From the NCBI GenBank assembly GCA_903828565.1, contig CAIKMQ010000005.1, forward strand, positions 1 through 64,000: a stretch of 64,000 nucleotides of DNA. Direction: 5' to 3'. The translations under genes were made by a program, and so were the position numbers. Under the pieces are notes generated by a model that searched no databases, was not told the origin of the DNA, and saw only the letters and a list, made by a program, of their open reading frames with translations. Numbering within the stretch: the first letter of the stretch is position 1; each line of letters begins with the position of its first letter. Source of the stretch: an uncultured Leptolinea sp. (GTDB lineage: Bacteria; Chloroflexota; Anaerolineae; Anaerolineales; Anaerolineaceae). Positions 1 through 64,000 of the stretch are shown here, in pieces.

Positions 1-6
1 AGGCAA

Positions 7-1143
7 ATGCAGCAACCCAGGAATAAAGTCCCCCATATCGTTTTTCTATTTTCTGATACCGGTGGCGGCCATCGCAGCGCGGTGGAAGCCATCTTGGAAG
101 CCATGAGCTTGGAATTTCCGGGAAAAATGACCGCGGAAATGGTGGATATCTTCAAAGAGTACGCACCGCCGCCCCTCAACCAGGCTACCACGGTCTACCC
201 GCCGCTATCGCGTATGCCGGAAATGTGGGAATTGGGATACCGCATCAGCGATGGCAAGTACCGCTCGCGCAACCTGATGAATGTCCTCTGGCCGTACATC
301 CGCAATTCCACGCGGCGCCTGATCCGTGAGAAGCCGTGCGACCTGCTCGTTTCGGTCCACCCGCTTTCAAACACCCCTTTCCTGAAAGCTATGCGCCATG
401 ACCACCACCCCTTCATGACGGTGGTGACGGACATGGTCTCGACGCACGCCTTCTGGTATGACAACCGCTCGGATCTGGTCGTTGTGGCAACAGATGAGGC
501 CAGGGAGCGCGGCATTGCCTACGGTGTGGACCCCGAAAAGATCCATGTGGTCGGGCTGCCGGTTGCGGAGCGTTTCTGCCATCCACCCGCGGATAAAGAA
601 CAGGTGCGCCAGCGCCTGGGCTGGCCAACGGACAGGCCGGTGGTGCTGCTGGTTGGCGGTGGAGAAGGCATGGGTCCGCTGGAGAAGATCTCTCGCGCTA
701 TTGATGAATCCGGGCTGGAAGTCTCGCTGGCAATCGTCTGCGGGCGCAATGCCCGTCTCAAGACGACACTGGAAACCTATGATTGGAACGTGCCGGTGAA
801 GATCTACGGTTTTACGCGCGACATGCCCGATTTCATGGCAGCCGCGGATATCCTGGTGACCAAAGCCGGCCCCGGCACTATCAGCGAGGCATTCATCGCC
901 GGGCTGCCAATCATCATCTACTCCCGCATGCCGGGGCAGGAGGATGGCAACGTCTTTTACACCGTGGACCATCAAACCGGGGTGTGGGCTCCCCATTCAC
1001 AGCGGGTAGTAGCCGCCATCCGGGAATGGGTAGAGCAGCCGGAAAAACGCCAAGAGGCCGTGGCTGCCTGCCAGCGTGTTGCCCGCCCTCAAGCCGCGCG
1101 TGAAATAGCGCGCCTGATAGCCGGCAAAGTCGGCCTTTCCTGA
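7..1143 (+). CDS. GT28/MGDG-synthase-like glycosyltransferase (processive diacylglycerol glycosyltransferase family)
   Basis: ORF with N-terminal FSDTGGGHRSAVEAI and C-terminal KAGPGTISEAFIAGLPIII motifs typical of MGDG synthase/MurG-like GT-B enzymes. Confidence 0.8.
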   Translation: MQQPRNKVPHIVFLFSDTGGGHRSAVEAILEAMSLEFPGKMTAEMVDIFKEYAPPPLNQATTVYPPLSRMPEMWELGYRISDGKYRSRNLMNVLWPYIRNSTRRLIREKPCDLLVSVHPLSNTPFLKAMRHDHHPFMTVVTDMVSTHAFWYDNRSDLVVVATDEARERGIAYGVDPEKIHVVGLPVAERFCHPPADKEQVRQRLGWPTDRPVVLLVGGGEGMGPLEKISRAIDESGLEVSLAIVCGRNARLKTTLETYDWNVPVKIYGFTRDMPDFMAAADILVTKAGPGTISEAFIAGLPIIIYSRMPGQEDGNVFYTVDHQTGVWAPHSQRVVAAIREWVEQPEKRQEAVAACQRVARPQAAREIARLIAGKVGLS

Positions 1144-1150
1144 TTCCCCT

Positions 1151-1651
1151 ATGACACCGATTCTCGACGAGCACAGCCTGGATTTTTTCAGCCGCAGCAC
1201 GGAACAGACACGCCGCATGGGCATCCGCCTGGGGCAGCTGCTGCAGCCCGGTGACATCATTTGCCTTTCCGGTGACCTGGGAGCCGGAAAAACGACCCTG
1301 GTACAGGGGATCGCAGCCGGCTGGGGGTCTTTGGACGCAGTTTCCAGCCCGACATTCATTCTGGTGAACGTGTACCGCCGGCCGGATGGCTCCACCCTGT
1401 CCCATCTGGACGCGTACCGTATGGCATCCGCCGTAGAAGCTGAAGACCTGGACTTGGAACCGCTGATCGAGAACGGCCCGGTGGTGGTGGAATGGCCAGA
1501 GCGCATTCTGGAGGTATTGCCTGGGGAGCGGTTGTGGGTCTCATTACGCTGGCTGGCGGATGAGCAGCGCGGTATGCTGTTTAAAGGGTACGGGCACCGC
1601 TACGAGGTTATGGTGCAAAAACTGAAGAAGCAAACCTACGGAGGTGCCTAG
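1151..1651 (+). CDS. tsaE: tRNA threonylcarbamoyladenosine biosynthesis ATPase TsaE
   Basis: GDLGAGKTTLVQGIAAGWG Walker A plus VSSPTFILVNVY motif; followed by tsaB. Confidence 0.93.
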   Translation: MTPILDEHSLDFFSRSTEQTRRMGIRLGQLLQPGDIICLSGDLGAGKTTLVQGIAAGWGSLDAVSSPTFILVNVYRRPDGSTLSHLDAYRMASAVEAEDLDLEPLIENGPVVVEWPERILEVLPGERLWVSLRWLADEQRGMLFKGYGHRYEVMVQKLKKQTYGGA

Positions 1652-2319
1652 TGTTGCTGGCTGTGGATACTTCCACGCAGTGGATCGGTTTGGCATTGCT
1701 GCATGACAGCCAGGTGCTGGCAGAGATGGTATGGAAGACACGCAACCACCACAGCGTGGAGTTGGCCCCCGCGGTTGATCAACTGCTGAAGCGCGCCGGG
1801 GTGGCATCGCCGGAACTGGAAGCGCTGGGTGTTGCGACCGGCCCCGGATCTTTTACCAGCCTGCGCGTGGGGATGGCCTTCGTGAAAGGGCTGGCGCTGA
1901 CATTACGCCTGCCGGTGGCCGGTGTGCCCACGCTGGATATTACGGCGGCAGCCATTCCACCGGCTGAGATGCCACTGGCAGCGGTTCTGCAGGCTGGCCG
2001 CGGACGCCTGGCTGTCGGCTGGTATGAAGTCATTGAGGGGCGCTGGCAGCCTGCGGGCGAGCCGGTAGTGATGACACCGGAAGAGCTGGAGCAATCCATC
2101 ACCCACCCGGTGTTGATCGCCGGTGAATTGGACGCGGCGCAGCGCAAGACGCTGGAGCGGCGTTGGAAGAACGCGCGGCTGGCGGAGCCGGCCCTGTGCG
2201 TGCGTCGGCCGGCCTTCCTGGCGCAGCTGGCAGAGATCCGCTGGCAGGCCGGGCAGGTGGAAGATATCGTCAGCCTGGCGCCGACCTACCTGCACATCAA
2301 AGACCCCATCCCCGGGTAA
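1651..2319 (+). CDS. tsaB: tRNA threonylcarbamoyladenosine biosynthesis protein TsaB
   Basis: MLLAVDTSTQWIGLAL, HHSVELAPAVDQLL, GVATGPGSFTSLRVGMAFVKGLAL motifs; GTG start overlapping the tsaE stop. Confidence 0.93.
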   Translation: MLLAVDTSTQWIGLALLHDSQVLAEMVWKTRNHHSVELAPAVDQLLKRAGVASPELEALGVATGPGSFTSLRVGMAFVKGLALTLRLPVAGVPTLDITAAAIPPAEMPLAAVLQAGRGRLAVGWYEVIEGRWQPAGEPVVMTPEELEQSITHPVLIAGELDAAQRKTLERRWKNARLAEPALCVRRPAFLAQLAEIRWQAGQVEDIVSLAPTYLHIKDPIPG

Positions 2320-2786
2320 TGGAACTTGCCATCCGCCGCATGCAGGACGAAGATGTGCCGGCTGTATTCCAGCTGGACCGGGCGAGTTTTTCGCTGCCGT
2401 GGACGGAGCTTTCTTACCTTTTTGAGATCCATAAGAACGAGACCAGCATCCCGCTGGTGGCTTATGCCGGTACTGACCTGGCTGGTTTCATTGTGGTCTG
2501 GCAGGTGGAAGATGAAGCCCATATTGGCACGATCGCGGTCGCGGAAAATGCCCGCCGCAGCGGTGTGGCGCGCTCTTTGATCTACGCGGGGCTGGGGCAG
2601 GCGTATTCCCGCGGCGCGCGCAAAGCCTTTTTGGAGGTCCGCGCCGGCAACCAGCCCGCGCGGAAGCTGTACCTCACCCTCGGGTTTGTGGATTTTGACC
2701 TGCGCAAACGCTATTACGCGGATAACCACGAAGACGCGATCATCATGCTGCTCGATCCGCTGCCGGATATGAACGCGGAGGAGTAA
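2319..2786 (+). CDS. rimI: Ribosomal protein S18-alanine N-acetyltransferase family (GNAT)
   Basis: MELAIRRMQDEDVPAVFQLDRASFSLPW... FLEVRAGNQPARKLYLTLGF; ATG overlaps the tsaB stop (taATG); start re-assigned inside the 207-aa track ORF. Confidence 0.88.
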   Translation: MELAIRRMQDEDVPAVFQLDRASFSLPWTELSYLFEIHKNETSIPLVAYAGTDLAGFIVVWQVEDEAHIGTIAVAENARRSGVARSLIYAGLGQAYSRGARKAFLEVRAGNQPARKLYLTLGFVDFDLRKRYYADNHEDAIIMLLDPLPDMNAEE

Positions 2787-2794
2787 TTTCGGCG

Positions 2795-2821
2795 GGGTGC
2801 GTCCGCGACGCACCCTGTTTT
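2795..2821 (+). terminator. Rho-independent terminator
   Basis: Perfect 9-bp stem GGGTGCGTC-CGC-GACGCACCC followed by TGTTTT, 9 nt after the rimI stop. Confidence 0.88.
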
Positions 2822-2824
2822 AAT

Positions 2825-2872
2825 ACCGTCTTGCTGAGAGACCCTTTGCTCTGTTCAGGGCGACAAAAGGGA
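2825..2872. repeat. Putative remnant of a dispersed intergenic repeat (copy A)
   Basis: ccgtcttgctgag...agagaccctttgctctgttcagggcgac resembles, in the same order, ccgtcgtgccgag...agagaccctcactgcac at 4214-4311. Confidence 0.4.
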
Positions 2873-2879
2873 AACTAGC

Positions 2880-4112
2880 CTACACCTCTCCGCCTTCCGC
2901 CTTCACCGCGGACTTTGGAAGCACGAACTTGTACCAGGCAATGGGGACGGTGGCCAGGCAGAATGCGGCGGTGATCCAGAACGGCATTTGCGGGGTAAAA
3001 CCCTCCCACAGCTGCGCGCCAATCCAGGGCATGGGCAGCGAAAGGATCCCCAACGAGGTGCCAAGGAAGCCGAATGCCAGCCCGCGCTTTTCTTCCGGCA
3101 CCACCTTGGAGATCAACGAATTGTACGAGGGCATCAGAATGCCTTCACCAAAGCCATTCAACAGCCGCGATATCAGGAAGAGTGCCTGGCTGCGGGCGAG
3201 CATCATCACCCCCAGGCTGAGAGCGATGAGCAGAAAGCCGCCGGCCAGCATCGTCCGCTCGGAACGTTTGTCGGTCAGCCAGCCGCCCAGGAAGGAGCCG
3301 CCAATGCTGGCAATCCCCCAGGCGGAACCCAGCAGGCCGATCTGCTCCACAGTCAGATGCCCAATCTGGGACAGGTAGATCGGAAAGAGGTCGCCAGTCA
3401 GGCTGAACGAGGTATCCCCGATGGCGTCCGTGATCCAGATCCAGGTGAGCACTCCCCCGGCTGTCAGCAGCACGAGGATGGATCTCAACTGTGTGGTCAG
3501 ACCTTTCAGCGTGGGTATGCCGCTCTTATGAGACGCGCTGAAGCGTTCAGCGCGCGCCATCCAGACGCGCACGATGGTGGCGGTCAGGTAGAAGCCGAAC
3601 GCGGCCGAGAGCATGGAGTGGAAGCCGTAGCGATAGGCCAGGAACCCTGCCAGTGCCGGGCCGATGACCGTCACAACCATGTAAATGCCGCTCGAAAGGC
3701 CGTACACCTTGCCGCGGTTGGCTTCATCAGACTGCTCAGCAATGTATGCCGAGAAGCTGGGACCGACGAACGAGCTGGAGATGTATTCCACGGACAGGCC
3801 GAGCAATACCCACTGCCAGGATGGCGAAATGATGAAGAAGAGGTAGCCGAAGACCGATATGGCGCTGCCAATGGCAATGGCACGCAGCCGGCCGATGGTA
3901 TCTGAGAGCCAGCCGCCGAAGATCTGCAGCACGATGGGGATGAGTGATGCCAGCGTGTAAACCATCCCCACCTGGCCGACGCTCGCGCCGAGGCTGATGA
4001 GGTAAAGTGACATCATGCTGTAGGCCATCTGCCCGGCAATGTTGGCCAGGATCATGGCAAGCATGAACCAGCGCAGGTTGTCGTTCAGCAGGGGCAGGCG
4101 TTTGTTTTTCAT
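2880..4112 (-). CDS. MFS transporter
   Basis: 410-aa polytopic protein with MFS loop motif GGWLSDTIGRLRAIAIG and second-half repeat GGWLTDKRSERTMLAGG. Confidence 0.9.
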   Translation of the reverse strand: MKNKRLPLLNDNLRWFMLAMILANIAGQMAYSMMSLYLISLGASVGQVGMVYTLASLIPIVLQIFGGWLSDTIGRLRAIAIGSAISVFGYLFFIISPSWQWVLLGLSVEYISSSFVGPSFSAYIAEQSDEANRGKVYGLSSGIYMVVTVIGPALAGFLAYRYGFHSMLSAAFGFYLTATIVRVWMARAERFSASHKSGIPTLKGLTTQLRSILVLLTAGGVLTWIWITDAIGDTSFSLTGDLFPIYLSQIGHLTVEQIGLLGSAWGIASIGGSFLGGWLTDKRSERTMLAGGFLLIALSLGVMMLARSQALFLISRLLNGFGEGILMPSYNSLISKVVPEEKRGLAFGFLGTSLGILSLPMPWIGAQLWEGFTPQMPFWITAAFCLATVPIAWYKFVLPKSAVKAEGGEV

Positions 4113-4213
4113 TGGCGGGTGATGAGACCGTTATATCATAGAGCGCAGGGTTTTTGGGGAAAGAGGCGCTCAGCAGTGGAGAAGGAGCATTCCCAACGCA
4201 CCTTCTCCGCGTG

Positions 4214-4311
4214 CCGTCGTGCCGAGCGCAGCGAAACATCCTTAGTCTGCGGTAGAGACCCTCACTGCACTTGCGCGCAGCGCAAGTGTCGCGTTGCCCA
4301 AGGCGATAAGA
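4214..4311. repeat. Putative remnant of a dispersed intergenic repeat (copy B), with internal hairpin
   Basis: Contains gccgagcgcagcgaaacatc and agagaccctc elements plus perfect 9-bp stem CACTTGCGC-GCA-GCGCAAGTG at 4268-4288; shares element order with 2825-2872. Confidence 0.45.
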
Positions 4312-4424
4312 GTAGAGCGAATGGCGTGACGCACCTGTAGAATTGCCTAATACCGTTGCGATGGGAAGGAACCTTCCGCATGTCCGCCCCATTTCAAAGA
4401 TGAAGAAAATGTTTATTGGAAATC

Positions 4425-5783
4425 TTAATTGGTTCTATGAAAAGTGATACGAATGTCTTCCAAATATTCTGTTAACTTATTTTTTGCGACATCATAAGTA
4501 TAAAAAAAGGGTTCGTTGTTAAAAGTTATCCTGTCTGAGGTTATATTATCGTCTTTAAGATAGACTTTGTAGTAAAAATGCTTAGGGTCGTCGAGGAACC
4601 TCTCATAAAGAGCATAAGTGACTTCCCGCCCAGATACAACAATTATGTAATCACCCGTTAATTCATCGACCCAAGTACCTTGAAATTTAAGTAAAGCATT
4701 AGTTTTCTCTAAATACTTCTTCGCATCAGGATTATCTTTTAATTGCTGTAATATTGTTCTGGCAGTAAGGAGGTCTCCAGCAAGATATTCCAATTTCCCA
4801 TGATAAAACTCAGAGTCTTTATAACTATTCAGATCTCTATATATGTCTAATGCCATTTGATAAGCTAAGTTTTCTACCAATTCGGCAGCGCGTTGATAAT
4901 CAGCTTCATTCATTAGCTCATTGGAGTTTCGGAAATCACCCAGGGATTCAAAAACTGTTGAAGCTTCATTATATTGCTTTAAAGCTAGCAGATCTAAACC
5001 CTGCACATATTTAATACTTGAAATAGTATAATAAATAAGCATGGTTAGCAGGGTAGCGAAACTGATTATGGCGATTAATCTCCTGGTAGTTTTCTTCCGA
5101 GTTTTCTTTTGTTCAAGCTCAGAAAGCCGACTTTGCTCTAAAAATGCATCAAACTTATTTCGCAAATACTCAATATTAAGAATAGCAAACCCCCAATTCT
5201 TATCTATTCCGCATCTTTCACATTCGACACTTGAGTTGGGATTAGGCCTCCCGCATGCGCAAACCCAATAATCCTTCGATTGGATAGGCAAGAATTTAAG
5301 TTTCTTAGAGTTTTTTGGAGGTGCGATTTCGTATTCGCGGTCGACCTGAGCCTTGAGCCCTGGTTCAAGAGATAAAATCGCGATTTGCTCAGGTTTCTGA
5401 ATCAGGTTTTTACTTTGCGTTTTCCAGATTCTTCCACTAGTTAGGTGAACTTCAATCAGACTAACCTCAACCTGCCGGACGGAAGGATCAAGGATAATTG
5501 GAGTCTGCTCGCCAATAACCTCTGTTTCAATCAAGTTTACATCTGAATATGTGAGGATTAATGGATCTGCACCCTTGAGCACTCTACCGACATCATCGAA
5601 GAGATCTGCCCGGATCATTATAGAGGAGATGTTTGGTTTTAATTTATTTACCCGTAATTGGAGAATGACAGTTTTTGTTTGAGTATCGAGTAATAACGCG
5701 CCTTTCTCGATTTCTGCTGGGGCTTCAAGTTCATACTGATCCGGAGTTATTTCCTGAAGGCGGTGATATCTTGATGTTGTCAT
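4425..5783 (-). CDS. Unknown membrane protein with zinc-ribbon-like CxC...CxxC segment, one TM helix and TPR-like helical region
   Basis: ORF from internal start MTTSRYHRLQEITPDQYELEAP; YWVCACGRPNPNSSVECERCGIDKNWGF; TM RRLIAIISFATLLTMLIYYTI; start chosen to avoid overlap with the 5791-6153 gene. Confidence 0.75.
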   Translation of the reverse strand: MTTSRYHRLQEITPDQYELEAPAEIEKGALLLDTQTKTVILQLRVNKLKPNISSIMIRADLFDDVGRVLKGADPLILTYSDVNLIETEVIGEQTPIILDPSVRQVEVSLIEVHLTSGRIWKTQSKNLIQKPEQIAILSLEPGLKAQVDREYEIAPPKNSKKLKFLPIQSKDYWVCACGRPNPNSSVECERCGIDKNWGFAILNIEYLRNKFDAFLEQSRLSELEQKKTRKKTTRRLIAIISFATLLTMLIYYTISSIKYVQGLDLLALKQYNEASTVFESLGDFRNSNELMNEADYQRAAELVENLAYQMALDIYRDLNSYKDSEFYHGKLEYLAGDLLTARTILQQLKDNPDAKKYLEKTNALLKFQGTWVDELTGDYIIVVSGREVTYALYERFLDDPKHFYYKVYLKDDNITSDRITFNNEPFFYTYDVAKNKLTEYLEDIRITFHRTN

Positions 5784-5790
5784 ATAGCTC

Positions 5791-6153
5791 CTACAGTGAA
5801 GGCAAATCAGAAAATGAGGTGCTATTCGTTTCCGATAAGCTTGGTAATTCACCAATTGTGGGTTTCTCAAACTCCTTTATGGTTGAGATTATCTGCGAGA
5901 GGTAACCAATACCGAGGAACCCAAACCCGCATACAACAAATATCAGTGCTTGAGTGAAATATCCATTTGCGTAACCAGCATTAATGATGAAGTTATATGC
6001 GTCCCCACCCACATATGCATTGTGTGTTTCATATGGGTAAGAATCGCCAGAGTCGTAGTTGTTGATTTTGTCGTATCCAGTTGCCATCATAACCACAGCA
6101 ATAATAAATGAGATAACTGACAATGCGACCATGGTTTTATAAGTCTTGTTCAT
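5791..6153 (-). CDS. Small two-TM membrane protein of unknown function
   Basis: 120-aa ORF with two hydrophobic segments, AGGAGGA ribosome-binding site on the minus strand just upstream; co-directional with 4425-5783. Confidence 0.7.
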   Translation of the reverse strand: MNKTYKTMVALSVISFIIAVVMMATGYDKINNYDSGDSYPYETHNAYVGGDAYNFIINAGYANGYFTQALIFVVCGFGFLGIGYLSQIISTIKEFEKPTIGELPSLSETNSTSFSDLPSL

Positions 6154-6544
6154 TTGTCCTCCTAGTTTTTTGATTGAGATTATGTTTACTGTTTACCTGC
6201 TGATTATTGGATTACTATATATGATCACCCCCTCAACACATTTTTGTTTTGGACACAAACAAAAGCACCTTTTATCTCTCAGTTAATTATACTACCCTTG
6301 CCAATCTCTTTGTGTGTTTATCCAAAAGTCTCAGCAGTATTAATCCCTCGACTGCTATCAGCGGCAAATCGATTGTTCGTTCCTCCCAGGTGCGCTCATC
6401 CCCCTCTGACAGTTTTGCCAACTCGTGCAAGCTGGAATTCCGTTTCTTTCTCCACTCGTCCACTCTTGTCCCGAAAACCCGCTGCCCGGTGAACCTTGTA
6501 GCGTATCCCCGCAAATTTAAGGTAGAATTTAGCAGAGGTGACGT

Positions 6545-7219
6545 ATGGATCCCCGGGAAGCCCTAGACCAGATCGCCAGTGAAGTTCGCGGCTGTACACG
6601 CTGCAACCTGCACCACTCCCGCAAGTGTTCCGTCCCGGGGGAGGGGCCGGCGAACGCGCGCATCCTCTTCATTGGTGAAGGCCCAGGCGTGAACGAGAAC
6701 GAGCAGGGGCGCCCCTTTGTGGGGGCGGCTGGCAAGCTGCTGGAAAACCTGCTGGCCAAAGCCGGCCTGCGGCGGGATGAGGTTTTCATCTGCAATGTGG
6801 TCAAATGCCGCCCGCCCGGCAACCGCGATCCGCTGCCGGAAGAGATGGCCGCCTGCGGAAAATACCTGGACCGGCAGATCGAGGCGATCGACCCGGAAGT
6901 GATTGTGACGCTCGGACGTTTTTCCATGGGCAAGTTCCTGCCGGGAGCGCGCATCTCTGCCATACACGGCCAGGCGAAAGTCGTGGATGGCCGCCTGGTG
7001 GTGGCCATGTTCCACCCGGCCGCCGCGCTGCATCAACCGGCGCTCAAGCCCGCGCTGGAGCAGGATTTTGCCAACCTGCCGCGGCACCTGATGCTGGTTT
7101 CTACCACCGTGCCGCAAACACAGAACACCCCTGTCGGGCCGATCCATACCTACCACGAGCTGGTACATGATGAACCCCCAGCCGAAGACGCGGATCCCCA
7201 ACAGTTGAACCTTTTCTAA
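6545..7219 (+). CDS. Type-4 (Fe-S) uracil-DNA glycosylase
   Basis: GCTRCNLHHSRKCSVPGEGPANARILFIGEGPGVNENEQGRPFVGAAGKLL, NVVKCRPPGNRDP, and C-terminal MFHPAAAL motifs. Confidence 0.93.
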   Translation: MDPREALDQIASEVRGCTRCNLHHSRKCSVPGEGPANARILFIGEGPGVNENEQGRPFVGAAGKLLENLLAKAGLRRDEVFICNVVKCRPPGNRDPLPEEMAACGKYLDRQIEAIDPEVIVTLGRFSMGKFLPGARISAIHGQAKVVDGRLVVAMFHPAAALHQPALKPALEQDFANLPRHLMLVSTTVPQTQNTPVGPIHTYHELVHDEPPAEDADPQQLNLF

Positions 7220-7231
7220 GATCGGAAGCAT

Positions 7232-8554
7232 ATGACAGACCAGACAAAAACGACTTTACTGCAGCAGCTGAAAGACCGCACCGCCGTCGTGGCGGTGGTC
7301 GGGTTGGGGTATGTTGGCCTGCCCCTGGTGGTGGTTTTCGGGAACGCGGGTTTCAAAGTGGTGGGCATCGACCTGGATACCGCCAAGGTGGATTCACTCA
7401 ACCGCGGCGTTTCCTATATTCAGGATGTGCCCACTGCGGATGTCAAGCGCCTGGTGGATGCCGGGCTGCTGACCGCCACCACAGATTTTTCAGTGCTGCG
7501 TGACGTGCAGGCTGTCAGCATCTGCGTGCCGACACCTCTCAAGAAGACTGGCGACCCCGACCTTTCTTACATCATCAACGCCACGGATGAACTGGCGAAA
7601 TATGTACACGCGGGCATGGTAATCACACTGGAATCCACCACCTACCCCGGCACCACGCGCGAGCTCATTCTGCCCCGCCTCAGCGAGTGCTGTGGCCTGA
7701 CCGCCGGCCAGGATTTCTTTTTGGCTTTCTCGCCCGAGCGGGTGGACCCCGGCCGCAAGGACTGGACCACCCTGAACACCCCCAAAGTGGTGGGCGGCAT
7801 CACCCCGGATTGCAGCGAAGTGGCAGCCGCCTGGTACAGCCAGGCTCTCAAGACTGTCATCCGCGTCAGCTCGGCTGAAGTGGCAGAGATGACCAAGCTG
7901 CTCGAGAATACCTTCCGCATGATCAACATAGGCCTGGTGAATGAACTGGCCCTCATCTGCAACCGCCTGGGCGTGGATGTTTGGGAAGTGATCGATGCTG
8001 CCGGCACCAAGCCCTTCGGTTTCATGAAGTTCACGCCGGGGCCGGGCCTGGGCGGGCACTGCATCCCGATCGACCCGCTCTACCTTTCCTGGAAGATGAA
8101 ATCGTTGAATTACAACGCGCGTTTCATCGAGTTGGCATCCGAGATCAACACCAACATGCCGCGCTTCGTCGTCAGCCGGGTGCAGGATGCGTTGAACGAC
8201 CGCAGCCTGGCGCTCAAAGGCAGCCGGATACTGGTGCTGGGCGCATCCTATAAACCGGATATTGACGACCTGCGCGAATCCCCTGCGTTGGATGTGATTG
8301 GCCTGCTGATGGCCAAAGGCGCGCAAGTGGATTACCATGACCCGTACATCCCCACCCTGAAACATGATTCGTGGGAGAAGGTCAGCGTGCCCGACCTGAA
8401 AAACGCCATCCGCGCGGTGGATTGCGTGGTAATCGTCACCAACCATTCGCAGTACGACTATGCCATGCTGCTGGAAAATGCCAAACTGATCGTGGACACC
8501 CGCAATGCGCTGGGCAATGCCGGCCGGGAGAGCGATAAGGTGGTGCGGCTCTAA
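7232..8554 (+). CDS. Nucleotide sugar dehydrogenase (UDP-GlcNAc/UDP-hexose 6-dehydrogenase, WbpA/TviB-like)
   Basis: VAVVGLGYVGLPLVVVFGNAGFKVVGIDLD; GPGLGGHCIPIDPLYLSWK active-site Cys motif. Confidence 0.92.
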   Translation: MTDQTKTTLLQQLKDRTAVVAVVGLGYVGLPLVVVFGNAGFKVVGIDLDTAKVDSLNRGVSYIQDVPTADVKRLVDAGLLTATTDFSVLRDVQAVSICVPTPLKKTGDPDLSYIINATDELAKYVHAGMVITLESTTYPGTTRELILPRLSECCGLTAGQDFFLAFSPERVDPGRKDWTTLNTPKVVGGITPDCSEVAAAWYSQALKTVIRVSSAEVAEMTKLLENTFRMINIGLVNELALICNRLGVDVWEVIDAAGTKPFGFMKFTPGPGLGGHCIPIDPLYLSWKMKSLNYNARFIELASEINTNMPRFVVSRVQDALNDRSLALKGSRILVLGASYKPDIDDLRESPALDVIGLLMAKGAQVDYHDPYIPTLKHDSWEKVSVPDLKNAIRAVDCVVIVTNHSQYDYAMLLENAKLIVDTRNALGNAGRESDKVVRL

Positions 8555-9531
8555 TGGCGCGCTATATTGTGACCGGCGCGGCTGGTTTCATCGCCGCCAG
8601 GGTGGTAGAGATGCTGGCTGCCGATGGCCATGAAGTGCTGGGCGTGGACAGCCTGAACGACGCATACGATATCCGCCTGAAGCACTGGCGGCTGGACCGG
8701 TTGAAACAGCTGCCGGGTTTCACCTTCCTGCAGGCGGATATTTCGGAGCGCGGCATCATCCAGATGCTGGGTGAAAAAGCCAAAGGCTGCGCGGCGGTGA
8801 TCAACCTGGCCGCGCGGGCTGGCGTCCGCAGCAGCGTGGCAGATCCGTGGGTCTATTTCAGCACCAATGTAGACGGCGCGCTCAATATGATGGAACTCTG
8901 CCGCCAGCACGACATACCCAAATTCGTGCAGGCGTCCTCCTCCAGCGTGTATGGGGATAACAACCCCATGCCGTACCGCGAAGATGCCAACACCGACCTG
9001 CCGCTGCAGCCTTACGCGGCTTCTAAGAAGGCATCCGAAGTGCTGGCATATTCATACCATTACCTGCATGGGCTGGATGTGACCATCTTCCGCTACTTTA
9101 CCGTTTTTGGCCCGGCAGCGCGCCCGGATATGGCCATGTTCCGCTTCACGCAGTGGATCAGCGAAGGCAAGACGGTGCGTGTCAATGGTGACGGCCGGCA
9201 AACGCGCGGCTTCACCTATGTAGATGATATTGCCCGCGGCACCATCCAGGGTCTCAAACCGTTGGGATACGAGATCATCAACCTGGGCGGGCATGAGCAG
9301 ATCTCGATGCTGGACCTCATTCACCTGTTCGAAAGTAAGGCCGGCCGTCCGGCAGTGCTGGAGTATGGGCCGATCCACAAGGCGGACGCGCTTGCCAATC
9401 TCTCAGATTCCAGCAAAGCCATCCGCCTGCTGGGTTGGGAGCCTCAGGTTTCGCTGGAAGAAGGCGTGACGCGCCTGGTGGAATGGTACCGGGCGGAACG
9501 CGCCTGGGCCAGCCAGGTAAAGACCGAATGA
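8554..9531 (+). CDS. NAD-dependent sugar epimerase/dehydratase (extended SDR)
   Basis: VTGAAGFIAARVVEML, SSSSVYGDNNPMPYREDANTDLPLQPYAASKKASE (YxxxK), GRQTRGFTYVDDIARG. Confidence 0.9.
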   Translation: MARYIVTGAAGFIAARVVEMLAADGHEVLGVDSLNDAYDIRLKHWRLDRLKQLPGFTFLQADISERGIIQMLGEKAKGCAAVINLAARAGVRSSVADPWVYFSTNVDGALNMMELCRQHDIPKFVQASSSSVYGDNNPMPYREDANTDLPLQPYAASKKASEVLAYSYHYLHGLDVTIFRYFTVFGPAARPDMAMFRFTQWISEGKTVRVNGDGRQTRGFTYVDDIARGTIQGLKPLGYEIINLGGHEQISMLDLIHLFESKAGRPAVLEYGPIHKADALANLSDSSKAIRLLGWEPQVSLEEGVTRLVEWYRAERAWASQVKTE

Positions 9532-10889
9532 GCCTGTTCGGACGATTTTTTCGTTCCTGGTCATCTGATCGGTTGCTGGGGCGCGTGGTGCGCAATTCCG
9601 GCTACCTGTTTGCCAGCAACGGCATCAGCGCGGTGCTCAGCATCATCACTGCCAACCTGCTGGGGGTGGAACAGTTCGGCGCGCTGGGTATCATCATCAG
9701 TTTCGTTTCGAGTATCAATGGCCTGTTGTCCTTTCGCATGGCGGACGTGGTGGTGCGTTACCTGGGGGAGTATACGACCCTCGGCGAGCTCGATAAGGCT
9801 GGCGCGCTGGTCAAAGCAGCCATCCTGGTGGAGGGCTGCACTTCCATTACTGCTTACGGTGTGCTGGCACTGGCCGCCCCGCTGGGAGCGCGCTACATCG
9901 CGCACGACCCGTCCACTACCCCGCTCTTCTTCCTCTTCGGTATATCCATCCTCGGCATGCTGGCGACCGAAACAGCCACCGGCGTTTTGCAGGTGGGCGA
10001 TCATTTCCGCAGCCAGTCGCTCATCAACCTGCTGCAGAGCCTGGTGACGGCTGCTGTTATCGTTTATGCCTATATTACCGGCGCGGGGATGATGGCAGTG
10101 ATGGTTGCATACCTGTCGGGTAAACTTGTGTCCGGCATCGGCCCGATGATCCTCGCCTGGCGTGCCTTGAAGCGTATGCTGGGTCCACACTGGTGGAAAG
10201 CTCCCCTTTCCGTACTGCCTTCATGGCGGGAATTGGGGCGGTTCGCTGTATCCACCAACCTCAGCGGTACCATCAACAAAGTCGTGCGGGACAGCGAATT
10301 ACTGTGGGTGGGATGGCTGTTTGGCACCAGCCCGGCGGGGTATTTCAAGACCGCCCTGGCGGTACTGAACCTGATGATCATGCCCATCAACCCCTTCATC
10401 AGTACGACCTACCCTGAGATCACGCGAGCCATTACCCGCAAGGCCTGGGCAACGTTGAGACAACTGCTGCGGCGGGTATCCCTCATCGCGGGCAGCTGGA
10501 CTGTTTTGATCGCGCTTGGGCTGGCAGCATTTGGCCGGCAAATGTTCTTTACAGCCTGGATACCCTGGAATGGCAGCCTGCATGCCATCTATAAGGAAGA
10601 GTATCTGCCGGCACTGCCTCTATTGATCATATTGATGGCCGGATACGGCCTGGCCAACAGCCTGTATTGGAATCGCTCGCTGCTGCTGGCTTTCAACCAG
10701 CCGGGGCTTCCGCTGCGGGTGGCTTTCTGGGGCATGGTCATCAAAGTAACATTGACCATTGTGCTGGTTCCGCGCCTGGGGTACCAGTGGGAAGCCGTGC
10801 TGCTTTCCGTCTACCTGGCTGTGACCGTGGGCATATTAGCCTGGCGGGGATTGAGCCTGATAAGAAGTGAAGAGAGGAATACGCCATGA
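9528..10889 (+). CDS. Wzx-like polysaccharide flippase (MOP/PST superfamily)
   Basis: Starts MSLFGRFFRSW (ATG overlapping previous stop, ATGA); NSGYLFASNGISAVLSIITANLLGVEQFGALGIII; about 12 hydrophobic segments. Confidence 0.82.
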   Translation: MSLFGRFFRSWSSDRLLGRVVRNSGYLFASNGISAVLSIITANLLGVEQFGALGIIISFVSSINGLLSFRMADVVVRYLGEYTTLGELDKAGALVKAAILVEGCTSITAYGVLALAAPLGARYIAHDPSTTPLFFLFGISILGMLATETATGVLQVGDHFRSQSLINLLQSLVTAAVIVYAYITGAGMMAVMVAYLSGKLVSGIGPMILAWRALKRMLGPHWWKAPLSVLPSWRELGRFAVSTNLSGTINKVVRDSELLWVGWLFGTSPAGYFKTALAVLNLMIMPINPFISTTYPEITRAITRKAWATLRQLLRRVSLIAGSWTVLIALGLAAFGRQMFFTAWIPWNGSLHAIYKEEYLPALPLLIILMAGYGLANSLYWNRSLLLAFNQPGLPLRVAFWGMVIKVTLTIVLVPRLGYQWEAVLLSVYLAVTVGILAWRGLSLIRSEERNTP

Positions 10890-12019
10890 AGATTGCGGCC
10901 ATTACCAATTCACTGATCCCATCCAGCACAGCAAACAGCATTCAGGTAATGAAGGTTTGTGATGCCATGCAGCAGGCCGGAGATACGTTGTGCGTTTGGG
11001 CACCCGGCAAACGTCAGGTGGAATTCGCCGGCTTGAAACCGCAATACGGACTGGTTTCCGATTTTGAGGTGCGCTGGTTGCCTTCCGTCCGCCGCCTGAA
11101 GCGCTACGATTTCACGCTGTCAACACTACGCGCCGCCCGCCGCTGGGGCGCGCAGCTGGTGTACACCTGGCTGCCGCAGGTGGCTGTGGGGGCGCTGGCA
11201 ATCGGTATTCCGGCAGTGCTTGAGGTGCACGACCGTGCCACTGGCCGATTTGGACTGTTCTGGATGAAGCGTTTTCTGCAGGCAGGCGGCAAGAAACAAC
11301 TGGTGGTAGTCTCAGCCGCGCTGAAGCGTGCGCTTGAAGAGCAGACCGGCATGCAGATCCCTGACAGCGAGGTGGTGATCGCCCCGAACGGCGTGGACCT
11401 GGCGCGGTATCAGGGATTGCCGTCCGCAGCCGATGCCCGCAAACAATTGCAGCTGCCGGATAAACTCACCCTGGGATATACCGGCCATTTTTATGCCGGC
11501 CGTGGTGTAGACCTGCTTTTCTCACTGGCACGGGCTTTCCCCGAATGCCTGCATCTGTGGATCGGCGGGCGGGATGAAGAACTGGTTCCGCTGCGCGCGC
11601 GCTTGGAAGCAGAGAAGCTGCCGCAGGTCACACTGACGGGTTTTATTCCAAATGAACGGCTGGCGCATTACCAGGCAGCCAGCGATATTCTCTTGATGCC
11701 GTATGAACGGGCGATAGCCGGCAGTAGTGGGGGAAACAGCGTGGATATTTGCAGCCCGATGAAGATGTTCGAATACCTGGCGGCAGGGCGCGCCATCGTC
11801 AGCAGCGATCTGCCGGTCATTCATGAAGTGTTGGATGATAGTTGCGCGATCTTCTGCGAGCCAGAAGATCCGCAGGGATGGGAAGCCGCAGCCCACCGGC
11901 TTTTGACTGACAAGCAATTGCGGCTGAGATTATCTGAAAGGGCACTGCAGGTCAGCCGATCTCTGGGTGTGGACGCGCGTCAACAGCTTGTCCTTAAGTT
12001 CCTGGAGTGCCAGGTATGA
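10886..12019 (+). CDS. Glycosyltransferase family 4
   Basis: VVSAALKRALEEQTG, VVIAPNGVDLARYQGL, YLAAGRAIVSSDLPVIHEVLDD GT-B motifs. Confidence 0.88.
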   Translation: MKIAAITNSLIPSSTANSIQVMKVCDAMQQAGDTLCVWAPGKRQVEFAGLKPQYGLVSDFEVRWLPSVRRLKRYDFTLSTLRAARRWGAQLVYTWLPQVAVGALAIGIPAVLEVHDRATGRFGLFWMKRFLQAGGKKQLVVVSAALKRALEEQTGMQIPDSEVVIAPNGVDLARYQGLPSAADARKQLQLPDKLTLGYTGHFYAGRGVDLLFSLARAFPECLHLWIGGRDEELVPLRARLEAEKLPQVTLTGFIPNERLAHYQAASDILLMPYERAIAGSSGGNSVDICSPMKMFEYLAAGRAIVSSDLPVIHEVLDDSCAIFCEPEDPQGWEAAAHRLLTDKQLRLRLSERALQVSRSLGVDARQQLVLKFLECQV

Positions 12020-13587
12020 AACACACATGGGCTTTTCTGACCGGGTTGGTGACGCTCTGCCTGGGGTTGAGCGCGGGACTGACCTCCCTGATGGGAGAGT
12101 TCACCGTGCGCGCCTGGCTGGCAGCCGGTGTTTTACTGGCGGTCAGCCTGGCTGGCCTGTTCGCTCTTTACCGCAAGGCGGGCCGCGCGCGCCTGCTGGC
12201 GTGGATGCTGCTGGCAACCTTCGTTCTGCGGCTGGGGTTGGGCGTTGCCTTGATGAAAGTGCTTCCGCTAGCCGGTTATGATACCGAGCAGCAGAATGCG
12301 GGCTACGTGTTCTTTGATGCCTACCGCCGTGATGCCCAGGCGCTGGACATTGCCCGTTCGGATGCGCCTCTCACCACGGTATTCAACCGGCAGTACTTTT
12401 CAGACCAGTACGGTGGGTATCTTGGCTTGAGCGCCCTGGTATACCGTGTACTGGCAGGCGGGGAGCATCTGCCCCTGCTCATGCTGATCCTGGCTGGGTT
12501 TGCCGGGTCCGCCGGGGTGGCATTTCTATGGATGCTGCTGAGCCGCATCGGGCATGAAAACTGGCAAAAGACCGCGGGTTGGGTGTTCGCGCTCTACCCG
12601 CAGGCGGTGCTGCTGGGAGCATCTCACATGCGGGACCCTTACCTGATCTCATTCCTGGCATTATTCCTCTGGGCTGGCATGGAATGGCACGAAACCGGTT
12701 TGAAGAAAGCCTGGCCGTGGATGTCCGCGGCAATTGCCGGCCTGCTGTTGTTCTCTCCGGGGATGATCCTGCCCGGTGCAGCCGGGTTGGCGATCTTGCT
12801 TCTGGCTGGCAGGAAGAACCGCGGCATATCTTGGCGGGTGGCGCTGCTGGCAGTGTTGGCGGCAATACTGGGAACGACCGCCCTCGCCTATGCGCTCGCA
12901 ACACCCGGTGCCACTCCCTCTTCACCCCTGCAGGTCATTCTGGCATGGTTCAAAGAAGCCTCCGGCTGGGATATGACGCTGGCGCTGCGCAATTCAGGCA
13001 TGCTGGCACATCAGCTGGATGGATTGCCTGCCTGGTTCCGCACAGCCTTTATTCTGGTGTATGGATTGCTGCAACCGGTGCTGCCGGCAGCGATTATGGA
13101 TGACGCGTTACCCCTGTGGCGCGGCCTAACCAGCTGGCTCTCGCTGGGCTGGTACCTGCTGCTGCCAGTTGTGATCTATGGCACATTTTCCCTCTTCAAA
13201 AAGGACGCGGATGCGGATACCCGGCGGATGCGCTGGCTGGCCGCCCTGCTCTGGTTCTGGATGGCGCTCAGCTCCATCCGCGCCGGCGGTGATGTCTGGG
13301 ATAATCCCCGCTACCGCACACTGGTACTGGTGCTTTTCTGCATGTTCGCGGCCTGGGCATGGGATCATGCACGAATCCACGCCAGCCGGTGGTTGAAGCG
13401 GATATTTCTGATCGAAGGTATTGCACTGGCCTTCTTTTTACAGTGGTATGCTTCACGGTACTATCACTGGGGTGAAAAACTGAATTTCTACGTCATGCTG
13501 ATCCTGATCATCGGTTTTTCTTTGTTAGTAGCCGCCGCCGGCTGGATTTTTGATGCCAGGAAAGCCGGCAAGGAGTCCGGGAGGTGA
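12016..13587 (+). CDS. Polytopic membrane protein (GT-C-like/unknown)
   Basis: MKHTWAFLTGLVTLCLG... with many hydrophobic helices; ATGA overlap with upstream CDS. Confidence 0.65.
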   Translation: MKHTWAFLTGLVTLCLGLSAGLTSLMGEFTVRAWLAAGVLLAVSLAGLFALYRKAGRARLLAWMLLATFVLRLGLGVALMKVLPLAGYDTEQQNAGYVFFDAYRRDAQALDIARSDAPLTTVFNRQYFSDQYGGYLGLSALVYRVLAGGEHLPLLMLILAGFAGSAGVAFLWMLLSRIGHENWQKTAGWVFALYPQAVLLGASHMRDPYLISFLALFLWAGMEWHETGLKKAWPWMSAAIAGLLLFSPGMILPGAAGLAILLLAGRKNRGISWRVALLAVLAAILGTTALAYALATPGATPSSPLQVILAWFKEASGWDMTLALRNSGMLAHQLDGLPAWFRTAFILVYGLLQPVLPAAIMDDALPLWRGLTSWLSLGWYLLLPVVIYGTFSLFKKDADADTRRMRWLAALLWFWMALSSIRAGGDVWDNPRYRTLVLVLFCMFAAWAWDHARIHASRWLKRIFLIEGIALAFFLQWYASRYYHWGEKLNFYVMLILIIGFSLLVAAAGWIFDARKAGKESGR

Positions 13588-15602
13588 GGTTGCCAGCTTT
13601 CCGCCTGCCTGCAGTTAAGCACCTCTTCCCATGGCTGCTTCTGGCGCTGGCGGGGTTGGTTTACGGCGTCTTGATCCCCTGGCTGGGGCTGTATTGGGAT
13701 GATTTTCCATATATCTACTTCGGGCACGTGCTGGGTACCAGCCAGTACCACCGGGTTTTCTTCGATGAACGGCCTTTTTTACCGGTGCTATATAACCTGA
13801 CCGCGCCGGTTTTTGGTGAAAGCCCGATCACCTGGCAGATCGTCGCCGTACTGGCGCGTTGGGCACTGGCGTTGTGTTTTGGCTGGTTGGTGCACCTGAC
13901 CTGGCCGAAAAAAGAAGAGCTGTATTTCACCTCGACCGTCCTCTTTCTGGTCTACCCCGGTTTTGGCCAGCAGTGGGTTTCCAGCATCTATTCCCGCATC
14001 TTTATCCTGGAGATCCTTTTCCTCCTTTCGCTGGGATGGATGATACAGGCCGCCCGAGTTGGCCGGCGCGGATGGCTCTATTCGCTGATGGCAATCATTG
14101 CCGGCGGTGTCTCACTGCTGGGATCGGAATACTTCTTTGGGCTGGAATTCATCCGTCCGCTGCTGTTGTGGTTCGTACTGTGCGCGGATGGCCGTCCCCG
14201 GCGGGCATGGCAGGCCCTGCTTCGCTGGCTGCCATATCTGGTACTGACAGCAGGCTTTGGCATCTGGCGCGGATTGATGGTGCAGACCTCATTGTACGAT
14301 GTGAGCGCTGAATTCACGGGCGGGATCCTGCAAGCGGTCGTGCATCTGGTGGGAACGCTTGTGCGCGATTCGTTCGAAGGCGGCCTGCTGGCCTGGGGGC
14401 AGGTTTTCAAGCTACCTTTCCTGCTCGATTGGAAACAAAGGACCAGCTTGATGGCGGTTGGCATCGCAATCTGCGCGTTGGCATGGGCAATCCTGGTTGG
14501 TCGAAAAACAATATCTGGCGGTGAGAAGGGCAGCCGCGGTCACCTCTGGCAGCCGTTGGTGGCAGGCATCGCTATACTGCTGCTGGCAGGCGCGCCGATG
14601 TGGGCTGCCGGCTTGCCGGTTAAGCTGGAATTTCCATATAACCGCTTTCTGCTGGCGTTCATGCCTGGGTCGGTATTGTTGCTGGCTGCGATTATCGGCT
14701 GGCTGCGGCAGCGTTGGATCAAGGTGTTCCTCTTTAGCCTGTTGATTACCACTGCAGCCGGCTGGCATTTTTCTTCCGCCGATGCCTACCGTGTGGAGTG
14801 GTTTAATTTGCGGGCTATGCTGCGTCAGCTTACCTGGCGCGCGCCGGCGATACAACCCGGCACGTTGCTGGTAGCTTACGAACTGCCATTCCAGTATTAC
14901 AGTGATAATTCCCTCACCGCGGTGGTCAACTGGACCTACGCGCCGGAGTACAGCGGTGGTGACCTGCCTTACCTGGTGGTATATCAATCGGTCCGCAAGG
15001 AAAGCACCCTCAAAGATCTGACAGCCAACACCCCCGTCATTGCACCTTTCCGTTCTCTGCAATTTACAGGGAATACATCTGCCATGCTGGTTCTCTATCA
15101 GCCAGAGGAAGGCTGCCTGCGGTTGATGGATGCCCATTATGCTGACCTGGCCAGCCTGCCGCGTGCGGATGAGCGCCTGTCTGCGGCTGTGACACTTGCC
15201 AATCTCGCGCGCATCGTGCTGGATCCAGAGCAACCCGGCGTACCTATTCCGCAGTATTTCCCCGGGGATGGGCAGGATGATTGGTGCTATTTCTTCGAGA
15301 AGGCAGACCTGGCCCGGCAGATGGGTGATACCGCAGGTGTGGCAGCACTGTGGGATGCGGCAGTTAAAGCCGGGTATTCTCCACGCAATCCGTTTGAACT
15401 GCAGCCTTTTATTGAAGGGCTGGGTATGCAAGGCCGCTTGGATGAGGCTTTGAAGCTGACAAGCCAGCTTTTTTCCCTGCATCCATCGGCAGACGCAGGT
15501 CTATGCCAGATATGGGGTAGAATTAAATCAGCACAGCCTGAGAGCGTCAACAAACTGCCGGGCATTGCACCTGTGCTTGAAGATATGCGCTGCGCCCCTT
15601 AA
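13584..15602 (+). CDS. Polytopic GT-C-like membrane protein with soluble C-terminal helical domain
   Basis: LGLYWDDFPYIYFG (early acidic DD motif), multiple TM helices, C-terminal TPR-like segment ADLARQMGDTAGVAALWDAAVKAGYSP... Confidence 0.62.
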   Translation: MRLPAFRLPAVKHLFPWLLLALAGLVYGVLIPWLGLYWDDFPYIYFGHVLGTSQYHRVFFDERPFLPVLYNLTAPVFGESPITWQIVAVLARWALALCFGWLVHLTWPKKEELYFTSTVLFLVYPGFGQQWVSSIYSRIFILEILFLLSLGWMIQAARVGRRGWLYSLMAIIAGGVSLLGSEYFFGLEFIRPLLLWFVLCADGRPRRAWQALLRWLPYLVLTAGFGIWRGLMVQTSLYDVSAEFTGGILQAVVHLVGTLVRDSFEGGLLAWGQVFKLPFLLDWKQRTSLMAVGIAICALAWAILVGRKTISGGEKGSRGHLWQPLVAGIAILLLAGAPMWAAGLPVKLEFPYNRFLLAFMPGSVLLLAAIIGWLRQRWIKVFLFSLLITTAAGWHFSSADAYRVEWFNLRAMLRQLTWRAPAIQPGTLLVAYELPFQYYSDNSLTAVVNWTYAPEYSGGDLPYLVVYQSVRKESTLKDLTANTPVIAPFRSLQFTGNTSAMLVLYQPEEGCLRLMDAHYADLASLPRADERLSAAVTLANLARIVLDPEQPGVPIPQYFPGDGQDDWCYFFEKADLARQMGDTAGVAALWDAAVKAGYSPRNPFELQPFIEGLGMQGRLDEALKLTSQLFSLHPSADAGLCQIWGRIKSAQPESVNKLPGIAPVLEDMRCAP

Positions 15603-15605
15603 ACC

Positions 15606-16552
15606 ATGAAAAAGAACCCCAAACCCAACTGTTCGGTCATTGTGCCTGTGTACAATTCACAGGAATCCCTGCCACTTCTGGTGGAACGCCTTGGAAAGGT
15701 ATTGCCTGATATCGCAGCGGAGTATGAGCTGATCCTGGTGGAAGACGGCAGCCGTGATGCCAGCTGGCAGGTGGTGGAAGGCCTGTGCAGCAGCCATCCT
15801 TGGGTACGCGGGATCCGCCTGATGCGCAATTCGGGGCAGCACAATGCCCTGCTGTGCGGCATCCGCGCGGCACGTTACGAGGTTTCGATCACGCTGGATG
15901 ACGACCTGCAGCAACCGCCGGAAGAGATCCATAAATTGCTGGCAGCCTTCGGGCAGGGATATGATGTGGTCTACGGCGCGCCATCCAGAATGCCGCATAC
16001 CTTCTGGCGGAATTTCAGTTCACGGACGACAAAACGGGTGCTGGCGCTGGTGATGGGTGTACCGAATGTCATCCATATCGGCCCGTTCCGTGTCTTCCAC
16101 ACTGACCTGCGCCGGGCTTTTGCCGAGTATCACAATCCGCATGTCATCGTGGATGTCTTGCTTTCGTGGGCGACCACCCGCTTTGGAGTGGTCGAAGTGG
16201 ATGAGCAACCTCGCGAGTTTGGACGTTCCAATTACAATTTCTGGAAACTGGCTGGCATGGCCTTCCAGGTGTTGACCGGTTACAGCACCATCCCGCTGCG
16301 CTTTGCCAGCCTGACCGGTTTCGCGGTCACCCTCTTTGGTGTGGGTGTTTTCGCGTATGTCATCATCCGCTATCTGTTGGAAGGCAGCCTGCCGGGTTTC
16401 CCCTTCCTGGCTTCGATCATCACCATTTTCAGTGGAGCCCAGTTGTTTACCCTGGGCATCATTGGCGAGTATATTGCCAGCATCTTCAACCGCTCTTCGG
16501 ACCGGCCGCCATATGTGGTTGCACGTGAGGTCGGCAAGCATCAGGCGGGCGG

Positions 16553-16556
<4 letters not shown>
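15606..16556 (+). CDS. Glycosyltransferase family 2, polyprenyl-phosphate sugar synthase type (DPM1/ArnC/GtrB-like)
   Basis: CSVIVPVYNSQESLPLLVERL, ITLDDDLQQPPEEIHKLL, two C-terminal TM helices. Confidence 0.9.
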
Positions 16557-17661
<1,105 letters not shown>

Positions 17662-17665
<4 letters not shown>

Positions 17666-18378
17666 AAGGGATTATTCTGGCAGGCGGGGAAGGCACCCGT
17701 CTTTACCCACTGACGAAAGCGACCAACAAACACCTGCTGCCAGTTGGCCGCGTACCAATGATCTTTCATGCGGTTCAGCAATTGACTGGCGCTGGTATCC
17801 ACGACATCATGGTGGTGACCGGTACCGGACATATGGGCGACATGGTGCGCTGCCTGGGCAGCGGCGAGGAATTCGGCTGTTCCTTCAGCTACCGGGTGCA
17901 GGAAAAACCGCTGGGTATTGCTCATGGCCTCTCGCTGGCAGAAGATTTTGCCCGCGGTGAACGGGTGGTGGTCATGCTGGCTGACAATATCTTCGGAGCG
18001 AGCATCCGCCCGGTGGTGGAGAATTTCACCCGCCAGGTGGAAGGGGCACGTGTGGTCTTAAAGAAGGTGAGCGACCCCACCCGTTACGGTGTTGCCGCGC
18101 TTGATGAACGCCAGGTGGTCAATATTGAAGAGAAACCCCAATCACCAAAATCAGATTTTGCGGTGGTTGGCCTGTACTGCTATGATGAGAAAGTATTTGA
18201 TCTCATTCGAAAGCTGGCATATTCCGACCGGGGTGAACTGGAAGTGACCTCCCTGAACAACCAGTACATCCAGCTGCGCCAGATGGAGTACGAGATCTTT
18301 GACGGCAAGTGGATGGATGCCGGCACGCCGGAATCCTGGTTCGAAGCCAACCGCATCTTTTTTGAGGAAGGAAATTGA
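17662..18378 (+). CDS. Sugar-1-phosphate nucleotidylyltransferase (RmlA-like)
   Basis: [34 protein letters not shown]; start set at ATG 17662 overlapping the rmlB stop. Confidence 0.93.
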
Positions 18379-18384
18379 TCCCCT

Positions 18385-19182
18385 ATGGCAGGTTTTTCGT
18401 TAGATGAAATTCGCGCGTTCTGGACCGAGCAAGCCAAATTGCATGGCCGCTCATTCGCTGCCTCCTGGTCAGACCAGTACGCGATCGACCTGGAGATCCG
18501 CACACTAACTGATTGGTTTGAGGACGGCAACAAAGCGCTGGATGTAGGCTGCGCCAATGGCTATTCCACCCTTTCATTTGCCGCACAGAAGCGCATTGCC
18601 ATCAAAGGGGTGGATTACATCCCAGAGATGGTGACCGAAGCGCGTAAGAGCCTGGCGGATGTGGGCGGGAGCCTGAAAGGCAGTGCCGAGTTCGATGTCG
18701 GGGATATTACTTCCCTGACAGAACCTGAGAATACCTATGACCGGGTGGTGGTCATTCGCGTGGTGATCAACCTGCATGACTGGGAAACGCAGCAGCGCGG
18801 GTTGAGAGAAGCGGCACGCGTGGTACGCCCCGGTGGCCTGCTGCTGCTTTCTGAGGCCACACTGCAGGGTTGGAAGAAAATGAACCAGTTCCGCCAGGAG
18901 TGGGGTTTGGCAGAGATTCCCATGCCTCCGTTCAACCAATACCTGGACGAAGACCTTGTGATCGAGACCCTGCGGCCGTCCATGGACCTGGTGAAGTTGG
19001 ATAATTTCGCCTCTTCTTATTATGTGGGGACGCGTGTGCTCAAACCGCTGCTTTCTCAGGCGTTAGGCGGCGCGGTGGATGCTTCACGCCCGGAGATGGA
19101 ATGGAACCGCTGGTTCTCTCAGCTGCCTGCCGCGGGTGATTACGGCACACAGAAACTGTTCATCTTCCGCAAACGGGGTTAG
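18385..19182 (+). CDS. Class I SAM-dependent methyltransferase
   Basis: NKALDVGCANGYSTLSFA motif I; YDRVVVIRVVINL; ARVVRPGGLLLLSEAT. Confidence 0.85.
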   Translation: MAGFSLDEIRAFWTEQAKLHGRSFAASWSDQYAIDLEIRTLTDWFEDGNKALDVGCANGYSTLSFAAQKRIAIKGVDYIPEMVTEARKSLADVGGSLKGSAEFDVGDITSLTEPENTYDRVVVIRVVINLHDWETQQRGLREAARVVRPGGLLLLSEATLQGWKKMNQFRQEWGLAEIPMPPFNQYLDEDLVIETLRPSMDLVKLDNFASSYYVGTRVLKPLLSQALGGAVDASRPEMEWNRWFSQLPAAGDYGTQKLFIFRKRG

Positions 19183-19189
19183 CCGGGCT

Positions 19190-20323
19190 ATGCCGATGGA
19201 TCTTATCCCCTTCAATCGTCCGTTTCTGGCAGGTAACGAGCAGGAATACCTGCGCCAGGCGGTTGATTCCGGCCGGCTGTCCGGGGATGGCTCCTTTACT
19301 CAGCGAGCCAGTGCCCTGCTGGAAAGCGCCCTGGGGGTGAAGAAAGTGCTGCTGACCACCAGCTGCACGCACGCTTTAGATATGAGCGCCATGCTCCTTG
19401 ACTTGCAGCCGGGTGACGAGGTCATCGTGCCTGCGTTCACCTTTGTTTCCACGGTGAATGCTTTTGTGCTGCGCGGTGCGCGCCCGGTCTTTGCGGATAT
19501 CCGCCCGGACACCCTAAATCTGGACGCAGAGCACCTCGAGAGCTTGGTGACCGAGCGCACGAAAGCCATTTACCCGGTGCATTACGCCGGCGTTGGCTGC
19601 AGCATGGAAGCCATTTTGTCCGCAGCAAAACGCCACCATCTGCAGGTGGTGGAGGATAACGCGCACGGCCTGTTCGCTTCTTACCACGGCCAGATGCTGG
19701 GCACCTTCGGCGCATTGGCCGCGCAGTCGTTCCATGAAACCAAAAACTTTACCTGCGGGGAAGGCGGCGCGCTGTTGATCAACGATCCGGCGCTGGTGGA
19801 GCGGGCTGAGATCATCCGAGAGAAAGGCACCAACCGCAGCCGCTTCTTCCGTGGCCAGGTGGATAAATACACCTGGGTAGATATGGGCTCCTCTTACCTG
19901 CCATCCGAGATGCTGGCAGCTTTCCTGCTGGCACAGCTGGAAGCGCGCAATGAGATCCAGCGGCGCAGGCGGGTAATTTGGGAGCGCTACGATACAGAAC
20001 TGGCGCAATGGGCTGAGAACAACGGCGTGCGCCGGCCGGTCATCCCTGCGGGCGTAGAGCAGGCGTATCACATGTATTACCTGCTCTTCCCGGGGCTGGC
20101 AGAGCGGACCGCTTTCATTCAATACATGAAAGAGCGCGGCATTATGTGCGTCTTCCATTATTTACCGCTGCACCTCTCGCCGATGGGGTTGGGCTTCGGC
20201 GGCAAGGAGGGTGACTGCCCGGTGACAGAAGATATCAGCGACCGCCTGGTGCGCCTGCCTTTTTATACGGGCATGTCTGCTGAGGAACAGGGCAGGGTAA
20301 TTGGGGCGGTAAAAAAGATTTAA
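19190..20323 (+). CDS. DegT/DnrJ/EryC1 (WecE-like) dTDP-4-keto-6-deoxyhexose aminotransferase
   Basis: MPMDLIPFNRPFLAGNEQEYLRQAV, TTSCTHALDMSAMLLDLQPGDEVIVPAFTFVSTVNA, FHETKNFTCGEGGALL (PLP lysine). Confidence 0.92.
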   Translation: MPMDLIPFNRPFLAGNEQEYLRQAVDSGRLSGDGSFTQRASALLESALGVKKVLLTTSCTHALDMSAMLLDLQPGDEVIVPAFTFVSTVNAFVLRGARPVFADIRPDTLNLDAEHLESLVTERTKAIYPVHYAGVGCSMEAILSAAKRHHLQVVEDNAHGLFASYHGQMLGTFGALAAQSFHETKNFTCGEGGALLINDPALVERAEIIREKGTNRSRFFRGQVDKYTWVDMGSSYLPSEMLAAFLLAQLEARNEIQRRRRVIWERYDTELAQWAENNGVRRPVIPAGVEQAYHMYYLLFPGLAERTAFIQYMKERGIMCVFHYLPLHLSPMGLGFGGKEGDCPVTEDISDRLVRLPFYTGMSAEEQGRVIGAVKKI

Positions 20324-20348
20324 TAGATCACCCTGAGAGGGGAATCAA

Positions 20349-22355
20349 ATGGATTTTCTTAGAGATCTCACCTTTGCTCCATTATTATGGCTTGCTGTTT
20401 GTTTTGCGTGGACGATCGGTGGATATTGGATAGTTAAGAAATTATTCAACCTCGATCCATGGGAAGAATTAATTGTTGGATTTGCCACCGGCATGGTTGC
20501 ATATCTCTTCTTCGTGAATATATTGGCGCGATTCCTTCCTCCGTTATTAGGGTTTACATTACCAGCTCTTCTCGTGCTAGGATTAGGACTTATTAGTTGC
20601 TACCATCAAATACCACATCCTTTTCACCGTGAAAGCAGAGCCCAGTGGTTCTTGATAATTACTGGAATTATGATGGGTATATTCTTCCTGCTGATAAGCC
20701 TGGGGGTATCGTTATATGATGAGTATCGCAATTTACCCATTATTGCGCAAATGGCTCGAGGAACGATCCCCCCAACGTTCAACAGTCTCCAACCTTACTC
20801 TTATCATTACGGATCGCAATTACTTGGCAGCAGTTTCGTGGCTATTGGTGGCATGTTCCCATGGTCCGCCTTTGACTTTGAGAAGGGCATTCTTTGGGGG
20901 TTGACCGGTGTGTTGTTCATACTAGTAGCGAAGAGATACCTGAAAAGCTGGTACAAGAGCGCTATTGCTTGCCTGTTCTATACATTCGTGGGTGGTACGC
21001 GCTACCTCCTGTTCTTTTTTCCCAAATCTTGGCTGGCAGAGGTAGATAAACTGGTAACTCTCCAGGGAACCAGCACAGAGATAGGTTTGCCACTTTCCCA
21101 GGCTCTACGCCAGCAATGGACTTTGGATGGCGGCCCTGTACAAGGGTCATATACCTTTGGATTTATGAATGGTCTATTCTCCAACCGTGCCATGGCGCAT
21201 GACGGAACGGGGGAATTTAGTATTATGATCCTGCTGCTTTTCATCCTTTTTCTGCAGCGCGAACGGAGCAGATGGGTTATTGTATTGTATACGACGCTGC
21301 TGGCGTACTGGGCCCTGGTCAACGAGGCAAATTTTGGCCTTTTTGGTATAGGGTTGGGGTTGGCAGGGTTGTATATGCTGATAAAGGATCGCAGGAAATT
21401 TTATAAGTTTTTTGAGTATACCTGGCTTCCCGGATTGCTTTCTTTACCACTCGCTTTTACGCAGGGAGGGGTTTTTAGCGGCCAGAGTATAACCTTCCTT
21501 TCCAACAATTCTGTTGCTTCGAACGAAGGCACTTTATCCTTCGGGTTGAAACTATTGGCTTCTGTTGAAACGGCGCATCTGGGCAACCTCCCGATTAATA
21601 ATATCTATACGATCTTGGTTTTGGTCGTAGAAATGGGCTTAGGGATATTCTTCCTTCCATGGATACTACCAGTTCTATGGAAACGCATGAAAGATGGTGA
21701 ATGGCTGAGTGGTATTCTTCTGGGAAGTACGCTTTTTGCGTTCATTGCCCCATTTTTCATAGGGTTTAAAGGCGAAAATAGTATCCCAAGCACAAGAGAT
21801 ATCAGCCGATTGACAGGCTTTGCAGTTGATACTTGGGCAATGGTTTTGATCATTCTGTTCTTAAAGGAACAAAAGTGGAAATTCTATAGGATACTGGCGG
21901 GAGGCGCTTTAGGTGTGATGAGTGTTGGGGGTATCTATAACCTGTGGCGTGAGTTACCAGCTATAGAGTACCCGGTCAATTCATACTACGTAAAAGATCC
22001 GGATGTTGAAGTTGCACGGGATGTATGGGAATTTCTACCAGATGATTGCCAGATTTTTGACCCGAATGGAGAACGTGCCCTGATCATAACAGGTTGTAAG
22101 ACAAACCATAATTACCTGAACAGCTATAAAACTAGACCGGAATGGCAATCCATACGCGACAATCCCACCCTCGAGGAACTCGGCAGACAAGGATACGATT
22201 TTATCTATATGAACGAAAAATGGTTAATGGATCTTCCGGAAGGCAACAGGGGCGTTTTCAGGGATCCATGTGTCATCGTTATATCTCGCCATTTCTCTGA
22301 GGATGGTTTTCTACGAAGGGATTTGTTGGATATTTCTTCTTGTGGGGTGAAATAA
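20349..22355 (+). CDS. Large polytopic membrane protein, AT-rich gene, unknown (GT-C-like topology)
   Basis: 668-aa ORF, many TM helices, C-terminal soluble segment PDDCQIFDPNGERALIITGCKTNHNY; composition visibly more AT-rich than neighbours. Confidence 0.65.
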   Translation: MDFLRDLTFAPLLWLAVCFAWTIGGYWIVKKLFNLDPWEELIVGFATGMVAYLFFVNILARFLPPLLGFTLPALLVLGLGLISCYHQIPHPFHRESRAQWFLIITGIMMGIFFLLISLGVSLYDEYRNLPIIAQMARGTIPPTFNSLQPYSYHYGSQLLGSSFVAIGGMFPWSAFDFEKGILWGLTGVLFILVAKRYLKSWYKSAIACLFYTFVGGTRYLLFFFPKSWLAEVDKLVTLQGTSTEIGLPLSQALRQQWTLDGGPVQGSYTFGFMNGLFSNRAMAHDGTGEFSIMILLLFILFLQRERSRWVIVLYTTLLAYWALVNEANFGLFGIGLGLAGLYMLIKDRRKFYKFFEYTWLPGLLSLPLAFTQGGVFSGQSITFLSNNSVASNEGTLSFGLKLLASVETAHLGNLPINNIYTILVLVVEMGLGIFFLPWILPVLWKRMKDGEWLSGILLGSTLFAFIAPFFIGFKGENSIPSTRDISRLTGFAVDTWAMVLIILFLKEQKWKFYRILAGGALGVMSVGGIYNLWRELPAIEYPVNSYYVKDPDVEVARDVWEFLPDDCQIFDPNGERALIITGCKTNHNYLNSYKTRPEWQSIRDNPTLEELGRQGYDFIYMNEKWLMDLPEGNRGVFRDPCVIVISRHFSEDGFLRRDLLDISSCGVK

Positions 22356-22389
22356 TCAAGTTAGGTGTAAATCGAGGCTTATCCCCCGG

Positions 22390-22417
22390 TTGACTCACCC
22401 GGTATTCGGTTTATAAT
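22390..22417 (+). promoter_or_regulatory. Sigma-70-type promoter candidate (TTGACT-16-TATAAT)
   Basis: -35 TTGACT 22390-22395, 16-nt spacer, -10 TATAAT 22412-22417, 19 nt before the ATG at 22437. Confidence 0.65.
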
Positions 22418-22431
22418 TCAGTTACTGAATA
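22403..22431. promoter_or_regulatory. Candidate operator: perfect 15-bp dyad ATTCAGT-T-ACTGAAT plus extra half-site TATTCGGT
   Basis: ATTCAGTTACTGAAT at 22416-22430 overlaps the -10; TATTCGGT at 22403-22410 repeats the half-site 12 bp upstream. Confidence 0.6.
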
Positions 22432-22436
22432 CTGGT

Positions 22437-22922
22437 ATGGATGACCCCGTTCTCAACCACCGCGAATTGAACCTGCTGCAGGGTATAGAGCAGGACCCGG
22501 ACGTGAACCAGGCCGTTCTGGCTGAAAAGCTGGGCGTGGCTGTGGGCACGGTCAACTGGCATTTAAAGCGCCTGATTGAAAAAGGGGCCATCAAGGTAAA
22601 GCGCGCCTCACGTCGTAAACTGAAATACATCATCACTCCCGAAGGTATCGCCCTGCGCGCCCGTCTGACGCTGGATTTCGTCCAGCAGAGCTTCGCGCTG
22701 TACCGGCTGATTCGCTCGCGGGCAGTGGAAGCCATCCCGGTCATCAGCAGCGCCGGTTATACCGCTGTGCGCCTGCAAGTCGAAGGAGATATGGGGGATG
22801 TGGTGCGCCTGACTTGCCTGGAACACGGCCTGTCGATATCGGAGGATCCGCAGCTGCCGCTCATCCACATGGATGGCATGAAGGTGGTGGTGGATTACCC
22901 TGCCAACGGAGCGCGTCCATGA
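22437..22922 (+). CDS. Winged-helix transcriptional regulator of EPS-associated MarR-like type
   Basis: ELNLLQGIEQDPDVNQAVLAEKLGVAVGTVNWHLKRLIEKGAIKVKRASRRKLKYIITPEG wHTH region; located inside a polysaccharide locus. Confidence 0.8.
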   Translation: MDDPVLNHRELNLLQGIEQDPDVNQAVLAEKLGVAVGTVNWHLKRLIEKGAIKVKRASRRKLKYIITPEGIALRARLTLDFVQQSFALYRLIRSRAVEAIPVISSAGYTAVRLQVEGDMGDVVRLTCLEHGLSISEDPQLPLIHMDGMKVVVDYPANGARP

Positions 22923-24109
22923 CCCCGCGGGCTCTGCTGGCTCTTACCAGCCATGGTAACGCGCCTTACCTGATGGCTGCGCGCTTTACCCATGCGCTGG
23001 GTGATTACCCGGTGATCATCCCCTGGTATTACGGAAAGACGCAGGCGGATATTCTGCTTGAGGAAGTTCCTGAAATGCGGGAGCGTGTCTATCTTTCCGC
23101 GGCTCTGGGTGGGTTGTTTGCCCCGCTGCTGCTTGAAACCGGCTCTGGGAAGCCCTACGCCCAATTTGCTGCCGGGCTGGCGCGGGAAGATGATCCGCAG
23201 GGGGCGCGAGCAATTGAAGATCAGCTGGCAGGCTTACTACGGGCTGGCATTTCCGCCGAGCCGCTGGATGGCGGGCCTGCGCGTATCTTTCATGGGCAGG
23301 ATCTGGCAGCGGTGATCAACACCACATTGCCTTTACGGGTGGCTGTACCGCGGGTCTTCTTCTTTTTCACGGCGCGCATGTCCAGGTTATACGGCAACAC
23401 CCCCGTCAACGAGAATGACCAGCTGACAACATCCGCGGTGGCAGAGCTGTACCCCTTTGCCAGCTTGTGGCGCAAGGTGGAAGATACCTTCACAGTCTCA
23501 TTCACACCGCGCATCAATGCCCTGAGTGGCAGCATGGAAGATAAAAACGATCAGACGATCCTGACGCCGCCACTGGCATTCCAACGACCGGTTGTCAGCA
23601 AACTCAAGCAGCCGGGGGTGCTCTTCGTTCCCTCCGGTACACGCACCGATATGGCCAAGCTGCACCGTGCCGCGGACGCGTTGCCTGCGGGTTTTCTTCC
23701 ACTGGTGCTGGGCAGCAGCGGCAGCCATCCCGATTACCCTGCTGATCGCTTCACCTGTGTCACGGCGGATGTTTACGGCGACCCGCAATTGCAGGCTGTC
23801 GTTTCGCGCGGCGGCTGGGGAACCCAGTGGGAATGCCTGGCCAACCAGGTGCCATCCGCGATGGTGCGTACTACCTTCGTGGAAGACCCTGAGATTGGCC
23901 ATACCCAGCAGGCTTTGCAGCAACTTGGTCTGGCTGCCGTAGTGGATGATAATTTAGATGATTTTCTGACACCGGGTACCCTGGAATCCTACCGTTCTTC
24001 ATTAGAGGTGGAACGGCAGCGGGACAGGCAGCTGTTTGGTGAACTGGCAAACGATGGTTTCGCTTTCATGGCGAAGCAGATCTGCGACCGCAACTTGATA
24101 GATGATTAA
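22919..24109 (+). CDS. Putative GT-B glycosyltransferase (divergent, GT1/GT28-like C-terminus)
   Basis: Start ATG 22919 overlaps the regulator stop; VLFVPSGTRTDMAKLHRAADAL and VVSRGGWGTQWECLANQVPSAMVRTTFVEDPEIGHTQQALQQLGL resembles UGT/MurG acceptor-donor region. Confidence 0.6.
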   Translation: MTPRALLALTSHGNAPYLMAARFTHALGDYPVIIPWYYGKTQADILLEEVPEMRERVYLSAALGGLFAPLLLETGSGKPYAQFAAGLAREDDPQGARAIEDQLAGLLRAGISAEPLDGGPARIFHGQDLAAVINTTLPLRVAVPRVFFFFTARMSRLYGNTPVNENDQLTTSAVAELYPFASLWRKVEDTFTVSFTPRINALSGSMEDKNDQTILTPPLAFQRPVVSKLKQPGVLFVPSGTRTDMAKLHRAADALPAGFLPLVLGSSGSHPDYPADRFTCVTADVYGDPQLQAVVSRGGWGTQWECLANQVPSAMVRTTFVEDPEIGHTQQALQQLGLAAVVDDNLDDFLTPGTLESYRSSLEVERQRDRQLFGELANDGFAFMAKQICDRNLIDD

Positions 24110-25066
<957 letters not shown>

Positions 25067-25117
25067 GCAGTTGCATCTGCAGCTGTTTATAGGAAATACT
25101 GAAATGGAGCATGGATC

Positions 25118-25945
25118 ATGAGTGAAGAAACCACGTTGATCAGGGCATCCAGTGGATGGGTGGCGCTGAACCTGAAAGATCTGTGGAAGTACCGCGAGTT
25201 GGTGTACTTCCTCATCTGGCGTGATATTAAAGTACGCTATAAACAAGCTGCCCTGGGGGTTGCCTGGGCAATTATCCAACCTATTCTGACGATGCTGGTA
25301 TTCAGCACTGTCTTTGGGAAATTCGGTAAGTTGCCTACTGATAACAGCGTGCCGTATCCGCTGTTCACACTGGCGGCCTTGCTGCCGTGGACGCTCTTTG
25401 CGAATGCCCTGCAGCGTTCAGGCACCAGCCTGGTGGGTTCAGCCAACCTGATCACCAAGATCTACTTCCCGCGCCTGATTATTCCCATCTCATCGGTCAT
25501 GGCCGGTCTGGTGGATTTTGGCATTTCCTTTATCATCCTGATCGGTACCATGATCTACTTCAAGGTTTCCTTCACGTGGAATATGCTCTGGATCATTCCA
25601 TTTACCATGTTGACACTGGTGACAGCCCTGGCAGTCGGCTTGTGGTTTTCTGCTTTGAATGTACGCTACCGCGATGTGCAGCAAATGATACCCTTCCTCG
25701 TTCAGGTGTGGATGTTTGCTTCGCCTGTAGCTTATTCCGCACAGTTGATCACAGACCGCAAGTGGCAGATCATCTACGGATTGAACCCGATGGCCGGCAT
25801 CATTCAAGGTTTCCGCTGGTCGCTTCTGGGCGGTACGCCGCCGGGTGAACTGATGCTCCTTTCCTCCGCTGTGATGCTGGTTCTCTTCATCGGCGGGCTA
25901 TATTATTTCAGGCGGATGGAAAAGACATTCGCGGATACGGTGTAA
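25118..25945 (+). CDS. Polysaccharide ABC transporter permease (Wzm type)
   Basis: LWKYRELVYFLIWRDIKVRYKQAALGVAWAIIQPILTMLVFSTVFG ABC-2 signature; adjacent to Wzt-like ATPase. Confidence 0.93.
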   Translation: MSEETTLIRASSGWVALNLKDLWKYRELVYFLIWRDIKVRYKQAALGVAWAIIQPILTMLVFSTVFGKFGKLPTDNSVPYPLFTLAALLPWTLFANALQRSGTSLVGSANLITKIYFPRLIIPISSVMAGLVDFGISFIILIGTMIYFKVSFTWNMLWIIPFTMLTLVTALAVGLWFSALNVRYRDVQQMIPFLVQVWMFASPVAYSAQLITDRKWQIIYGLNPMAGIIQGFRWSLLGGTPPGELMLLSSAVMLVLFIGGLYYFRRMEKTFADTV

Positions 25946-25947
25946 CT

Positions 25948-27234
25948 ATGAGCGATATTGCCATTCAAGCTACTAACCTGGGTAAGAGATATCAATTGGG
26001 TGCGCTGGGGACGAATTACCGCACCCTGCGTGACACGATTGTGGATACTTTTACATCCACCACGCAGGCACTGTTACATACCGGTGAGCGAACCGTAACG
26101 CGCGCTGAGGAGAATCGTTTCTGGGCATTGCGCGGCCTCTCGTTTGATGTGAAAAAAGGACAGGTACTGGGTGTGGTCGGCCGTAACGGCGCAGGTAAAA
26201 GCACCTTACTTAAGATCCTTTCGCGTGTCACCGAACCTACCGAAGGTCAGGCAGAGATCCACGGACGTGTCGGCTCACTACTGGAAGTAGGTACTGGTTT
26301 CCACCCTGAATTGACTGGTCGTGAGAATATCTTCCTTAATGGTGCCATCCTCGGCATGAAACGTACCGAAATCGCCGCAAAATTCGATGAGATCGTTGCC
26401 TTTTCTGAGGTAGAGAAATTCATCGATACCCCGGTCAAGCGCTATTCCAGCGGCATGTACCTGCGTTTGGCATTTGCTGTGGCGGCACACCTGGAACCCG
26501 AGATCCTCGTGGTGGATGAGGTGTTGGCGGTCGGTGATGCTGAATTCCAACGCAAGTGCATGGGAAAAATGAGCGATGTTGCTCAGCAGGGCCGCACTGT
26601 ACTGTTTGTCAGCCACAATATGAGCGCTATTCTGCGCTTGACGCAGGAGACGATGGTTCTGGATAAGGGCCAGCTGCTGATGCGCGCGCCAACCCAGGAA
26701 GCGGTGGATTATTACCTTTCCAGTGGATATTCTCGCCAGGGAGAGCGGATGTGGGAAGCGGATGAGATCCCACCCTCTGCCGCCCCTTTCCGGCCGATCG
26801 CCATCCGTGTGAAAGACCCCCGCGGCCGGGTGGTCGAAACTATCCGATCCACCGAACCATTCCAGGTGGAATTTGAGTATCAACTGGCACAACCATTAAC
26901 CGGACTGCGCGTAGGCTTGTATTTTGTAAGCCCGCGCGGCGAGCCGATCTTCACCAGCTTCGATACCGATGAGCCGGCGCAGTACGAACGGCATTCTGCC
27001 CGCAAAGCCGGGCATTACTTCAGCCGCTGCAGCGTTCCTGCCAACCTGTTCAATGAAGGCCGGCTGGTGCTGGGTGTGAATGCCAGCTCCTTCAAGATCA
27101 AGCGCTATTTTCAGGATGAGCAGGCGCTGGTCTTCAGTGTAGACGGCACCGGCGCGCCGGGTTCACAATGGGCTGAACCGCGTCAGGGACCCATCCGTCC
27201 AGCGCTCGAATGGAAGATCGAGGTGCATTCGTGA
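25948..27234 (+). CDS. Polysaccharide ABC transporter ATPase with C-terminal substrate-binding extension (Wzt type)
   Basis: GVVGRNGAGKSTLLKILSRVTEPTEG Walker A, YSSGMYLRLAFAVAAHLEPEILVVDEVLAVGD, C-terminal beta-rich extension from about residue 255. Confidence 0.93.
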   Translation: MSDIAIQATNLGKRYQLGALGTNYRTLRDTIVDTFTSTTQALLHTGERTVTRAEENRFWALRGLSFDVKKGQVLGVVGRNGAGKSTLLKILSRVTEPTEGQAEIHGRVGSLLEVGTGFHPELTGRENIFLNGAILGMKRTEIAAKFDEIVAFSEVEKFIDTPVKRYSSGMYLRLAFAVAAHLEPEILVVDEVLAVGDAEFQRKCMGKMSDVAQQGRTVLFVSHNMSAILRLTQETMVLDKGQLLMRAPTQEAVDYYLSSGYSRQGERMWEADEIPPSAAPFRPIAIRVKDPRGRVVETIRSTEPFQVEFEYQLAQPLTGLRVGLYFVSPRGEPIFTSFDTDEPAQYERHSARKAGHYFSRCSVPANLFNEGRLVLGVNASSFKIKRYFQDEQALVFSVDGTGAPGSQWAEPRQGPIRPALEWKIEVHS

Positions 27235-28811
27235 AAGGGAAGCAGGCGATCAAGGCGCTGCTCGGCGAGCTGCCGCTCTCCGCGGAAGTCTATATGAGCT
27301 TGCGGCCAAAAGGTAAGGCCCTGCGGACGCGATTTTCGTTGGAGCATTTACGCCGGCATCTGCCCGAAGTCACCCTTCAGGCGCAATCTGCTGCGCTGCA
27401 GATCGGGAATGGCAAGAAAATATTAATTTTTGCCACCCTGCATTACTGGGTGGAGCAGGCAGCCCTGCTGGGTATATCTCTGGCAGGGATGGGATATGCG
27501 CCGCACCTGGCTTACCTGCCATATTTTGACTGGCAGAAACCGGTGGATAAATTCGATCTGCGCCGCAACAACCTATATGCCAGGGATGTTCTCGCTGCAG
27601 CTCGCTCGTTGCTGGCATCCACCTCGCTGCTGGATTATCCGAACAGCAAGAAATTACCGCCCTCCCTGGAGCGCGACATGGAACTGGTCAGCCATTATGA
27701 TGCCCAGTACACCCTGCAGGTAGAAACTGTGGACACAGGCAGTGATATTTTTCGCCTTCGCTTGGAGCGCAACCGTTTCGCGGCTGAAAAACTACTGGCA
27801 TTGGTTGAAGAGATGCGCCCGGATGCCGTGATCGTGCCGAACGGCACCATCCAGGAATTGGGTGTAGCTTACCGGGTAGCACGATACCTGGGAATACCGG
27901 TCTCCACATACGAGTTCAGCGATCAGCGCGATAGTATCTGGCTGGCGCAGGACGATGAGATCATGCGCCAGGATACCCGGTCGATGTGGTCTGCCCGGGG
28001 AGAAACACCCCTGACTGCGGACCAACGCGAGCGTATAGAAGGGTACTACCGTGCAAAAATGCAGGGAGACCTTTTTGGTAATTTTGTGCGTCAGTGGCAG
28101 TCATCCCGCCGGGCCGGTTCTGAGCAGGCACGTCAACAGTTGGGTTTGGATGATCGCCCGATCGTCCTGCTGGCTACCAACGTCTTAGGGGACAGCCTGA
28201 CTCTGGGACGCCAGGTGTTTAGCCAGACAATGGCTGAATGGATCGAGCGCACGGTGCAGTATCTTGCGCAGCGGAAGGATGCCCAGCTGATCATTCGGGT
28301 ACACCCTGGTGAAGTATTGACTCACGGCCCATCCATGGTGGACGTGGTCAATGTCGCGTTGCCGGGATTACCTGAGAACATCCACCTGGTTGGCCCGCGT
28401 GACAAAGTCAATACCTACGACCTGGTAGAACTGGCTGATTTGGGCTTGGTATACACCACCACCACAGGATTGGAGATGGCACTTGCAGGTGTGCCGGTGG
28501 TGGCAGCCGGTGATACCCATTACAAAGGCAAGGGTTTTACGCAAGATCCGCAAACGTATCCGGAATATTTCCAGTTATTGGATAAAATACTAGCAGACCC
28601 CGGCAAATTCCGCCTGAATACCGGCCAGGTGGATGCAGCCTGGCGGTATGCATACCGCTTCTTTTTTGAGTACAGCCTGCCTTTCCCCTGGCGGTTGGTG
28701 CAACTGTGGGAAGATGTGAAGGAACGTCCGGTATCTTATGTGTTGGGCGAAGGGTTGCCTAAGTATGAAGCCACCTTCCGCTCACTGGCTGGAGAGAAGA
28801 TCGAGTGGTGA
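27231..28811 (+). CDS. Capsule-polysaccharide biosynthesis-type (KpsS/KpsC/CDP-glycerol transferase-like GT-B) protein
   Basis: GTG start 27231 overlapping Wzt stop; DAQLIIRVHPGEVL..., VYTTTTGLEMALAGVPVVAAGDTHYKGKGFT. Confidence 0.72.
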   Translation: MKGKQAIKALLGELPLSAEVYMSLRPKGKALRTRFSLEHLRRHLPEVTLQAQSAALQIGNGKKILIFATLHYWVEQAALLGISLAGMGYAPHLAYLPYFDWQKPVDKFDLRRNNLYARDVLAAARSLLASTSLLDYPNSKKLPPSLERDMELVSHYDAQYTLQVETVDTGSDIFRLRLERNRFAAEKLLALVEEMRPDAVIVPNGTIQELGVAYRVARYLGIPVSTYEFSDQRDSIWLAQDDEIMRQDTRSMWSARGETPLTADQRERIEGYYRAKMQGDLFGNFVRQWQSSRRAGSEQARQQLGLDDRPIVLLATNVLGDSLTLGRQVFSQTMAEWIERTVQYLAQRKDAQLIIRVHPGEVLTHGPSMVDVVNVALPGLPENIHLVGPRDKVNTYDLVELADLGLVYTTTTGLEMALAGVPVVAAGDTHYKGKGFTQDPQTYPEYFQLLDKILADPGKFRLNTGQVDAAWRYAYRFFFEYSLPFPWRLVQLWEDVKERPVSYVLGEGLPKYEATFRSLAGEKIEW

Positions 28812-28814
28812 ACC

Positions 28815-29669
28815 ATGACAGATAACAATGTTAAGCAGCAGGTGCGGGAATTCTACGACCAGGTCGGCTGGCAGTTGGAAGCTGACGGCCTGTATCAAAA
28901 TGCCCGCTATGAAGACCTGCGTCCCGTCTCGGCAGAGTACATTCACAAATGCCACGGACGGGTTGGCCGTCATCTGAAAACAACTGGAAAGTACCTGTTG
29001 GATGCCGGGTCCGGCCCGGTGCAATATGAAGAGTATATGGAATATCTGCGTGGTTTTCAGTACCGTGTCTGCGCTGATATTTCTATTGTTGCCCTGAAAG
29101 AAGCCCGCAAGAAGCTGGGCGACCGCGGGTTATACGTGGTGTGTGATGTCGCCAACCTACCCTTCAAGGCGAACACCTTTGAAGGCGTCATGTCCATGCA
29201 CACCATCCACCACCTGCCGCGGGAGGATCATAAAAAAGCTTACCGCGAACTCTACCGCGTACTCGCACCGGATTCTACCGCAGTGGTAGTCAATGGATGG
29301 TCATCCCCCGGATTGGTTGGCCGTGTGGATAATGTCATTAAGCTTGTGGCGCGCGTCAGGCGCTGGCTGGGAGATACCCTAAAACGCCGCAAGCGAGCTG
29401 TGGTACCTGAGAGTGCTGCCACAGGCACGCATGTAGCAAAATACAACGCCGCCTGGCTAAAAAGGGAACTGGCAAGCGAGTTTCCCTTCCGCATTCTGGT
29501 TTGGCGTAGCATCAGTGTATTATCACTGCGGACATTTATCCATGACCGCCGAGGCGGTCGGACATTCTTGCGTTGGCTATATCAGATGGAAGAACGCTTC
29601 CCGCGTTTCTTCGGTGAACAGGGGCAGTATCCGTTGATCGTCTTCTCAAAACCTGCCAACAAAGGATAA
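28815..29669 (+). CDS. Class I SAM-dependent methyltransferase
   Basis: GKYLLDAGSGPVQYEEYMEYL, LPFKANTFEGVMSMHTIHHLP. Confidence 0.82.
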   Translation: MTDNNVKQQVREFYDQVGWQLEADGLYQNARYEDLRPVSAEYIHKCHGRVGRHLKTTGKYLLDAGSGPVQYEEYMEYLRGFQYRVCADISIVALKEARKKLGDRGLYVVCDVANLPFKANTFEGVMSMHTIHHLPREDHKKAYRELYRVLAPDSTAVVVNGWSSPGLVGRVDNVIKLVARVRRWLGDTLKRRKRAVVPESAATGTHVAKYNAAWLKRELASEFPFRILVWRSISVLSLRTFIHDRRGGRTFLRWLYQMEERFPRFFGEQGQYPLIVFSKPANKG

Positions 29670-29672
29670 TCC

Positions 29673-30434
29673 TTGCATAATGACTTTGGCAGTTTCATGC
29701 TCTTCATGCTTGTCGGGTTCGTGGCACAGCTGATCGATGGCGCGCTGGGAATGGCTTACAAGGTAAGCTCAAACACGTTCTTGCTCAGCATGGGCATTCC
29801 GCCGAATTTAGCCAGTGCCAGCGTACACCTGGCAGGGATGTTCACCTCGCTGGTATCTGGCCTATCCCACTTGAAATTTGGCAATGTGGATAAGCGCCTG
29901 GTACTTAAGTTGGCCATTCCCGGCATCATCGGAGGCGCTTTGGGAGCCTTCTTGCTGGCCAAGGTGCTGACCGGTGAGGTCATGGTGCCGTATGTATCTG
30001 CTTACCTGGTGATCATGGGTGTCATCATTGTCATCAAGTCGTTTCGTATGGCAGAAACCCACCACAAGTTTCGCAAGCGCTTCGTTTTACCGCTGGGTTT
30101 TGTGGGTGGTTTCCTGGATTCGATCGGCGGTGGTGGTTGGGGGCCGATCGTTACCACATCGCTCATCTCCACCGGGCATCATCCGCGTAAATCCATTGGC
30201 TCGGTCAACCTGGCGGAATTCTTTGTGACGGTTGTGGTCTCTTTTACGTTCCTGCTCACCCTGGGGTTTCTGAAGAATTGGGTGAACGTGGCCGGCCTGA
30301 TGCTGGGCGGGGTACTGGCTGCCCCCCTGGGTGCCATGCTAACCAAAAAACTGCCGCTGCGTTGGATGATGCTGGCAGTCGGCTTATTGATCATTGGATT
30401 AAGTGTCAGGACTTTGATACTGGCTATTTTTTAG
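29673..30434 (+). CDS. TauE/SafE-family sulfite/anion exporter-like permease
   Basis: FMLVGFVAQLIDGALGMAYKVSSNTFLLSMGIPPNLASASVHLAGMFTSLVSGLSHLKFGNVD and inverted repeat half; start codon (TTG 29673 or an internal ATG) uncertain. Confidence 0.88.
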   Translation: MHNDFGSFMLFMLVGFVAQLIDGALGMAYKVSSNTFLLSMGIPPNLASASVHLAGMFTSLVSGLSHLKFGNVDKRLVLKLAIPGIIGGALGAFLLAKVLTGEVMVPYVSAYLVIMGVIIVIKSFRMAETHHKFRKRFVLPLGFVGGFLDSIGGGGWGPIVTTSLISTGHHPRKSIGSVNLAEFFVTVVVSFTFLLTLGFLKNWVNVAGLMLGGVLAAPLGAMLTKKLPLRWMMLAVGLLIIGLSVRTLILAIF

Positions 30435-30449
30435 CTGGAAGGATGAACT

Positions 30450-31436
30450 ATGGACTGGAATAAAAAGACAATATTGATCACAGGTGGTACCGGCAGCTTT
30501 GGTAAGAAGTTTATTGATATCATGCTGCGCGAGTTTCATCCAGCGAAGATCATTGTGTACAGCCGGGATGAATTGAAGCAGCATGAAATGCGGGTGAAAG
30601 GCTACGAGCACCCCAGCCTGCGTTACTTTATCGGGGATATCCGTGACCTGGAGCGCATGAAACGTGCCATGGAGGGGGTGGATATTGTCGTCCATGCGGC
30701 CGCCTTAAAACAGGTGCCGGCATGCGAATACAACCCGATGGAAGCAGTTAAAACCAACATCCTCGGCACCAGCAATGTCATTGACGCAGCATTGGATACC
30801 GGCGTGGAAAAAGTGATGGCACTTTCCACCGATAAAGCGGTCAGCCCAGCCAATCTGTACGGTGCCACCAAGCTGGCAGCAGAGAAACTGGTCATCCAGT
30901 CCAATGCCTATGCGGGCAATAAACGCACCCGGCTGGCTTGCACCCGCTACGGGAATGTGGTCGGCAGCCGCGGCAGTGTGGTTCCTGTATTTCTGAAACA
31001 GCGTGGCTCCGGCCGATTGACCTTGACCGATGAGCGTATGACACGCTTCTGGCTTTCACTGGAGCAGGGTGTCCATTTTGTCACAGACTGCATCGAGATC
31101 ATGGAAGGCGGTGAAGTATTCGTGCCCAAGATCCCCAGTATGAATATGCCGGACCTGGCAAAGGCCATCGCGCCTGAAGCCCGTATCGAGGTGATCGGTA
31201 TTCGCCATGGCGAGAAACTCCACGAGGTGTTGATCTCTGAAGATGAAGCCCGCACAACGATCGAGCTGCAGGACAAGTATATTGTTCTGCCGGCAGAAGA
31301 AATGTGGTTCGGTAAAGGTTGGCAAGGCAAAGGCAGTAAAGTCGCTGACGGTTTTCGTTACGCCAGCAATACCAACAGCGAGTGGCTGGATATTTCCCAG
31401 ATCCAGAAGATCGTGGAATCGGTGGAAATCGAGTAA
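30450..31436 (+). CDS. UDP-N-acetylglucosamine 4,6-dehydratase (PseB/FlaA1-like)
   Basis: KTILITGGTGSFGKKFIDIML, HAAALKQVPACEYNPMEAVKTNILGTSNVIDAAL, LSTDKAVSPANLYGATKLAAEKL. Confidence 0.93.
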   Translation: MDWNKKTILITGGTGSFGKKFIDIMLREFHPAKIIVYSRDELKQHEMRVKGYEHPSLRYFIGDIRDLERMKRAMEGVDIVVHAAALKQVPACEYNPMEAVKTNILGTSNVIDAALDTGVEKVMALSTDKAVSPANLYGATKLAAEKLVIQSNAYAGNKRTRLACTRYGNVVGSRGSVVPVFLKQRGSGRLTLTDERMTRFWLSLEQGVHFVTDCIEIMEGGEVFVPKIPSMNMPDLAKAIAPEARIEVIGIRHGEKLHEVLISEDEARTTIELQDKYIVLPAEEMWFGKGWQGKGSKVADGFRYASNTNSEWLDISQIQKIVESVEIE

Positions 31437-31439
31437 ACC

Positions 31440-32402
31440 ATGCGCATCCTGGTGACCGGTGCCAGCGGACTGCTGGGTGTGAACTTGGCCAGCGAAGCCT
31501 CCCGTGAGCATGAAGTCACGGGCCAGGTGAATGCCCTGCCGCTTCAGGGAGCCGGTTTCGAACAGATCACCGGTGACCTGATGGAGGATGGAGCCGTTGA
31601 GCAGATGCTGGATCAAGCCCGCCCGGACTGGGTGATTCACTGTGCCGCACTGGCGGATGTGGATGCCTGTGAAAAGGAGCCGGATCTGGCGAAACAGGTA
31701 AACACACTTTTGCCAGGCCGCATCGCTAAAGCCTGCGCCGGCAGGGCAAAGCTGGTGTATATATCCACCGATGCGGTTTTTGACGGCATTCGCGGCGGTT
31801 ACACCGAAGAAGATATCCCCAACCCATTAAGTATCTATGCCCGCACAAAGCTAGACGGCGAAGAGGCTGTTCTAAAAACAGACCCCGCGGCGATCGTGGC
31901 ACGCATCAACATCTTTGGCTGGAGCATCTTCGGAAAACGCAGCCTGGCAGAGTGGTTCTTTTACAATCTGCAAGCAGGGCTGCCGGTAAAAGGCTTCACG
32001 GATGTATTCATCACCACGCAATTGACCACCGACCTGGCCGGCATGCTGCTGGCTATGCTCGCGGGCAACCTTTCGGGGTTGTACCATGTGGTCGGGGCGG
32101 ATTGTGCCAGTAAATATGACTTTGCCTTGCAGATTGCACGCCGCATGGGGATGGATGGATCCCTGGTTTCGCCGGTAAGCGTGGATGCATACGGTTTGAA
32201 AGCTGCCCGCAGCCATAATCTGTGCCTGGATGCCACAAAACTTTCCCGGGTTATCCACAAACCACTCCCGCAGTTATCCACCGGTTTAGACCGGTTCTTT
32301 GAACAATATGCACGCGGTTATCCCCAAGTTCTCCGCAAGATGGTGGATAACTCCATGGAAAACCTGAACCCTTACGCGCAAGGAGGAAGCAGTGGAAATT
32401 AA
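31440..32402 (+). CDS. RmlD-like sugar-nucleotide reductase (extended SDR)
   Basis: MRILVTGASGLLGVNLASEAS, HCAALADVDACEKEPDLAKQVNTLLPGRIAKAC, YISTDAVFDGIRGGYTEEDIPNPLSIYARTKLDGE. Confidence 0.88.
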   Translation: MRILVTGASGLLGVNLASEASREHEVTGQVNALPLQGAGFEQITGDLMEDGAVEQMLDQARPDWVIHCAALADVDACEKEPDLAKQVNTLLPGRIAKACAGRAKLVYISTDAVFDGIRGGYTEEDIPNPLSIYARTKLDGEEAVLKTDPAAIVARINIFGWSIFGKRSLAEWFFYNLQAGLPVKGFTDVFITTQLTTDLAGMLLAMLAGNLSGLYHVVGADCASKYDFALQIARRMGMDGSLVSPVSVDAYGLKAARSHNLCLDATKLSRVIHKPLPQLSTGLDRFFEQYARGYPQVLRKMVDNSMENLNPYAQGGSSGN

Positions 32403-33462
32403 GATCGGCAACCATCTCGTTGGAGAGAACCACCCCACCTACTTCATCGCGGATATATCCGCGAACCATGATGGAGACCTTGAGCGGGCGAAGCTGCTCA
32501 TCCGCCTGGCGAAAGAGGCCGGGGCAGATGCCGCCAAGTTCCAGAATTTCCGCGCCGCGAAGATTGTTTCAGATTACGGCTTCACCCACATGAACAGCCA
32601 GATATCCCACCAGGCAAAGTGGAAGAAATCGGTTTTTGAGGTGTACCAGGGGGCGTCCATCCCCTTCGATTGGACACCGGTATTAAAAGAGGAATGTGAC
32701 CGGGTGGGGATCGATTATTTCTCCTCCCCGTATGATTTTGATGCGATCGATATGCTGGATCCCTATGTTCCGGCTTACAAGATCGGTTCAGGTGACATCA
32801 CGTGGGATGAAGCGCTCGTCCGCATGGCTGGCACCGGAAAACCGGTTCTGCTGGCATGCGGCGCATCACAGATTGGTGAAGTGCAGCATGCCGTGGAAGT
32901 GATCCGCGCCATCAACCCTCAACTGGTGCTGATGCAGTGCAATACCAACTACACCGCCAGCCTGGAGAACTTTGATCATATCCATTTGAATGTGCTCAAG
33001 ACCTTCCGCGCCATGTATCCGGGCCTGGTCCTCGGGCTGTCGGATCATACATCTGGCCACACCACTGTACTCGGAGCGGTGACCCTGGGTGCGCGGGTAG
33101 TGGAAAAGCACTTTACGGATGATAACAACCGGGTCGGTCCTGACCATCCCTTCTCGATGACACCTGCCACCTGGCGTGAGATGGTGGACCGCACCCGCGA
33201 ACTGGAACGGGCATTGGGTTCGGGCGAGAAGGTCGTCTGCATCAATGAACAGCAGACGGTGATTGTGCAGCGCCGCTGCTTGCGAGCCGCTCGGGATATC
33301 CGCGCCGGTGAATTATTCGACCGGGCAATGATCGATGTGCTCCGTCCCGCAACACCGGGTGGTATCCTCCCGAACGATATAAACCGGGTGATCGGGATGA
33401 AAGCCCTGGTGGACCTGCCCACTGGCCGTGAATTGCGCTGGGAAGACCTGGGCGGGGCATGA
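32392..33462 (+). CDS. NeuB-family nonulosonate synthase with C-terminal SAF domain (PseI/SpsE-like)
   Basis: YFIADISANHDGDLERAKLLIRLAKEAGADAAKFQNF, SGDITWDEALVRMAGTGKPVLLACGAS, LSDHTSGHTTVLGAVTLGARVVEKHFTDD; SAF-like RCLRAARDIRAGELFDRAMIDVLRPATPGGI; GTG start. Confidence 0.92.
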   Translation: MEIKIGNHLVGENHPTYFIADISANHDGDLERAKLLIRLAKEAGADAAKFQNFRAAKIVSDYGFTHMNSQISHQAKWKKSVFEVYQGASIPFDWTPVLKEECDRVGIDYFSSPYDFDAIDMLDPYVPAYKIGSGDITWDEALVRMAGTGKPVLLACGASQIGEVQHAVEVIRAINPQLVLMQCNTNYTASLENFDHIHLNVLKTFRAMYPGLVLGLSDHTSGHTTVLGAVTLGARVVEKHFTDDNNRVGPDHPFSMTPATWREMVDRTRELERALGSGEKVVCINEQQTVIVQRRCLRAARDIRAGELFDRAMIDVLRPATPGGILPNDINRVIGMKALVDLPTGRELRWEDLGGA

Positions 33463-34565
33463 GGATCCTTTATTTTTCGCGGGATTACTGCCCGCATGAC
33501 CACCGCATGTTGAGCGCCATCCTTGCCGGAGGGCACGAAGCCTGGTACCTGCGACTGGAGGATGCCGGCCGCCGGCTGGAAAGCCGCCCTCTGCCGGAAG
33601 GTACCCGCGCAATCGACTGGCGCGGAGGTAAAAGGCGTTTCAATTGGCTGGATCTTCCATTACTGACGCGGGATATGCAGAGAGTATTAAAGCAGGTTCA
33701 GCCTGACCTGGTGCATGCCGGGCCGTTGCAAAGCGCCGGCTGGATCGCCGCCCTCAGTGGTTTTCATCCCCTTCTGGGGATGTCCTGGGGGTTTGACCTG
33801 ATGCAAGACGCGCGGCGGAGTGCTGTCATGCGCCGAATTACCCGTACTGTCCTCTCCCGACTGGACTGGTTGTTTGGGGATTGCCAGGCAGTATTAGATA
33901 ATGCCGCCGCTATGGGATATGACCTGCGCCGCAGTACCCGCTTCCCCTGGGGGGTTGACCTGACGCATTTTTCGTCCGGCAATTCAACGGTGTTGCGAGA
34001 GGATCTTGGTTGGCAGGATGCCTCCGTCTGTTTCTGCAACCGTTCCTGGGAGCCGAAATACGGTGTGGATGTGGTGGTTCGCGCATTTGTACAGGCAGCG
34101 CAAAGCCTGCCGAACCTGAGGCTCATTCTGGCTGGTAGCGGATCGCAGCGCACAACGATCGAACAGATCCTGCGTGAGGGCGGCGTGCTGGAGCGCGTCC
34201 ATTTTGCCGGGCAGATACCCAACACAGAATTGCCGGAATGGTATCGCGCAGCGGATGTTTATATCAGCGCGTCGCATACCGATGGCTCGTCGGTTTCCCT
34301 GATGGAAGCCCTGGCGTGCGGGTTGCCAGTCGTGGTTTCTGATATCCCATCCAATCTCGAATGGGTAGCAGAGGGTGAGCAGGGTTGGCTTTTCAAAGAT
34401 GGCAGTGTGGATGAATTGGCTGCCTGTTTACTGAGGATGCAGACCAGCAAAGTGGATCTGGCTGTGATGCGTATAAAGGCGCGCCGCAAGGCAGAAGAAA
34501 TGGCTAACTGGGAGAAGAATCGCCAGTTGATGCTGGAAGGTTATCGCAAGGCGGTGAATTGGTGA
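33459..34565 (+). CDS. Glycosyltransferase family 4
   Basis: LRLILAGSGSQRTTIEQIL, YISASHTDGSSVSLMEALACGLPVVVSDIPSNLEWV. Confidence 0.88.
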   Translation: MRILYFSRDYCPHDHRMLSAILAGGHEAWYLRLEDAGRRLESRPLPEGTRAIDWRGGKRRFNWLDLPLLTRDMQRVLKQVQPDLVHAGPLQSAGWIAALSGFHPLLGMSWGFDLMQDARRSAVMRRITRTVLSRLDWLFGDCQAVLDNAAAMGYDLRRSTRFPWGVDLTHFSSGNSTVLREDLGWQDASVCFCNRSWEPKYGVDVVVRAFVQAAQSLPNLRLILAGSGSQRTTIEQILREGGVLERVHFAGQIPNTELPEWYRAADVYISASHTDGSSVSLMEALACGLPVVVSDIPSNLEWVAEGEQGWLFKDGSVDELAACLLRMQTSKVDLAVMRIKARRKAEEMANWEKNRQLMLEGYRKAVNW

Positions 34566-35134
34566 AACCAGGTCGCAGCGTCCCCTTATCGAGCCATTTG
34601 ATCCAGTTACTGCGGCGTTTATTCCTGCCGCAACCTGCCGGTATGACACATGCCGCGCGGGCCGTCTTGGATAAGAGGCTGCATGGCGATATGCGCGGGC
34701 TGGCATTTGGCAGTGAAAGCGCTGCCTGGCTGGCTGCCAGAATAGGCAGCCTGACCTGCGTGGAACAGAACCCCATCCGGCATGCGCGGATCGAAGAGCG
34801 GCTCAACAGGGATGCATCCATCCGTGGAAAAATCCAACTGCTAACAATACCCGATCACAAATCGATTATGGCTCATTTTTCCACCGCCAGTTTGGATATC
34901 CTCCTGATGGATGGTATTGAACAGGCTCCCTATGCCGAGAGTTACCTGCCATTTCTTAAACCCGGCGGCTTGCTGGTGATAGATAATATGAATTTGGAAG
35001 CCCTCTCAGGGGGATCTGCTAAAGGAACCGCGCAGGAGTTGCTTTCCTTCGTCGAAGACTGGGAATACGAATGGACCGGGAATAAATTGAAGGACACGGT
35101 GATCTACTATTGTCCCCAGGCGGAGGCGGAATAA
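34562..35134 (+). CDS. Putative SAM-dependent methyltransferase-like protein
   Basis: LAFGSESAAWLAARIGSLTCVEQNPIRHARIEERL, SLDILLMDGIEQAPYAESYLPFLKPGGLLVIDNM Rossmann/O-MTase pattern. Confidence 0.65.
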   Translation: MKPGRSVPLSSHLIQLLRRLFLPQPAGMTHAARAVLDKRLHGDMRGLAFGSESAAWLAARIGSLTCVEQNPIRHARIEERLNRDASIRGKIQLLTIPDHKSIMAHFSTASLDILLMDGIEQAPYAESYLPFLKPGGLLVIDNMNLEALSGGSAKGTAQELLSFVEDWEYEWTGNKLKDTVIYYCPQAEAE

Positions 35135-35135
35135 A

Positions 35136-35966
35136 ATGACTCTGCGGGTACTAGCCATCATACAGGCACGCATGCGCTCCAGCCGCTTACCCCAAAAGGT
35201 GATGCTGGATATTGCCGGTAAACCCATGCTGCAACGGGTGATCGAACGCACAGCCCGCGCACACCGGGTGAGCGATGTGGTTGTGGCCACCACCCGCGAT
35301 GCGGATGAAGACCCGATCGCTGCTTTATGCCATAAGCTGGGTGTTGCTTGTTACCGCGGTAGCCTGCAGGATGTGTTGGACCGCTATTATCGCTGTGCAC
35401 AGCCTTATCAGCCGGATGTGGTGGTACGCATCACGTCGGATTGCCCGGTGATCGATCCCGGTCTGATCGATGAGACCATCCAGGCCCTGACGGGTAACCC
35501 CGGGAAGAACGATCTCTGGATGCCGCAAGGGGATCCCTTGACCTACCGAAGCCCCACCCACCCGGAGATCCCCTGGGATTTCGCAGCCACCAGGCTGCCG
35601 CCTCCCTGGCACCGCACCTTCCCTATCGGGCTGGATGTGGAAGCCTGCACCTTCCCGGCTTTGGGGATCGCCTGGCGAGAAGCCAGCGCGCAGCATGAAC
35701 GCGAGCATGTCATGCCTTACCTCTACCAGGTACCCGGTCAATTCCGTTGTTTTATCGGCAGCTATTCCGAAGACCTGGGAAGCCAACGCTGGACGGTGGA
35801 TACGTCATCAGACCTTGAAATGATCCGTGGGGTATACGCAAAGTTGGGAACCGAGAACTTCGACTGGCTGGATGTATTAAAAGTAGTCCGCGAGCACCCG
35901 GAGTTGAGTGCCATCAATGCGGATGTTCAACATAAATCTTATCTGGATGTGGATACACGGAAATGA
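35136..35966 (+). CDS. SpsF-like cytidylyltransferase/NTP transferase
   Basis: LAIIQARMRSSRLPQKVMLDIAGKPMLQRVIERTARAHRVSDVVVATT, VVRITSDCPVIDPGLID. Confidence 0.9.
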   Translation: MTLRVLAIIQARMRSSRLPQKVMLDIAGKPMLQRVIERTARAHRVSDVVVATTRDADEDPIAALCHKLGVACYRGSLQDVLDRYYRCAQPYQPDVVVRITSDCPVIDPGLIDETIQALTGNPGKNDLWMPQGDPLTYRSPTHPEIPWDFAATRLPPPWHRTFPIGLDVEACTFPALGIAWREASAQHEREHVMPYLYQVPGQFRCFIGSYSEDLGSQRWTVDTSSDLEMIRGVYAKLGTENFDWLDVLKVVREHPELSAINADVQHKSYLDVDTRK

Positions 35967-36955
35967 CCAAACCATTCATCACTCTCTTCACAGCTCCCAA
36001 GCCATTCGTTCATCCACATATTGCGATGATCCAGCGCAACGCCATCCGTTCTTGGGTGGCACTGGGTGACGAAGTGGAAGTTTTATTGCTGGGTAGGGAA
36101 GATGGGTTGGAAGAGGCTGCGCGCGAGTTGGGTGTTCGCTGGATACCGGATCTGGAGCGTAATACCAGCGGCACGCCATTGATCAGTTCGATGTTTGCGC
36201 AGGCGAGAGAACAGGGGCATGGAGACCTGCTGGCTATAATCAACACAGACATCCTGCTGATGTCGGATTTTGTGCAGGCAGCCCGGTCGGTAAGCCGGCA
36301 GGCTGAAATATTTTTGATGATGGGCCACCGCTGGGATATTGACATCACCGAGCCGCTCTCTTTTGAAGGAGATTGGCAGGTAAACCTGCGTAGGCTGATT
36401 GCTGAACACGGGCAGCTGCATAAATCCATGGGTAGTGATTACTTCATGTTCCCGCGTGATGCTTTTCCAGCCTTCCCTCCATTTGCTATCGGGCGTGCCG
36501 GCTGGGATAACTGGACCATCTACCACGGCCGTCAGCAGGGCTGGAAAGTGATCGAATCGACACTGGCAGTAACAATCGGCCACCAGCAGCATGACTACCA
36601 CCACCTGCCGAACGGCGAGATCCACTATAATCTGCCAGAATCAGCAGAGAATTTACGGTTGGCGGGCGGGAAGCGGCATATCTTTACCCTGATCGATGCC
36701 AATTGCCGTTTGGATGAACATGCGAACATCAAACCCATGCCGTTCATCTGGCGGAAGATCCGCCGTGAAATGGAGATCTACCCTGTTTTGAAATGGGACC
36801 ATCCGCGCCTGAACTTGTGGGCGTTCTACGTGATGAACCCACGTAAATTCATCCTTCAGCGCTTTCCAGACCTTGCCCGCCGGTTGGGTATCCGGTTGCA
36901 GGAAGATAATACATCAGACGCGCTGACCTTTCTGGCTGACCTGAAAGGAAAATAA
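35963..36955 (+). CDS. Putative GT-A-like glycosyltransferase, unknown specificity
   Basis: HPHIAMIQRNAIRSWVALGDEVEVLLLG, LLAIINTDILLMSDFVQA (DxD-like NTD), GWDNWTIYHGRQQGW. Confidence 0.6.
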   Translation: MTKPFITLFTAPKPFVHPHIAMIQRNAIRSWVALGDEVEVLLLGREDGLEEAARELGVRWIPDLERNTSGTPLISSMFAQAREQGHGDLLAIINTDILLMSDFVQAARSVSRQAEIFLMMGHRWDIDITEPLSFEGDWQVNLRRLIAEHGQLHKSMGSDYFMFPRDAFPAFPPFAIGRAGWDNWTIYHGRQQGWKVIESTLAVTIGHQQHDYHHLPNGEIHYNLPESAENLRLAGGKRHIFTLIDANCRLDEHANIKPMPFIWRKIRREMEIYPVLKWDHPRLNLWAFYVMNPRKFILQRFPDLARRLGIRLQEDNTSDALTFLADLKGK

Positions 36956-37939
36956 ATGCCGCGAATTGGTATGAACCCCTCACGTAATCGCGATAGCGGC
37001 CTCGTCCCCAAACGGGTGACCGCTGCTGTCTTGACGCATGTCCCGCATGGCGAAGGTTACTTTGAACACAGAATGGATGTGCTTCGCCTGTGTATCGAAT
37101 CTCTGATCGCCACGGCAGGGGAGCAGGTGGACTTGATGGTGTTTGATAATGCCAGCAGTCCGGAAGTTGTCGCTTACCTGACCGGTTTAAAGGAGGAAGG
37201 CCGCATCCAGTACCTGCTGCTTTCCAGCCGCAATATCGGCAAGATGGATGCTTTGCAAATGATGACACAGGCCGCACCGGGCGAAGTGCTGGCATATACG
37301 GATGATGATGTCCTCTTCCTGCCAGGCTGGTTGGAGAAGCACCTGCAGATCCTGGATACTTACCCTCGGGCGGGCATGGTCACCGGTTTTTACATCCGCT
37401 CACAGATGGCATTCAGTGTGGCAGCCACCCTGGCATTTTCACAACGCGCGGATGTTCAGGTGGAACGCGGCCTGTTGATCGACAAACGCTGGGAACAGCA
37501 CTATCTGGATAATATGGGGCGCACCTGGGAGAGGTATCGTGAAGAGACAACCGGTTTGGAAGATGTGCGCCTGACCTTCGGCGGAGTCTCCGCCCTGGCA
37601 TCCGCGGGACATCATCAGTTTGTGGCTAAGCGCGATGTGATGCTGCAAGCCATGCCAGTGGGATGGACTGGCCGCCTGATGGGCCGCATGCGCGAGTTGG
37701 ATGATCAGGTGGATCAGCTGGGTTACCTGCGTTTGAACACGCCGGAGCCGGTAACACGGTTACTGGGGAATGTGCTCAGTGATGAGAACGCCACGGAAGC
37801 CAACGCGCTGGGGTTACGGGCTAAAGCTGTAAAGATCACCAACAGCAGCTCACTGGCAAGACGCATAGCGCGCCTGCCGCTGGTGAATGGCCTGGCGCAC
37901 CGGCTGTATCGCTGGCTGTACCGCCTGATCAACGCTTGA
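36956..37939 (+). CDS. Glycosyltransferase family 2
   Basis: VDLMVFDNASSPEVVAYL, NIGKMDALQMMTQAAPGEVLAYTDDDVLFLPGW. Confidence 0.85.
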   Translation: MPRIGMNPSRNRDSGLVPKRVTAAVLTHVPHGEGYFEHRMDVLRLCIESLIATAGEQVDLMVFDNASSPEVVAYLTGLKEEGRIQYLLLSSRNIGKMDALQMMTQAAPGEVLAYTDDDVLFLPGWLEKHLQILDTYPRAGMVTGFYIRSQMAFSVAATLAFSQRADVQVERGLLIDKRWEQHYLDNMGRTWERYREETTGLEDVRLTFGGVSALASAGHHQFVAKRDVMLQAMPVGWTGRLMGRMRELDDQVDQLGYLRLNTPEPVTRLLGNVLSDENATEANALGLRAKAVKITNSSSLARRIARLPLVNGLAHRLYRWLYRLINA

Positions 37940-37961
37940 GCACAGGAAAGTTGATAAACCT

Positions 37962-38948
37962 ATGAAAATTCTCATCGCTGGCTTGGGTTCGATCGGACGA
38001 AGGCACTTGCGCAATTTGGCAGCCGAGGGAAGCCACGAGCTCTTGCTCTACCGCACGCATCACGCCACCATGCCGGAAGCAGATCTGGCGGGCTATCCTG
38101 TTTATACTGACCTTACCCGCGCATTGGACCAGAAGCCGGATGCTGTGGTCATCTCCAACCCGACTGCCTTGCACCTGGATGTAGCCATTCCGGCAGCAGA
38201 ACGCGGTATCCATTTGTTATTGGAAAAACCCGTCAGCCATTCTCTGGACCAGGTAGCAGATCTGCAGCGCGCGGTAGTTGAAAATAAGGTTCGTGTACTG
38301 GTAGGCTTCCAATACCGTTTCCATCCCACACTGAACAAGGTGAAAGACTGGCTGGCTGCCGGGGAAATTGGGAACCCTGCCTCCTTCCGGGTGGTGTGGG
38401 GTGAATACCTGCCAGGCTGGCACCCCTGGGAGGATTACCGTGCCAGTTACGCTGCCAGACCGGATTTGGGCGGCGGTGTGACTCTTACCCTGTGTCACCC
38501 CTTTGATTATCTGCGCTGGATGTTTGGCGAAGTCCACTCTGTCTGGGGCAGCGCGGTGAGCGCCCCGGGGTTGGAGATCGGCTCTGAGGGTGTTGTCGAT
38601 GCCGGGTTGACTTTTGAAAGCGGCCTGACCGGAACAGTCCACCTGGATTATGTGCAGCGGCCGGGGACGCATACGCTGGAGATCATAGGATCAGAAGGGA
38701 TGATCCGCTGGTCGAATAATACCGGTGAAGCCGGTTTATACCGCGCAGCCAGCGGGGCATGGGAAAATGCCCAGCCGCCGGAAGGATTTGAACGCAATCA
38801 TCTTTTCACCGCGGAAACTAAAGCTTTTATTTCTATGATAAGTAATGCGTCGCTTTCTCCATGTACCCTGGAGGATGGGATTCATGCATTGCAGATTACC
38901 CGGGCTGTGTTGGATTCGGCAAAATCTGGGCAAAGGATAGCCCTATAA
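37962..38948 (+). CDS. Gfo/Idh/MocA-family oxidoreductase
   Basis: MKILIAGLGSIGRRHLRNL, GIHLLLEKPVSHSLDQ (EKP motif), VGFQYRFHPTLN. Confidence 0.92.
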   Translation: MKILIAGLGSIGRRHLRNLAAEGSHELLLYRTHHATMPEADLAGYPVYTDLTRALDQKPDAVVISNPTALHLDVAIPAAERGIHLLLEKPVSHSLDQVADLQRAVVENKVRVLVGFQYRFHPTLNKVKDWLAAGEIGNPASFRVVWGEYLPGWHPWEDYRASYAARPDLGGGVTLTLCHPFDYLRWMFGEVHSVWGSAVSAPGLEIGSEGVVDAGLTFESGLTGTVHLDYVQRPGTHTLEIIGSEGMIRWSNNTGEAGLYRAASGAWENAQPPEGFERNHLFTAETKAFISMISNASLSPCTLEDGIHALQITRAVLDSAKSGQRIAL

Positions 38949-38983
38949 AAAAAGGCGATAAACGCAGACTGTGATGGGTAGGG

Positions 38984-38989
38984 TATAAT
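38984..38989 (+). promoter_or_regulatory. Candidate -10 element (TATAAT) upstream of the PAPS synthase gene
   Basis: Exact TATAAT in a 130-nt intergenic gap, no convincing -35; AGGAG ribosome-binding site precedes ATG 39079. Confidence 0.3.
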
Positions 38990-39078
38990 CAATCGGTTAT
39001 GCCCATGTTGCACAATCATTTACTTTTACCCACACCGCAGTATGCGAGATAATAAAAAAACTTTTAGGAGACACTCAA

Positions 39079-40824
39079 ATGGCTGAAATGACGAAAAAAG
39101 CGAACCTGATCCCTCCCTATGGCGGGAAATTGGTGAACCTGGTTGTAACTGGTAAGGAACGGGATGAACTGGTCGAAAAAGCCACCCACCTGCCGTCCAT
39201 CAAGATCTCTGCCCGCAACCTGTGTGATCTGGAACTGCTGGCCAACGGCTCTTTCTCTCCATTGGATCGCTTCATGGGTCATAAGGATTATGAGCGAGTC
39301 CTGGAGGAGATGCGCCTGGTGGACGGGACCATGTTCCCCCTGCCCATCACATTGACCATTGATAAAGACGCTTATGAATCTCTAGGCGCTGAAGTTGCTC
39401 TGCGTGATGCTCACAACAATCTGGTGGCAGTGATGAAGGTGGAAGAAGCCTTCCCTTATGATAAGGACCGCGAAGCCCGCCTGGCCTATGGCTCGAATGA
39501 CGCCCTCCACCCGATGGTCTCAGAGATGGTACGCTGGGGCAATCTTTGCATTTCGGGTGAATTGAAGGTGGTGAACATGCCCACCTATTACGATTTTAAA
39601 GAGCTGCGCCGTACACCGGCGGAAGTTCGTGCTATGCTGGAAGAGATGGGCAATGACAATGTGGTTGCCTTCCAAACACGCAACCCGCTCCACCGCATCC
39701 ACGAAGAGTTGACCAAACGTGCCGCAGCGGAAGTGGGCGGCAGCCTGCTGATCCACCCGGTGGTCGGCCTGACCAAACCCGGCGATGTGGATCACTTTAC
39801 CCGCGTTCGTATCTACAAAGCACTGGTAGAGAAGTATTATGAACAAGACAGCACAGTCCTCAGCCTGCTGCCTCTGGCCATGCGCATGGCTGGTCCGCGT
39901 GAAGCCCTGCTGCATGGCATCATCCGTCGCAATCACGGTGTCAATCATTTCATCATAGGCCGGGATCATGCCGGACCGGGCAAGGATTCCACTGGCAAGC
40001 CGTTCTACGGCCCCTATGACGCGCAAGAGTTATTCGATTCTTTCGCGGGCGAATTACAGATGAAATCGGTGCCTTTCCAGGCACTGGTCTACCTGCCGGA
40101 TACGAACGAATATGTGGAAGTGGATAAAGTACCTGCCGGTGTGAAAAGCATGGATATCAGCGGCACCCAGGTGCGTGATGATTACCTGGCGAAAGGTAAA
40201 TTGCTGCCGGAGTGGTTCACCCGTCCTGAAACAGCCAAGATTCTACGGCAAATGTATCCTCCTCGCCATAATATGGGATTCTGTATCTGGTTCACCGGCT
40301 TAAGCGGCGCAGGCAAGACAGCCACTGCTGAAGTGCTCACCACCCTGCTGCTGGAACGCGGCAAACAGGTCACCCAGCTGGATGGCGATGTCGTTCGTAC
40401 TCATCTTTCCAAGGGATTAGGCTTCACCAAAGAAGACCGTGACACCAATATTCTGCGCATCGGCTTCGTAGCCAGTGAGATCGTCCGCCATGCCGGTGTT
40501 GTGATCTGCGCTGCCATTTCACCGTACATTGCGATCCGCAACGAAGCCCGCAAGATGGTCGGCACTGATCAGTTCATCGAAGTCTTCGTAGACACACCCA
40601 TCGATGTCTGCGCTTCACGCGATATTAAGGGCTTGTATGCCAAAGCCTTCCGCGGTGAGATCAAGGGCTTTACCGGCGTGGATGATCCATACGAGAAGCC
40701 TGTGAACCCTGAGATCACCCTGGGTACGGTCGGTGTGACCCCCGAAGAGAATGCCCGCATCATTATCAAGCACCTGGAAGAAAAAGGTTACCTGCTTTCG
40801 GATGTGACTGCAGGCGTCGCCTGA
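39079..40824 (+). CDS. Bifunctional sulfate adenylyltransferase / adenylylsulfate kinase (PAPS synthase, Sat-CysC fusion)
   Basis: VAFQTRNPLHRIHEELTKRA and NHFIIGRDHAGPGKD (ATP sulfurylase) followed by FTGLSGAGKTATAEVL, DGDVVRTHLSKGLGFTKEDRDTNILRIGFVA (APS kinase). Confidence 0.97.
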   Translation: MAEMTKKANLIPPYGGKLVNLVVTGKERDELVEKATHLPSIKISARNLCDLELLANGSFSPLDRFMGHKDYERVLEEMRLVDGTMFPLPITLTIDKDAYESLGAEVALRDAHNNLVAVMKVEEAFPYDKDREARLAYGSNDALHPMVSEMVRWGNLCISGELKVVNMPTYYDFKELRRTPAEVRAMLEEMGNDNVVAFQTRNPLHRIHEELTKRAAAEVGGSLLIHPVVGLTKPGDVDHFTRVRIYKALVEKYYEQDSTVLSLLPLAMRMAGPREALLHGIIRRNHGVNHFIIGRDHAGPGKDSTGKPFYGPYDAQELFDSFAGELQMKSVPFQALVYLPDTNEYVEVDKVPAGVKSMDISGTQVRDDYLAKGKLLPEWFTRPETAKILRQMYPPRHNMGFCIWFTGLSGAGKTATAEVLTTLLLERGKQVTQLDGDVVRTHLSKGLGFTKEDRDTNILRIGFVASEIVRHAGVVICAAISPYIAIRNEARKMVGTDQFIEVFVDTPIDVCASRDIKGLYAKAFRGEIKGFTGVDDPYEKPVNPEITLGTVGVTPEENARIIIKHLEEKGYLLSDVTAGVA

Positions 40825-40846
40825 TCTTCAGATATAAAGGATCGCT

Positions 40847-41668
40847 ATGCCCAGGATACAGGAGAAGTTCGACCTGACAGGTAAGACAGCCATCGTGACT
40901 GGTGGAACCGGCCTGCTTGGCCGCGAGTTCTGCCGCACGCTGGCTGAAGCTGGCGCGGTAGTGTATGTGGCTGACTTGAATGCCGCTGCCGCGCAATCTT
41001 ATGCGCAGGACCTTATCGCGCAGGGATTCCGTACCGGCTGGTCGGCCGTCAATGTGGCTGATCAGGAGTCAACCCGCGCTATGGTGGATCAGGCTGTCGC
41101 CGGCACCGGCAGGTTGGATATCCTGGTGAACAGTGCCGCTATGGATCCGAAGTTCGATGCTTCTCAAGCCAATCAGCAAAATGGTGGTTTCGAGGACTTC
41201 CCGCTGGATATGTGGCGCGCAGCTCTGGATGTCAACCTGACAGGCATGTTTCTTTGCTGCCAGGCAGCTGCGCGGCAGATGTCCGCCCAGGGGAGCGGCT
41301 CAATGATCAACATCTGCTCAACTTACGGTCTGGTGGGGCCGGATCAACGCATCTATCACCGTCCCGGGGAAGCGCCGCGTTTCAAGCCGGTGTACTACAC
41401 TGTCACCAAAGCCGGCGTGCTTGGCCTTACCCGCTACCTGGCCACCTACTATGCCGGCACGCAGGTGCGCACCAATGCGCTGACACCCGGCGGCGTGTAT
41501 AACGGGCATGATGACCTCTTTACACAAAACTATTCCGCACGCACGGTGCTTGGGCGCATGGCGCGAAAAGACGAAATGAACGGCGCGCTGCTCTTCCTGG
41601 CATCCGATGCTTCCTCGTATATGACTGGTTCCAATGTGGTGGTGGATGGAGGCTGGACAGCATGGTAG
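40847..41668 (+). CDS. SDR-family oxidoreductase
   Basis: DLTGKTAIVTGGTGLLGREFCRTLAEAGAVVYVAD, DILVNSAAMDPK, YYTVTKAGVLGLTRYLA (YxxxK), SSYMTGSNVVVDGGW. Confidence 0.92.
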   Translation: MPRIQEKFDLTGKTAIVTGGTGLLGREFCRTLAEAGAVVYVADLNAAAAQSYAQDLIAQGFRTGWSAVNVADQESTRAMVDQAVAGTGRLDILVNSAAMDPKFDASQANQQNGGFEDFPLDMWRAALDVNLTGMFLCCQAAARQMSAQGSGSMINICSTYGLVGPDQRIYHRPGEAPRFKPVYYTVTKAGVLGLTRYLATYYAGTQVRTNALTPGGVYNGHDDLFTQNYSARTVLGRMARKDEMNGALLFLASDASSYMTGSNVVVDGGWTAW

Positions 41669-42888
41669 CAAAAACAGAGGTACTGGCAGTCATTCCCGCC
41701 CGTGGAGGTTCAAAAGGCATTCCCCGCAAGAACATCCGCAGCTTTGCCGGACATCCGCTTATCGCCTGGAGCATCGCAGCTGCCAGGCAATGCAAACTGG
41801 TGACGCGGGTAATCGTTTCGACGGATGATGAGGAAATTGCCGATGTTGCCCGCCGTTTTGGAGCGGAGACACCATTCATCCGCCCCGCCGATCTGGCACA
41901 GGATCTGACTACGGATTATCCGGTATTCGAGCATGCTCTTGCCTGGTTGAAAGAGAACGAAGGGTATATTCCAGATCTTGTGGTGCAGCTGCGTCCGACA
42001 TCGCCCATCCGCCCTGTGGATATGCTGGAGCATTCCATCCAATTGATGCTGGATCACCCGGAAGCCGATTCGGTTCGCGGTGTCATACCTTCGGGGCAGA
42101 ATCCGTACAAAATGTGGCGCATTGACGAGCACAACCAGATGAAGCCGCTCTTGCAGGTGCAGGGAGTGGACGAGCCTTTTAATTCACCCCGCCAACAGCT
42201 GCCGCAAACCTACTGGCAGACCGGGCACATTGATGTCATCCGAACGGCAACGATCACCGGGCAGCATTCCCTGAGCGGAAAGGTCATTCTGCCGTACCTG
42301 ATGGATCCGGTGTATGCCGTGGATATTGATGGCCCCCGCGACTGGCAGCGGGCTGAATGGCTGGTCTGGAATGGCGGATTCAAGATGGTCTACCCTGGCA
42401 AGGCCCCCCGGCCGCTGCCTGAGAAGTTGCGCCTGGTCGTAATGGATTTTGATGGAGTGCTGACGGATAACCGTGTGTGGGTGGACGAGACAGGAAAAGA
42501 GACGGTTGCTGCCTACCGCAGCGACTCTCTGGGACTGGCTTTATTGCGCCAGAAGACAGGGATCGATTCGATCGTACTTTCCACTGAAAAGAACCCGGTA
42601 GTTAGCGCTCGATGTAAAAAGATGAACGTGCCGGTCATGCAGGGAATCCTTCATAAAGAGGAAGCCCTGGAACAGCTGCTGCGCGAGAGATTGATAGAGC
42701 CGGGCGAGGTGGTTTACATCGGCAATGATGTGAACGACCTGGTGTGCTTCCCGATCGTTGGCTGCGCGGTAGTGCCGGTGGATGCGGAGCCTGACGTACT
42801 GCAGCAGGCGGATATTACCCTGACACGCCGCGGTGGACATGGCGCTGTTCGTGAGCTGTGCGACCTGCTCATGCAGAAGTATGGCTGA
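41662..42888 (+). CDS. Fusion: CMP-nonulosonate synthetase (NeuA-like) + KdsC/YrbI-type HAD phosphatase
   Basis: VLAVIPARGGSKGIPRKNIRSFAGHPLIAWSI (NeuA) then LRLVVMDFDGVLTDNRVWVDETGKETVAAYRSDSLGLALLRQ and YIGNDVNDLVCFPIVGCAVVPVDA (HAD). Confidence 0.95.
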   Translation: MVAKTEVLAVIPARGGSKGIPRKNIRSFAGHPLIAWSIAAARQCKLVTRVIVSTDDEEIADVARRFGAETPFIRPADLAQDLTTDYPVFEHALAWLKENEGYIPDLVVQLRPTSPIRPVDMLEHSIQLMLDHPEADSVRGVIPSGQNPYKMWRIDEHNQMKPLLQVQGVDEPFNSPRQQLPQTYWQTGHIDVIRTATITGQHSLSGKVILPYLMDPVYAVDIDGPRDWQRAEWLVWNGGFKMVYPGKAPRPLPEKLRLVVMDFDGVLTDNRVWVDETGKETVAAYRSDSLGLALLRQKTGIDSIVLSTEKNPVVSARCKKMNVPVMQGILHKEEALEQLLRERLIEPGEVVYIGNDVNDLVCFPIVGCAVVPVDAEPDVLQQADITLTRRGGHGAVRELCDLLMQKYG

Positions 42889-42941
42889 GACAGGCATCAC
42901 CTGCCAAAGACTAGATAAATTAACATTTGAAAGTACCTGAT

Positions 42942-44441
42942 ATGAATAAGCGTAAACTGGTTTATGCTTTCCCTTTTTTATATTCTCTGTTTCCAGTCTT
43001 CTCTTTAAGCTCAAATAACCTAACCTATGTGGATCTGGCGTCCATCATCAGGTCATTATTAATTTCATTGTTATTTACGCTAATAGTTTATCTATTGATA
43101 TTTATAACCACGAAGAATATATATAAGAGTGCCCTTTTCACTTTTCTGGTTCAAACGATCTTTTTCTCGTATGGTCATTTATACTTTTTCTTTGAGACGA
43201 GAGCGCCTGGGATATTTCGTCACAGGTATATGATCTTTGTTTTTCTTGTTATTTTCATTACGGGATCGCTACTAATTCTTCGAAGTAAACGAAGGCATGA
43301 CTCATTCATCCGGTATCTTTTTTGGTCTTCACTTTTTCTGGTAATCGTTTCCATGTATCCTACTGCAGCCAGGACAATACAGGCAATAATCTCGAACGAT
43401 AAACGGACTGCAGAATTATTCAATGCACAAAAGCTAACTAGTCAACTAGTCAAGCCAGATATCTATTTGATCATATTAGATTCTTATACTCGCGCTGATG
43501 TCTTACAAAAAGAATACCAATTTGATAATTCCGAGTTTCTTCAAGAACTAAGCAACCAGGGGTTCTATATCGGAACATGCAGCACGAGTAATTATCCTAG
43601 CACAAGGTTTTCCATCGGATCCTTGATGGAATCTAACTACATACAAGATATATTTCCTGATGGGAATCAAAATCCTTTTAGTATTAGTTTTGTTATCAGC
43701 AATTTGCGATCATTGGGCTATTCGGTTTTTTCGTTTGAAAACAGATCAAAAGGTCATTTTGACCTCGGCGAGGATCGATTGCTCTCCCGCCAACATCCCC
43801 TGGATAATAATGGTTTTGGTGCGAGCGGATTAAATGAATTCGAATCAGAATTATTAGAAACCACCTTCATAAAAGTGTTTATCGATATGCCTCAGCTACT
43901 ACCATTTTTCGATTTAGACAGGGCTGAATATTATGAACACTACCAGCAGGTGAAATACACTGTGTCTGAGTTACCTAACCTGGCAAATGTTGCTTCTCCC
44001 AAGTTTGTTTTTGTACATATACTCGTCCCTCACGAACCATATATCATCACTGAAAATGGCGAGTACAAGTACACCTCAAACAAAGACAAAGAAGGATATT
44101 TATCAGGCATCAAATATATCAATCAGGAGATGCTATCGATCGTCCAAATCCTGATAAGTGAATCCAAAATACCACCGATCATAATTATCCAAGGAGATCA
44201 TGGTTCTGCTCTTCCCGGGGTAACACCAGAGATAAGACATTCTATTCTCAACGCATATTATGTGAATGAGACTACCAAAGCAAACCTTTACCCTTCGATC
44301 TCCCCCGTGAATTCATTTAGAGTGATCTTTAATACTTACTTCGGAACTAACTTGCCACTTCTTGATGATAAGTCATACTTCGCATGGGGAACTTCTCAGC
44401 TGAATGATGGATTCCTTGTTCCGAGTAAGTGCACGCCATGA
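42942..44441 (+). CDS. Membrane-anchored alkaline-phosphatase-superfamily (sulfatase/LtaS/PEtN-transferase-like) protein, AT-rich gene
   Basis: About five N-terminal TM helices; KPDIYLIILDSYTRADVL, CSTSNYPSTRFSIGSLME, KFVFVHILVPHEPYI, IIIQGDHGS metal/nucleophile-type motifs. Confidence 0.78.
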   Translation: MNKRKLVYAFPFLYSLFPVFSLSSNNLTYVDLASIIRSLLISLLFTLIVYLLIFITTKNIYKSALFTFLVQTIFFSYGHLYFFFETRAPGIFRHRYMIFVFLVIFITGSLLILRSKRRHDSFIRYLFWSSLFLVIVSMYPTAARTIQAIISNDKRTAELFNAQKLTSQLVKPDIYLIILDSYTRADVLQKEYQFDNSEFLQELSNQGFYIGTCSTSNYPSTRFSIGSLMESNYIQDIFPDGNQNPFSISFVISNLRSLGYSVFSFENRSKGHFDLGEDRLLSRQHPLDNNGFGASGLNEFESELLETTFIKVFIDMPQLLPFFDLDRAEYYEHYQQVKYTVSELPNLANVASPKFVFVHILVPHEPYIITENGEYKYTSNKDKEGYLSGIKYINQEMLSIVQILISESKIPPIIIIQGDHGSALPGVTPEIRHSILNAYYVNETTKANLYPSISPVNSFRVIFNTYFGTNLPLLDDKSYFAWGTSQLNDGFLVPSKCTP

Positions 44442-44540
44442 GAGTGATTTGTTGATAGACTTACGATATAAGAGAGTCATAGTACAATCATCGGTAAGTC
44501 ACCGGTGTTGATTGACAAAGTTAAACTATAGTGAGTGAGA

Positions 44541-45416
44541 ATGACGAAATCTGTGAAAATTGGTGAAAAGTACGTTGGTGAAGGCCACCCCACCTATATC
44601 GTCGGGGAAATAGGCATCAACCATAATGGCGATGTACAACTGGCAAAGGATATGATCGCTATGGGTGCGCGCTGTGGCCTGGATGCAGTCAAATTCCAGA
44701 AACGCACACCCGAATTATGCGTACCTCCCGAGCAGCGCGGACAAATGCGCGAAACCCCCTGGGGCTATATCAGTTACCTGGATTACCGGTACAAGGTGGA
44801 GTTTAGCGAAAAAGAATATCGCGAGATCGATGATACCTGCCGCGAGCTTGGCATCACCTGGTTCGCCTCAGTCTGGGATGAGCCGTCCGTGGAATTCATG
44901 GAGCAGTTCAACCCGGTGTGCTATAAAATTCCGTCAGCAGCGTTGACCGATCATGGATTACTGAGAGCAGCGCGCAAGACCGGAAGGCCGATCATCCTTT
45001 CCACCGGTATGTCCACTGTGGAGCAGATCACTGCCGCGGTAGAGGCTGCCGGGCGTGACAATCTGGTGATCACCCATACCACCAGTGCTTACCCCTGCGA
45101 ACCGGAAGATCTGAATCTGATGACGATCCGGACACTGCAGCAGCTGTTCGATGTACCCGTTGGATATTCCGGGCACGAGGTTGGCCTGGTACCTTCGGCG
45201 GTGGCAGTGGGATTGGGCGCCTGCCTGGTGGAAAGGCACATCACCATTGATCGCGCGCTTTGGGGTACAGATCAGGCTGCTTCTGTGGAGCCTGAGGGTG
45301 TGGAAAAACTGGTGAAATACATCCGCGTGACTGAAAAATCACTGGGCGACGGCGTCAAGCGGGTCTATGAAAGCGAAATGCCTTCCCTGCGCAAATTGCG
45401 CCGGGTGCAGGAATAA
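44541..45416 (+). CDS. NeuB-family nonulosonate synthase (second copy, no evident SAF domain)
   Basis: YIVGEIGINHNGDVQLAKDMIAMGARCGLDAVKFQKRTPE, KIPSAALTDHGLLRAARKTGRPIILSTGMST, VGYSGHEVGLVPSAVAVGLGACLVERHITIDRALWGTDQAAS; ends soon after the barrel. Confidence 0.93.
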   Translation: MTKSVKIGEKYVGEGHPTYIVGEIGINHNGDVQLAKDMIAMGARCGLDAVKFQKRTPELCVPPEQRGQMRETPWGYISYLDYRYKVEFSEKEYREIDDTCRELGITWFASVWDEPSVEFMEQFNPVCYKIPSAALTDHGLLRAARKTGRPIILSTGMSTVEQITAAVEAAGRDNLVITHTTSAYPCEPEDLNLMTIRTLQQLFDVPVGYSGHEVGLVPSAVAVGLGACLVERHITIDRALWGTDQAASVEPEGVEKLVKYIRVTEKSLGDGVKRVYESEMPSLRKLRRVQE

Positions 45417-45437
45417 TAGCAACTGGAGGAAGAAAAA

Positions 45438-45653
45438 ATGAGCGGATTATTTACACAGTTATTAACAGGGGGCTTCGGTGCCCGCCTGGTTTACCTGGAT
45501 CCCGGTTCCGGGAGTTACCTCATTCAGATTCTGATCGCGGCACTACTTGGTGGCGCTTTTGCGATCAAAGCTTTCTGGAAACAAATATCTGGATTTTTCG
45601 CCAGCTTGTTTGGCAAAAAGAAAGATGATAACCTGGATGACCAACCCAAATAA
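45438..45653 (+). CDS. Small membrane protein (71 aa) with YLDPGSGSYLIQ motif
   Basis: Strong GGAGGA ribosome-binding site upstream; MSGLFTQLLTGGFGARLVYLDPGSGSYLIQILIAALLGGAFAIKAFWKQISGFFASLFGKKK; 17-nt overlap with next CDS. Confidence 0.72.
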   Translation: MSGLFTQLLTGGFGARLVYLDPGSGSYLIQILIAALLGGAFAIKAFWKQISGFFASLFGKKKDDNLDDQPK

Positions 45654-47019
45654 ACTATCCTCCTCTTTCCGCGATCCTTCGGGCTTCATGTTTCGCAGGG
45701 ATGGGCGGTTATACCGTCAGGTGAACGTTCATTACCAAGCCGAGTATGATCGCCTGGTGCAAAGCGGACTGCTGGAGAAGCTGGTTCAGGCGGGCTTGTT
45801 GGTTTTTGCGCCGGTGGTGGAGGTAAAACCTGCTGATGCCAGCACGGCATACAAGGTGCTGCAACCGGAAGAACTACCCCTCATCTCTTACCCCTATGAG
45901 TGGTCATTCACGCAATACAAAGATGCTGCCCTGGCTACCTTGCAGATCCAAAAGCGCGCTTATGAAGCCGGCTTTGCCTTGAAAGATGCCAGCACGTATA
46001 ACATGCAGTTTCATCACGACCGGCCGGTATTTATCGACACCCTTTCCTTTGAAACCTACAGGGAAGGCGAACCCTGGGTGGCGTATCGCCAGTTCTGCCA
46101 GCATTTTCTCGCGCCTTTGGCTTTAATGTCTTTAGTGGATATCCGCCTATCGCAGTTGATGCGGGTATATATTGATGGTATCCCCCTGGACCTGGCCGCA
46201 AAACTGCTGCCCGGTTCTTCAAAAATGAATCTGGGGTTGGCGGCTCATATCCATGCGCATGCTGCTGCCCAGGTACGCTATGCGGATGACCCGGTGGCGA
46301 AAAAGGATATTCGCGGAAAGATGGGCAGAAATGCCTTCCTCGGTTTACTGGATTCGCTGGAATCCACCGTGCGCGGCTTGACTTTGAAAACCGTGAAGAC
46401 CGAGTGGGCCGAGTATTACAACGCAACCAATTACACCGATACTTCGTTGGCTGAAAAAGGGAAACTGGTGGAAAGCATGCTTGTCCGCGTGAAACCGGCC
46501 AGTGTTTGGGATTTGGGCGCGAACAATGCATATTTCAGCCGGATAGCTGCCAGCCGGGGAATCTTCACGGCAGCATTCGATATAGATCCGCTGGCAGTGG
46601 AAGCAGCATACCTGCAGATGAAGGAAAAGAAAGAGCAGAACCTGCTGCCTTTGGTGCTGGATCTGGCGAATCCCAGCCCGGCGATTGGGTGGCATCACGC
46701 GGAGCGTGATTCTTTCCTGCAGCGCGGTCCGGCAGATTGTGTCATGGCTCTCGCGCTCATCCATCACCTGGCGATCTCAAACAATGTCCCGCTGGGCGCG
46801 CTGGCATCTTTCTTCGCAGATGCAGGTAAAACGCTCATCATTGAATTCGTTCCGAAAGGTGACAGCCAGGTGGACCGGTTATTATCCACCCGCGAGGATA
46901 TCTTCCCCGATTACAACATCCAGGGATTCGAGCAGGCTTTCAAAGAGCAATTCAAAATTCTTGAAGCGCAACCGATTGCCGGCACAAAACGAACCTTGTA
47001 TTTGATGGAAAGAAAATAG
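45637..47019 (+). CDS. SAM-dependent methyltransferase-like protein with large unassigned N-terminal domain
   Basis: PASVWDLGANNAYFSRIAASRGIFTAAFDIDPLAVEAAY motif I/II; N-terminal FRDPSGFMFRRDGRLYRQVN; start set at ATG 45637. Confidence 0.72.
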   Translation: MTNPNKLSSSFRDPSGFMFRRDGRLYRQVNVHYQAEYDRLVQSGLLEKLVQAGLLVFAPVVEVKPADASTAYKVLQPEELPLISYPYEWSFTQYKDAALATLQIQKRAYEAGFALKDASTYNMQFHHDRPVFIDTLSFETYREGEPWVAYRQFCQHFLAPLALMSLVDIRLSQLMRVYIDGIPLDLAAKLLPGSSKMNLGLAAHIHAHAAAQVRYADDPVAKKDIRGKMGRNAFLGLLDSLESTVRGLTLKTVKTEWAEYYNATNYTDTSLAEKGKLVESMLVRVKPASVWDLGANNAYFSRIAASRGIFTAAFDIDPLAVEAAYLQMKEKKEQNLLPLVLDLANPSPAIGWHHAERDSFLQRGPADCVMALALIHHLAISNNVPLGALASFFADAGKTLIIEFVPKGDSQVDRLLSTREDIFPDYNIQGFEQAFKEQFKILEAQPIAGTKRTLYLMERK

Positions 47020-47026
47020 ATCAAGA

Positions 47027-48604
47027 ATGAAGACGCTGGAACAGCGGGAGAAGGTTCCCTTCCACCCCTTGCTTTTTGCCCTGTACGGGCCGCTGGCGTT
47101 GATGGCCAGCAATATTCTGCAGATACGGCCGGGGGATGCCCTCCGGTCGTTGATCGTTTTTTTGATCCTGGGATTGATCGTATTCGGCCTGGCGCGGCTG
47201 ATGACAAAAAGCTGGCAGCGCGGCGCGCTGGCAGCATCCCTCTTTCTGCTGCTGTTCATCAGCTATGGGCAGGTGCTTAGCCCGCTGAAAAGCATCAGCT
47301 GGGGTGGAGAGATCATTGGCAGGCACCGATACCTGATCCCTGCTTTTCTGTTGATCGGCGGGCTGGGTTTCTGGGGTATCTCAAGATTAAAGGGGAATCT
47401 ACGCGGAATGAATGGCGCGGCTAATCTTGCTGCCCTCGCCCTGATCGTGTTCCCAGTATTCCAGCTGGCATCCACCGCAGTCATGACTGCCCGGAATGAA
47501 AAGCTTAACAAGGCATCTGTGGATACCATTGCTGCAGACGGAACAAACACCGTCACGGTCAAACCGGATGTGTATTACATAATTCTGGATATGTATGGCC
47601 GGGATGATGTTTTAAGTGAAAGATATCATTACGATAACAGTGCCTTCCTGACCCAGCTCGAAGACATGGGCTTCATTATCACGCGCTGCAGTGTCACCAA
47701 TTACAACATGACCGAGCTTTCCCTGGCTTCCAGCTTCAATATGAACTACCTGGATACACTGGGCGACCAGTATACAGCGGGGAGCACGGATCGCAGCGGC
47801 CTACCGTCCCTGATCCATCGCAGCGCGGTACGTTCCATATTCCAGCAAATGGGGTACCGGTTTATTAATTTTGAAAGCGGGTTTACGTTTACCGAGATTC
47901 GGGATGCCGATGAATTCCTCATCCCCTCGTATGTGGAACTGGAAAACAAAGGCCGGAGTCTTCAAATGAACGCCTTTGAATCCCTGCTGGTGAAGACAAC
48001 AGGCTTCGTGATCGTGGAAGACGCACAAACCCGCTGGCTTTCACCTGTGGTGGATGCTTTGGATATGCGGCGCATCCATGTGGTACGCGAACTCTACCTG
48101 CTGGATAAACTGCCAACATTGGCTGCTGGAGAGCCATCCCCCAAATTCGTCTATGCGCATATTCTCATTCCGCACCCGCCATTTGTTTTCTCATCGCAGG
48201 GTGTCAATCTGGAACTCCCATCCAGTTATGGCCCGGATGGCAAAGGGCCTTCTGAAAAGGACTACGGCATCGGTTACCGCAATCAGTTGGACTACATCGA
48301 TGCCCGACTGATCCCGATATTACAGCAGATCATTGCCGATTCAGAGACTCCACCGATCATCATCGTTCAGGGAGATCACGGCGTGGATCCGAAACGCTCC
48401 TTCATACTGAATGCCTATTATCTGCCGGAACAGGCAAAGTCACCCGCCTGGCAGAGTATCTCCCCGGTCAATACTTTCCGTATGGTATTAAACACCTATT
48501 TTCAGGGAACCTACCCGTATCTGCCGGATACAAATTTTGCATCCACAGACAAAGCGCCATTCGATTTCACAATCATTGAGAATGAAAGGGTTTGCCAGCC
48601 TTGA
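47027..48604 (+). CDS. Membrane-anchored alkaline-phosphatase-superfamily protein (paralogue of 42942-44441)
   Basis: KPDVYYIILDMYGRDDVLSERYHYDNSAFL, CSVTNYNMTELSLASSFNM, KFVYAHILIPHPPFVF, IIVQGDHG, SISPVNTFRMVLNTYF align with the earlier paralogue. Confidence 0.8.
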   Translation: MKTLEQREKVPFHPLLFALYGPLALMASNILQIRPGDALRSLIVFLILGLIVFGLARLMTKSWQRGALAASLFLLLFISYGQVLSPLKSISWGGEIIGRHRYLIPAFLLIGGLGFWGISRLKGNLRGMNGAANLAALALIVFPVFQLASTAVMTARNEKLNKASVDTIAADGTNTVTVKPDVYYIILDMYGRDDVLSERYHYDNSAFLTQLEDMGFIITRCSVTNYNMTELSLASSFNMNYLDTLGDQYTAGSTDRSGLPSLIHRSAVRSIFQQMGYRFINFESGFTFTEIRDADEFLIPSYVELENKGRSLQMNAFESLLVKTTGFVIVEDAQTRWLSPVVDALDMRRIHVVRELYLLDKLPTLAAGEPSPKFVYAHILIPHPPFVFSSQGVNLELPSSYGPDGKGPSEKDYGIGYRNQLDYIDARLIPILQQIIADSETPPIIIVQGDHGVDPKRSFILNAYYLPEQAKSPAWQSISPVNTFRMVLNTYFQGTYPYLPDTNFASTDKAPFDFTIIENERVCQP

Positions 48605-50226
48605 GCGCATTGCAGCAGCGGATCACCCGGATAAGCAGCCGTTTGCGCGGAGCATGGAGCCGGCGGCAGAACGATGCAGCCCTGAAAGCTATGGCTCAAC
48701 TGGTGGCATCGCGTGCCCGACCGCAAAAGAGCCAGACACCCGTTGTCTTGTTCAATGCATCTACGCGCTTGAGTGGCTTAAGCCTGAATGCAGCGTTTTC
48801 CCTGTTGACAGCCTGGGGGTTGCGCCTGAGGGGTATACCCGTGATCCATTTTGTCTGCCAGCAGGGTATGAGCCGTTGCGTGTTGGGTACCAACCGGGAT
48901 GATGTCAGTCAGACACCGCCTTGCGAACAGTGCATTGCACATTCGAGAATGGAGTATTTTGGTGCTGATGTGCGCTGGTTTGGGTATACCCGCGATGAGA
49001 AGCTGGCACGCATTATCCAGGGGATGAGCTTGACCGAATTGGAGCAGCTGGTCTTCAATGATCTGCCCCTGGGTAAGCTGGTGATGCCGGCGTTACGCTG
49101 GGAACTCCGCAGGCACCATCTGGTGGAGGATGACGCTACCCGCTTTTTGTACCGGGAGTTCATCCTTTCAGCCTGGAATGTTGCTGTGAATTTCTCAAAG
49201 GTATTGGATGAAGTCAAACCGCAGGTTGTGCTGGTTTTCAACGGCCAGTTCTTCCCTGAAGCCACAGCCCGCTATCTTGCCCGCCAGCGCGGTATTCGCA
49301 CGGTGGCCCATGAGGTGGGGTTGATGCCGTTCACGGCCTTCTTCACAGAAGGGGAAGCCACAGCCTATCCTATCGATATCCCGGATGGCTGCAAGCTGAC
49401 ACAGGCGCAGGATGAAAAACTGGATGCATACTTGCAGAAACGCTTCCAGGGCAACTTCAAGATGGCTGGCATCCAATTCTGGCATGGCATGCGTCCGCTG
49501 GACCCCGAATTGCTGCAAAAGATGGCGAAGTTCCGCTGGACGGTTCCGGTATTTACCAATGTGATCTTTGATACCAGCCAGCCGCATTCCAATGTGATCT
49601 TCCCGGATATGTTCACCTGGCTGGATGAAGTATTGACATTGGCAAAACGGCATCCGCAGGTTCTCTTCATTATCAGGGCGCACCCCGATGAGTTACGTCC
49701 CGGATCAGCCAAGCAAAGCCGAGAGACGGTGAGAGACTGGGTGAAGAGCTCCGGCGCGCTGGATTTGCCCAACATCCATTATATCGACCCGCTGGAGTAT
49801 GTCAGTTCCTATGAATTGATCCAGCGATCCAAATTCACGATGGTGTACAACTCCAGCATCGGCCTAGAGGCAGCCATCATGGGAGCCGCGGTGCTATCTG
49901 CCGGGCGCTCCCGCTACACGGCCTACCCGACTGTTTTCTTCCCGCCGGATCGGGCTGCCTATCAACAAAAGGTGGAAGAGATGCTATTCGCGGAAGAGAT
50001 TCGCGTACCAATTGAATTTGTCCGCATGTCGCGCCTTTTCCTGTATTACCAGTTGTTCAAGACTGGGCTGCCATTCAGCGAATACCTGCAAGAAAGTAGT
50101 CGCCCTGGACTGGTAAAAATTAAGAATTTTAAAGTGGATCAATTACTGCCGGATAGGTCAGTTTCATTGGGTGTGATTTGGCGCGGATTAATCGAAAACG
50201 GTAGTTTCTATCTGGAGAATGAATGA
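48601..50226 (+). CDS. Capsule-polysaccharide biosynthesis-like GT-B protein with Cys-containing insert
   Basis: TTG start overlapping the previous stop; HPQVLFIIRAHPDELRPG, MVYNSSIGLEAAIMGAAVLSAGRSRYTAYPTVFFP; CVLGTNRDDVSQTPPCEQC. Confidence 0.68.
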   Translation: MSALQQRITRISSRLRGAWSRRQNDAALKAMAQLVASRARPQKSQTPVVLFNASTRLSGLSLNAAFSLLTAWGLRLRGIPVIHFVCQQGMSRCVLGTNRDDVSQTPPCEQCIAHSRMEYFGADVRWFGYTRDEKLARIIQGMSLTELEQLVFNDLPLGKLVMPALRWELRRHHLVEDDATRFLYREFILSAWNVAVNFSKVLDEVKPQVVLVFNGQFFPEATARYLARQRGIRTVAHEVGLMPFTAFFTEGEATAYPIDIPDGCKLTQAQDEKLDAYLQKRFQGNFKMAGIQFWHGMRPLDPELLQKMAKFRWTVPVFTNVIFDTSQPHSNVIFPDMFTWLDEVLTLAKRHPQVLFIIRAHPDELRPGSAKQSRETVRDWVKSSGALDLPNIHYIDPLEYVSSYELIQRSKFTMVYNSSIGLEAAIMGAAVLSAGRSRYTAYPTVFFPPDRAAYQQKVEEMLFAEEIRVPIEFVRMSRLFLYYQLFKTGLPFSEYLQESSRPGLVKIKNFKVDQLLPDRSVSLGVIWRGLIENGSFYLENE

Positions 50227-51092
50227 TTCAATTGCCGTTGCAAGTAAAAGTGCCATTAAAGCAGGTTCGCTGGCAATTACGCAGGACACAGGCTGGCCTT
50301 CGTTGGGGTAATGCCGAATTGCAGCGCATGCCGGTGGTGATCGCGAATTCCATGCCGAAATCCGGTTCCCACCTCATCATCCAGATCCTCGAAGGCCTGC
50401 CGCAGATCGGTCCGTTCGTGAATCCCGGTGTGCCGCCTCTCAACCGGAACGAGAGGAACGACAAACAACCGGATGATGTAATCATCCAGAAGTTACACCG
50501 GTTGAAACCGGGCGATTTCACTTATTGCTACCTTCCGGCAAAAGAGCCGTTCGTTTCGGAATTGTTGAACCCACGGATTGCGCCGATCTTTGTATCACGT
50601 GATCCTCGTGATACGATCATCTCGCATGTTTTCTATGCCACCGAGTTGAACCCGAAGCACCAGCTGAGGCCGTATTACCGAGATGTGCTGAAAACTATGG
50701 AAGAGCGGATCGATGCCACGATCCACGGCATCAACGATGGCGAATATCGTTTGGGAAATGTTGCAGTAAAGTACCGCGCGTATCTCCCCTGGTTTGAACA
50801 CCCCGAGGTACTGTGCCTGCGATTTGAGGATCTGGTGTTGGACCGCAACGCATCCATTGCCCGCATCCTGGATCTGTTGGCTGCCCACGGGTTTACCCCG
50901 CGTGTCTCCCGCGATGAAGCCATTCAAAAACTGGCAGGGTCGATCCAACCGAAACGCTCCGGCACCTTCCGCAAAGGACAGCCGGGGAACTGGCGCGAGC
51001 ATTTTACAGCAGCGAATATCCGGCACTTTAAAGAAAAGACCGGGGATCTGTTGATCCAGATGGGTTACGAGAAGAACAGGGACTGGAAATGA
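50223..51092 (+). CDS. PAPS-dependent sulfotransferase
   Basis: ANSMPKSGSHLIIQILEGL (5'-PSB), VSRDPRDTIISHVFYATELNP (3'-PB), RSGTFRKGQPGNWREHFT (RKGxxGxW motif). Confidence 0.92.
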   Translation: MIQLPLQVKVPLKQVRWQLRRTQAGLRWGNAELQRMPVVIANSMPKSGSHLIIQILEGLPQIGPFVNPGVPPLNRNERNDKQPDDVIIQKLHRLKPGDFTYCYLPAKEPFVSELLNPRIAPIFVSRDPRDTIISHVFYATELNPKHQLRPYYRDVLKTMEERIDATIHGINDGEYRLGNVAVKYRAYLPWFEHPEVLCLRFEDLVLDRNASIARILDLLAAHGFTPRVSRDEAIQKLAGSIQPKRSGTFRKGQPGNWREHFTAANIRHFKEKTGDLLIQMGYEKNRDWK

Positions 51093-51979
51093 GCATACCT
51101 GGCGAGTTAAAAGTGATTTTAAAATTCCAGACAAAACTGGTTAGGCGGGTCTGGCGGCGTTACAAGAAACAGAATGCCTTACACAGAGCTGGTTCGCCCG
51201 GGCTGGAGAGCTCCCCGGTGTTCTTCACCAATTCTTTCCCGAAAAGCGGAACCCATCTGCTTACCCAGGTGTTGGAAGGCTTTCCGCTGGTTGGACCGGC
51301 TGTGGATAGCGGGCTGCCTGCCGTGGTCATGTTCGAAGGTGCCAGCGGCAGAGAACGCACAACCCGCGAGATCTTACGGGATTTACGGAACCTTTCTCAC
51401 GGGGATATTGGTTATGGCCATCTGCATGCTCGGCCTGAGATTGTGGATCTTTTTACCGCTGAAGATTTCTGTGCGTATTTCATCTTAAGAGATCCGCGGG
51501 ATGTGGTTGTTTCGCATGTCCACTACGTGACGGATATTGAACCGAACCATGTTCATCACCAATACTATACGCAAACTTTAAAAACATTCGATGAACGCTT
51601 ACGCACCAGCATCTTAGGCAGACCGGATGCAGCCAACCCGTTCCCGGATATTGCCGGCCGTTTCGCGCCGTTTTTGGGTTGGATGTCGCAACCATCCGTA
51701 CTGGCATTGAAGTACGAGGATTTCAATACAGATCGCGCAGCTGCGGTTGGTACAGTTTTACAGCATGCAGTCAAGCGCGGCTTTCAGTTGACCACATCGC
51801 AAGAACAAGCGGTCGAGCTATTGATGGCTCAAATGGACCCGCAGCGTTCACCCACCTTCCGTCAGGGAAAGTCGGGCGGCTGGCGGGCAAAGTTCACGGA
51901 TGAGCACAAATCCCTTTTCAAGCAGGTGGCTGGCAGCCTGTTGATCACCCTGGGATATGAACAAGATGAGAACTGGTAA
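51089..51979 (+). CDS. PAPS-dependent sulfotransferase (tandem second copy)
   Basis: TNSFPKSGTHLLTQVLEGF, LRDPRDVVVSHVHYVTDIEP, RSPTFRQGKSGGWRAKFT. Confidence 0.92.
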   Translation: MSIPGELKVILKFQTKLVRRVWRRYKKQNALHRAGSPGLESSPVFFTNSFPKSGTHLLTQVLEGFPLVGPAVDSGLPAVVMFEGASGRERTTREILRDLRNLSHGDIGYGHLHARPEIVDLFTAEDFCAYFILRDPRDVVVSHVHYVTDIEPNHVHHQYYTQTLKTFDERLRTSILGRPDAANPFPDIAGRFAPFLGWMSQPSVLALKYEDFNTDRAAAVGTVLQHAVKRGFQLTTSQEQAVELLMAQMDPQRSPTFRQGKSGGWRAKFTDEHKSLFKQVAGSLLITLGYEQDENW

Positions 51980-53975
51980 GCAGGCTTTCTTTCTCAGGCA
52001 TATTCGGGAAAGCCTGCTTTTTCTGGCTGCTCTGGTCGTGACACTGTATGTCGCGCTTGCTCCGGAAGATACCTTGCTGAAATGGTTCAGCAGTGATGAT
52101 GGTTTCTTTTATTTTCAGGTCGCCCGGCACATCCTTTCGGGGGTTGGCATCTCTTTTGACGGTATCTCGCTGACCAATGGCTTCCATCCGCTCTGGCTGC
52201 TGTTGTGTTTGCCGATATTTTCATTAGGCCGGGGGGATCTAATCGTTCCGTTGAGGGTGGTTGTTGGTGTGTTCGGACTGCTCCAGTTCCTTACCATGCT
52301 GGTGATCTACCGTACCCTGGCAAAACAAACCTCGCGCAACCTGGCGTTCCTGCTTGCGGCTTTTTTAGGCCTGAACTGGGTCACTTACAATAACCTGTTC
52401 ACAGGCGGGCTCGAGTCTGCCCTGGCTTTTTTCCTGGTCGTGTGCCTCTGGTCAGCCGGTCTTGCCTTCAGCACAGCCATGCCTAAGAAACCCGGTAAAC
52501 TGGTATGGATCGGCCTGCTGGCCGGGTTGACCGTGCTCAGCCGGTTGGATACCATCTTCCTGGCTGTATTCCTGGGCGTTTGGCTGGTGTTGGATTCAGA
52601 ATGTGATGCCCTCGAAATGCTGGCAGATGCCTTGCTTGCCCTGGTCATACCCATTACGGCGGCGATCCTGCGGGTGGGCTTCGGGATCACCCCGTTGGAG
52701 AAGCAGATCATTTTCTTTGCGGCTGCCGCGTTCCTGTCCAGTACTGCATCCGGTTTTATTACCGGAAGATTCAGCCTGCAGCCGATCCTACTTAAGATAC
52801 ATACCCGGCGAATACTGGGTGGGCTGATCACGGCCGGTTTGATTACTGGACTCACCGGGTTGGCTTATTTCGCACACCTGCTCCCGGAGCTATCCATTAG
52901 CCTGTTTCTACTTGTGATCGCCGGCTGGACGGTCGTTGCTGTAGCGCGCCCATACCTGACAATAGAATCGCAGAGTCATGTGGCTTCACTAGGCGGTTTG
53001 CTGAAGACTTTGCTCCGCTGGCTGCCTGCTGCCTTGTCTTACTTCGTTCCATTTGCCGTCCTGGTCGGTGGTTATATGCTTTGGAGCCAACTGGTCTTTG
53101 GCACGCCCATGCCGATCAGCGGGCAGGTCAAGCATTGGTGGGGCAGCCTGCACCTGAATATTACCGGTGCAGCGGTGGATTCGGCACACAGTATGCTGGA
53201 TTACCTTTTCGGACCCACCTCACCCTTCTCGTTTCTCGCAGGCATCTTCTTTGCATCCATGTTTGAAAGCTGGAAGCCGGTATTCATAACATCCATCGTT
53301 CTGGCCTTTACAGCTGCCGCCTATCTGGCACTGGCGTTGAAGAAACAAAAAATCACAAAAGAATTCGGCATACGATTGCTGATATTTCCGCTGCTTACGG
53401 CTGTGGTATACCGGGTTTTGTACTTCTATATTTCCGGTTATATCCATATCCGCAGCTGGTACTGGGTGACCGAAACCTTCCTCTCTTTCATCGTTATTGC
53501 CGGCATTCTCATTCGTTACCACCATCAATACCAGAGTCCGCGGGGACGCATTACCGGCTGGGTGATGGCTATCTTATTGTGTGTGCCATCCATGATCGGG
53601 TTTGGATCCCGCCTGATAGAAGAGTATTCATACTCCCGCTCAACCGGACATGCACACCTGGCTGAAGTCCGCGCATTGGAAGAAGCAACACCTGTGGAAT
53701 CAGTCATCGGCATGGTCGGCGGAGGAACCGTCAGTTATTTTATTCAGGGCCGTACGATCGTCAACCTGGATGGATTAATGAACAGTAAAGCGTATTTTGA
53801 TGGCTTGCGGGCAGGGGATACCTCAGCTATCATGCAGGATTACGGCGTACAATATATCTATGCCGTACCTTATATCGTGACGCGCGGATATCCGTATAAA
53901 TACCTGCTGCCGGCGCATCTCGTTCAAACCAACTACCGGTATGGTGATTACGCATTATTCCAGTACCTTCCATGA
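51966..53975 (+). CDS. Polytopic GT-C-like membrane glycosyltransferase
   Basis: MRTGKQAFFLRHIRESLLFLAALVV; WFSSDDGFFYFQVARHIL early DD motif, NGFHPLWLLL, many TM helices, soluble C-terminal domain. Confidence 0.72.
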   Translation: MRTGKQAFFLRHIRESLLFLAALVVTLYVALAPEDTLLKWFSSDDGFFYFQVARHILSGVGISFDGISLTNGFHPLWLLLCLPIFSLGRGDLIVPLRVVVGVFGLLQFLTMLVIYRTLAKQTSRNLAFLLAAFLGLNWVTYNNLFTGGLESALAFFLVVCLWSAGLAFSTAMPKKPGKLVWIGLLAGLTVLSRLDTIFLAVFLGVWLVLDSECDALEMLADALLALVIPITAAILRVGFGITPLEKQIIFFAAAAFLSSTASGFITGRFSLQPILLKIHTRRILGGLITAGLITGLTGLAYFAHLLPELSISLFLLVIAGWTVVAVARPYLTIESQSHVASLGGLLKTLLRWLPAALSYFVPFAVLVGGYMLWSQLVFGTPMPISGQVKHWWGSLHLNITGAAVDSAHSMLDYLFGPTSPFSFLAGIFFASMFESWKPVFITSIVLAFTAAAYLALALKKQKITKEFGIRLLIFPLLTAVVYRVLYFYISGYIHIRSWYWVTETFLSFIVIAGILIRYHHQYQSPRGRITGWVMAILLCVPSMIGFGSRLIEEYSYSRSTGHAHLAEVRALEEATPVESVIGMVGGGTVSYFIQGRTIVNLDGLMNSKAYFDGLRAGDTSAIMQDYGVQYIYAVPYIVTRGYPYKYLLPAHLVQTNYRYGDYALFQYLP

Positions 53976-54925
53976 CAAAAAAAGCCCCATCCATCTCCAT
54001 CGTCATCCGTGCTTATAATGAAGGGCAGCATCTGGGGCAGTTGCTGCAGGGTATTGCCGCCCAGCACCTGAAAGACAGCGAGATCATCCTGGTGGATTCT
54101 GGTTCCACAGACAATACCGTTGCTATCGCTGAAGAGTATGGTGCCAGGGTCGTGCATATCCGACCGCAGGATTTTTCGTTTGGATATTCCCTTAATCGCG
54201 GACTGGCTGCCTGTCGGGGCCGGCTGGTGGTGATCGCAAGCGCGCATGTTTACCCGATATACCCGGACTGGCTGGAAACACTGCTGCAACCATTTTCCGA
54301 TCCGCAAGTCGCCTGCACGTACGGCAAGCAGCGTGGAATGGAAAGCAGCCAGTATTCTGAAATCCGCCTGTTCCATCAATGGTTCCCGGATGGCCAGCCG
54401 GCGGCACAGGAACACCCCTTTTGCAACAATGCCAACGCTGCCATCCGGCGCGAACTTTGGGAGAAGAATCCCTATGATGAGAGCCTGCCAGGCCTGGAAG
54501 ACCTGGAATGGGCGCACCGGTTGATGTTGCAGGGCTATTCGGTACGGTACGTGCCGGATGCCGAGATTATCCATGTGCACCGCGAGACCCCCGCCGGTAT
54601 ATATCGCCGTTATCTGCGCGAAGGAATGGCATTCAAACGTATATTCCCCGCCGAGCACTTCCATCTGCGGGATATGGTTCGCCTCTCTTTCAGTAACGTC
54701 CGCGCAGACTGGAAGGCGGCTGCAAGAGAAAAGAAGCTGAGCCGTCACTGGAAAGACATCGTCTGGTTCAGGTTGATGCAGTTCTGGGGAACATATCAGG
54801 GATACCGCAGCAGTGGTCCGCTCACATGGCAGCTAAAGCAGCGATTTTATTACCCGACTGCGCACCTGCCGGCTGTAGATGGGAACATATCCCGCAAAGT
54901 AGAGCCGATTGCGTATAATAAGTAA
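53972..54925 (+). CDS. Glycosyltransferase family 2
   Basis: ISIVIRAYNEGQHLGQLLQGIAAQ, EIILVDSGSTDNTVAIAEEYGARV, GLEDLEWAHRLMLQGYSVRYVPDAEIIHVH. Confidence 0.92.
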   Translation: MTKKAPSISIVIRAYNEGQHLGQLLQGIAAQHLKDSEIILVDSGSTDNTVAIAEEYGARVVHIRPQDFSFGYSLNRGLAACRGRLVVIASAHVYPIYPDWLETLLQPFSDPQVACTYGKQRGMESSQYSEIRLFHQWFPDGQPAAQEHPFCNNANAAIRRELWEKNPYDESLPGLEDLEWAHRLMLQGYSVRYVPDAEIIHVHRETPAGIYRRYLREGMAFKRIFPAEHFHLRDMVRLSFSNVRADWKAAAREKKLSRHWKDIVWFRLMQFWGTYQGYRSSGPLTWQLKQRFYYPTAHLPAVDGNISRKVEPIAYNK

Positions 54926-54938
54926 ATCGAGGTGAAGA

Positions 54939-55628
54939 ATGCCCGTTAAGAAGATCATTGCACTGGTGCCGATGCGGCATCACTCGCAGCGGGTGCCGGG
55001 TAAGAATTACCGACCAATGGCCGGCAAACCGTTGTATGCGCATATTATTGAAACCCTGCTGCAAGTCCCGCAGCTTGCCGGCATCTTTGTGGATACCGAT
55101 AGCGATGCGGTGCTGGAGGGATTGGCCAGGGATTACCCGACCGTGATTTGTCACCGCCGGCCGGAATCTCTGCGCGCGGATGATATCCCCATGAACGAGA
55201 TTCTGATGCACGATACTGAACAGGCACCCGCAGACCTGTACCTGCAGACCCACAGTACAAATCCCCTGTTGAAGGCAGCGACCATCTCAAATGCGATCGA
55301 TGCGCTGCTGCAGAAATACCCGGCGTACGATTCGCTCTTTGGGGTTACCCGCCGACAGGTGCGTTTCTATGATGAGCTGGGACGGCCGATCAATCACAAC
55401 CCCGCCATCCTGCTGCAGACCCAGGACCTGCCGCCAGTCTATGAGGAGAACTCCACTATGTACCTGTTCACCCGGCAGACCCTGGCAGCCAGGCGAAACC
55501 GCCTGGGTGAACGGCCTATGATGTTCGAAGTGGATCCGCGCGAGGCATGGGATGTGGATACCGAAGTAGATTTTTCAATCGCAGAGATGATGCTGCTGGC
55601 TCGCCAGGCAGAAGGTTCCAAATACTAA
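54939..55628 (+). CDS. NeuA-like cytidylyltransferase
   Basis: IIALVPMRHHSQRVPGKNYRPMAGKPLYAHIIETLL, DLYLQTHSTNPLLKAATISNAI, FEVDPREAWDVDTEVDFSIAEMML. Confidence 0.88.
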   Translation: MPVKKIIALVPMRHHSQRVPGKNYRPMAGKPLYAHIIETLLQVPQLAGIFVDTDSDAVLEGLARDYPTVICHRRPESLRADDIPMNEILMHDTEQAPADLYLQTHSTNPLLKAATISNAIDALLQKYPAYDSLFGVTRRQVRFYDELGRPINHNPAILLQTQDLPPVYEENSTMYLFTRQTLAARRNRLGERPMMFEVDPREAWDVDTEVDFSIAEMMLLARQAEGSKY

Positions 55629-55665
55629 ACAGAAGGTACCGGTTGCCACCGGGGATTGGAGCAGG

Positions 55666-56640
55666 ATGACGACAGTTTTGGTGAGTGCACCGTATATGTT
55701 GCCATATATTCACCGATTCAGACCGGTGTTCGATAGATTAGGGATCAAAACGATCGAGCCGGAGGTAAATGAGCGCCTGGAGGAAGAGGAACTGCTGCAA
55801 TATGCCGGCCAGTTCGACGGCGTGATCTGCGGTGATGACCGCTTTACAGCGCGGGTAATGCAGGCCAGCCTGCCAAGGCTGAAAGTCATCTCCAAGTGGG
55901 GTACCGGCATTGATTCGCTCGATAGTGAAGCCGCCTCCCGCATGGGGATCATCATCTCCCGGACACCCAACGCGTTCACCCTGCCGGTGTCTGATACCGT
56001 GCTGGGATATATCCTGACTTTTGCGCGTCGTTTACCCTGGATGGATGACCAGATGAAAGCCGGCAACTGGGAGAAGATCCCGGGCAGGGCTTTGCATGAA
56101 TGCACCCTGGGTGTCATCGGGGTGGGAAATATCGGTAAAATGGTCTTACGTAAAGGTCGTGCCTTTGATATGCGCTTGCTGGGCAATGACATTATTGAGA
56201 TAGATCCGGCATTCATTCGTGAGACGGGTATTGAGATGTTGGCACTGCCGGAATTACTGGCGCAGTCTGACTTTATCAGCCTGAATTGCGACCTTAATCC
56301 CACCAGTTTTCATTTGATGAATGAAGAAACATTTTCCATGGTGAAATCTGGTGCTATCCTGATTAATACCTCCCGCGGGCCGGTGGTGGATGAAGCGGCG
56401 ATGGTGCGGGCATTGCAGTACGGTCAACTGGGTGGCGCCGGCCTGGATGTTTTTGAATGTGAACCTCTTCCGGCGGATTCTCTGCTGCGAGACATGGATC
56501 AGGTGCTGCTGGCACCGCACAATTCTAATTCCAGCCCGTTTGCCTGGGAGCATGTACATCGCAACACCCTGCGCAATCTGCTGGAAGGCCTGAAATTCAC
56601 CCCCGCGCAAATTCAGGAAGCCCTGGAGAGCATGAGGTAA
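55666..56640 (+). CDS. D-2-hydroxyacid (phosphoglycerate-type) dehydrogenase
   Basis: ISKWGTGIDSLDSEAASRMGIIISRTPNAFTLPVSDTVLGYILTFAR, TLGVIGVGNIGKMVLRKGRAF, GAILINTSRGPVVDEAAMVRAL. Confidence 0.92.
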   Translation: MTTVLVSAPYMLPYIHRFRPVFDRLGIKTIEPEVNERLEEEELLQYAGQFDGVICGDDRFTARVMQASLPRLKVISKWGTGIDSLDSEAASRMGIIISRTPNAFTLPVSDTVLGYILTFARRLPWMDDQMKAGNWEKIPGRALHECTLGVIGVGNIGKMVLRKGRAFDMRLLGNDIIEIDPAFIRETGIEMLALPELLAQSDFISLNCDLNPTSFHLMNEETFSMVKSGAILINTSRGPVVDEAAMVRALQYGQLGGAGLDVFECEPLPADSLLRDMDQVLLAPHNSNSSPFAWEHVHRNTLRNLLEGLKFTPAQIQEALESMR

Positions 56641-56641
56641 G

Positions 56642-57406
56642 ATGGAACAGATGAAACCTACCGTTTTGATCACAGGTGCATCCGGTGGTGTCGGGCGCGC
56701 GACGGTTACTTTATTTGCTGAGAAAGGCTGGCAGGTGGTGGGCGTGGATCGCTCCACCGCGGCTGAAGATTTTCCGTCCAGCGGGTTGTTCATCCAGGCA
56801 GATATCTCAGATCCCGGGGATATTGCCCGGGTATATGCCGGCAGCGCAGAATTTGGTGGTAGGCTGAACGCAGTGGTGAACAATGCCGCCATGCAGATCG
56901 CCAAGCCTATATTGCAAACTACTGTGGAGGAATGGGATGCTGTCATGGCTTCCAACCTTCGTTCCGTATTCCTGGGGACACGGTTGGCGCATCCGCTGCT
57001 GATGAAAGCTGGCGGGGGTGCCATTGTGAATGTCTCCTCCGTTCATGCCATTGCCACCTCGAAGGATATTGCGGCTTATGCAGCCAGTAAGGGCGGCTTG
57101 CTTGCTCTGACCCGGGCGATGGCCATCGAATTCGCGTCAGATAATATCCGCGTGAATGCCATACTGCCTGGCGCGGTAGACACCCCCATGCTGCGCGCCG
57201 GGTTGAGCCGCGGTCATGCCGGAAGCGGGAACATCCACGACCGGCTGGAGAACCTTGCCAGCCGCACTGTGAATGGCAGGATCGGCAAACCGGAAGAGAT
57301 CGCGCATGCCATCTACTTTTTAGCGGATAACAGCCAGTCTTCTTTCATGACCGGCCAGGCGATTGTGGTGGATGGCGGAGCGACTGCCAGGTTGAGCACT
57401 GAATGA
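56642..57406 (+). CDS. SDR-family oxidoreductase
   Basis: TVLITGASGGVGRATVTLFAEKGWQVVGVD, VVNNAAMQIAKP, AAYAASKGGLLALTRAMAIEFASDNIRVNAILPGAVDTPM. Confidence 0.93.
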   Translation: MEQMKPTVLITGASGGVGRATVTLFAEKGWQVVGVDRSTAAEDFPSSGLFIQADISDPGDIARVYAGSAEFGGRLNAVVNNAAMQIAKPILQTTVEEWDAVMASNLRSVFLGTRLAHPLLMKAGGGAIVNVSSVHAIATSKDIAAYAASKGGLLALTRAMAIEFASDNIRVNAILPGAVDTPMLRAGLSRGHAGSGNIHDRLENLASRTVNGRIGKPEEIAHAIYFLADNSQSSFMTGQAIVVDGGATARLSTE

Positions 57407-58227
57407 GCGATTCACGGGAATTACTAAAAGGGTTCATCCCCGAAGCGTTGAAGCCGGCAGCGAAGAACGTGTATGATGCCCTGCGGCGGGTACCGGAACT
57501 TCCCGGTGCTTGGCTGCATCCCTGGCGGTTGCAGAGTCGGCGGGAGTTACGAAGCTTCCATAATATCCACCGCGGAGAACGCTGCTTTATTGTCGGAAAC
57601 GGACCATCCCTGAAGAAGATGGACCTGGGGAAGCTGAAAGGTGAATACACCTTTGGCATGAACCGCATTTATATGGCCTTTCCCGATATGGGGTTTGAGA
57701 CCAGTTATTATGTCTGCATGAATGACCTGGTGGTTGAACAATGCGCCGCCGATATTCGATCTCTGCGGATGCCGCGTTTTATCTCCTGGCGGGGAAGGCG
57801 CTGGGTGGCGCGTGAACCCGGCCTGAATTTTCTCTACTCCACCTATACAGGGCCGGGTTTTACACACGATCTTACCGGCAGGGTCTGGGAGAGCGCTACG
57901 GTGACCTACGTGGCTTTGCAGCTGGCTTTTTATATGGGTTTTTCGACCGTCTATCTGATTGGTGTGGACCACAACTTTGTCACCCAGGGTAAACCGAACA
58001 CCACAGTAGTCTCCCAGGGGGATGACCCCAACCATTTCAACCCCGGTTATTTTGGCAAGGGTTTCCGTTGGCAGCTGCCGGACCTGGAGACTTCTGAAAT
58101 CGGTTACCGCCTGGCGCGGGATGCCTTCCAGGCAGAAGGCCGACAGGTGTTGGATGCCACCGTGGACGGGAAACTGACCATCTTTCCGAAAATAAACTTT
58201 ATCAGCCTGTTTGAGCATCATGCATAA
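57403..58227 (+). CDS. DUF115-like protein, candidate GT42-fold (sialyltransferase-like) glycosyltransferase
   Basis: RCFIVGNGPSLKKMDLGKLKGEYTFGMNRIYMAF and SATVTYVALQLAFYMGFSTVYLIGVDHNF. Confidence 0.7.
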   Translation: MSDSRELLKGFIPEALKPAAKNVYDALRRVPELPGAWLHPWRLQSRRELRSFHNIHRGERCFIVGNGPSLKKMDLGKLKGEYTFGMNRIYMAFPDMGFETSYYVCMNDLVVEQCAADIRSLRMPRFISWRGRRWVAREPGLNFLYSTYTGPGFTHDLTGRVWESATVTYVALQLAFYMGFSTVYLIGVDHNFVTQGKPNTTVVSQGDDPNHFNPGYFGKGFRWQLPDLETSEIGYRLARDAFQAEGRQVLDATVDGKLTIFPKINFISLFEHHA

Positions 58228-59170
58228 AGAACAATTGCTGGTCTCGGTGGTGATTAATTCATTTAACCAGGCAGCTTTTCTGGAACAGACCATCCTGTCG
58301 GTCTTGACCCAAGATTACCCGCACCTTGAAGTGATCCTGGTGGATGGCGGCTCCACTGACGGCAGCCTGGAGATCATTCAACGTTATGCGGAACGATTTG
58401 CCTGGTGGGTATCTGAAAAAGATAGCGGACAGGCGGAAGGAATCAATAAGGGCCTGGAGCGCGCTCAGGGCAGCCTGGTGGCATGGTTGAATTCAGATGA
58501 TACCTACCTGCCGGGGGCGGTTAGCAAAGCCGCGGCTAGTTTTCAACAATTTCCTTCAGCCGTGTTGATCTATGGCGATGTCATGGCCGTGGATGTCCAG
58601 GGTAACCCCATCCATCAGATGCATACAGGTAACTGGCAACTGGTGGATCTGATGGAGTTCCATATACTGAACCAGCCGGCAGTTTTCATGAATGGTGCAG
58701 TACTGCGCCGTGTGGGTGGGTTGGACAGGAATTTCCATTACCTACTGGATCACCAGCTCTGGCTGCGCCTGGCAGTCAGCGGGCAGATGATGCATATTGC
58801 GGAAAATTGGGCAACCGGCCGCTTTCATGCCGGCGCCAAGAATGTGGCTGCGGCATCCCGTTTTGGCGAAGAAGCCTACCGGATTGCCGCCTGGATGCGC
58901 GTGACCCCTCCCTATACAACGCTGGGGCAGGGACGATGGCATCGGGTGGAAGCCGGAGCGCACCGCCTAAACGCGCGCTATCTGCTGGATGGCGGCCAAC
59001 CGCGACAGGCATTGGCAGCATATTTCAAAGGGATTCACGCATACGCCCCGCTGGTATTACCGGAGTGGCACCGCATGCTGTATGCGATCCTGAGCCTGGC
59101 AGGCCTGGCAGGGATCAAAAAGCTGTATTTACGGTTGCGCGGTGCCTTGCGACCGGCGCGACTGGAATAA
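58220..59170 (+). CDS. Glycosyltransferase family 2
   Basis: VSVVINSFNQAAFLEQTILSVLTQDYPHLEVILVDGGSTDGSLEII, VAWLNSDDTYLPGAV. Confidence 0.93.
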   Translation: MHKEQLLVSVVINSFNQAAFLEQTILSVLTQDYPHLEVILVDGGSTDGSLEIIQRYAERFAWWVSEKDSGQAEGINKGLERAQGSLVAWLNSDDTYLPGAVSKAAASFQQFPSAVLIYGDVMAVDVQGNPIHQMHTGNWQLVDLMEFHILNQPAVFMNGAVLRRVGGLDRNFHYLLDHQLWLRLAVSGQMMHIAENWATGRFHAGAKNVAAASRFGEEAYRIAAWMRVTPPYTTLGQGRWHRVEAGAHRLNARYLLDGGQPRQALAAYFKGIHAYAPLVLPEWHRMLYAILSLAGLAGIKKLYLRLRGALRPARLE

Positions 59171-59186
59171 AGCAGGAAGGCAGAGA

Positions 59187-60692
59187 ATGACCGGTTTCTT
59201 TTCTCAAAGCAGATTTTGGCAACGGCTGGCTGTGCTGGCATTGTTGTTGATTGGCCTCGCCATTCGCTGGATGGACCTGACCGACCCTCCACTGGATATC
59301 CACCCCACACGCCAGCTGCATTCAGCCTTAATGGCTCGCGGATTGTATTATGCAACATCCCCGGAGGCGCCGGCGTGGCAGGTGGACCTGGCAATTGAGC
59401 AGGGAAAACGGGAAGCCGTGATCGAGCCGCCGGTGATGGAAACATTGACAGCGTGGCTTTACCGGCTGGCCGGCGGGGAGAAAGTCTGGCTGGCAAGATT
59501 GTTCTCCTCATTTTTCTGGGTGGTTGCCGGTTTGGCGGTTTTTGGTCTGGCGGCGCGTATCACCAGTGTGGATGGCGGCATCACCGCCCTGGGTTTCTAC
59601 CTGCTGCAGACTTACGGGGTGCTTGCGTCCCGTACCTTCCAGCCCGATCCGCTGATGGTATCCCTGATCGCGGCAGCGTTGTGGGCTTTTTATGCCTGGA
59701 TGGAGTCGCCAGGTTGGCGGCGGGCGATCATCGCCGGGTTGTTCTCCGGCGCGGCTGTATACATAAAAAATGTGTCCGTTTTCTTTCTTGCCATTCCTTT
59801 TTTACTTCTTCTCTTGCGCAAGGATGTCAAATCCCTGCTGCGCAACGGGCAGGTCTGGCTGATCGGCACGCTTTCGCTGCTGCCTTTCGTAATCTATACA
59901 CTTTACGGCACATTCGTCGCAAAATTCCTCGGACAGCAATTCAGTTTCCGCTTCTTCCCAAATCTGTGGTTGGAAGCAGCCAATTATTCCCGCTGGATCG
60001 ACAAGGTGAATAGTACCGTTGGCATCCCGGCCGTCATTCTTGGCATTGTCGGAGTGTTGCTTCTTCCCGCAGGCAAGCCGCGAAAACTGGTACTGGGACT
60101 CTGGGTGGGATACCTGATCTACGGTATGACCTTTGCTTACCATATAGGTACGCATGATTACTACCAGCTGCCACTGCTGCTAATCCTGGCCATCAGCCTG
60201 GCACCGCTCGGTGATCGGATCGGCAAGGCTCTCACTGACATTCCGGGTGGGTGGAAAAGCCGGCTTAGCCGATTTGTCTTCCTGATTGTAGTGGTCGGGC
60301 TGGCTGTCTGGCCAGCCAGAGATGCCCTGCGCAGCGTGGATTACCGGGCTGAACCCGCTTTCTGGCGGACGCTCGGAGATCGCCTGCGTGACGAACCGGT
60401 GGTAGGCCTGACACAGGATTATGGTTACCGCATGGCTTTTTACGGCTGGGATAGCATCACCAACTGGCCGGGCAGCGGGGATCTAGCGGTACGCCAGTTG
60501 GCTGGCCGGGTAACACCGGAATTTGAGGAGATGTTCCAGAAATATGCGGATGGTAAATCCTACTTCCTGGTGACCTGGTTCGATGATTATGATCGGCAGC
60601 CATCCTTGCGCTCATTCCTGCAAGGGCATTATCCGGTGGAAAGTGGTGAAGGTTACCTGTTATTCGACTTGCAGCATCCGCTAGTGCCGTAG
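59187..60692 (+). CDS. GT39/ArnT-like polytopic glycosyltransferase
   Basis: Start ATG 59187; LALLLIGLAIRWMDLTDPPLDIHPTRQLHSALMARGLYY, EPPVMETLTAWLYRLAGGEKVWLARLFS, TM-rich. Confidence 0.75.
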   Translation: MTGFFSQSRFWQRLAVLALLLIGLAIRWMDLTDPPLDIHPTRQLHSALMARGLYYATSPEAPAWQVDLAIEQGKREAVIEPPVMETLTAWLYRLAGGEKVWLARLFSSFFWVVAGLAVFGLAARITSVDGGITALGFYLLQTYGVLASRTFQPDPLMVSLIAAALWAFYAWMESPGWRRAIIAGLFSGAAVYIKNVSVFFLAIPFLLLLLRKDVKSLLRNGQVWLIGTLSLLPFVIYTLYGTFVAKFLGQQFSFRFFPNLWLEAANYSRWIDKVNSTVGIPAVILGIVGVLLLPAGKPRKLVLGLWVGYLIYGMTFAYHIGTHDYYQLPLLLILAISLAPLGDRIGKALTDIPGGWKSRLSRFVFLIVVVGLAVWPARDALRSVDYRAEPAFWRTLGDRLRDEPVVGLTQDYGYRMAFYGWDSITNWPGSGDLAVRQLAGRVTPEFEEMFQKYADGKSYFLVTWFDDYDRQPSLRSFLQGHYPVESGEGYLLFDLQHPLVP

Positions 60693-60762
60693 TATCTCTG
60701 ATTATTCATCGACCCGGGGCAACCGGGCACCGTTCCATTGCGTATTAAGATAGAGGACGAGG

Positions 60763-61518
60763 ATGGCAAAAAAAGGACTGAGTATCCCCAATCGTGATCA
60801 AGTTTCAAGAGCGTTGACAGCCTGGCCTATCCTGCTGGCAGCTGCGTTGATCGGCGCGCTGCTCGGGGCGGCAATGTACCAGCTGAATCCACCGCCCTAC
60901 CGCACCGAGGCGCGTGTGGTTCTGGATCAGAATCTGGAAGCGGCTGTGCCGGTGGGGAACGATCGGGATGTTTTTTACTTTTTAGAGCGTGAAACGCAAA
61001 AACTGGAAGAACTGGCATGGTCAGATACCGTTCTGGCAAAGGTTTCTGAAAAAGTAGGTTTTGCCTCGATTAGTGAGCTGCGCGGGGGGATGCTGCAATT
61101 ATCGCAACCGCATGACGGCGGCTGGCGTTTCTACGGCATTAACAAGATGCCTGGCAACTCCAAAGAACTTGCAGCAGCCTGGGTGGAGGCTTTCACCAGT
61201 GAGGTGCGCAGTTCGGTTGCCGCAAGTATCGAATTGGAGAGTATACGGGCAGAACTGGCAGCTTTCCCCGCCGGAACTGACCCTGCTACCCTCGATAGGC
61301 GGACATTCCTGGAACAACAGGCAGCAGACCTGGAAAACGCTTCCCACGGCATTCACCCATTCGCGCAGGTATCCATCTCGCAAAAGAAAGACCTTCCTAC
61401 CGCGCGGATCATTGGAATGGGGCCTTACCTTTTCGCCGGTGCCATGAGCGCGCTTTTCATTGTTCTGGTGATCCTTATGATCAGTGGCGAAGTAAGGGAG
61501 AGTAATGTTGACGAGTAA
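60763..61518 (+). CDS. Wzz-like chain-length determinant / polysaccharide co-polymerase
   Basis: Two flanking TM helices (WPILLAAALIGALLGAAMYQL; GPYLFAGAMSALFIVLVILMI) around periplasmic helical region; precedes a Wzy-like protein. Confidence 0.78.
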   Translation: MAKKGLSIPNRDQVSRALTAWPILLAAALIGALLGAAMYQLNPPPYRTEARVVLDQNLEAAVPVGNDRDVFYFLERETQKLEELAWSDTVLAKVSEKVGFASISELRGGMLQLSQPHDGGWRFYGINKMPGNSKELAAAWVEAFTSEVRSSVAASIELESIRAELAAFPAGTDPATLDRRTFLEQQAADLENASHGIHPFAQVSISQKKDLPTARIIGMGPYLFAGAMSALFIVLVILMISGEVRESNVDE

Positions 61519-62971
61519 GCTGCAGGCTGCTGGCCGGTTCCTGTGGGCTCTGGTAGTGATCACACTGCCTGTTACCAGTTTCCGCTACTTCCCCTTCCTG
61601 GGTAAGGAGACCATGGTCCGCCCATTGGCCTTCTATCCGTTGGCGATGCTGGCTTTGGTACTCTGCTGGCGGATGATCCGCGGTGACTTGCGATTTCGCC
61701 TGAACCCGAGCCTGATCTTGCTGGGGTTATTTCTGGCTGCTGCGTTGACTGCCACGGCCTGGGGTTGGACTTTCGGGATGATCCCCATGCATGGTCAGAC
61801 CTTCAACGGGCGCGCCATCCGCGCCGTCATTACCCTGGCGGGAGGGATTGCCTTCTTTCTGGCAGTCATCCTGATGAACCAGGATGAAGACGACCTGCGC
61901 TTTACCTTGCGGTGGATGTATGCAGGGCTAACGATCAGTATTCTCTGGAGCGGGCTGCAGATGATCTCGTACCTGACCGGCATCCCGGCAATCGAACAGC
62001 TCAGCAAGGCGCAGCTGGCTTTTTCCACCCGGCGGCTGTTGGATAAGGCTCGCGTGGTAGGTTTCGCTTTTGAGCCATCTTGGCTGGCCAACCAGATGGC
62101 AACAGTATATCTGCCGTGGTTGACGGCCGCATTGTTAAGCGGCTACCGTGTCTTCAAGAAACGCTGGTTGGAACCAGTGTTACTGGGAGCGGCACTCACT
62201 GTCCTGTTGATGACCTTCTCGCGGGGCGGCATCGTCATGTCACTGGCGGCCATTGTGCTGACCTTCTTGTTCACCCAGAGACATAGAATGAAAAACTGGG
62301 CAACCTGGTTCATTCATCCTTTGAAGAAAGGGTTATTGAGGGAACGGCTAACCAGCTTTGCATTGAGGGCAGGGGTTGCCGGAGCTGTACTGGCTGTATT
62401 GACCGGAGCGTTCTGGGTACTTTCCACGAATGATTATTTCGCGAAGCTGTGGCAATCCAATAAGCGCGGGTCGGTGGTGGAGTACCTGGTGGATATCTAT
62501 GCGGGCCCCCGGTTGGGTTATGCCATCGCGGGCTGGGAGATTTATGCGGAACATCCGCTGACTGGTATCGGTTTGGGAGCCAGCGGAATGCAGATCTATG
62601 ATCATATCCCCGATTGGACGGTCACCCTGGTGTCGGAGGTCAGTGAACAGCTCACTACCAATTCATGGATTTACCCGAACCCGAAAAATCTATATATCCG
62701 CCTGTTGGCAGAAACCGGGTTGATCGGTTTCACTCTTTATCTCCTCTTCTGGTTATCTATACTGGGCGTGGTGATCCGCTGGTTGGGGAAGACCGATGGT
62801 GTGGGACGCTTTACCGGCATTGCAGGTTTATTTGTGTGGATCGTTTTGATCCTGTTCAATTTCACTCAAGATTCATTCATTGATCCCAACCAGTGGATGG
62901 GGGTAGGAATCCTGTTGGGACTGACACTGGCAGAAAAAAACAGGATATTTCCTCTGAAAGAGTTGACATGA
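61505..62971 (+). CDS. O-antigen ligase/polymerase-like (Wzy/WaaL) membrane protein
   Basis: Polytopic; LLMTFSRGGIVMSLAAIVLTFLF and AEHPLTGIGLGASGMQIYD ... NPKNLYIRLLAETGLIGFTLYLLFWL ligase-type loop. Confidence 0.85.
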   Translation: MLTSKLQAAGRFLWALVVITLPVTSFRYFPFLGKETMVRPLAFYPLAMLALVLCWRMIRGDLRFRLNPSLILLGLFLAAALTATAWGWTFGMIPMHGQTFNGRAIRAVITLAGGIAFFLAVILMNQDEDDLRFTLRWMYAGLTISILWSGLQMISYLTGIPAIEQLSKAQLAFSTRRLLDKARVVGFAFEPSWLANQMATVYLPWLTAALLSGYRVFKKRWLEPVLLGAALTVLLMTFSRGGIVMSLAAIVLTFLFTQRHRMKNWATWFIHPLKKGLLRERLTSFALRAGVAGAVLAVLTGAFWVLSTNDYFAKLWQSNKRGSVVEYLVDIYAGPRLGYAIAGWEIYAEHPLTGIGLGASGMQIYDHIPDWTVTLVSEVSEQLTTNSWIYPNPKNLYIRLLAETGLIGFTLYLLFWLSILGVVIRWLGKTDGVGRFTGIAGLFVWIVLILFNFTQDSFIDPNQWMGVGILLGLTLAEKNRIFPLKELT

Positions 62972-63008
62972 TTAAAGGTATATGGAAAGCAAGGAATGGG
63001 ATGGTAGT

Positions 63009-64000
63009 ATGGGCATGTTGATGTTTGCCCCTTTACTGAAGCGGTTTCCGAAAACAGATCCGGACGAGCCAAACTGGCGCCGTCCGGTGCTTGGCCTGGT
63101 GGCTGCGGTACTGTTACTGGCCAGTTTACCCCTCTTTTACCAGGCGTGGTTAACCCGCTGGGTTGGATGGGATTACTGCGCTGTTGCCGGACGGACACTG
63201 GAGGGGTTCTGGCCTTCCATTCGGCATTTGGCGCAGCAGGCTGGTTACTCATACCCCGCTGCGTTCTTTTCGCTAGTAATTGGCGTAACCGGGTCATTTG
63301 CTCCGCGCATTAGCGCGATACTTCTTCTGGTTCTTACCTTCGCGGGGGTGGCATCCCTTGCCGGGTCGCTGGGTAATTCGCATAATTGGCGAGTGGCCGG
63401 TTTGGAAGTCTTTGATCTTGCGGTAGTCGCCGGTTTTCTGGCCGTTTTCACCGCACCGGATGCGGGCCGACTCTTTTACTGGGTGCATACGGCAGTCATA
63501 TCCACCCTGCCGCTGGTATTGTGGCTGTTCTTACTGGCCGGGTTGCTGAAATGGGTGAAGAATGACCGGAAACAACCTGTTGCCTGGCTGGTACTCGTAG
63601 CTTTCATAGCTTCGCTTCTGACCGGCAGTTTCACTCTACCGCAAGCTGCCGTGCAATCCGTTGTTTATTTGTTAACAATTGCCATCTCCTACTTCTACAG
63701 TAACAGTAAGCTACGGATAGCTGCTTTGAGCGGCCTGACTGCCAGCCTGACTGCCATCATCGGGCTGATGCTTACACACCCGCTGCCTGCAGCTGATCTG
63801 CTGCAAGTTTCATTGCCTGAAGGTATCCCCGCGTTCGTTGGCATCATCACCGGCACTCCGGTCGCAGTGATCGCGGTCGCTCTGATGTCATTCTCCCTTG
63901 CTATGCTTACCAGGCGAGATGGCCAACTGCGGGAAGGGTTGCGCCTGCTGGTTATTGTTCCTGTCCTGGGCGGATTGGTCCTGGCTGCAGCCCGGATCGG
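63009..64000 (+). CDS. Polytopic membrane protein, truncated by window end (not in the ORF track)
   Basis: Hand translation from ATG 63009 (MGMLMFAPLLKRFPKTDPDEPNWRRPVLGLVAAVLLLASLPLFYQAW...WVGWDYCAVAGRTLEGF) stays open through position 64000. Confidence 0.7.
   Translation, partial: MGMLMFAPLLKRFPKTDPDEPNWRRPVLGLVAAVLLLASLPLFYQAWLTRWVGWDYCAVAGRTLEGFWPSIRHLAQQAGYSYPAAFFSLVIGVTGSFAPRISAILLLVLTFAGVASLAGSLGNSHNWRVAGLEVFDLAVVAGFLAVFTAPDAGRLFYWVHTAVISTLPLVLWLFLLAGLLKWVKNDRKQPVAWLVLVAFIASLLTGSFTLPQAAVQSVVYLLTIAISYFYSNSKLRIAALSGLTASLTAIIGLMLTHPLPAADLLQVSLPEGIPAFVGIITGTPVAVIAVALMSFSLAMLTRRDGQLREGLRLLVIVPVLGGLVLAAARI

Follow-up and report, generated by a model that had tools for sequence, protein, structure and literature searches.

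A NeuA-HAD fusion of mosaic ancestry in Anaerolineales, with a probable role in a phosphorylated Kdn-type nonulosonate route

The window, meaning the whole 64,000-nucleotide stretch of DNA that was analysed, contains a glycan cluster in which a single gene encodes a NeuA domain followed by a HAD domain. This gene and the features that bear on its function are as follows:

37962-38948, forward strand: Gfo/Idh/MocA oxidoreductase in a PtmF-like position, conserved in the cluster
39079-40824, forward strand: bifunctional ATP sulfurylase/APS kinase (PAPS supply), in the cluster
40847-41668, forward strand: SDR oxidoreductase (adh_short_C2; PtmA-like), a conserved neighbour
41662-42888, forward strand: fused NeuA and HAD (type C0, KdsC-like) gene, 408 residues from an ATG start
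41683-42375, forward strand: NeuA domain, residues 8-238, with the ARGGSKGIPRKN nucleotide-binding motif, R177/Q178 and D223
42415-42885, forward strand: HAD domain, residues 252-408, with D262, D264, S307, K332 and G354-N355-D356-x-N358-D359
44535-45416, forward strand: short NeuB-family synthase without a SAF domain, predicted to be a Kdn-9-P (NulO-9-P) synthase
48592-50226, forward strand: conserved downstream gene, a candidate CMP-ulosonate transferase
50223-51979, forward strand: two sulfotransferase-domain genes (50223-51092 and 51089-51979)

The fused gene and the SDR gene upstream of it overlap by 7 nt (start of the former, stop of the latter), an arrangement suggestive of translational coupling. 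The earlier note had read the open reading frame at 41662-42888 as a NeuA joined to a KdsC/YrbI-type HAD, and this call is borne out by Pfam, NCBIfam, PDB and fold comparisons alike, with the motifs that it quoted (ARGGSKGIPRKN, DFDGVLTDN and GNDVNDL) all present. Pfam places CTP_transf_3 at residues 9-143 with 82 bits, above its cut-off, and the NeuA half bears the ARGGSKG.P.KN motif, the Arg-Gln pair and the metal-binding Asp; its substrate loop is of the 'YWQTGHID' type, as opposed to the 'LETG / YENG' type of the streptomycete and animal domains. The best-scoring NCBIfam model for this half is PseF (TIGR03584), at 166.5 bits and thus below the curated cut-off of 205.7. At the C-terminus, Pfam finds HAD matches, among them Hydrolase_3 at 22.6 bits against a cut-off of 20.9. 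KdsC-type HAD matches span residues 252-406, and over residues 254-406 both the KdsC/YrbI model (TIGR01670; 91.2 bits against a subfamily cut-off of 106.95) and the curated equivalog for Kdn-9-P phosphatase (NF058599; 86.4 bits against 180) match below their curated cut-offs. Sequence and fold searches of the PDB relate the N-terminal half to solved NeuA enzymes (6ifd, 9ftc and 1eyr by Foldseek) and the C-terminal half to KdsC-type HADs, headed in Foldseek by 3mmz from Streptomyces avermitilis and followed by YrbI/KdsC proteins, the C-terminal domain of mouse CMAS and BT1713. The earlier note had also proposed a structure prediction of both domains and a check of the catalytic Asp pair of the HAD. 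The AlphaFold model, for which 26 fused proteins were aligned, has a mean pLDDT of 91.5 with both folds matched, and D262 and D264 are both kept; the relative packing of the two domains appears less sure, the pTM being 0.72. The putative HAD 3mmz is itself an almost exact match to the HAD halves of the streptomycete fusions.

The HAD half presents a complete set of catalytic motifs, namely DxD, the motif II Ser/Thr, the motif III Lys and the acidic residues of motif IV. All 91 fused proteins gathered, 90 of them distinct, keep both Asp residues of the DxD motif, nucleophile and second Asp, along with the Lys of motif III and two Asp of motif IV; D262, D264, S307, K332, D356 and D359 are conserved across the fused set together with E309 and K320, and the nucleophile, second Asp, Lys and Glu/Lys pair are invariant in the alignment of 26 sequences. 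So many distinct proteins with invariant catalytic residues exclude a chance fusion or an assembly error. The first acidic position of motif IV is Asn in 91 of 91 fused HADs (GND), with the second and third Asp retained. This change, like the scores of the HAD half below the curated cut-offs, weighs against the main reading, although the same Asn is present in the streptomycete enzymes.

This architecture had been likened in the earlier note to that of animal CMAS, and the likeness stands for the order of domains: vertebrate CMAS (1qwj, 3ewi) also has a NeuA followed by a HAD-fold domain. The C-terminal domain of the mouse enzyme, which shares the GN(D/E) of motif IV with the fusion, is reported to lack phosphatase activity (PMC8636478), and the HAD half of the window protein could by the same token be a structural, oligomerising module without catalysis, its NeuA half serving a phosphate-free route. 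The mouse domain, however, has Asn in place of the nucleophile Asp, with GNE in motif IV, and it is the invariance of the catalytic residues and of the Glu/Lys pair among the fusions that disfavours a structural role; equivalent clusters without a fusion moreover contain free-standing HADs, and the absence of catalysis is quite unlikely. The NeuA domain of animal CMAS likewise groups with PpNeuA and the streptomycete-type side and is not close to that of the window, so that the fusion has neither the non-catalytic HAD nor the animal-clade NeuA of the vertebrate enzymes.

As to the substrate of the HAD half, the NCBIfam and PDB matches to KdsC could indicate a Kdo-8-P phosphatase that happens to be fused to NeuA. 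A search of the 99%-complete genome for KdsA found it absent, leaving no Kdo-8-P to dephosphorylate, and the curated KdsC cut-offs were missed. Furthermore, the KdsC structures 3mn1 and 4um5 have Arg at the position of BT1713 residue 56 and Ser or Glu at that of residue 67; the window HAD has Glu in place of this Arg, its E309 and K320 being the equivalents of E56 and K67 in BT1713, and Glu and Lys occupy these positions in 91 of 91 fused HADs. The Kdo-8-P reading was rejected on these grounds and is barely tenable. BT1713 from Bacteroides thetaiotaomicron (3e81, 4hgo) is a type C0 HAD with the same catalytic residues and the same E56/K67 pair, but it is free-standing, groups with unfused HADs and has GDD rather than GND in motif IV; the synthase and CMP-Kdn synthetase of this bacterium are likewise separate from it. 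The PDB holds E56A (4hgq) and E56A/K67A (4hgr) mutants of BT1713, the title of the latter entry naming a mutant of a Kdn-9-P phosphohydrolase, and from these entry titles and general knowledge the two residues presumably help to set specificity for Kdn-9-P. The pair may suit Neu5Ac-9-P or other NulO-9-P as well, and by itself it is no proof of Kdn. The entry 3e81 was deposited as an acylneuraminate cytidylyltransferase, yet its chain comprises the HAD only.

A second line of evidence comes from the partner synthase. Wherever a NeuB lies within 4 kb of a fused gene on the same strand it lacks SAF (86 of 86, over all loci collected); single-domain NeuA genes are linked to NeuBs of either kind, with or without SAF. 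The SAF-less NeuBs of the fusions and the synthases of the streptomycete cassettes form one group (support 99/100). The streptomycete cassettes share with the window the order of the fusion, the larger HAD group with its Glu/Lys pair and an adjacent SAF-less NeuB, 56-60% identical to that of the window, but their NeuA half is only about 35% identical and of another clade, and neither an SDR nor a Gfo/Idh gene is present beside them. Six streptomycete genomes have no NeuB other than the SAF-less one of the fusion pair, and five of these six have no CTP_transf_3 gene other than the fused one. Kdn is a constituent of a teichulosonic acid in the walls of streptomycetes (PMC11481543), and the genes for this polymer have been assigned in S. 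coelicolor to SCO4873-SCO4882 (PMC13011467). The streptomycete fusion and NeuB pair is accordingly presumed to make CMP-Kdn, and the fusion cassettes are probably Kdn/teichulosonic-acid genes. Since the streptomycete NeuA half belongs to a different lineage, the specificity of its activation step cannot be transferred to the window enzyme.

The intact HAD residues, the E56/K67-type pair, the absence of KdsA, the constant SAF-less NeuB, its position as the sole NeuB of six streptomycetes, a group whose walls contain Kdn, and a HAD above the NF058599 cut-off (186.4 bits against 180) in a Bacteroidota module of the order NeuB-NeuA-Gfo/Idh-SDR-HAD (L107) all favour, at the level of sequence, the suggestion of the earlier note that a phosphorylated intermediate of a Kdn-9-P/Neu5Ac-9-P-like route is involved. 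On this basis a phosphorylated route of the Kdn-9-P type appears well supported, and the window protein probably (at roughly 0.7) performs two steps of a phosphorylated nonulosonate route whose donor would be CMP-Kdn or a modified CMP-Kdn. Such routes are better known from animals, streptomycetes and Bacteroides. Another bacterial fusion that has been read as part of an animal-like phosphorylated NulO route is Leptospira NeuB2 with its C-terminal 'phosphatase' domain, although there the extra domain is carried by the synthase and not, as the HAD of the window fusion, by NeuA (PMC3438082). In the window genome a sulfatase-family gene (42927-44441) separates the fusion from its NeuB, a point counted against the main reading; relatives mostly have the NeuB immediately after the fusion. 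A gene resembling this sulfatase lies at 47027-48604.

The same phosphorylated route could be Neu5Ac-like, with ManNAc-6-P and PEP giving a Neu5Ac-9-P that the fusion would dephosphorylate and activate. The Glu/Lys pair of the BT1713 type may fit the 9-phosphates of several nonulosonates and the WecB epimerase makes UDP-ManNAc, but no hydrolysing epimerase of the NeuC type was found in the genome, in which WecB is the sole strong match to Epimerase_2; there is thus no ready source of free ManNAc, and the presence of WecB as the only strong UDP-GlcNAc 2-epimerase argues against Neu5Ac. A ManNAc kinase gene is not apparent within the cluster either, and the sister cassette of streptomycetes goes with Kdn. 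In a study of granular sludge, where annotation did not distinguish Neu5Ac from Kdn synthases, Kdn was the second most abundant NulO of the extracellular polymers, which were also sulfated, and anaerobic granules yielded no NeuAc (PMC10483923). A Neu5Ac-like product is unlikely on this evidence.

The SDR and Gfo/Idh genes are kept with the fusion in Anaerolineales and with a single NeuA elsewhere, giving the cluster the gene content of a NulO-epimerisation module: an adh_short_C2 SDR and a second oxidoreductase linked to a NeuA. PtmF of legionaminic loci, for which the published term is oxidoreductase, is taken here to be of the Gfo/Idh type. SDR-NeuA-Gfo/Idh trios correspond to PtmA-LegF-PtmF in such loci, for example in Plesiomonas (PMC4481668). 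These neighbours, together with the best score of the NeuA half being to PseF, albeit below cut-off, could point to a legionaminic/pseudaminic-type route with a phosphorylated precursor, yet the conserved neighbours (in relatives, homologues of window genes only) include no aminotransferase or N-acetyltransferase, and the PseB and SAF-bearing NeuB of the window constitute a separate set. The 6-deoxy precursor of legionaminic acid, moreover, has no 6-OH to hold a phosphate, and a role of the fusion in such a route is very unlikely.

A functional parallel for the oxidoreductases of the phosphorylated Kdn-type route may lie in Acinetobacter, where EpaB, an adh_short_C2 SDR, and EpaA, a CTP_transf_3/reductase protein, were shown to make the C8 epimer of a NulO (PMC12053666), and where the SDR AciE and the ElaABC set have been assigned to similar NulO steps (PMC12053666, PMC5595891, PMC9676051). 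These NulO-modifying systems share with the window a CMP-transferase accompanied by an adh_short_C2 SDR, another oxidoreductase or both, but EpaA joins CTP_transf_3 to an aldo-keto reductase and has no HAD, and the sugars concerned are pseudaminic and legionaminic. By analogy, the Anaerolineales SDR and Gfo/Idh pair may epimerise Kdn, with the NeuA half activating the modified sugar.

The fusion is a fixed feature of its group. Within a phylum sample of 400 genomes, it occurs in 34 of 34 genomes of two Anaerolineales families (10 listed genomes of its own family and 24 of the second), nearly always at full length and with 53-66% identity to the window protein; that of Bellilinea caldifistulae has 66%, and the named relatives place the carrier group in Anaerolineales/Anaerolineaceae, Chloroflexota. 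In the remaining families of Chloroflexota, NeuA and HAD are separate genes, often clustered with NeuB, SDR and Gfo/Idh oxidoreductase genes. Elsewhere, the best 80 matches of a contig scan include fusions from many Streptomyces, Microbacterium, Aeromicrobium, Kiritimatiellae, Rubritalea, Phycisphaerales, Chthonomonas, a Methanomicrobiales bin and Prochlorococcus, with Verrucomicrobiota and Planctomycetota among the phyla represented in the matches listed. One locus (L007; G367:C41:3-2544) has two NeuA copies in tandem, one with an in-frame TGA and the other cut by the contig end, followed by a full NeuA-HAD fusion, possibly an intermediate of domain replacement or else an assembly artefact.

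A phylogeny of the fusion against separate genes, which the earlier note had likewise proposed, places the NeuA half with single-domain NeuAs and the HAD half with fused HADs, so that the two trees conflict. That of NeuA puts the Anaerolineales half inside the single-domain NeuAs of Bacteroidota and Verrucomicrobiota (support 97/93), which adjoin Gfo/Idh and SDR genes; the NeuA halves of the other fusions lie far away, in a group with mouse CMAS and the CMP-Kdn synthetase of Prymnesium. A single origin of the fusion that includes the window NeuA half was rejected, one clade of fused NeuAs, defined beforehand by architecture, giving an AU p of 8e-6. The Anaerolineales HAD half groups with the fusion HADs of Kiritimatiellae, Rubritalea, Methanomicrobiales and another member of Chloroflexota (97/89), and the AU test allows all fused HADs to form a single clade (p = 0.47). 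Descent of this HAD from the unfused HADs of Gfo/Idh-SDR clusters was rejected (AU p = 0.0027, for a group picked after inspection of the tree). The modules of Bacteroidota and Verrucomicrobiota with NeuB-NeuA-Gfo/Idh-SDR(-HAD) content (L105, L107) resemble the window in their SDR, their Gfo/Idh and a NeuA of neighbouring lineage that is up to 56% identical (56% in the Bacteroidota module), but their NeuA and HAD are separate, their HAD belongs to another clade, and their NeuB is 33-35% identical. The mouse CMAS query was checked against PDB chains; an attempt to place its HAD gave an end branch of 4.64.

The fused gene is thus a mosaic, the HAD half and the short NeuB sharing ancestry with the streptomycete-type cassette and the NeuA half with the NeuAs linked to SDR and Gfo/Idh genes. 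With just 160 columns in the HAD alignment, the ancestry of that half is moderately sure. The mosaic is most simply explained by an older fusion of NeuA and HAD, paired with a SAF-less NeuB, in which the NeuA half was replaced by one from an SDR-Gfo/Idh module; an independent second fusion that used the same HAD lineage is a possible alternative. The mosaic ancestry shows that the layout common to animal CMAS and the bacterial fusions originated, or was put together anew, on more than one occasion, and the fusion connects a cassette of the Kdn-9-P type with a NulO-modifying module.

The following scheme is a proposal as regards the substrate, the sequence of the reactions, the epimerisation and the polymer that results. 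Synthesis of Kdn-9-P requires Man-6-P, and the genome, from which PMI type I is absent as a source, encodes a bact-PGI_C protein of the bifunctional phosphoglucose/phosphomannose isomerase type outside the cluster that could supply it. From PEP and a hexose 6-phosphate, in all likelihood mannose-6-P, the SAF-less NeuB (44535-45416) would form Kdn-9-P by condensation. The C-terminal HAD half of the fused protein would take off the 9-phosphate, and its N-terminal NeuA half would then join the free sugar acid to CTP. Before or after activation, the SDR and Gfo/Idh enzymes would probably oxidise and re-reduce the sugar to an epimer, and the final donor, CMP-Kdn or a modified CMP-Kdn, would pass through a Capsule_synth-type transferase to a surface glycan. 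The Capsule_synth family includes the CMP-Kdo transferases of capsules, and orthologues (L034, L039) of the candidate transferase at 48592-50226 exceed the cut-off for this family (PF05159), with the window copy falling below it. The presence of PAPS synthesis and two sulfotransferases within the glycan cluster suggests that the surface polymer is probably also sulfated. A gene resembling the candidate transferase lies at 27210-28811.

A more specific version of the scheme is tentative, a possibility rather than an expectation: Anaerolineales would make an undescribed epimer, or an oxidoreductively modified form, of Kdn by means of a chimeric enzyme whose HAD half acts on Kdn-9-P and whose NeuA half acts on the modified sugar, an ancestral Kdn-cassette fusion (or its HAD) having been combined with a NeuA from a Gfo/Idh-SDR module. 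No enzyme assay or glycan analysis for any member of Anaerolineales was found; the chimeric enzyme is directly testable and possibly leads to a new nonulosonic acid. As a sequence marker for the phosphorylated (Kdn-type) route, the combination of a NeuA-HAD fusion with a SAF-less NeuB is also a simple candidate.

Other nonulosonate genes accompany the cluster. The NeuB at 32392-33462 carries SAF, groups with enzymes of the PseI/SpsE type and lies near PseB and an SpsF-like gene; it belongs to a separate system, and the objection raised in advance by the earlier note, that the linked NeuB enzymes might use only non-phosphorylated hexosamines, therefore concerns this gene and not that at 44535-45416. 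This second set (30450-33462 and 35136-35966) comprises PseB (488.9 bits, above cut-off), an RmlD-like reductase, the SAF-bearing NeuB and an SpsF-like CTP_transf_3 protein, and no PseC aminotransferase was seen beside it. Two further loci with NeuA genes of the type found in the window, L079 and L122, lie on contigs that binning assigned to Thiomonas intermedia and Klebsiella pneumoniae, probably in error; L079 is 62% identical to the window protein across the full fusion. Finally, in a block at 54939-58227 that is kept in many relatives, a third CTP_transf_3 gene (229 residues) precedes genes for a D-2-hydroxyacid dehydrogenase, an SDR and an MptE-like protein; the block possibly serves another CMP-activated sugar acid.
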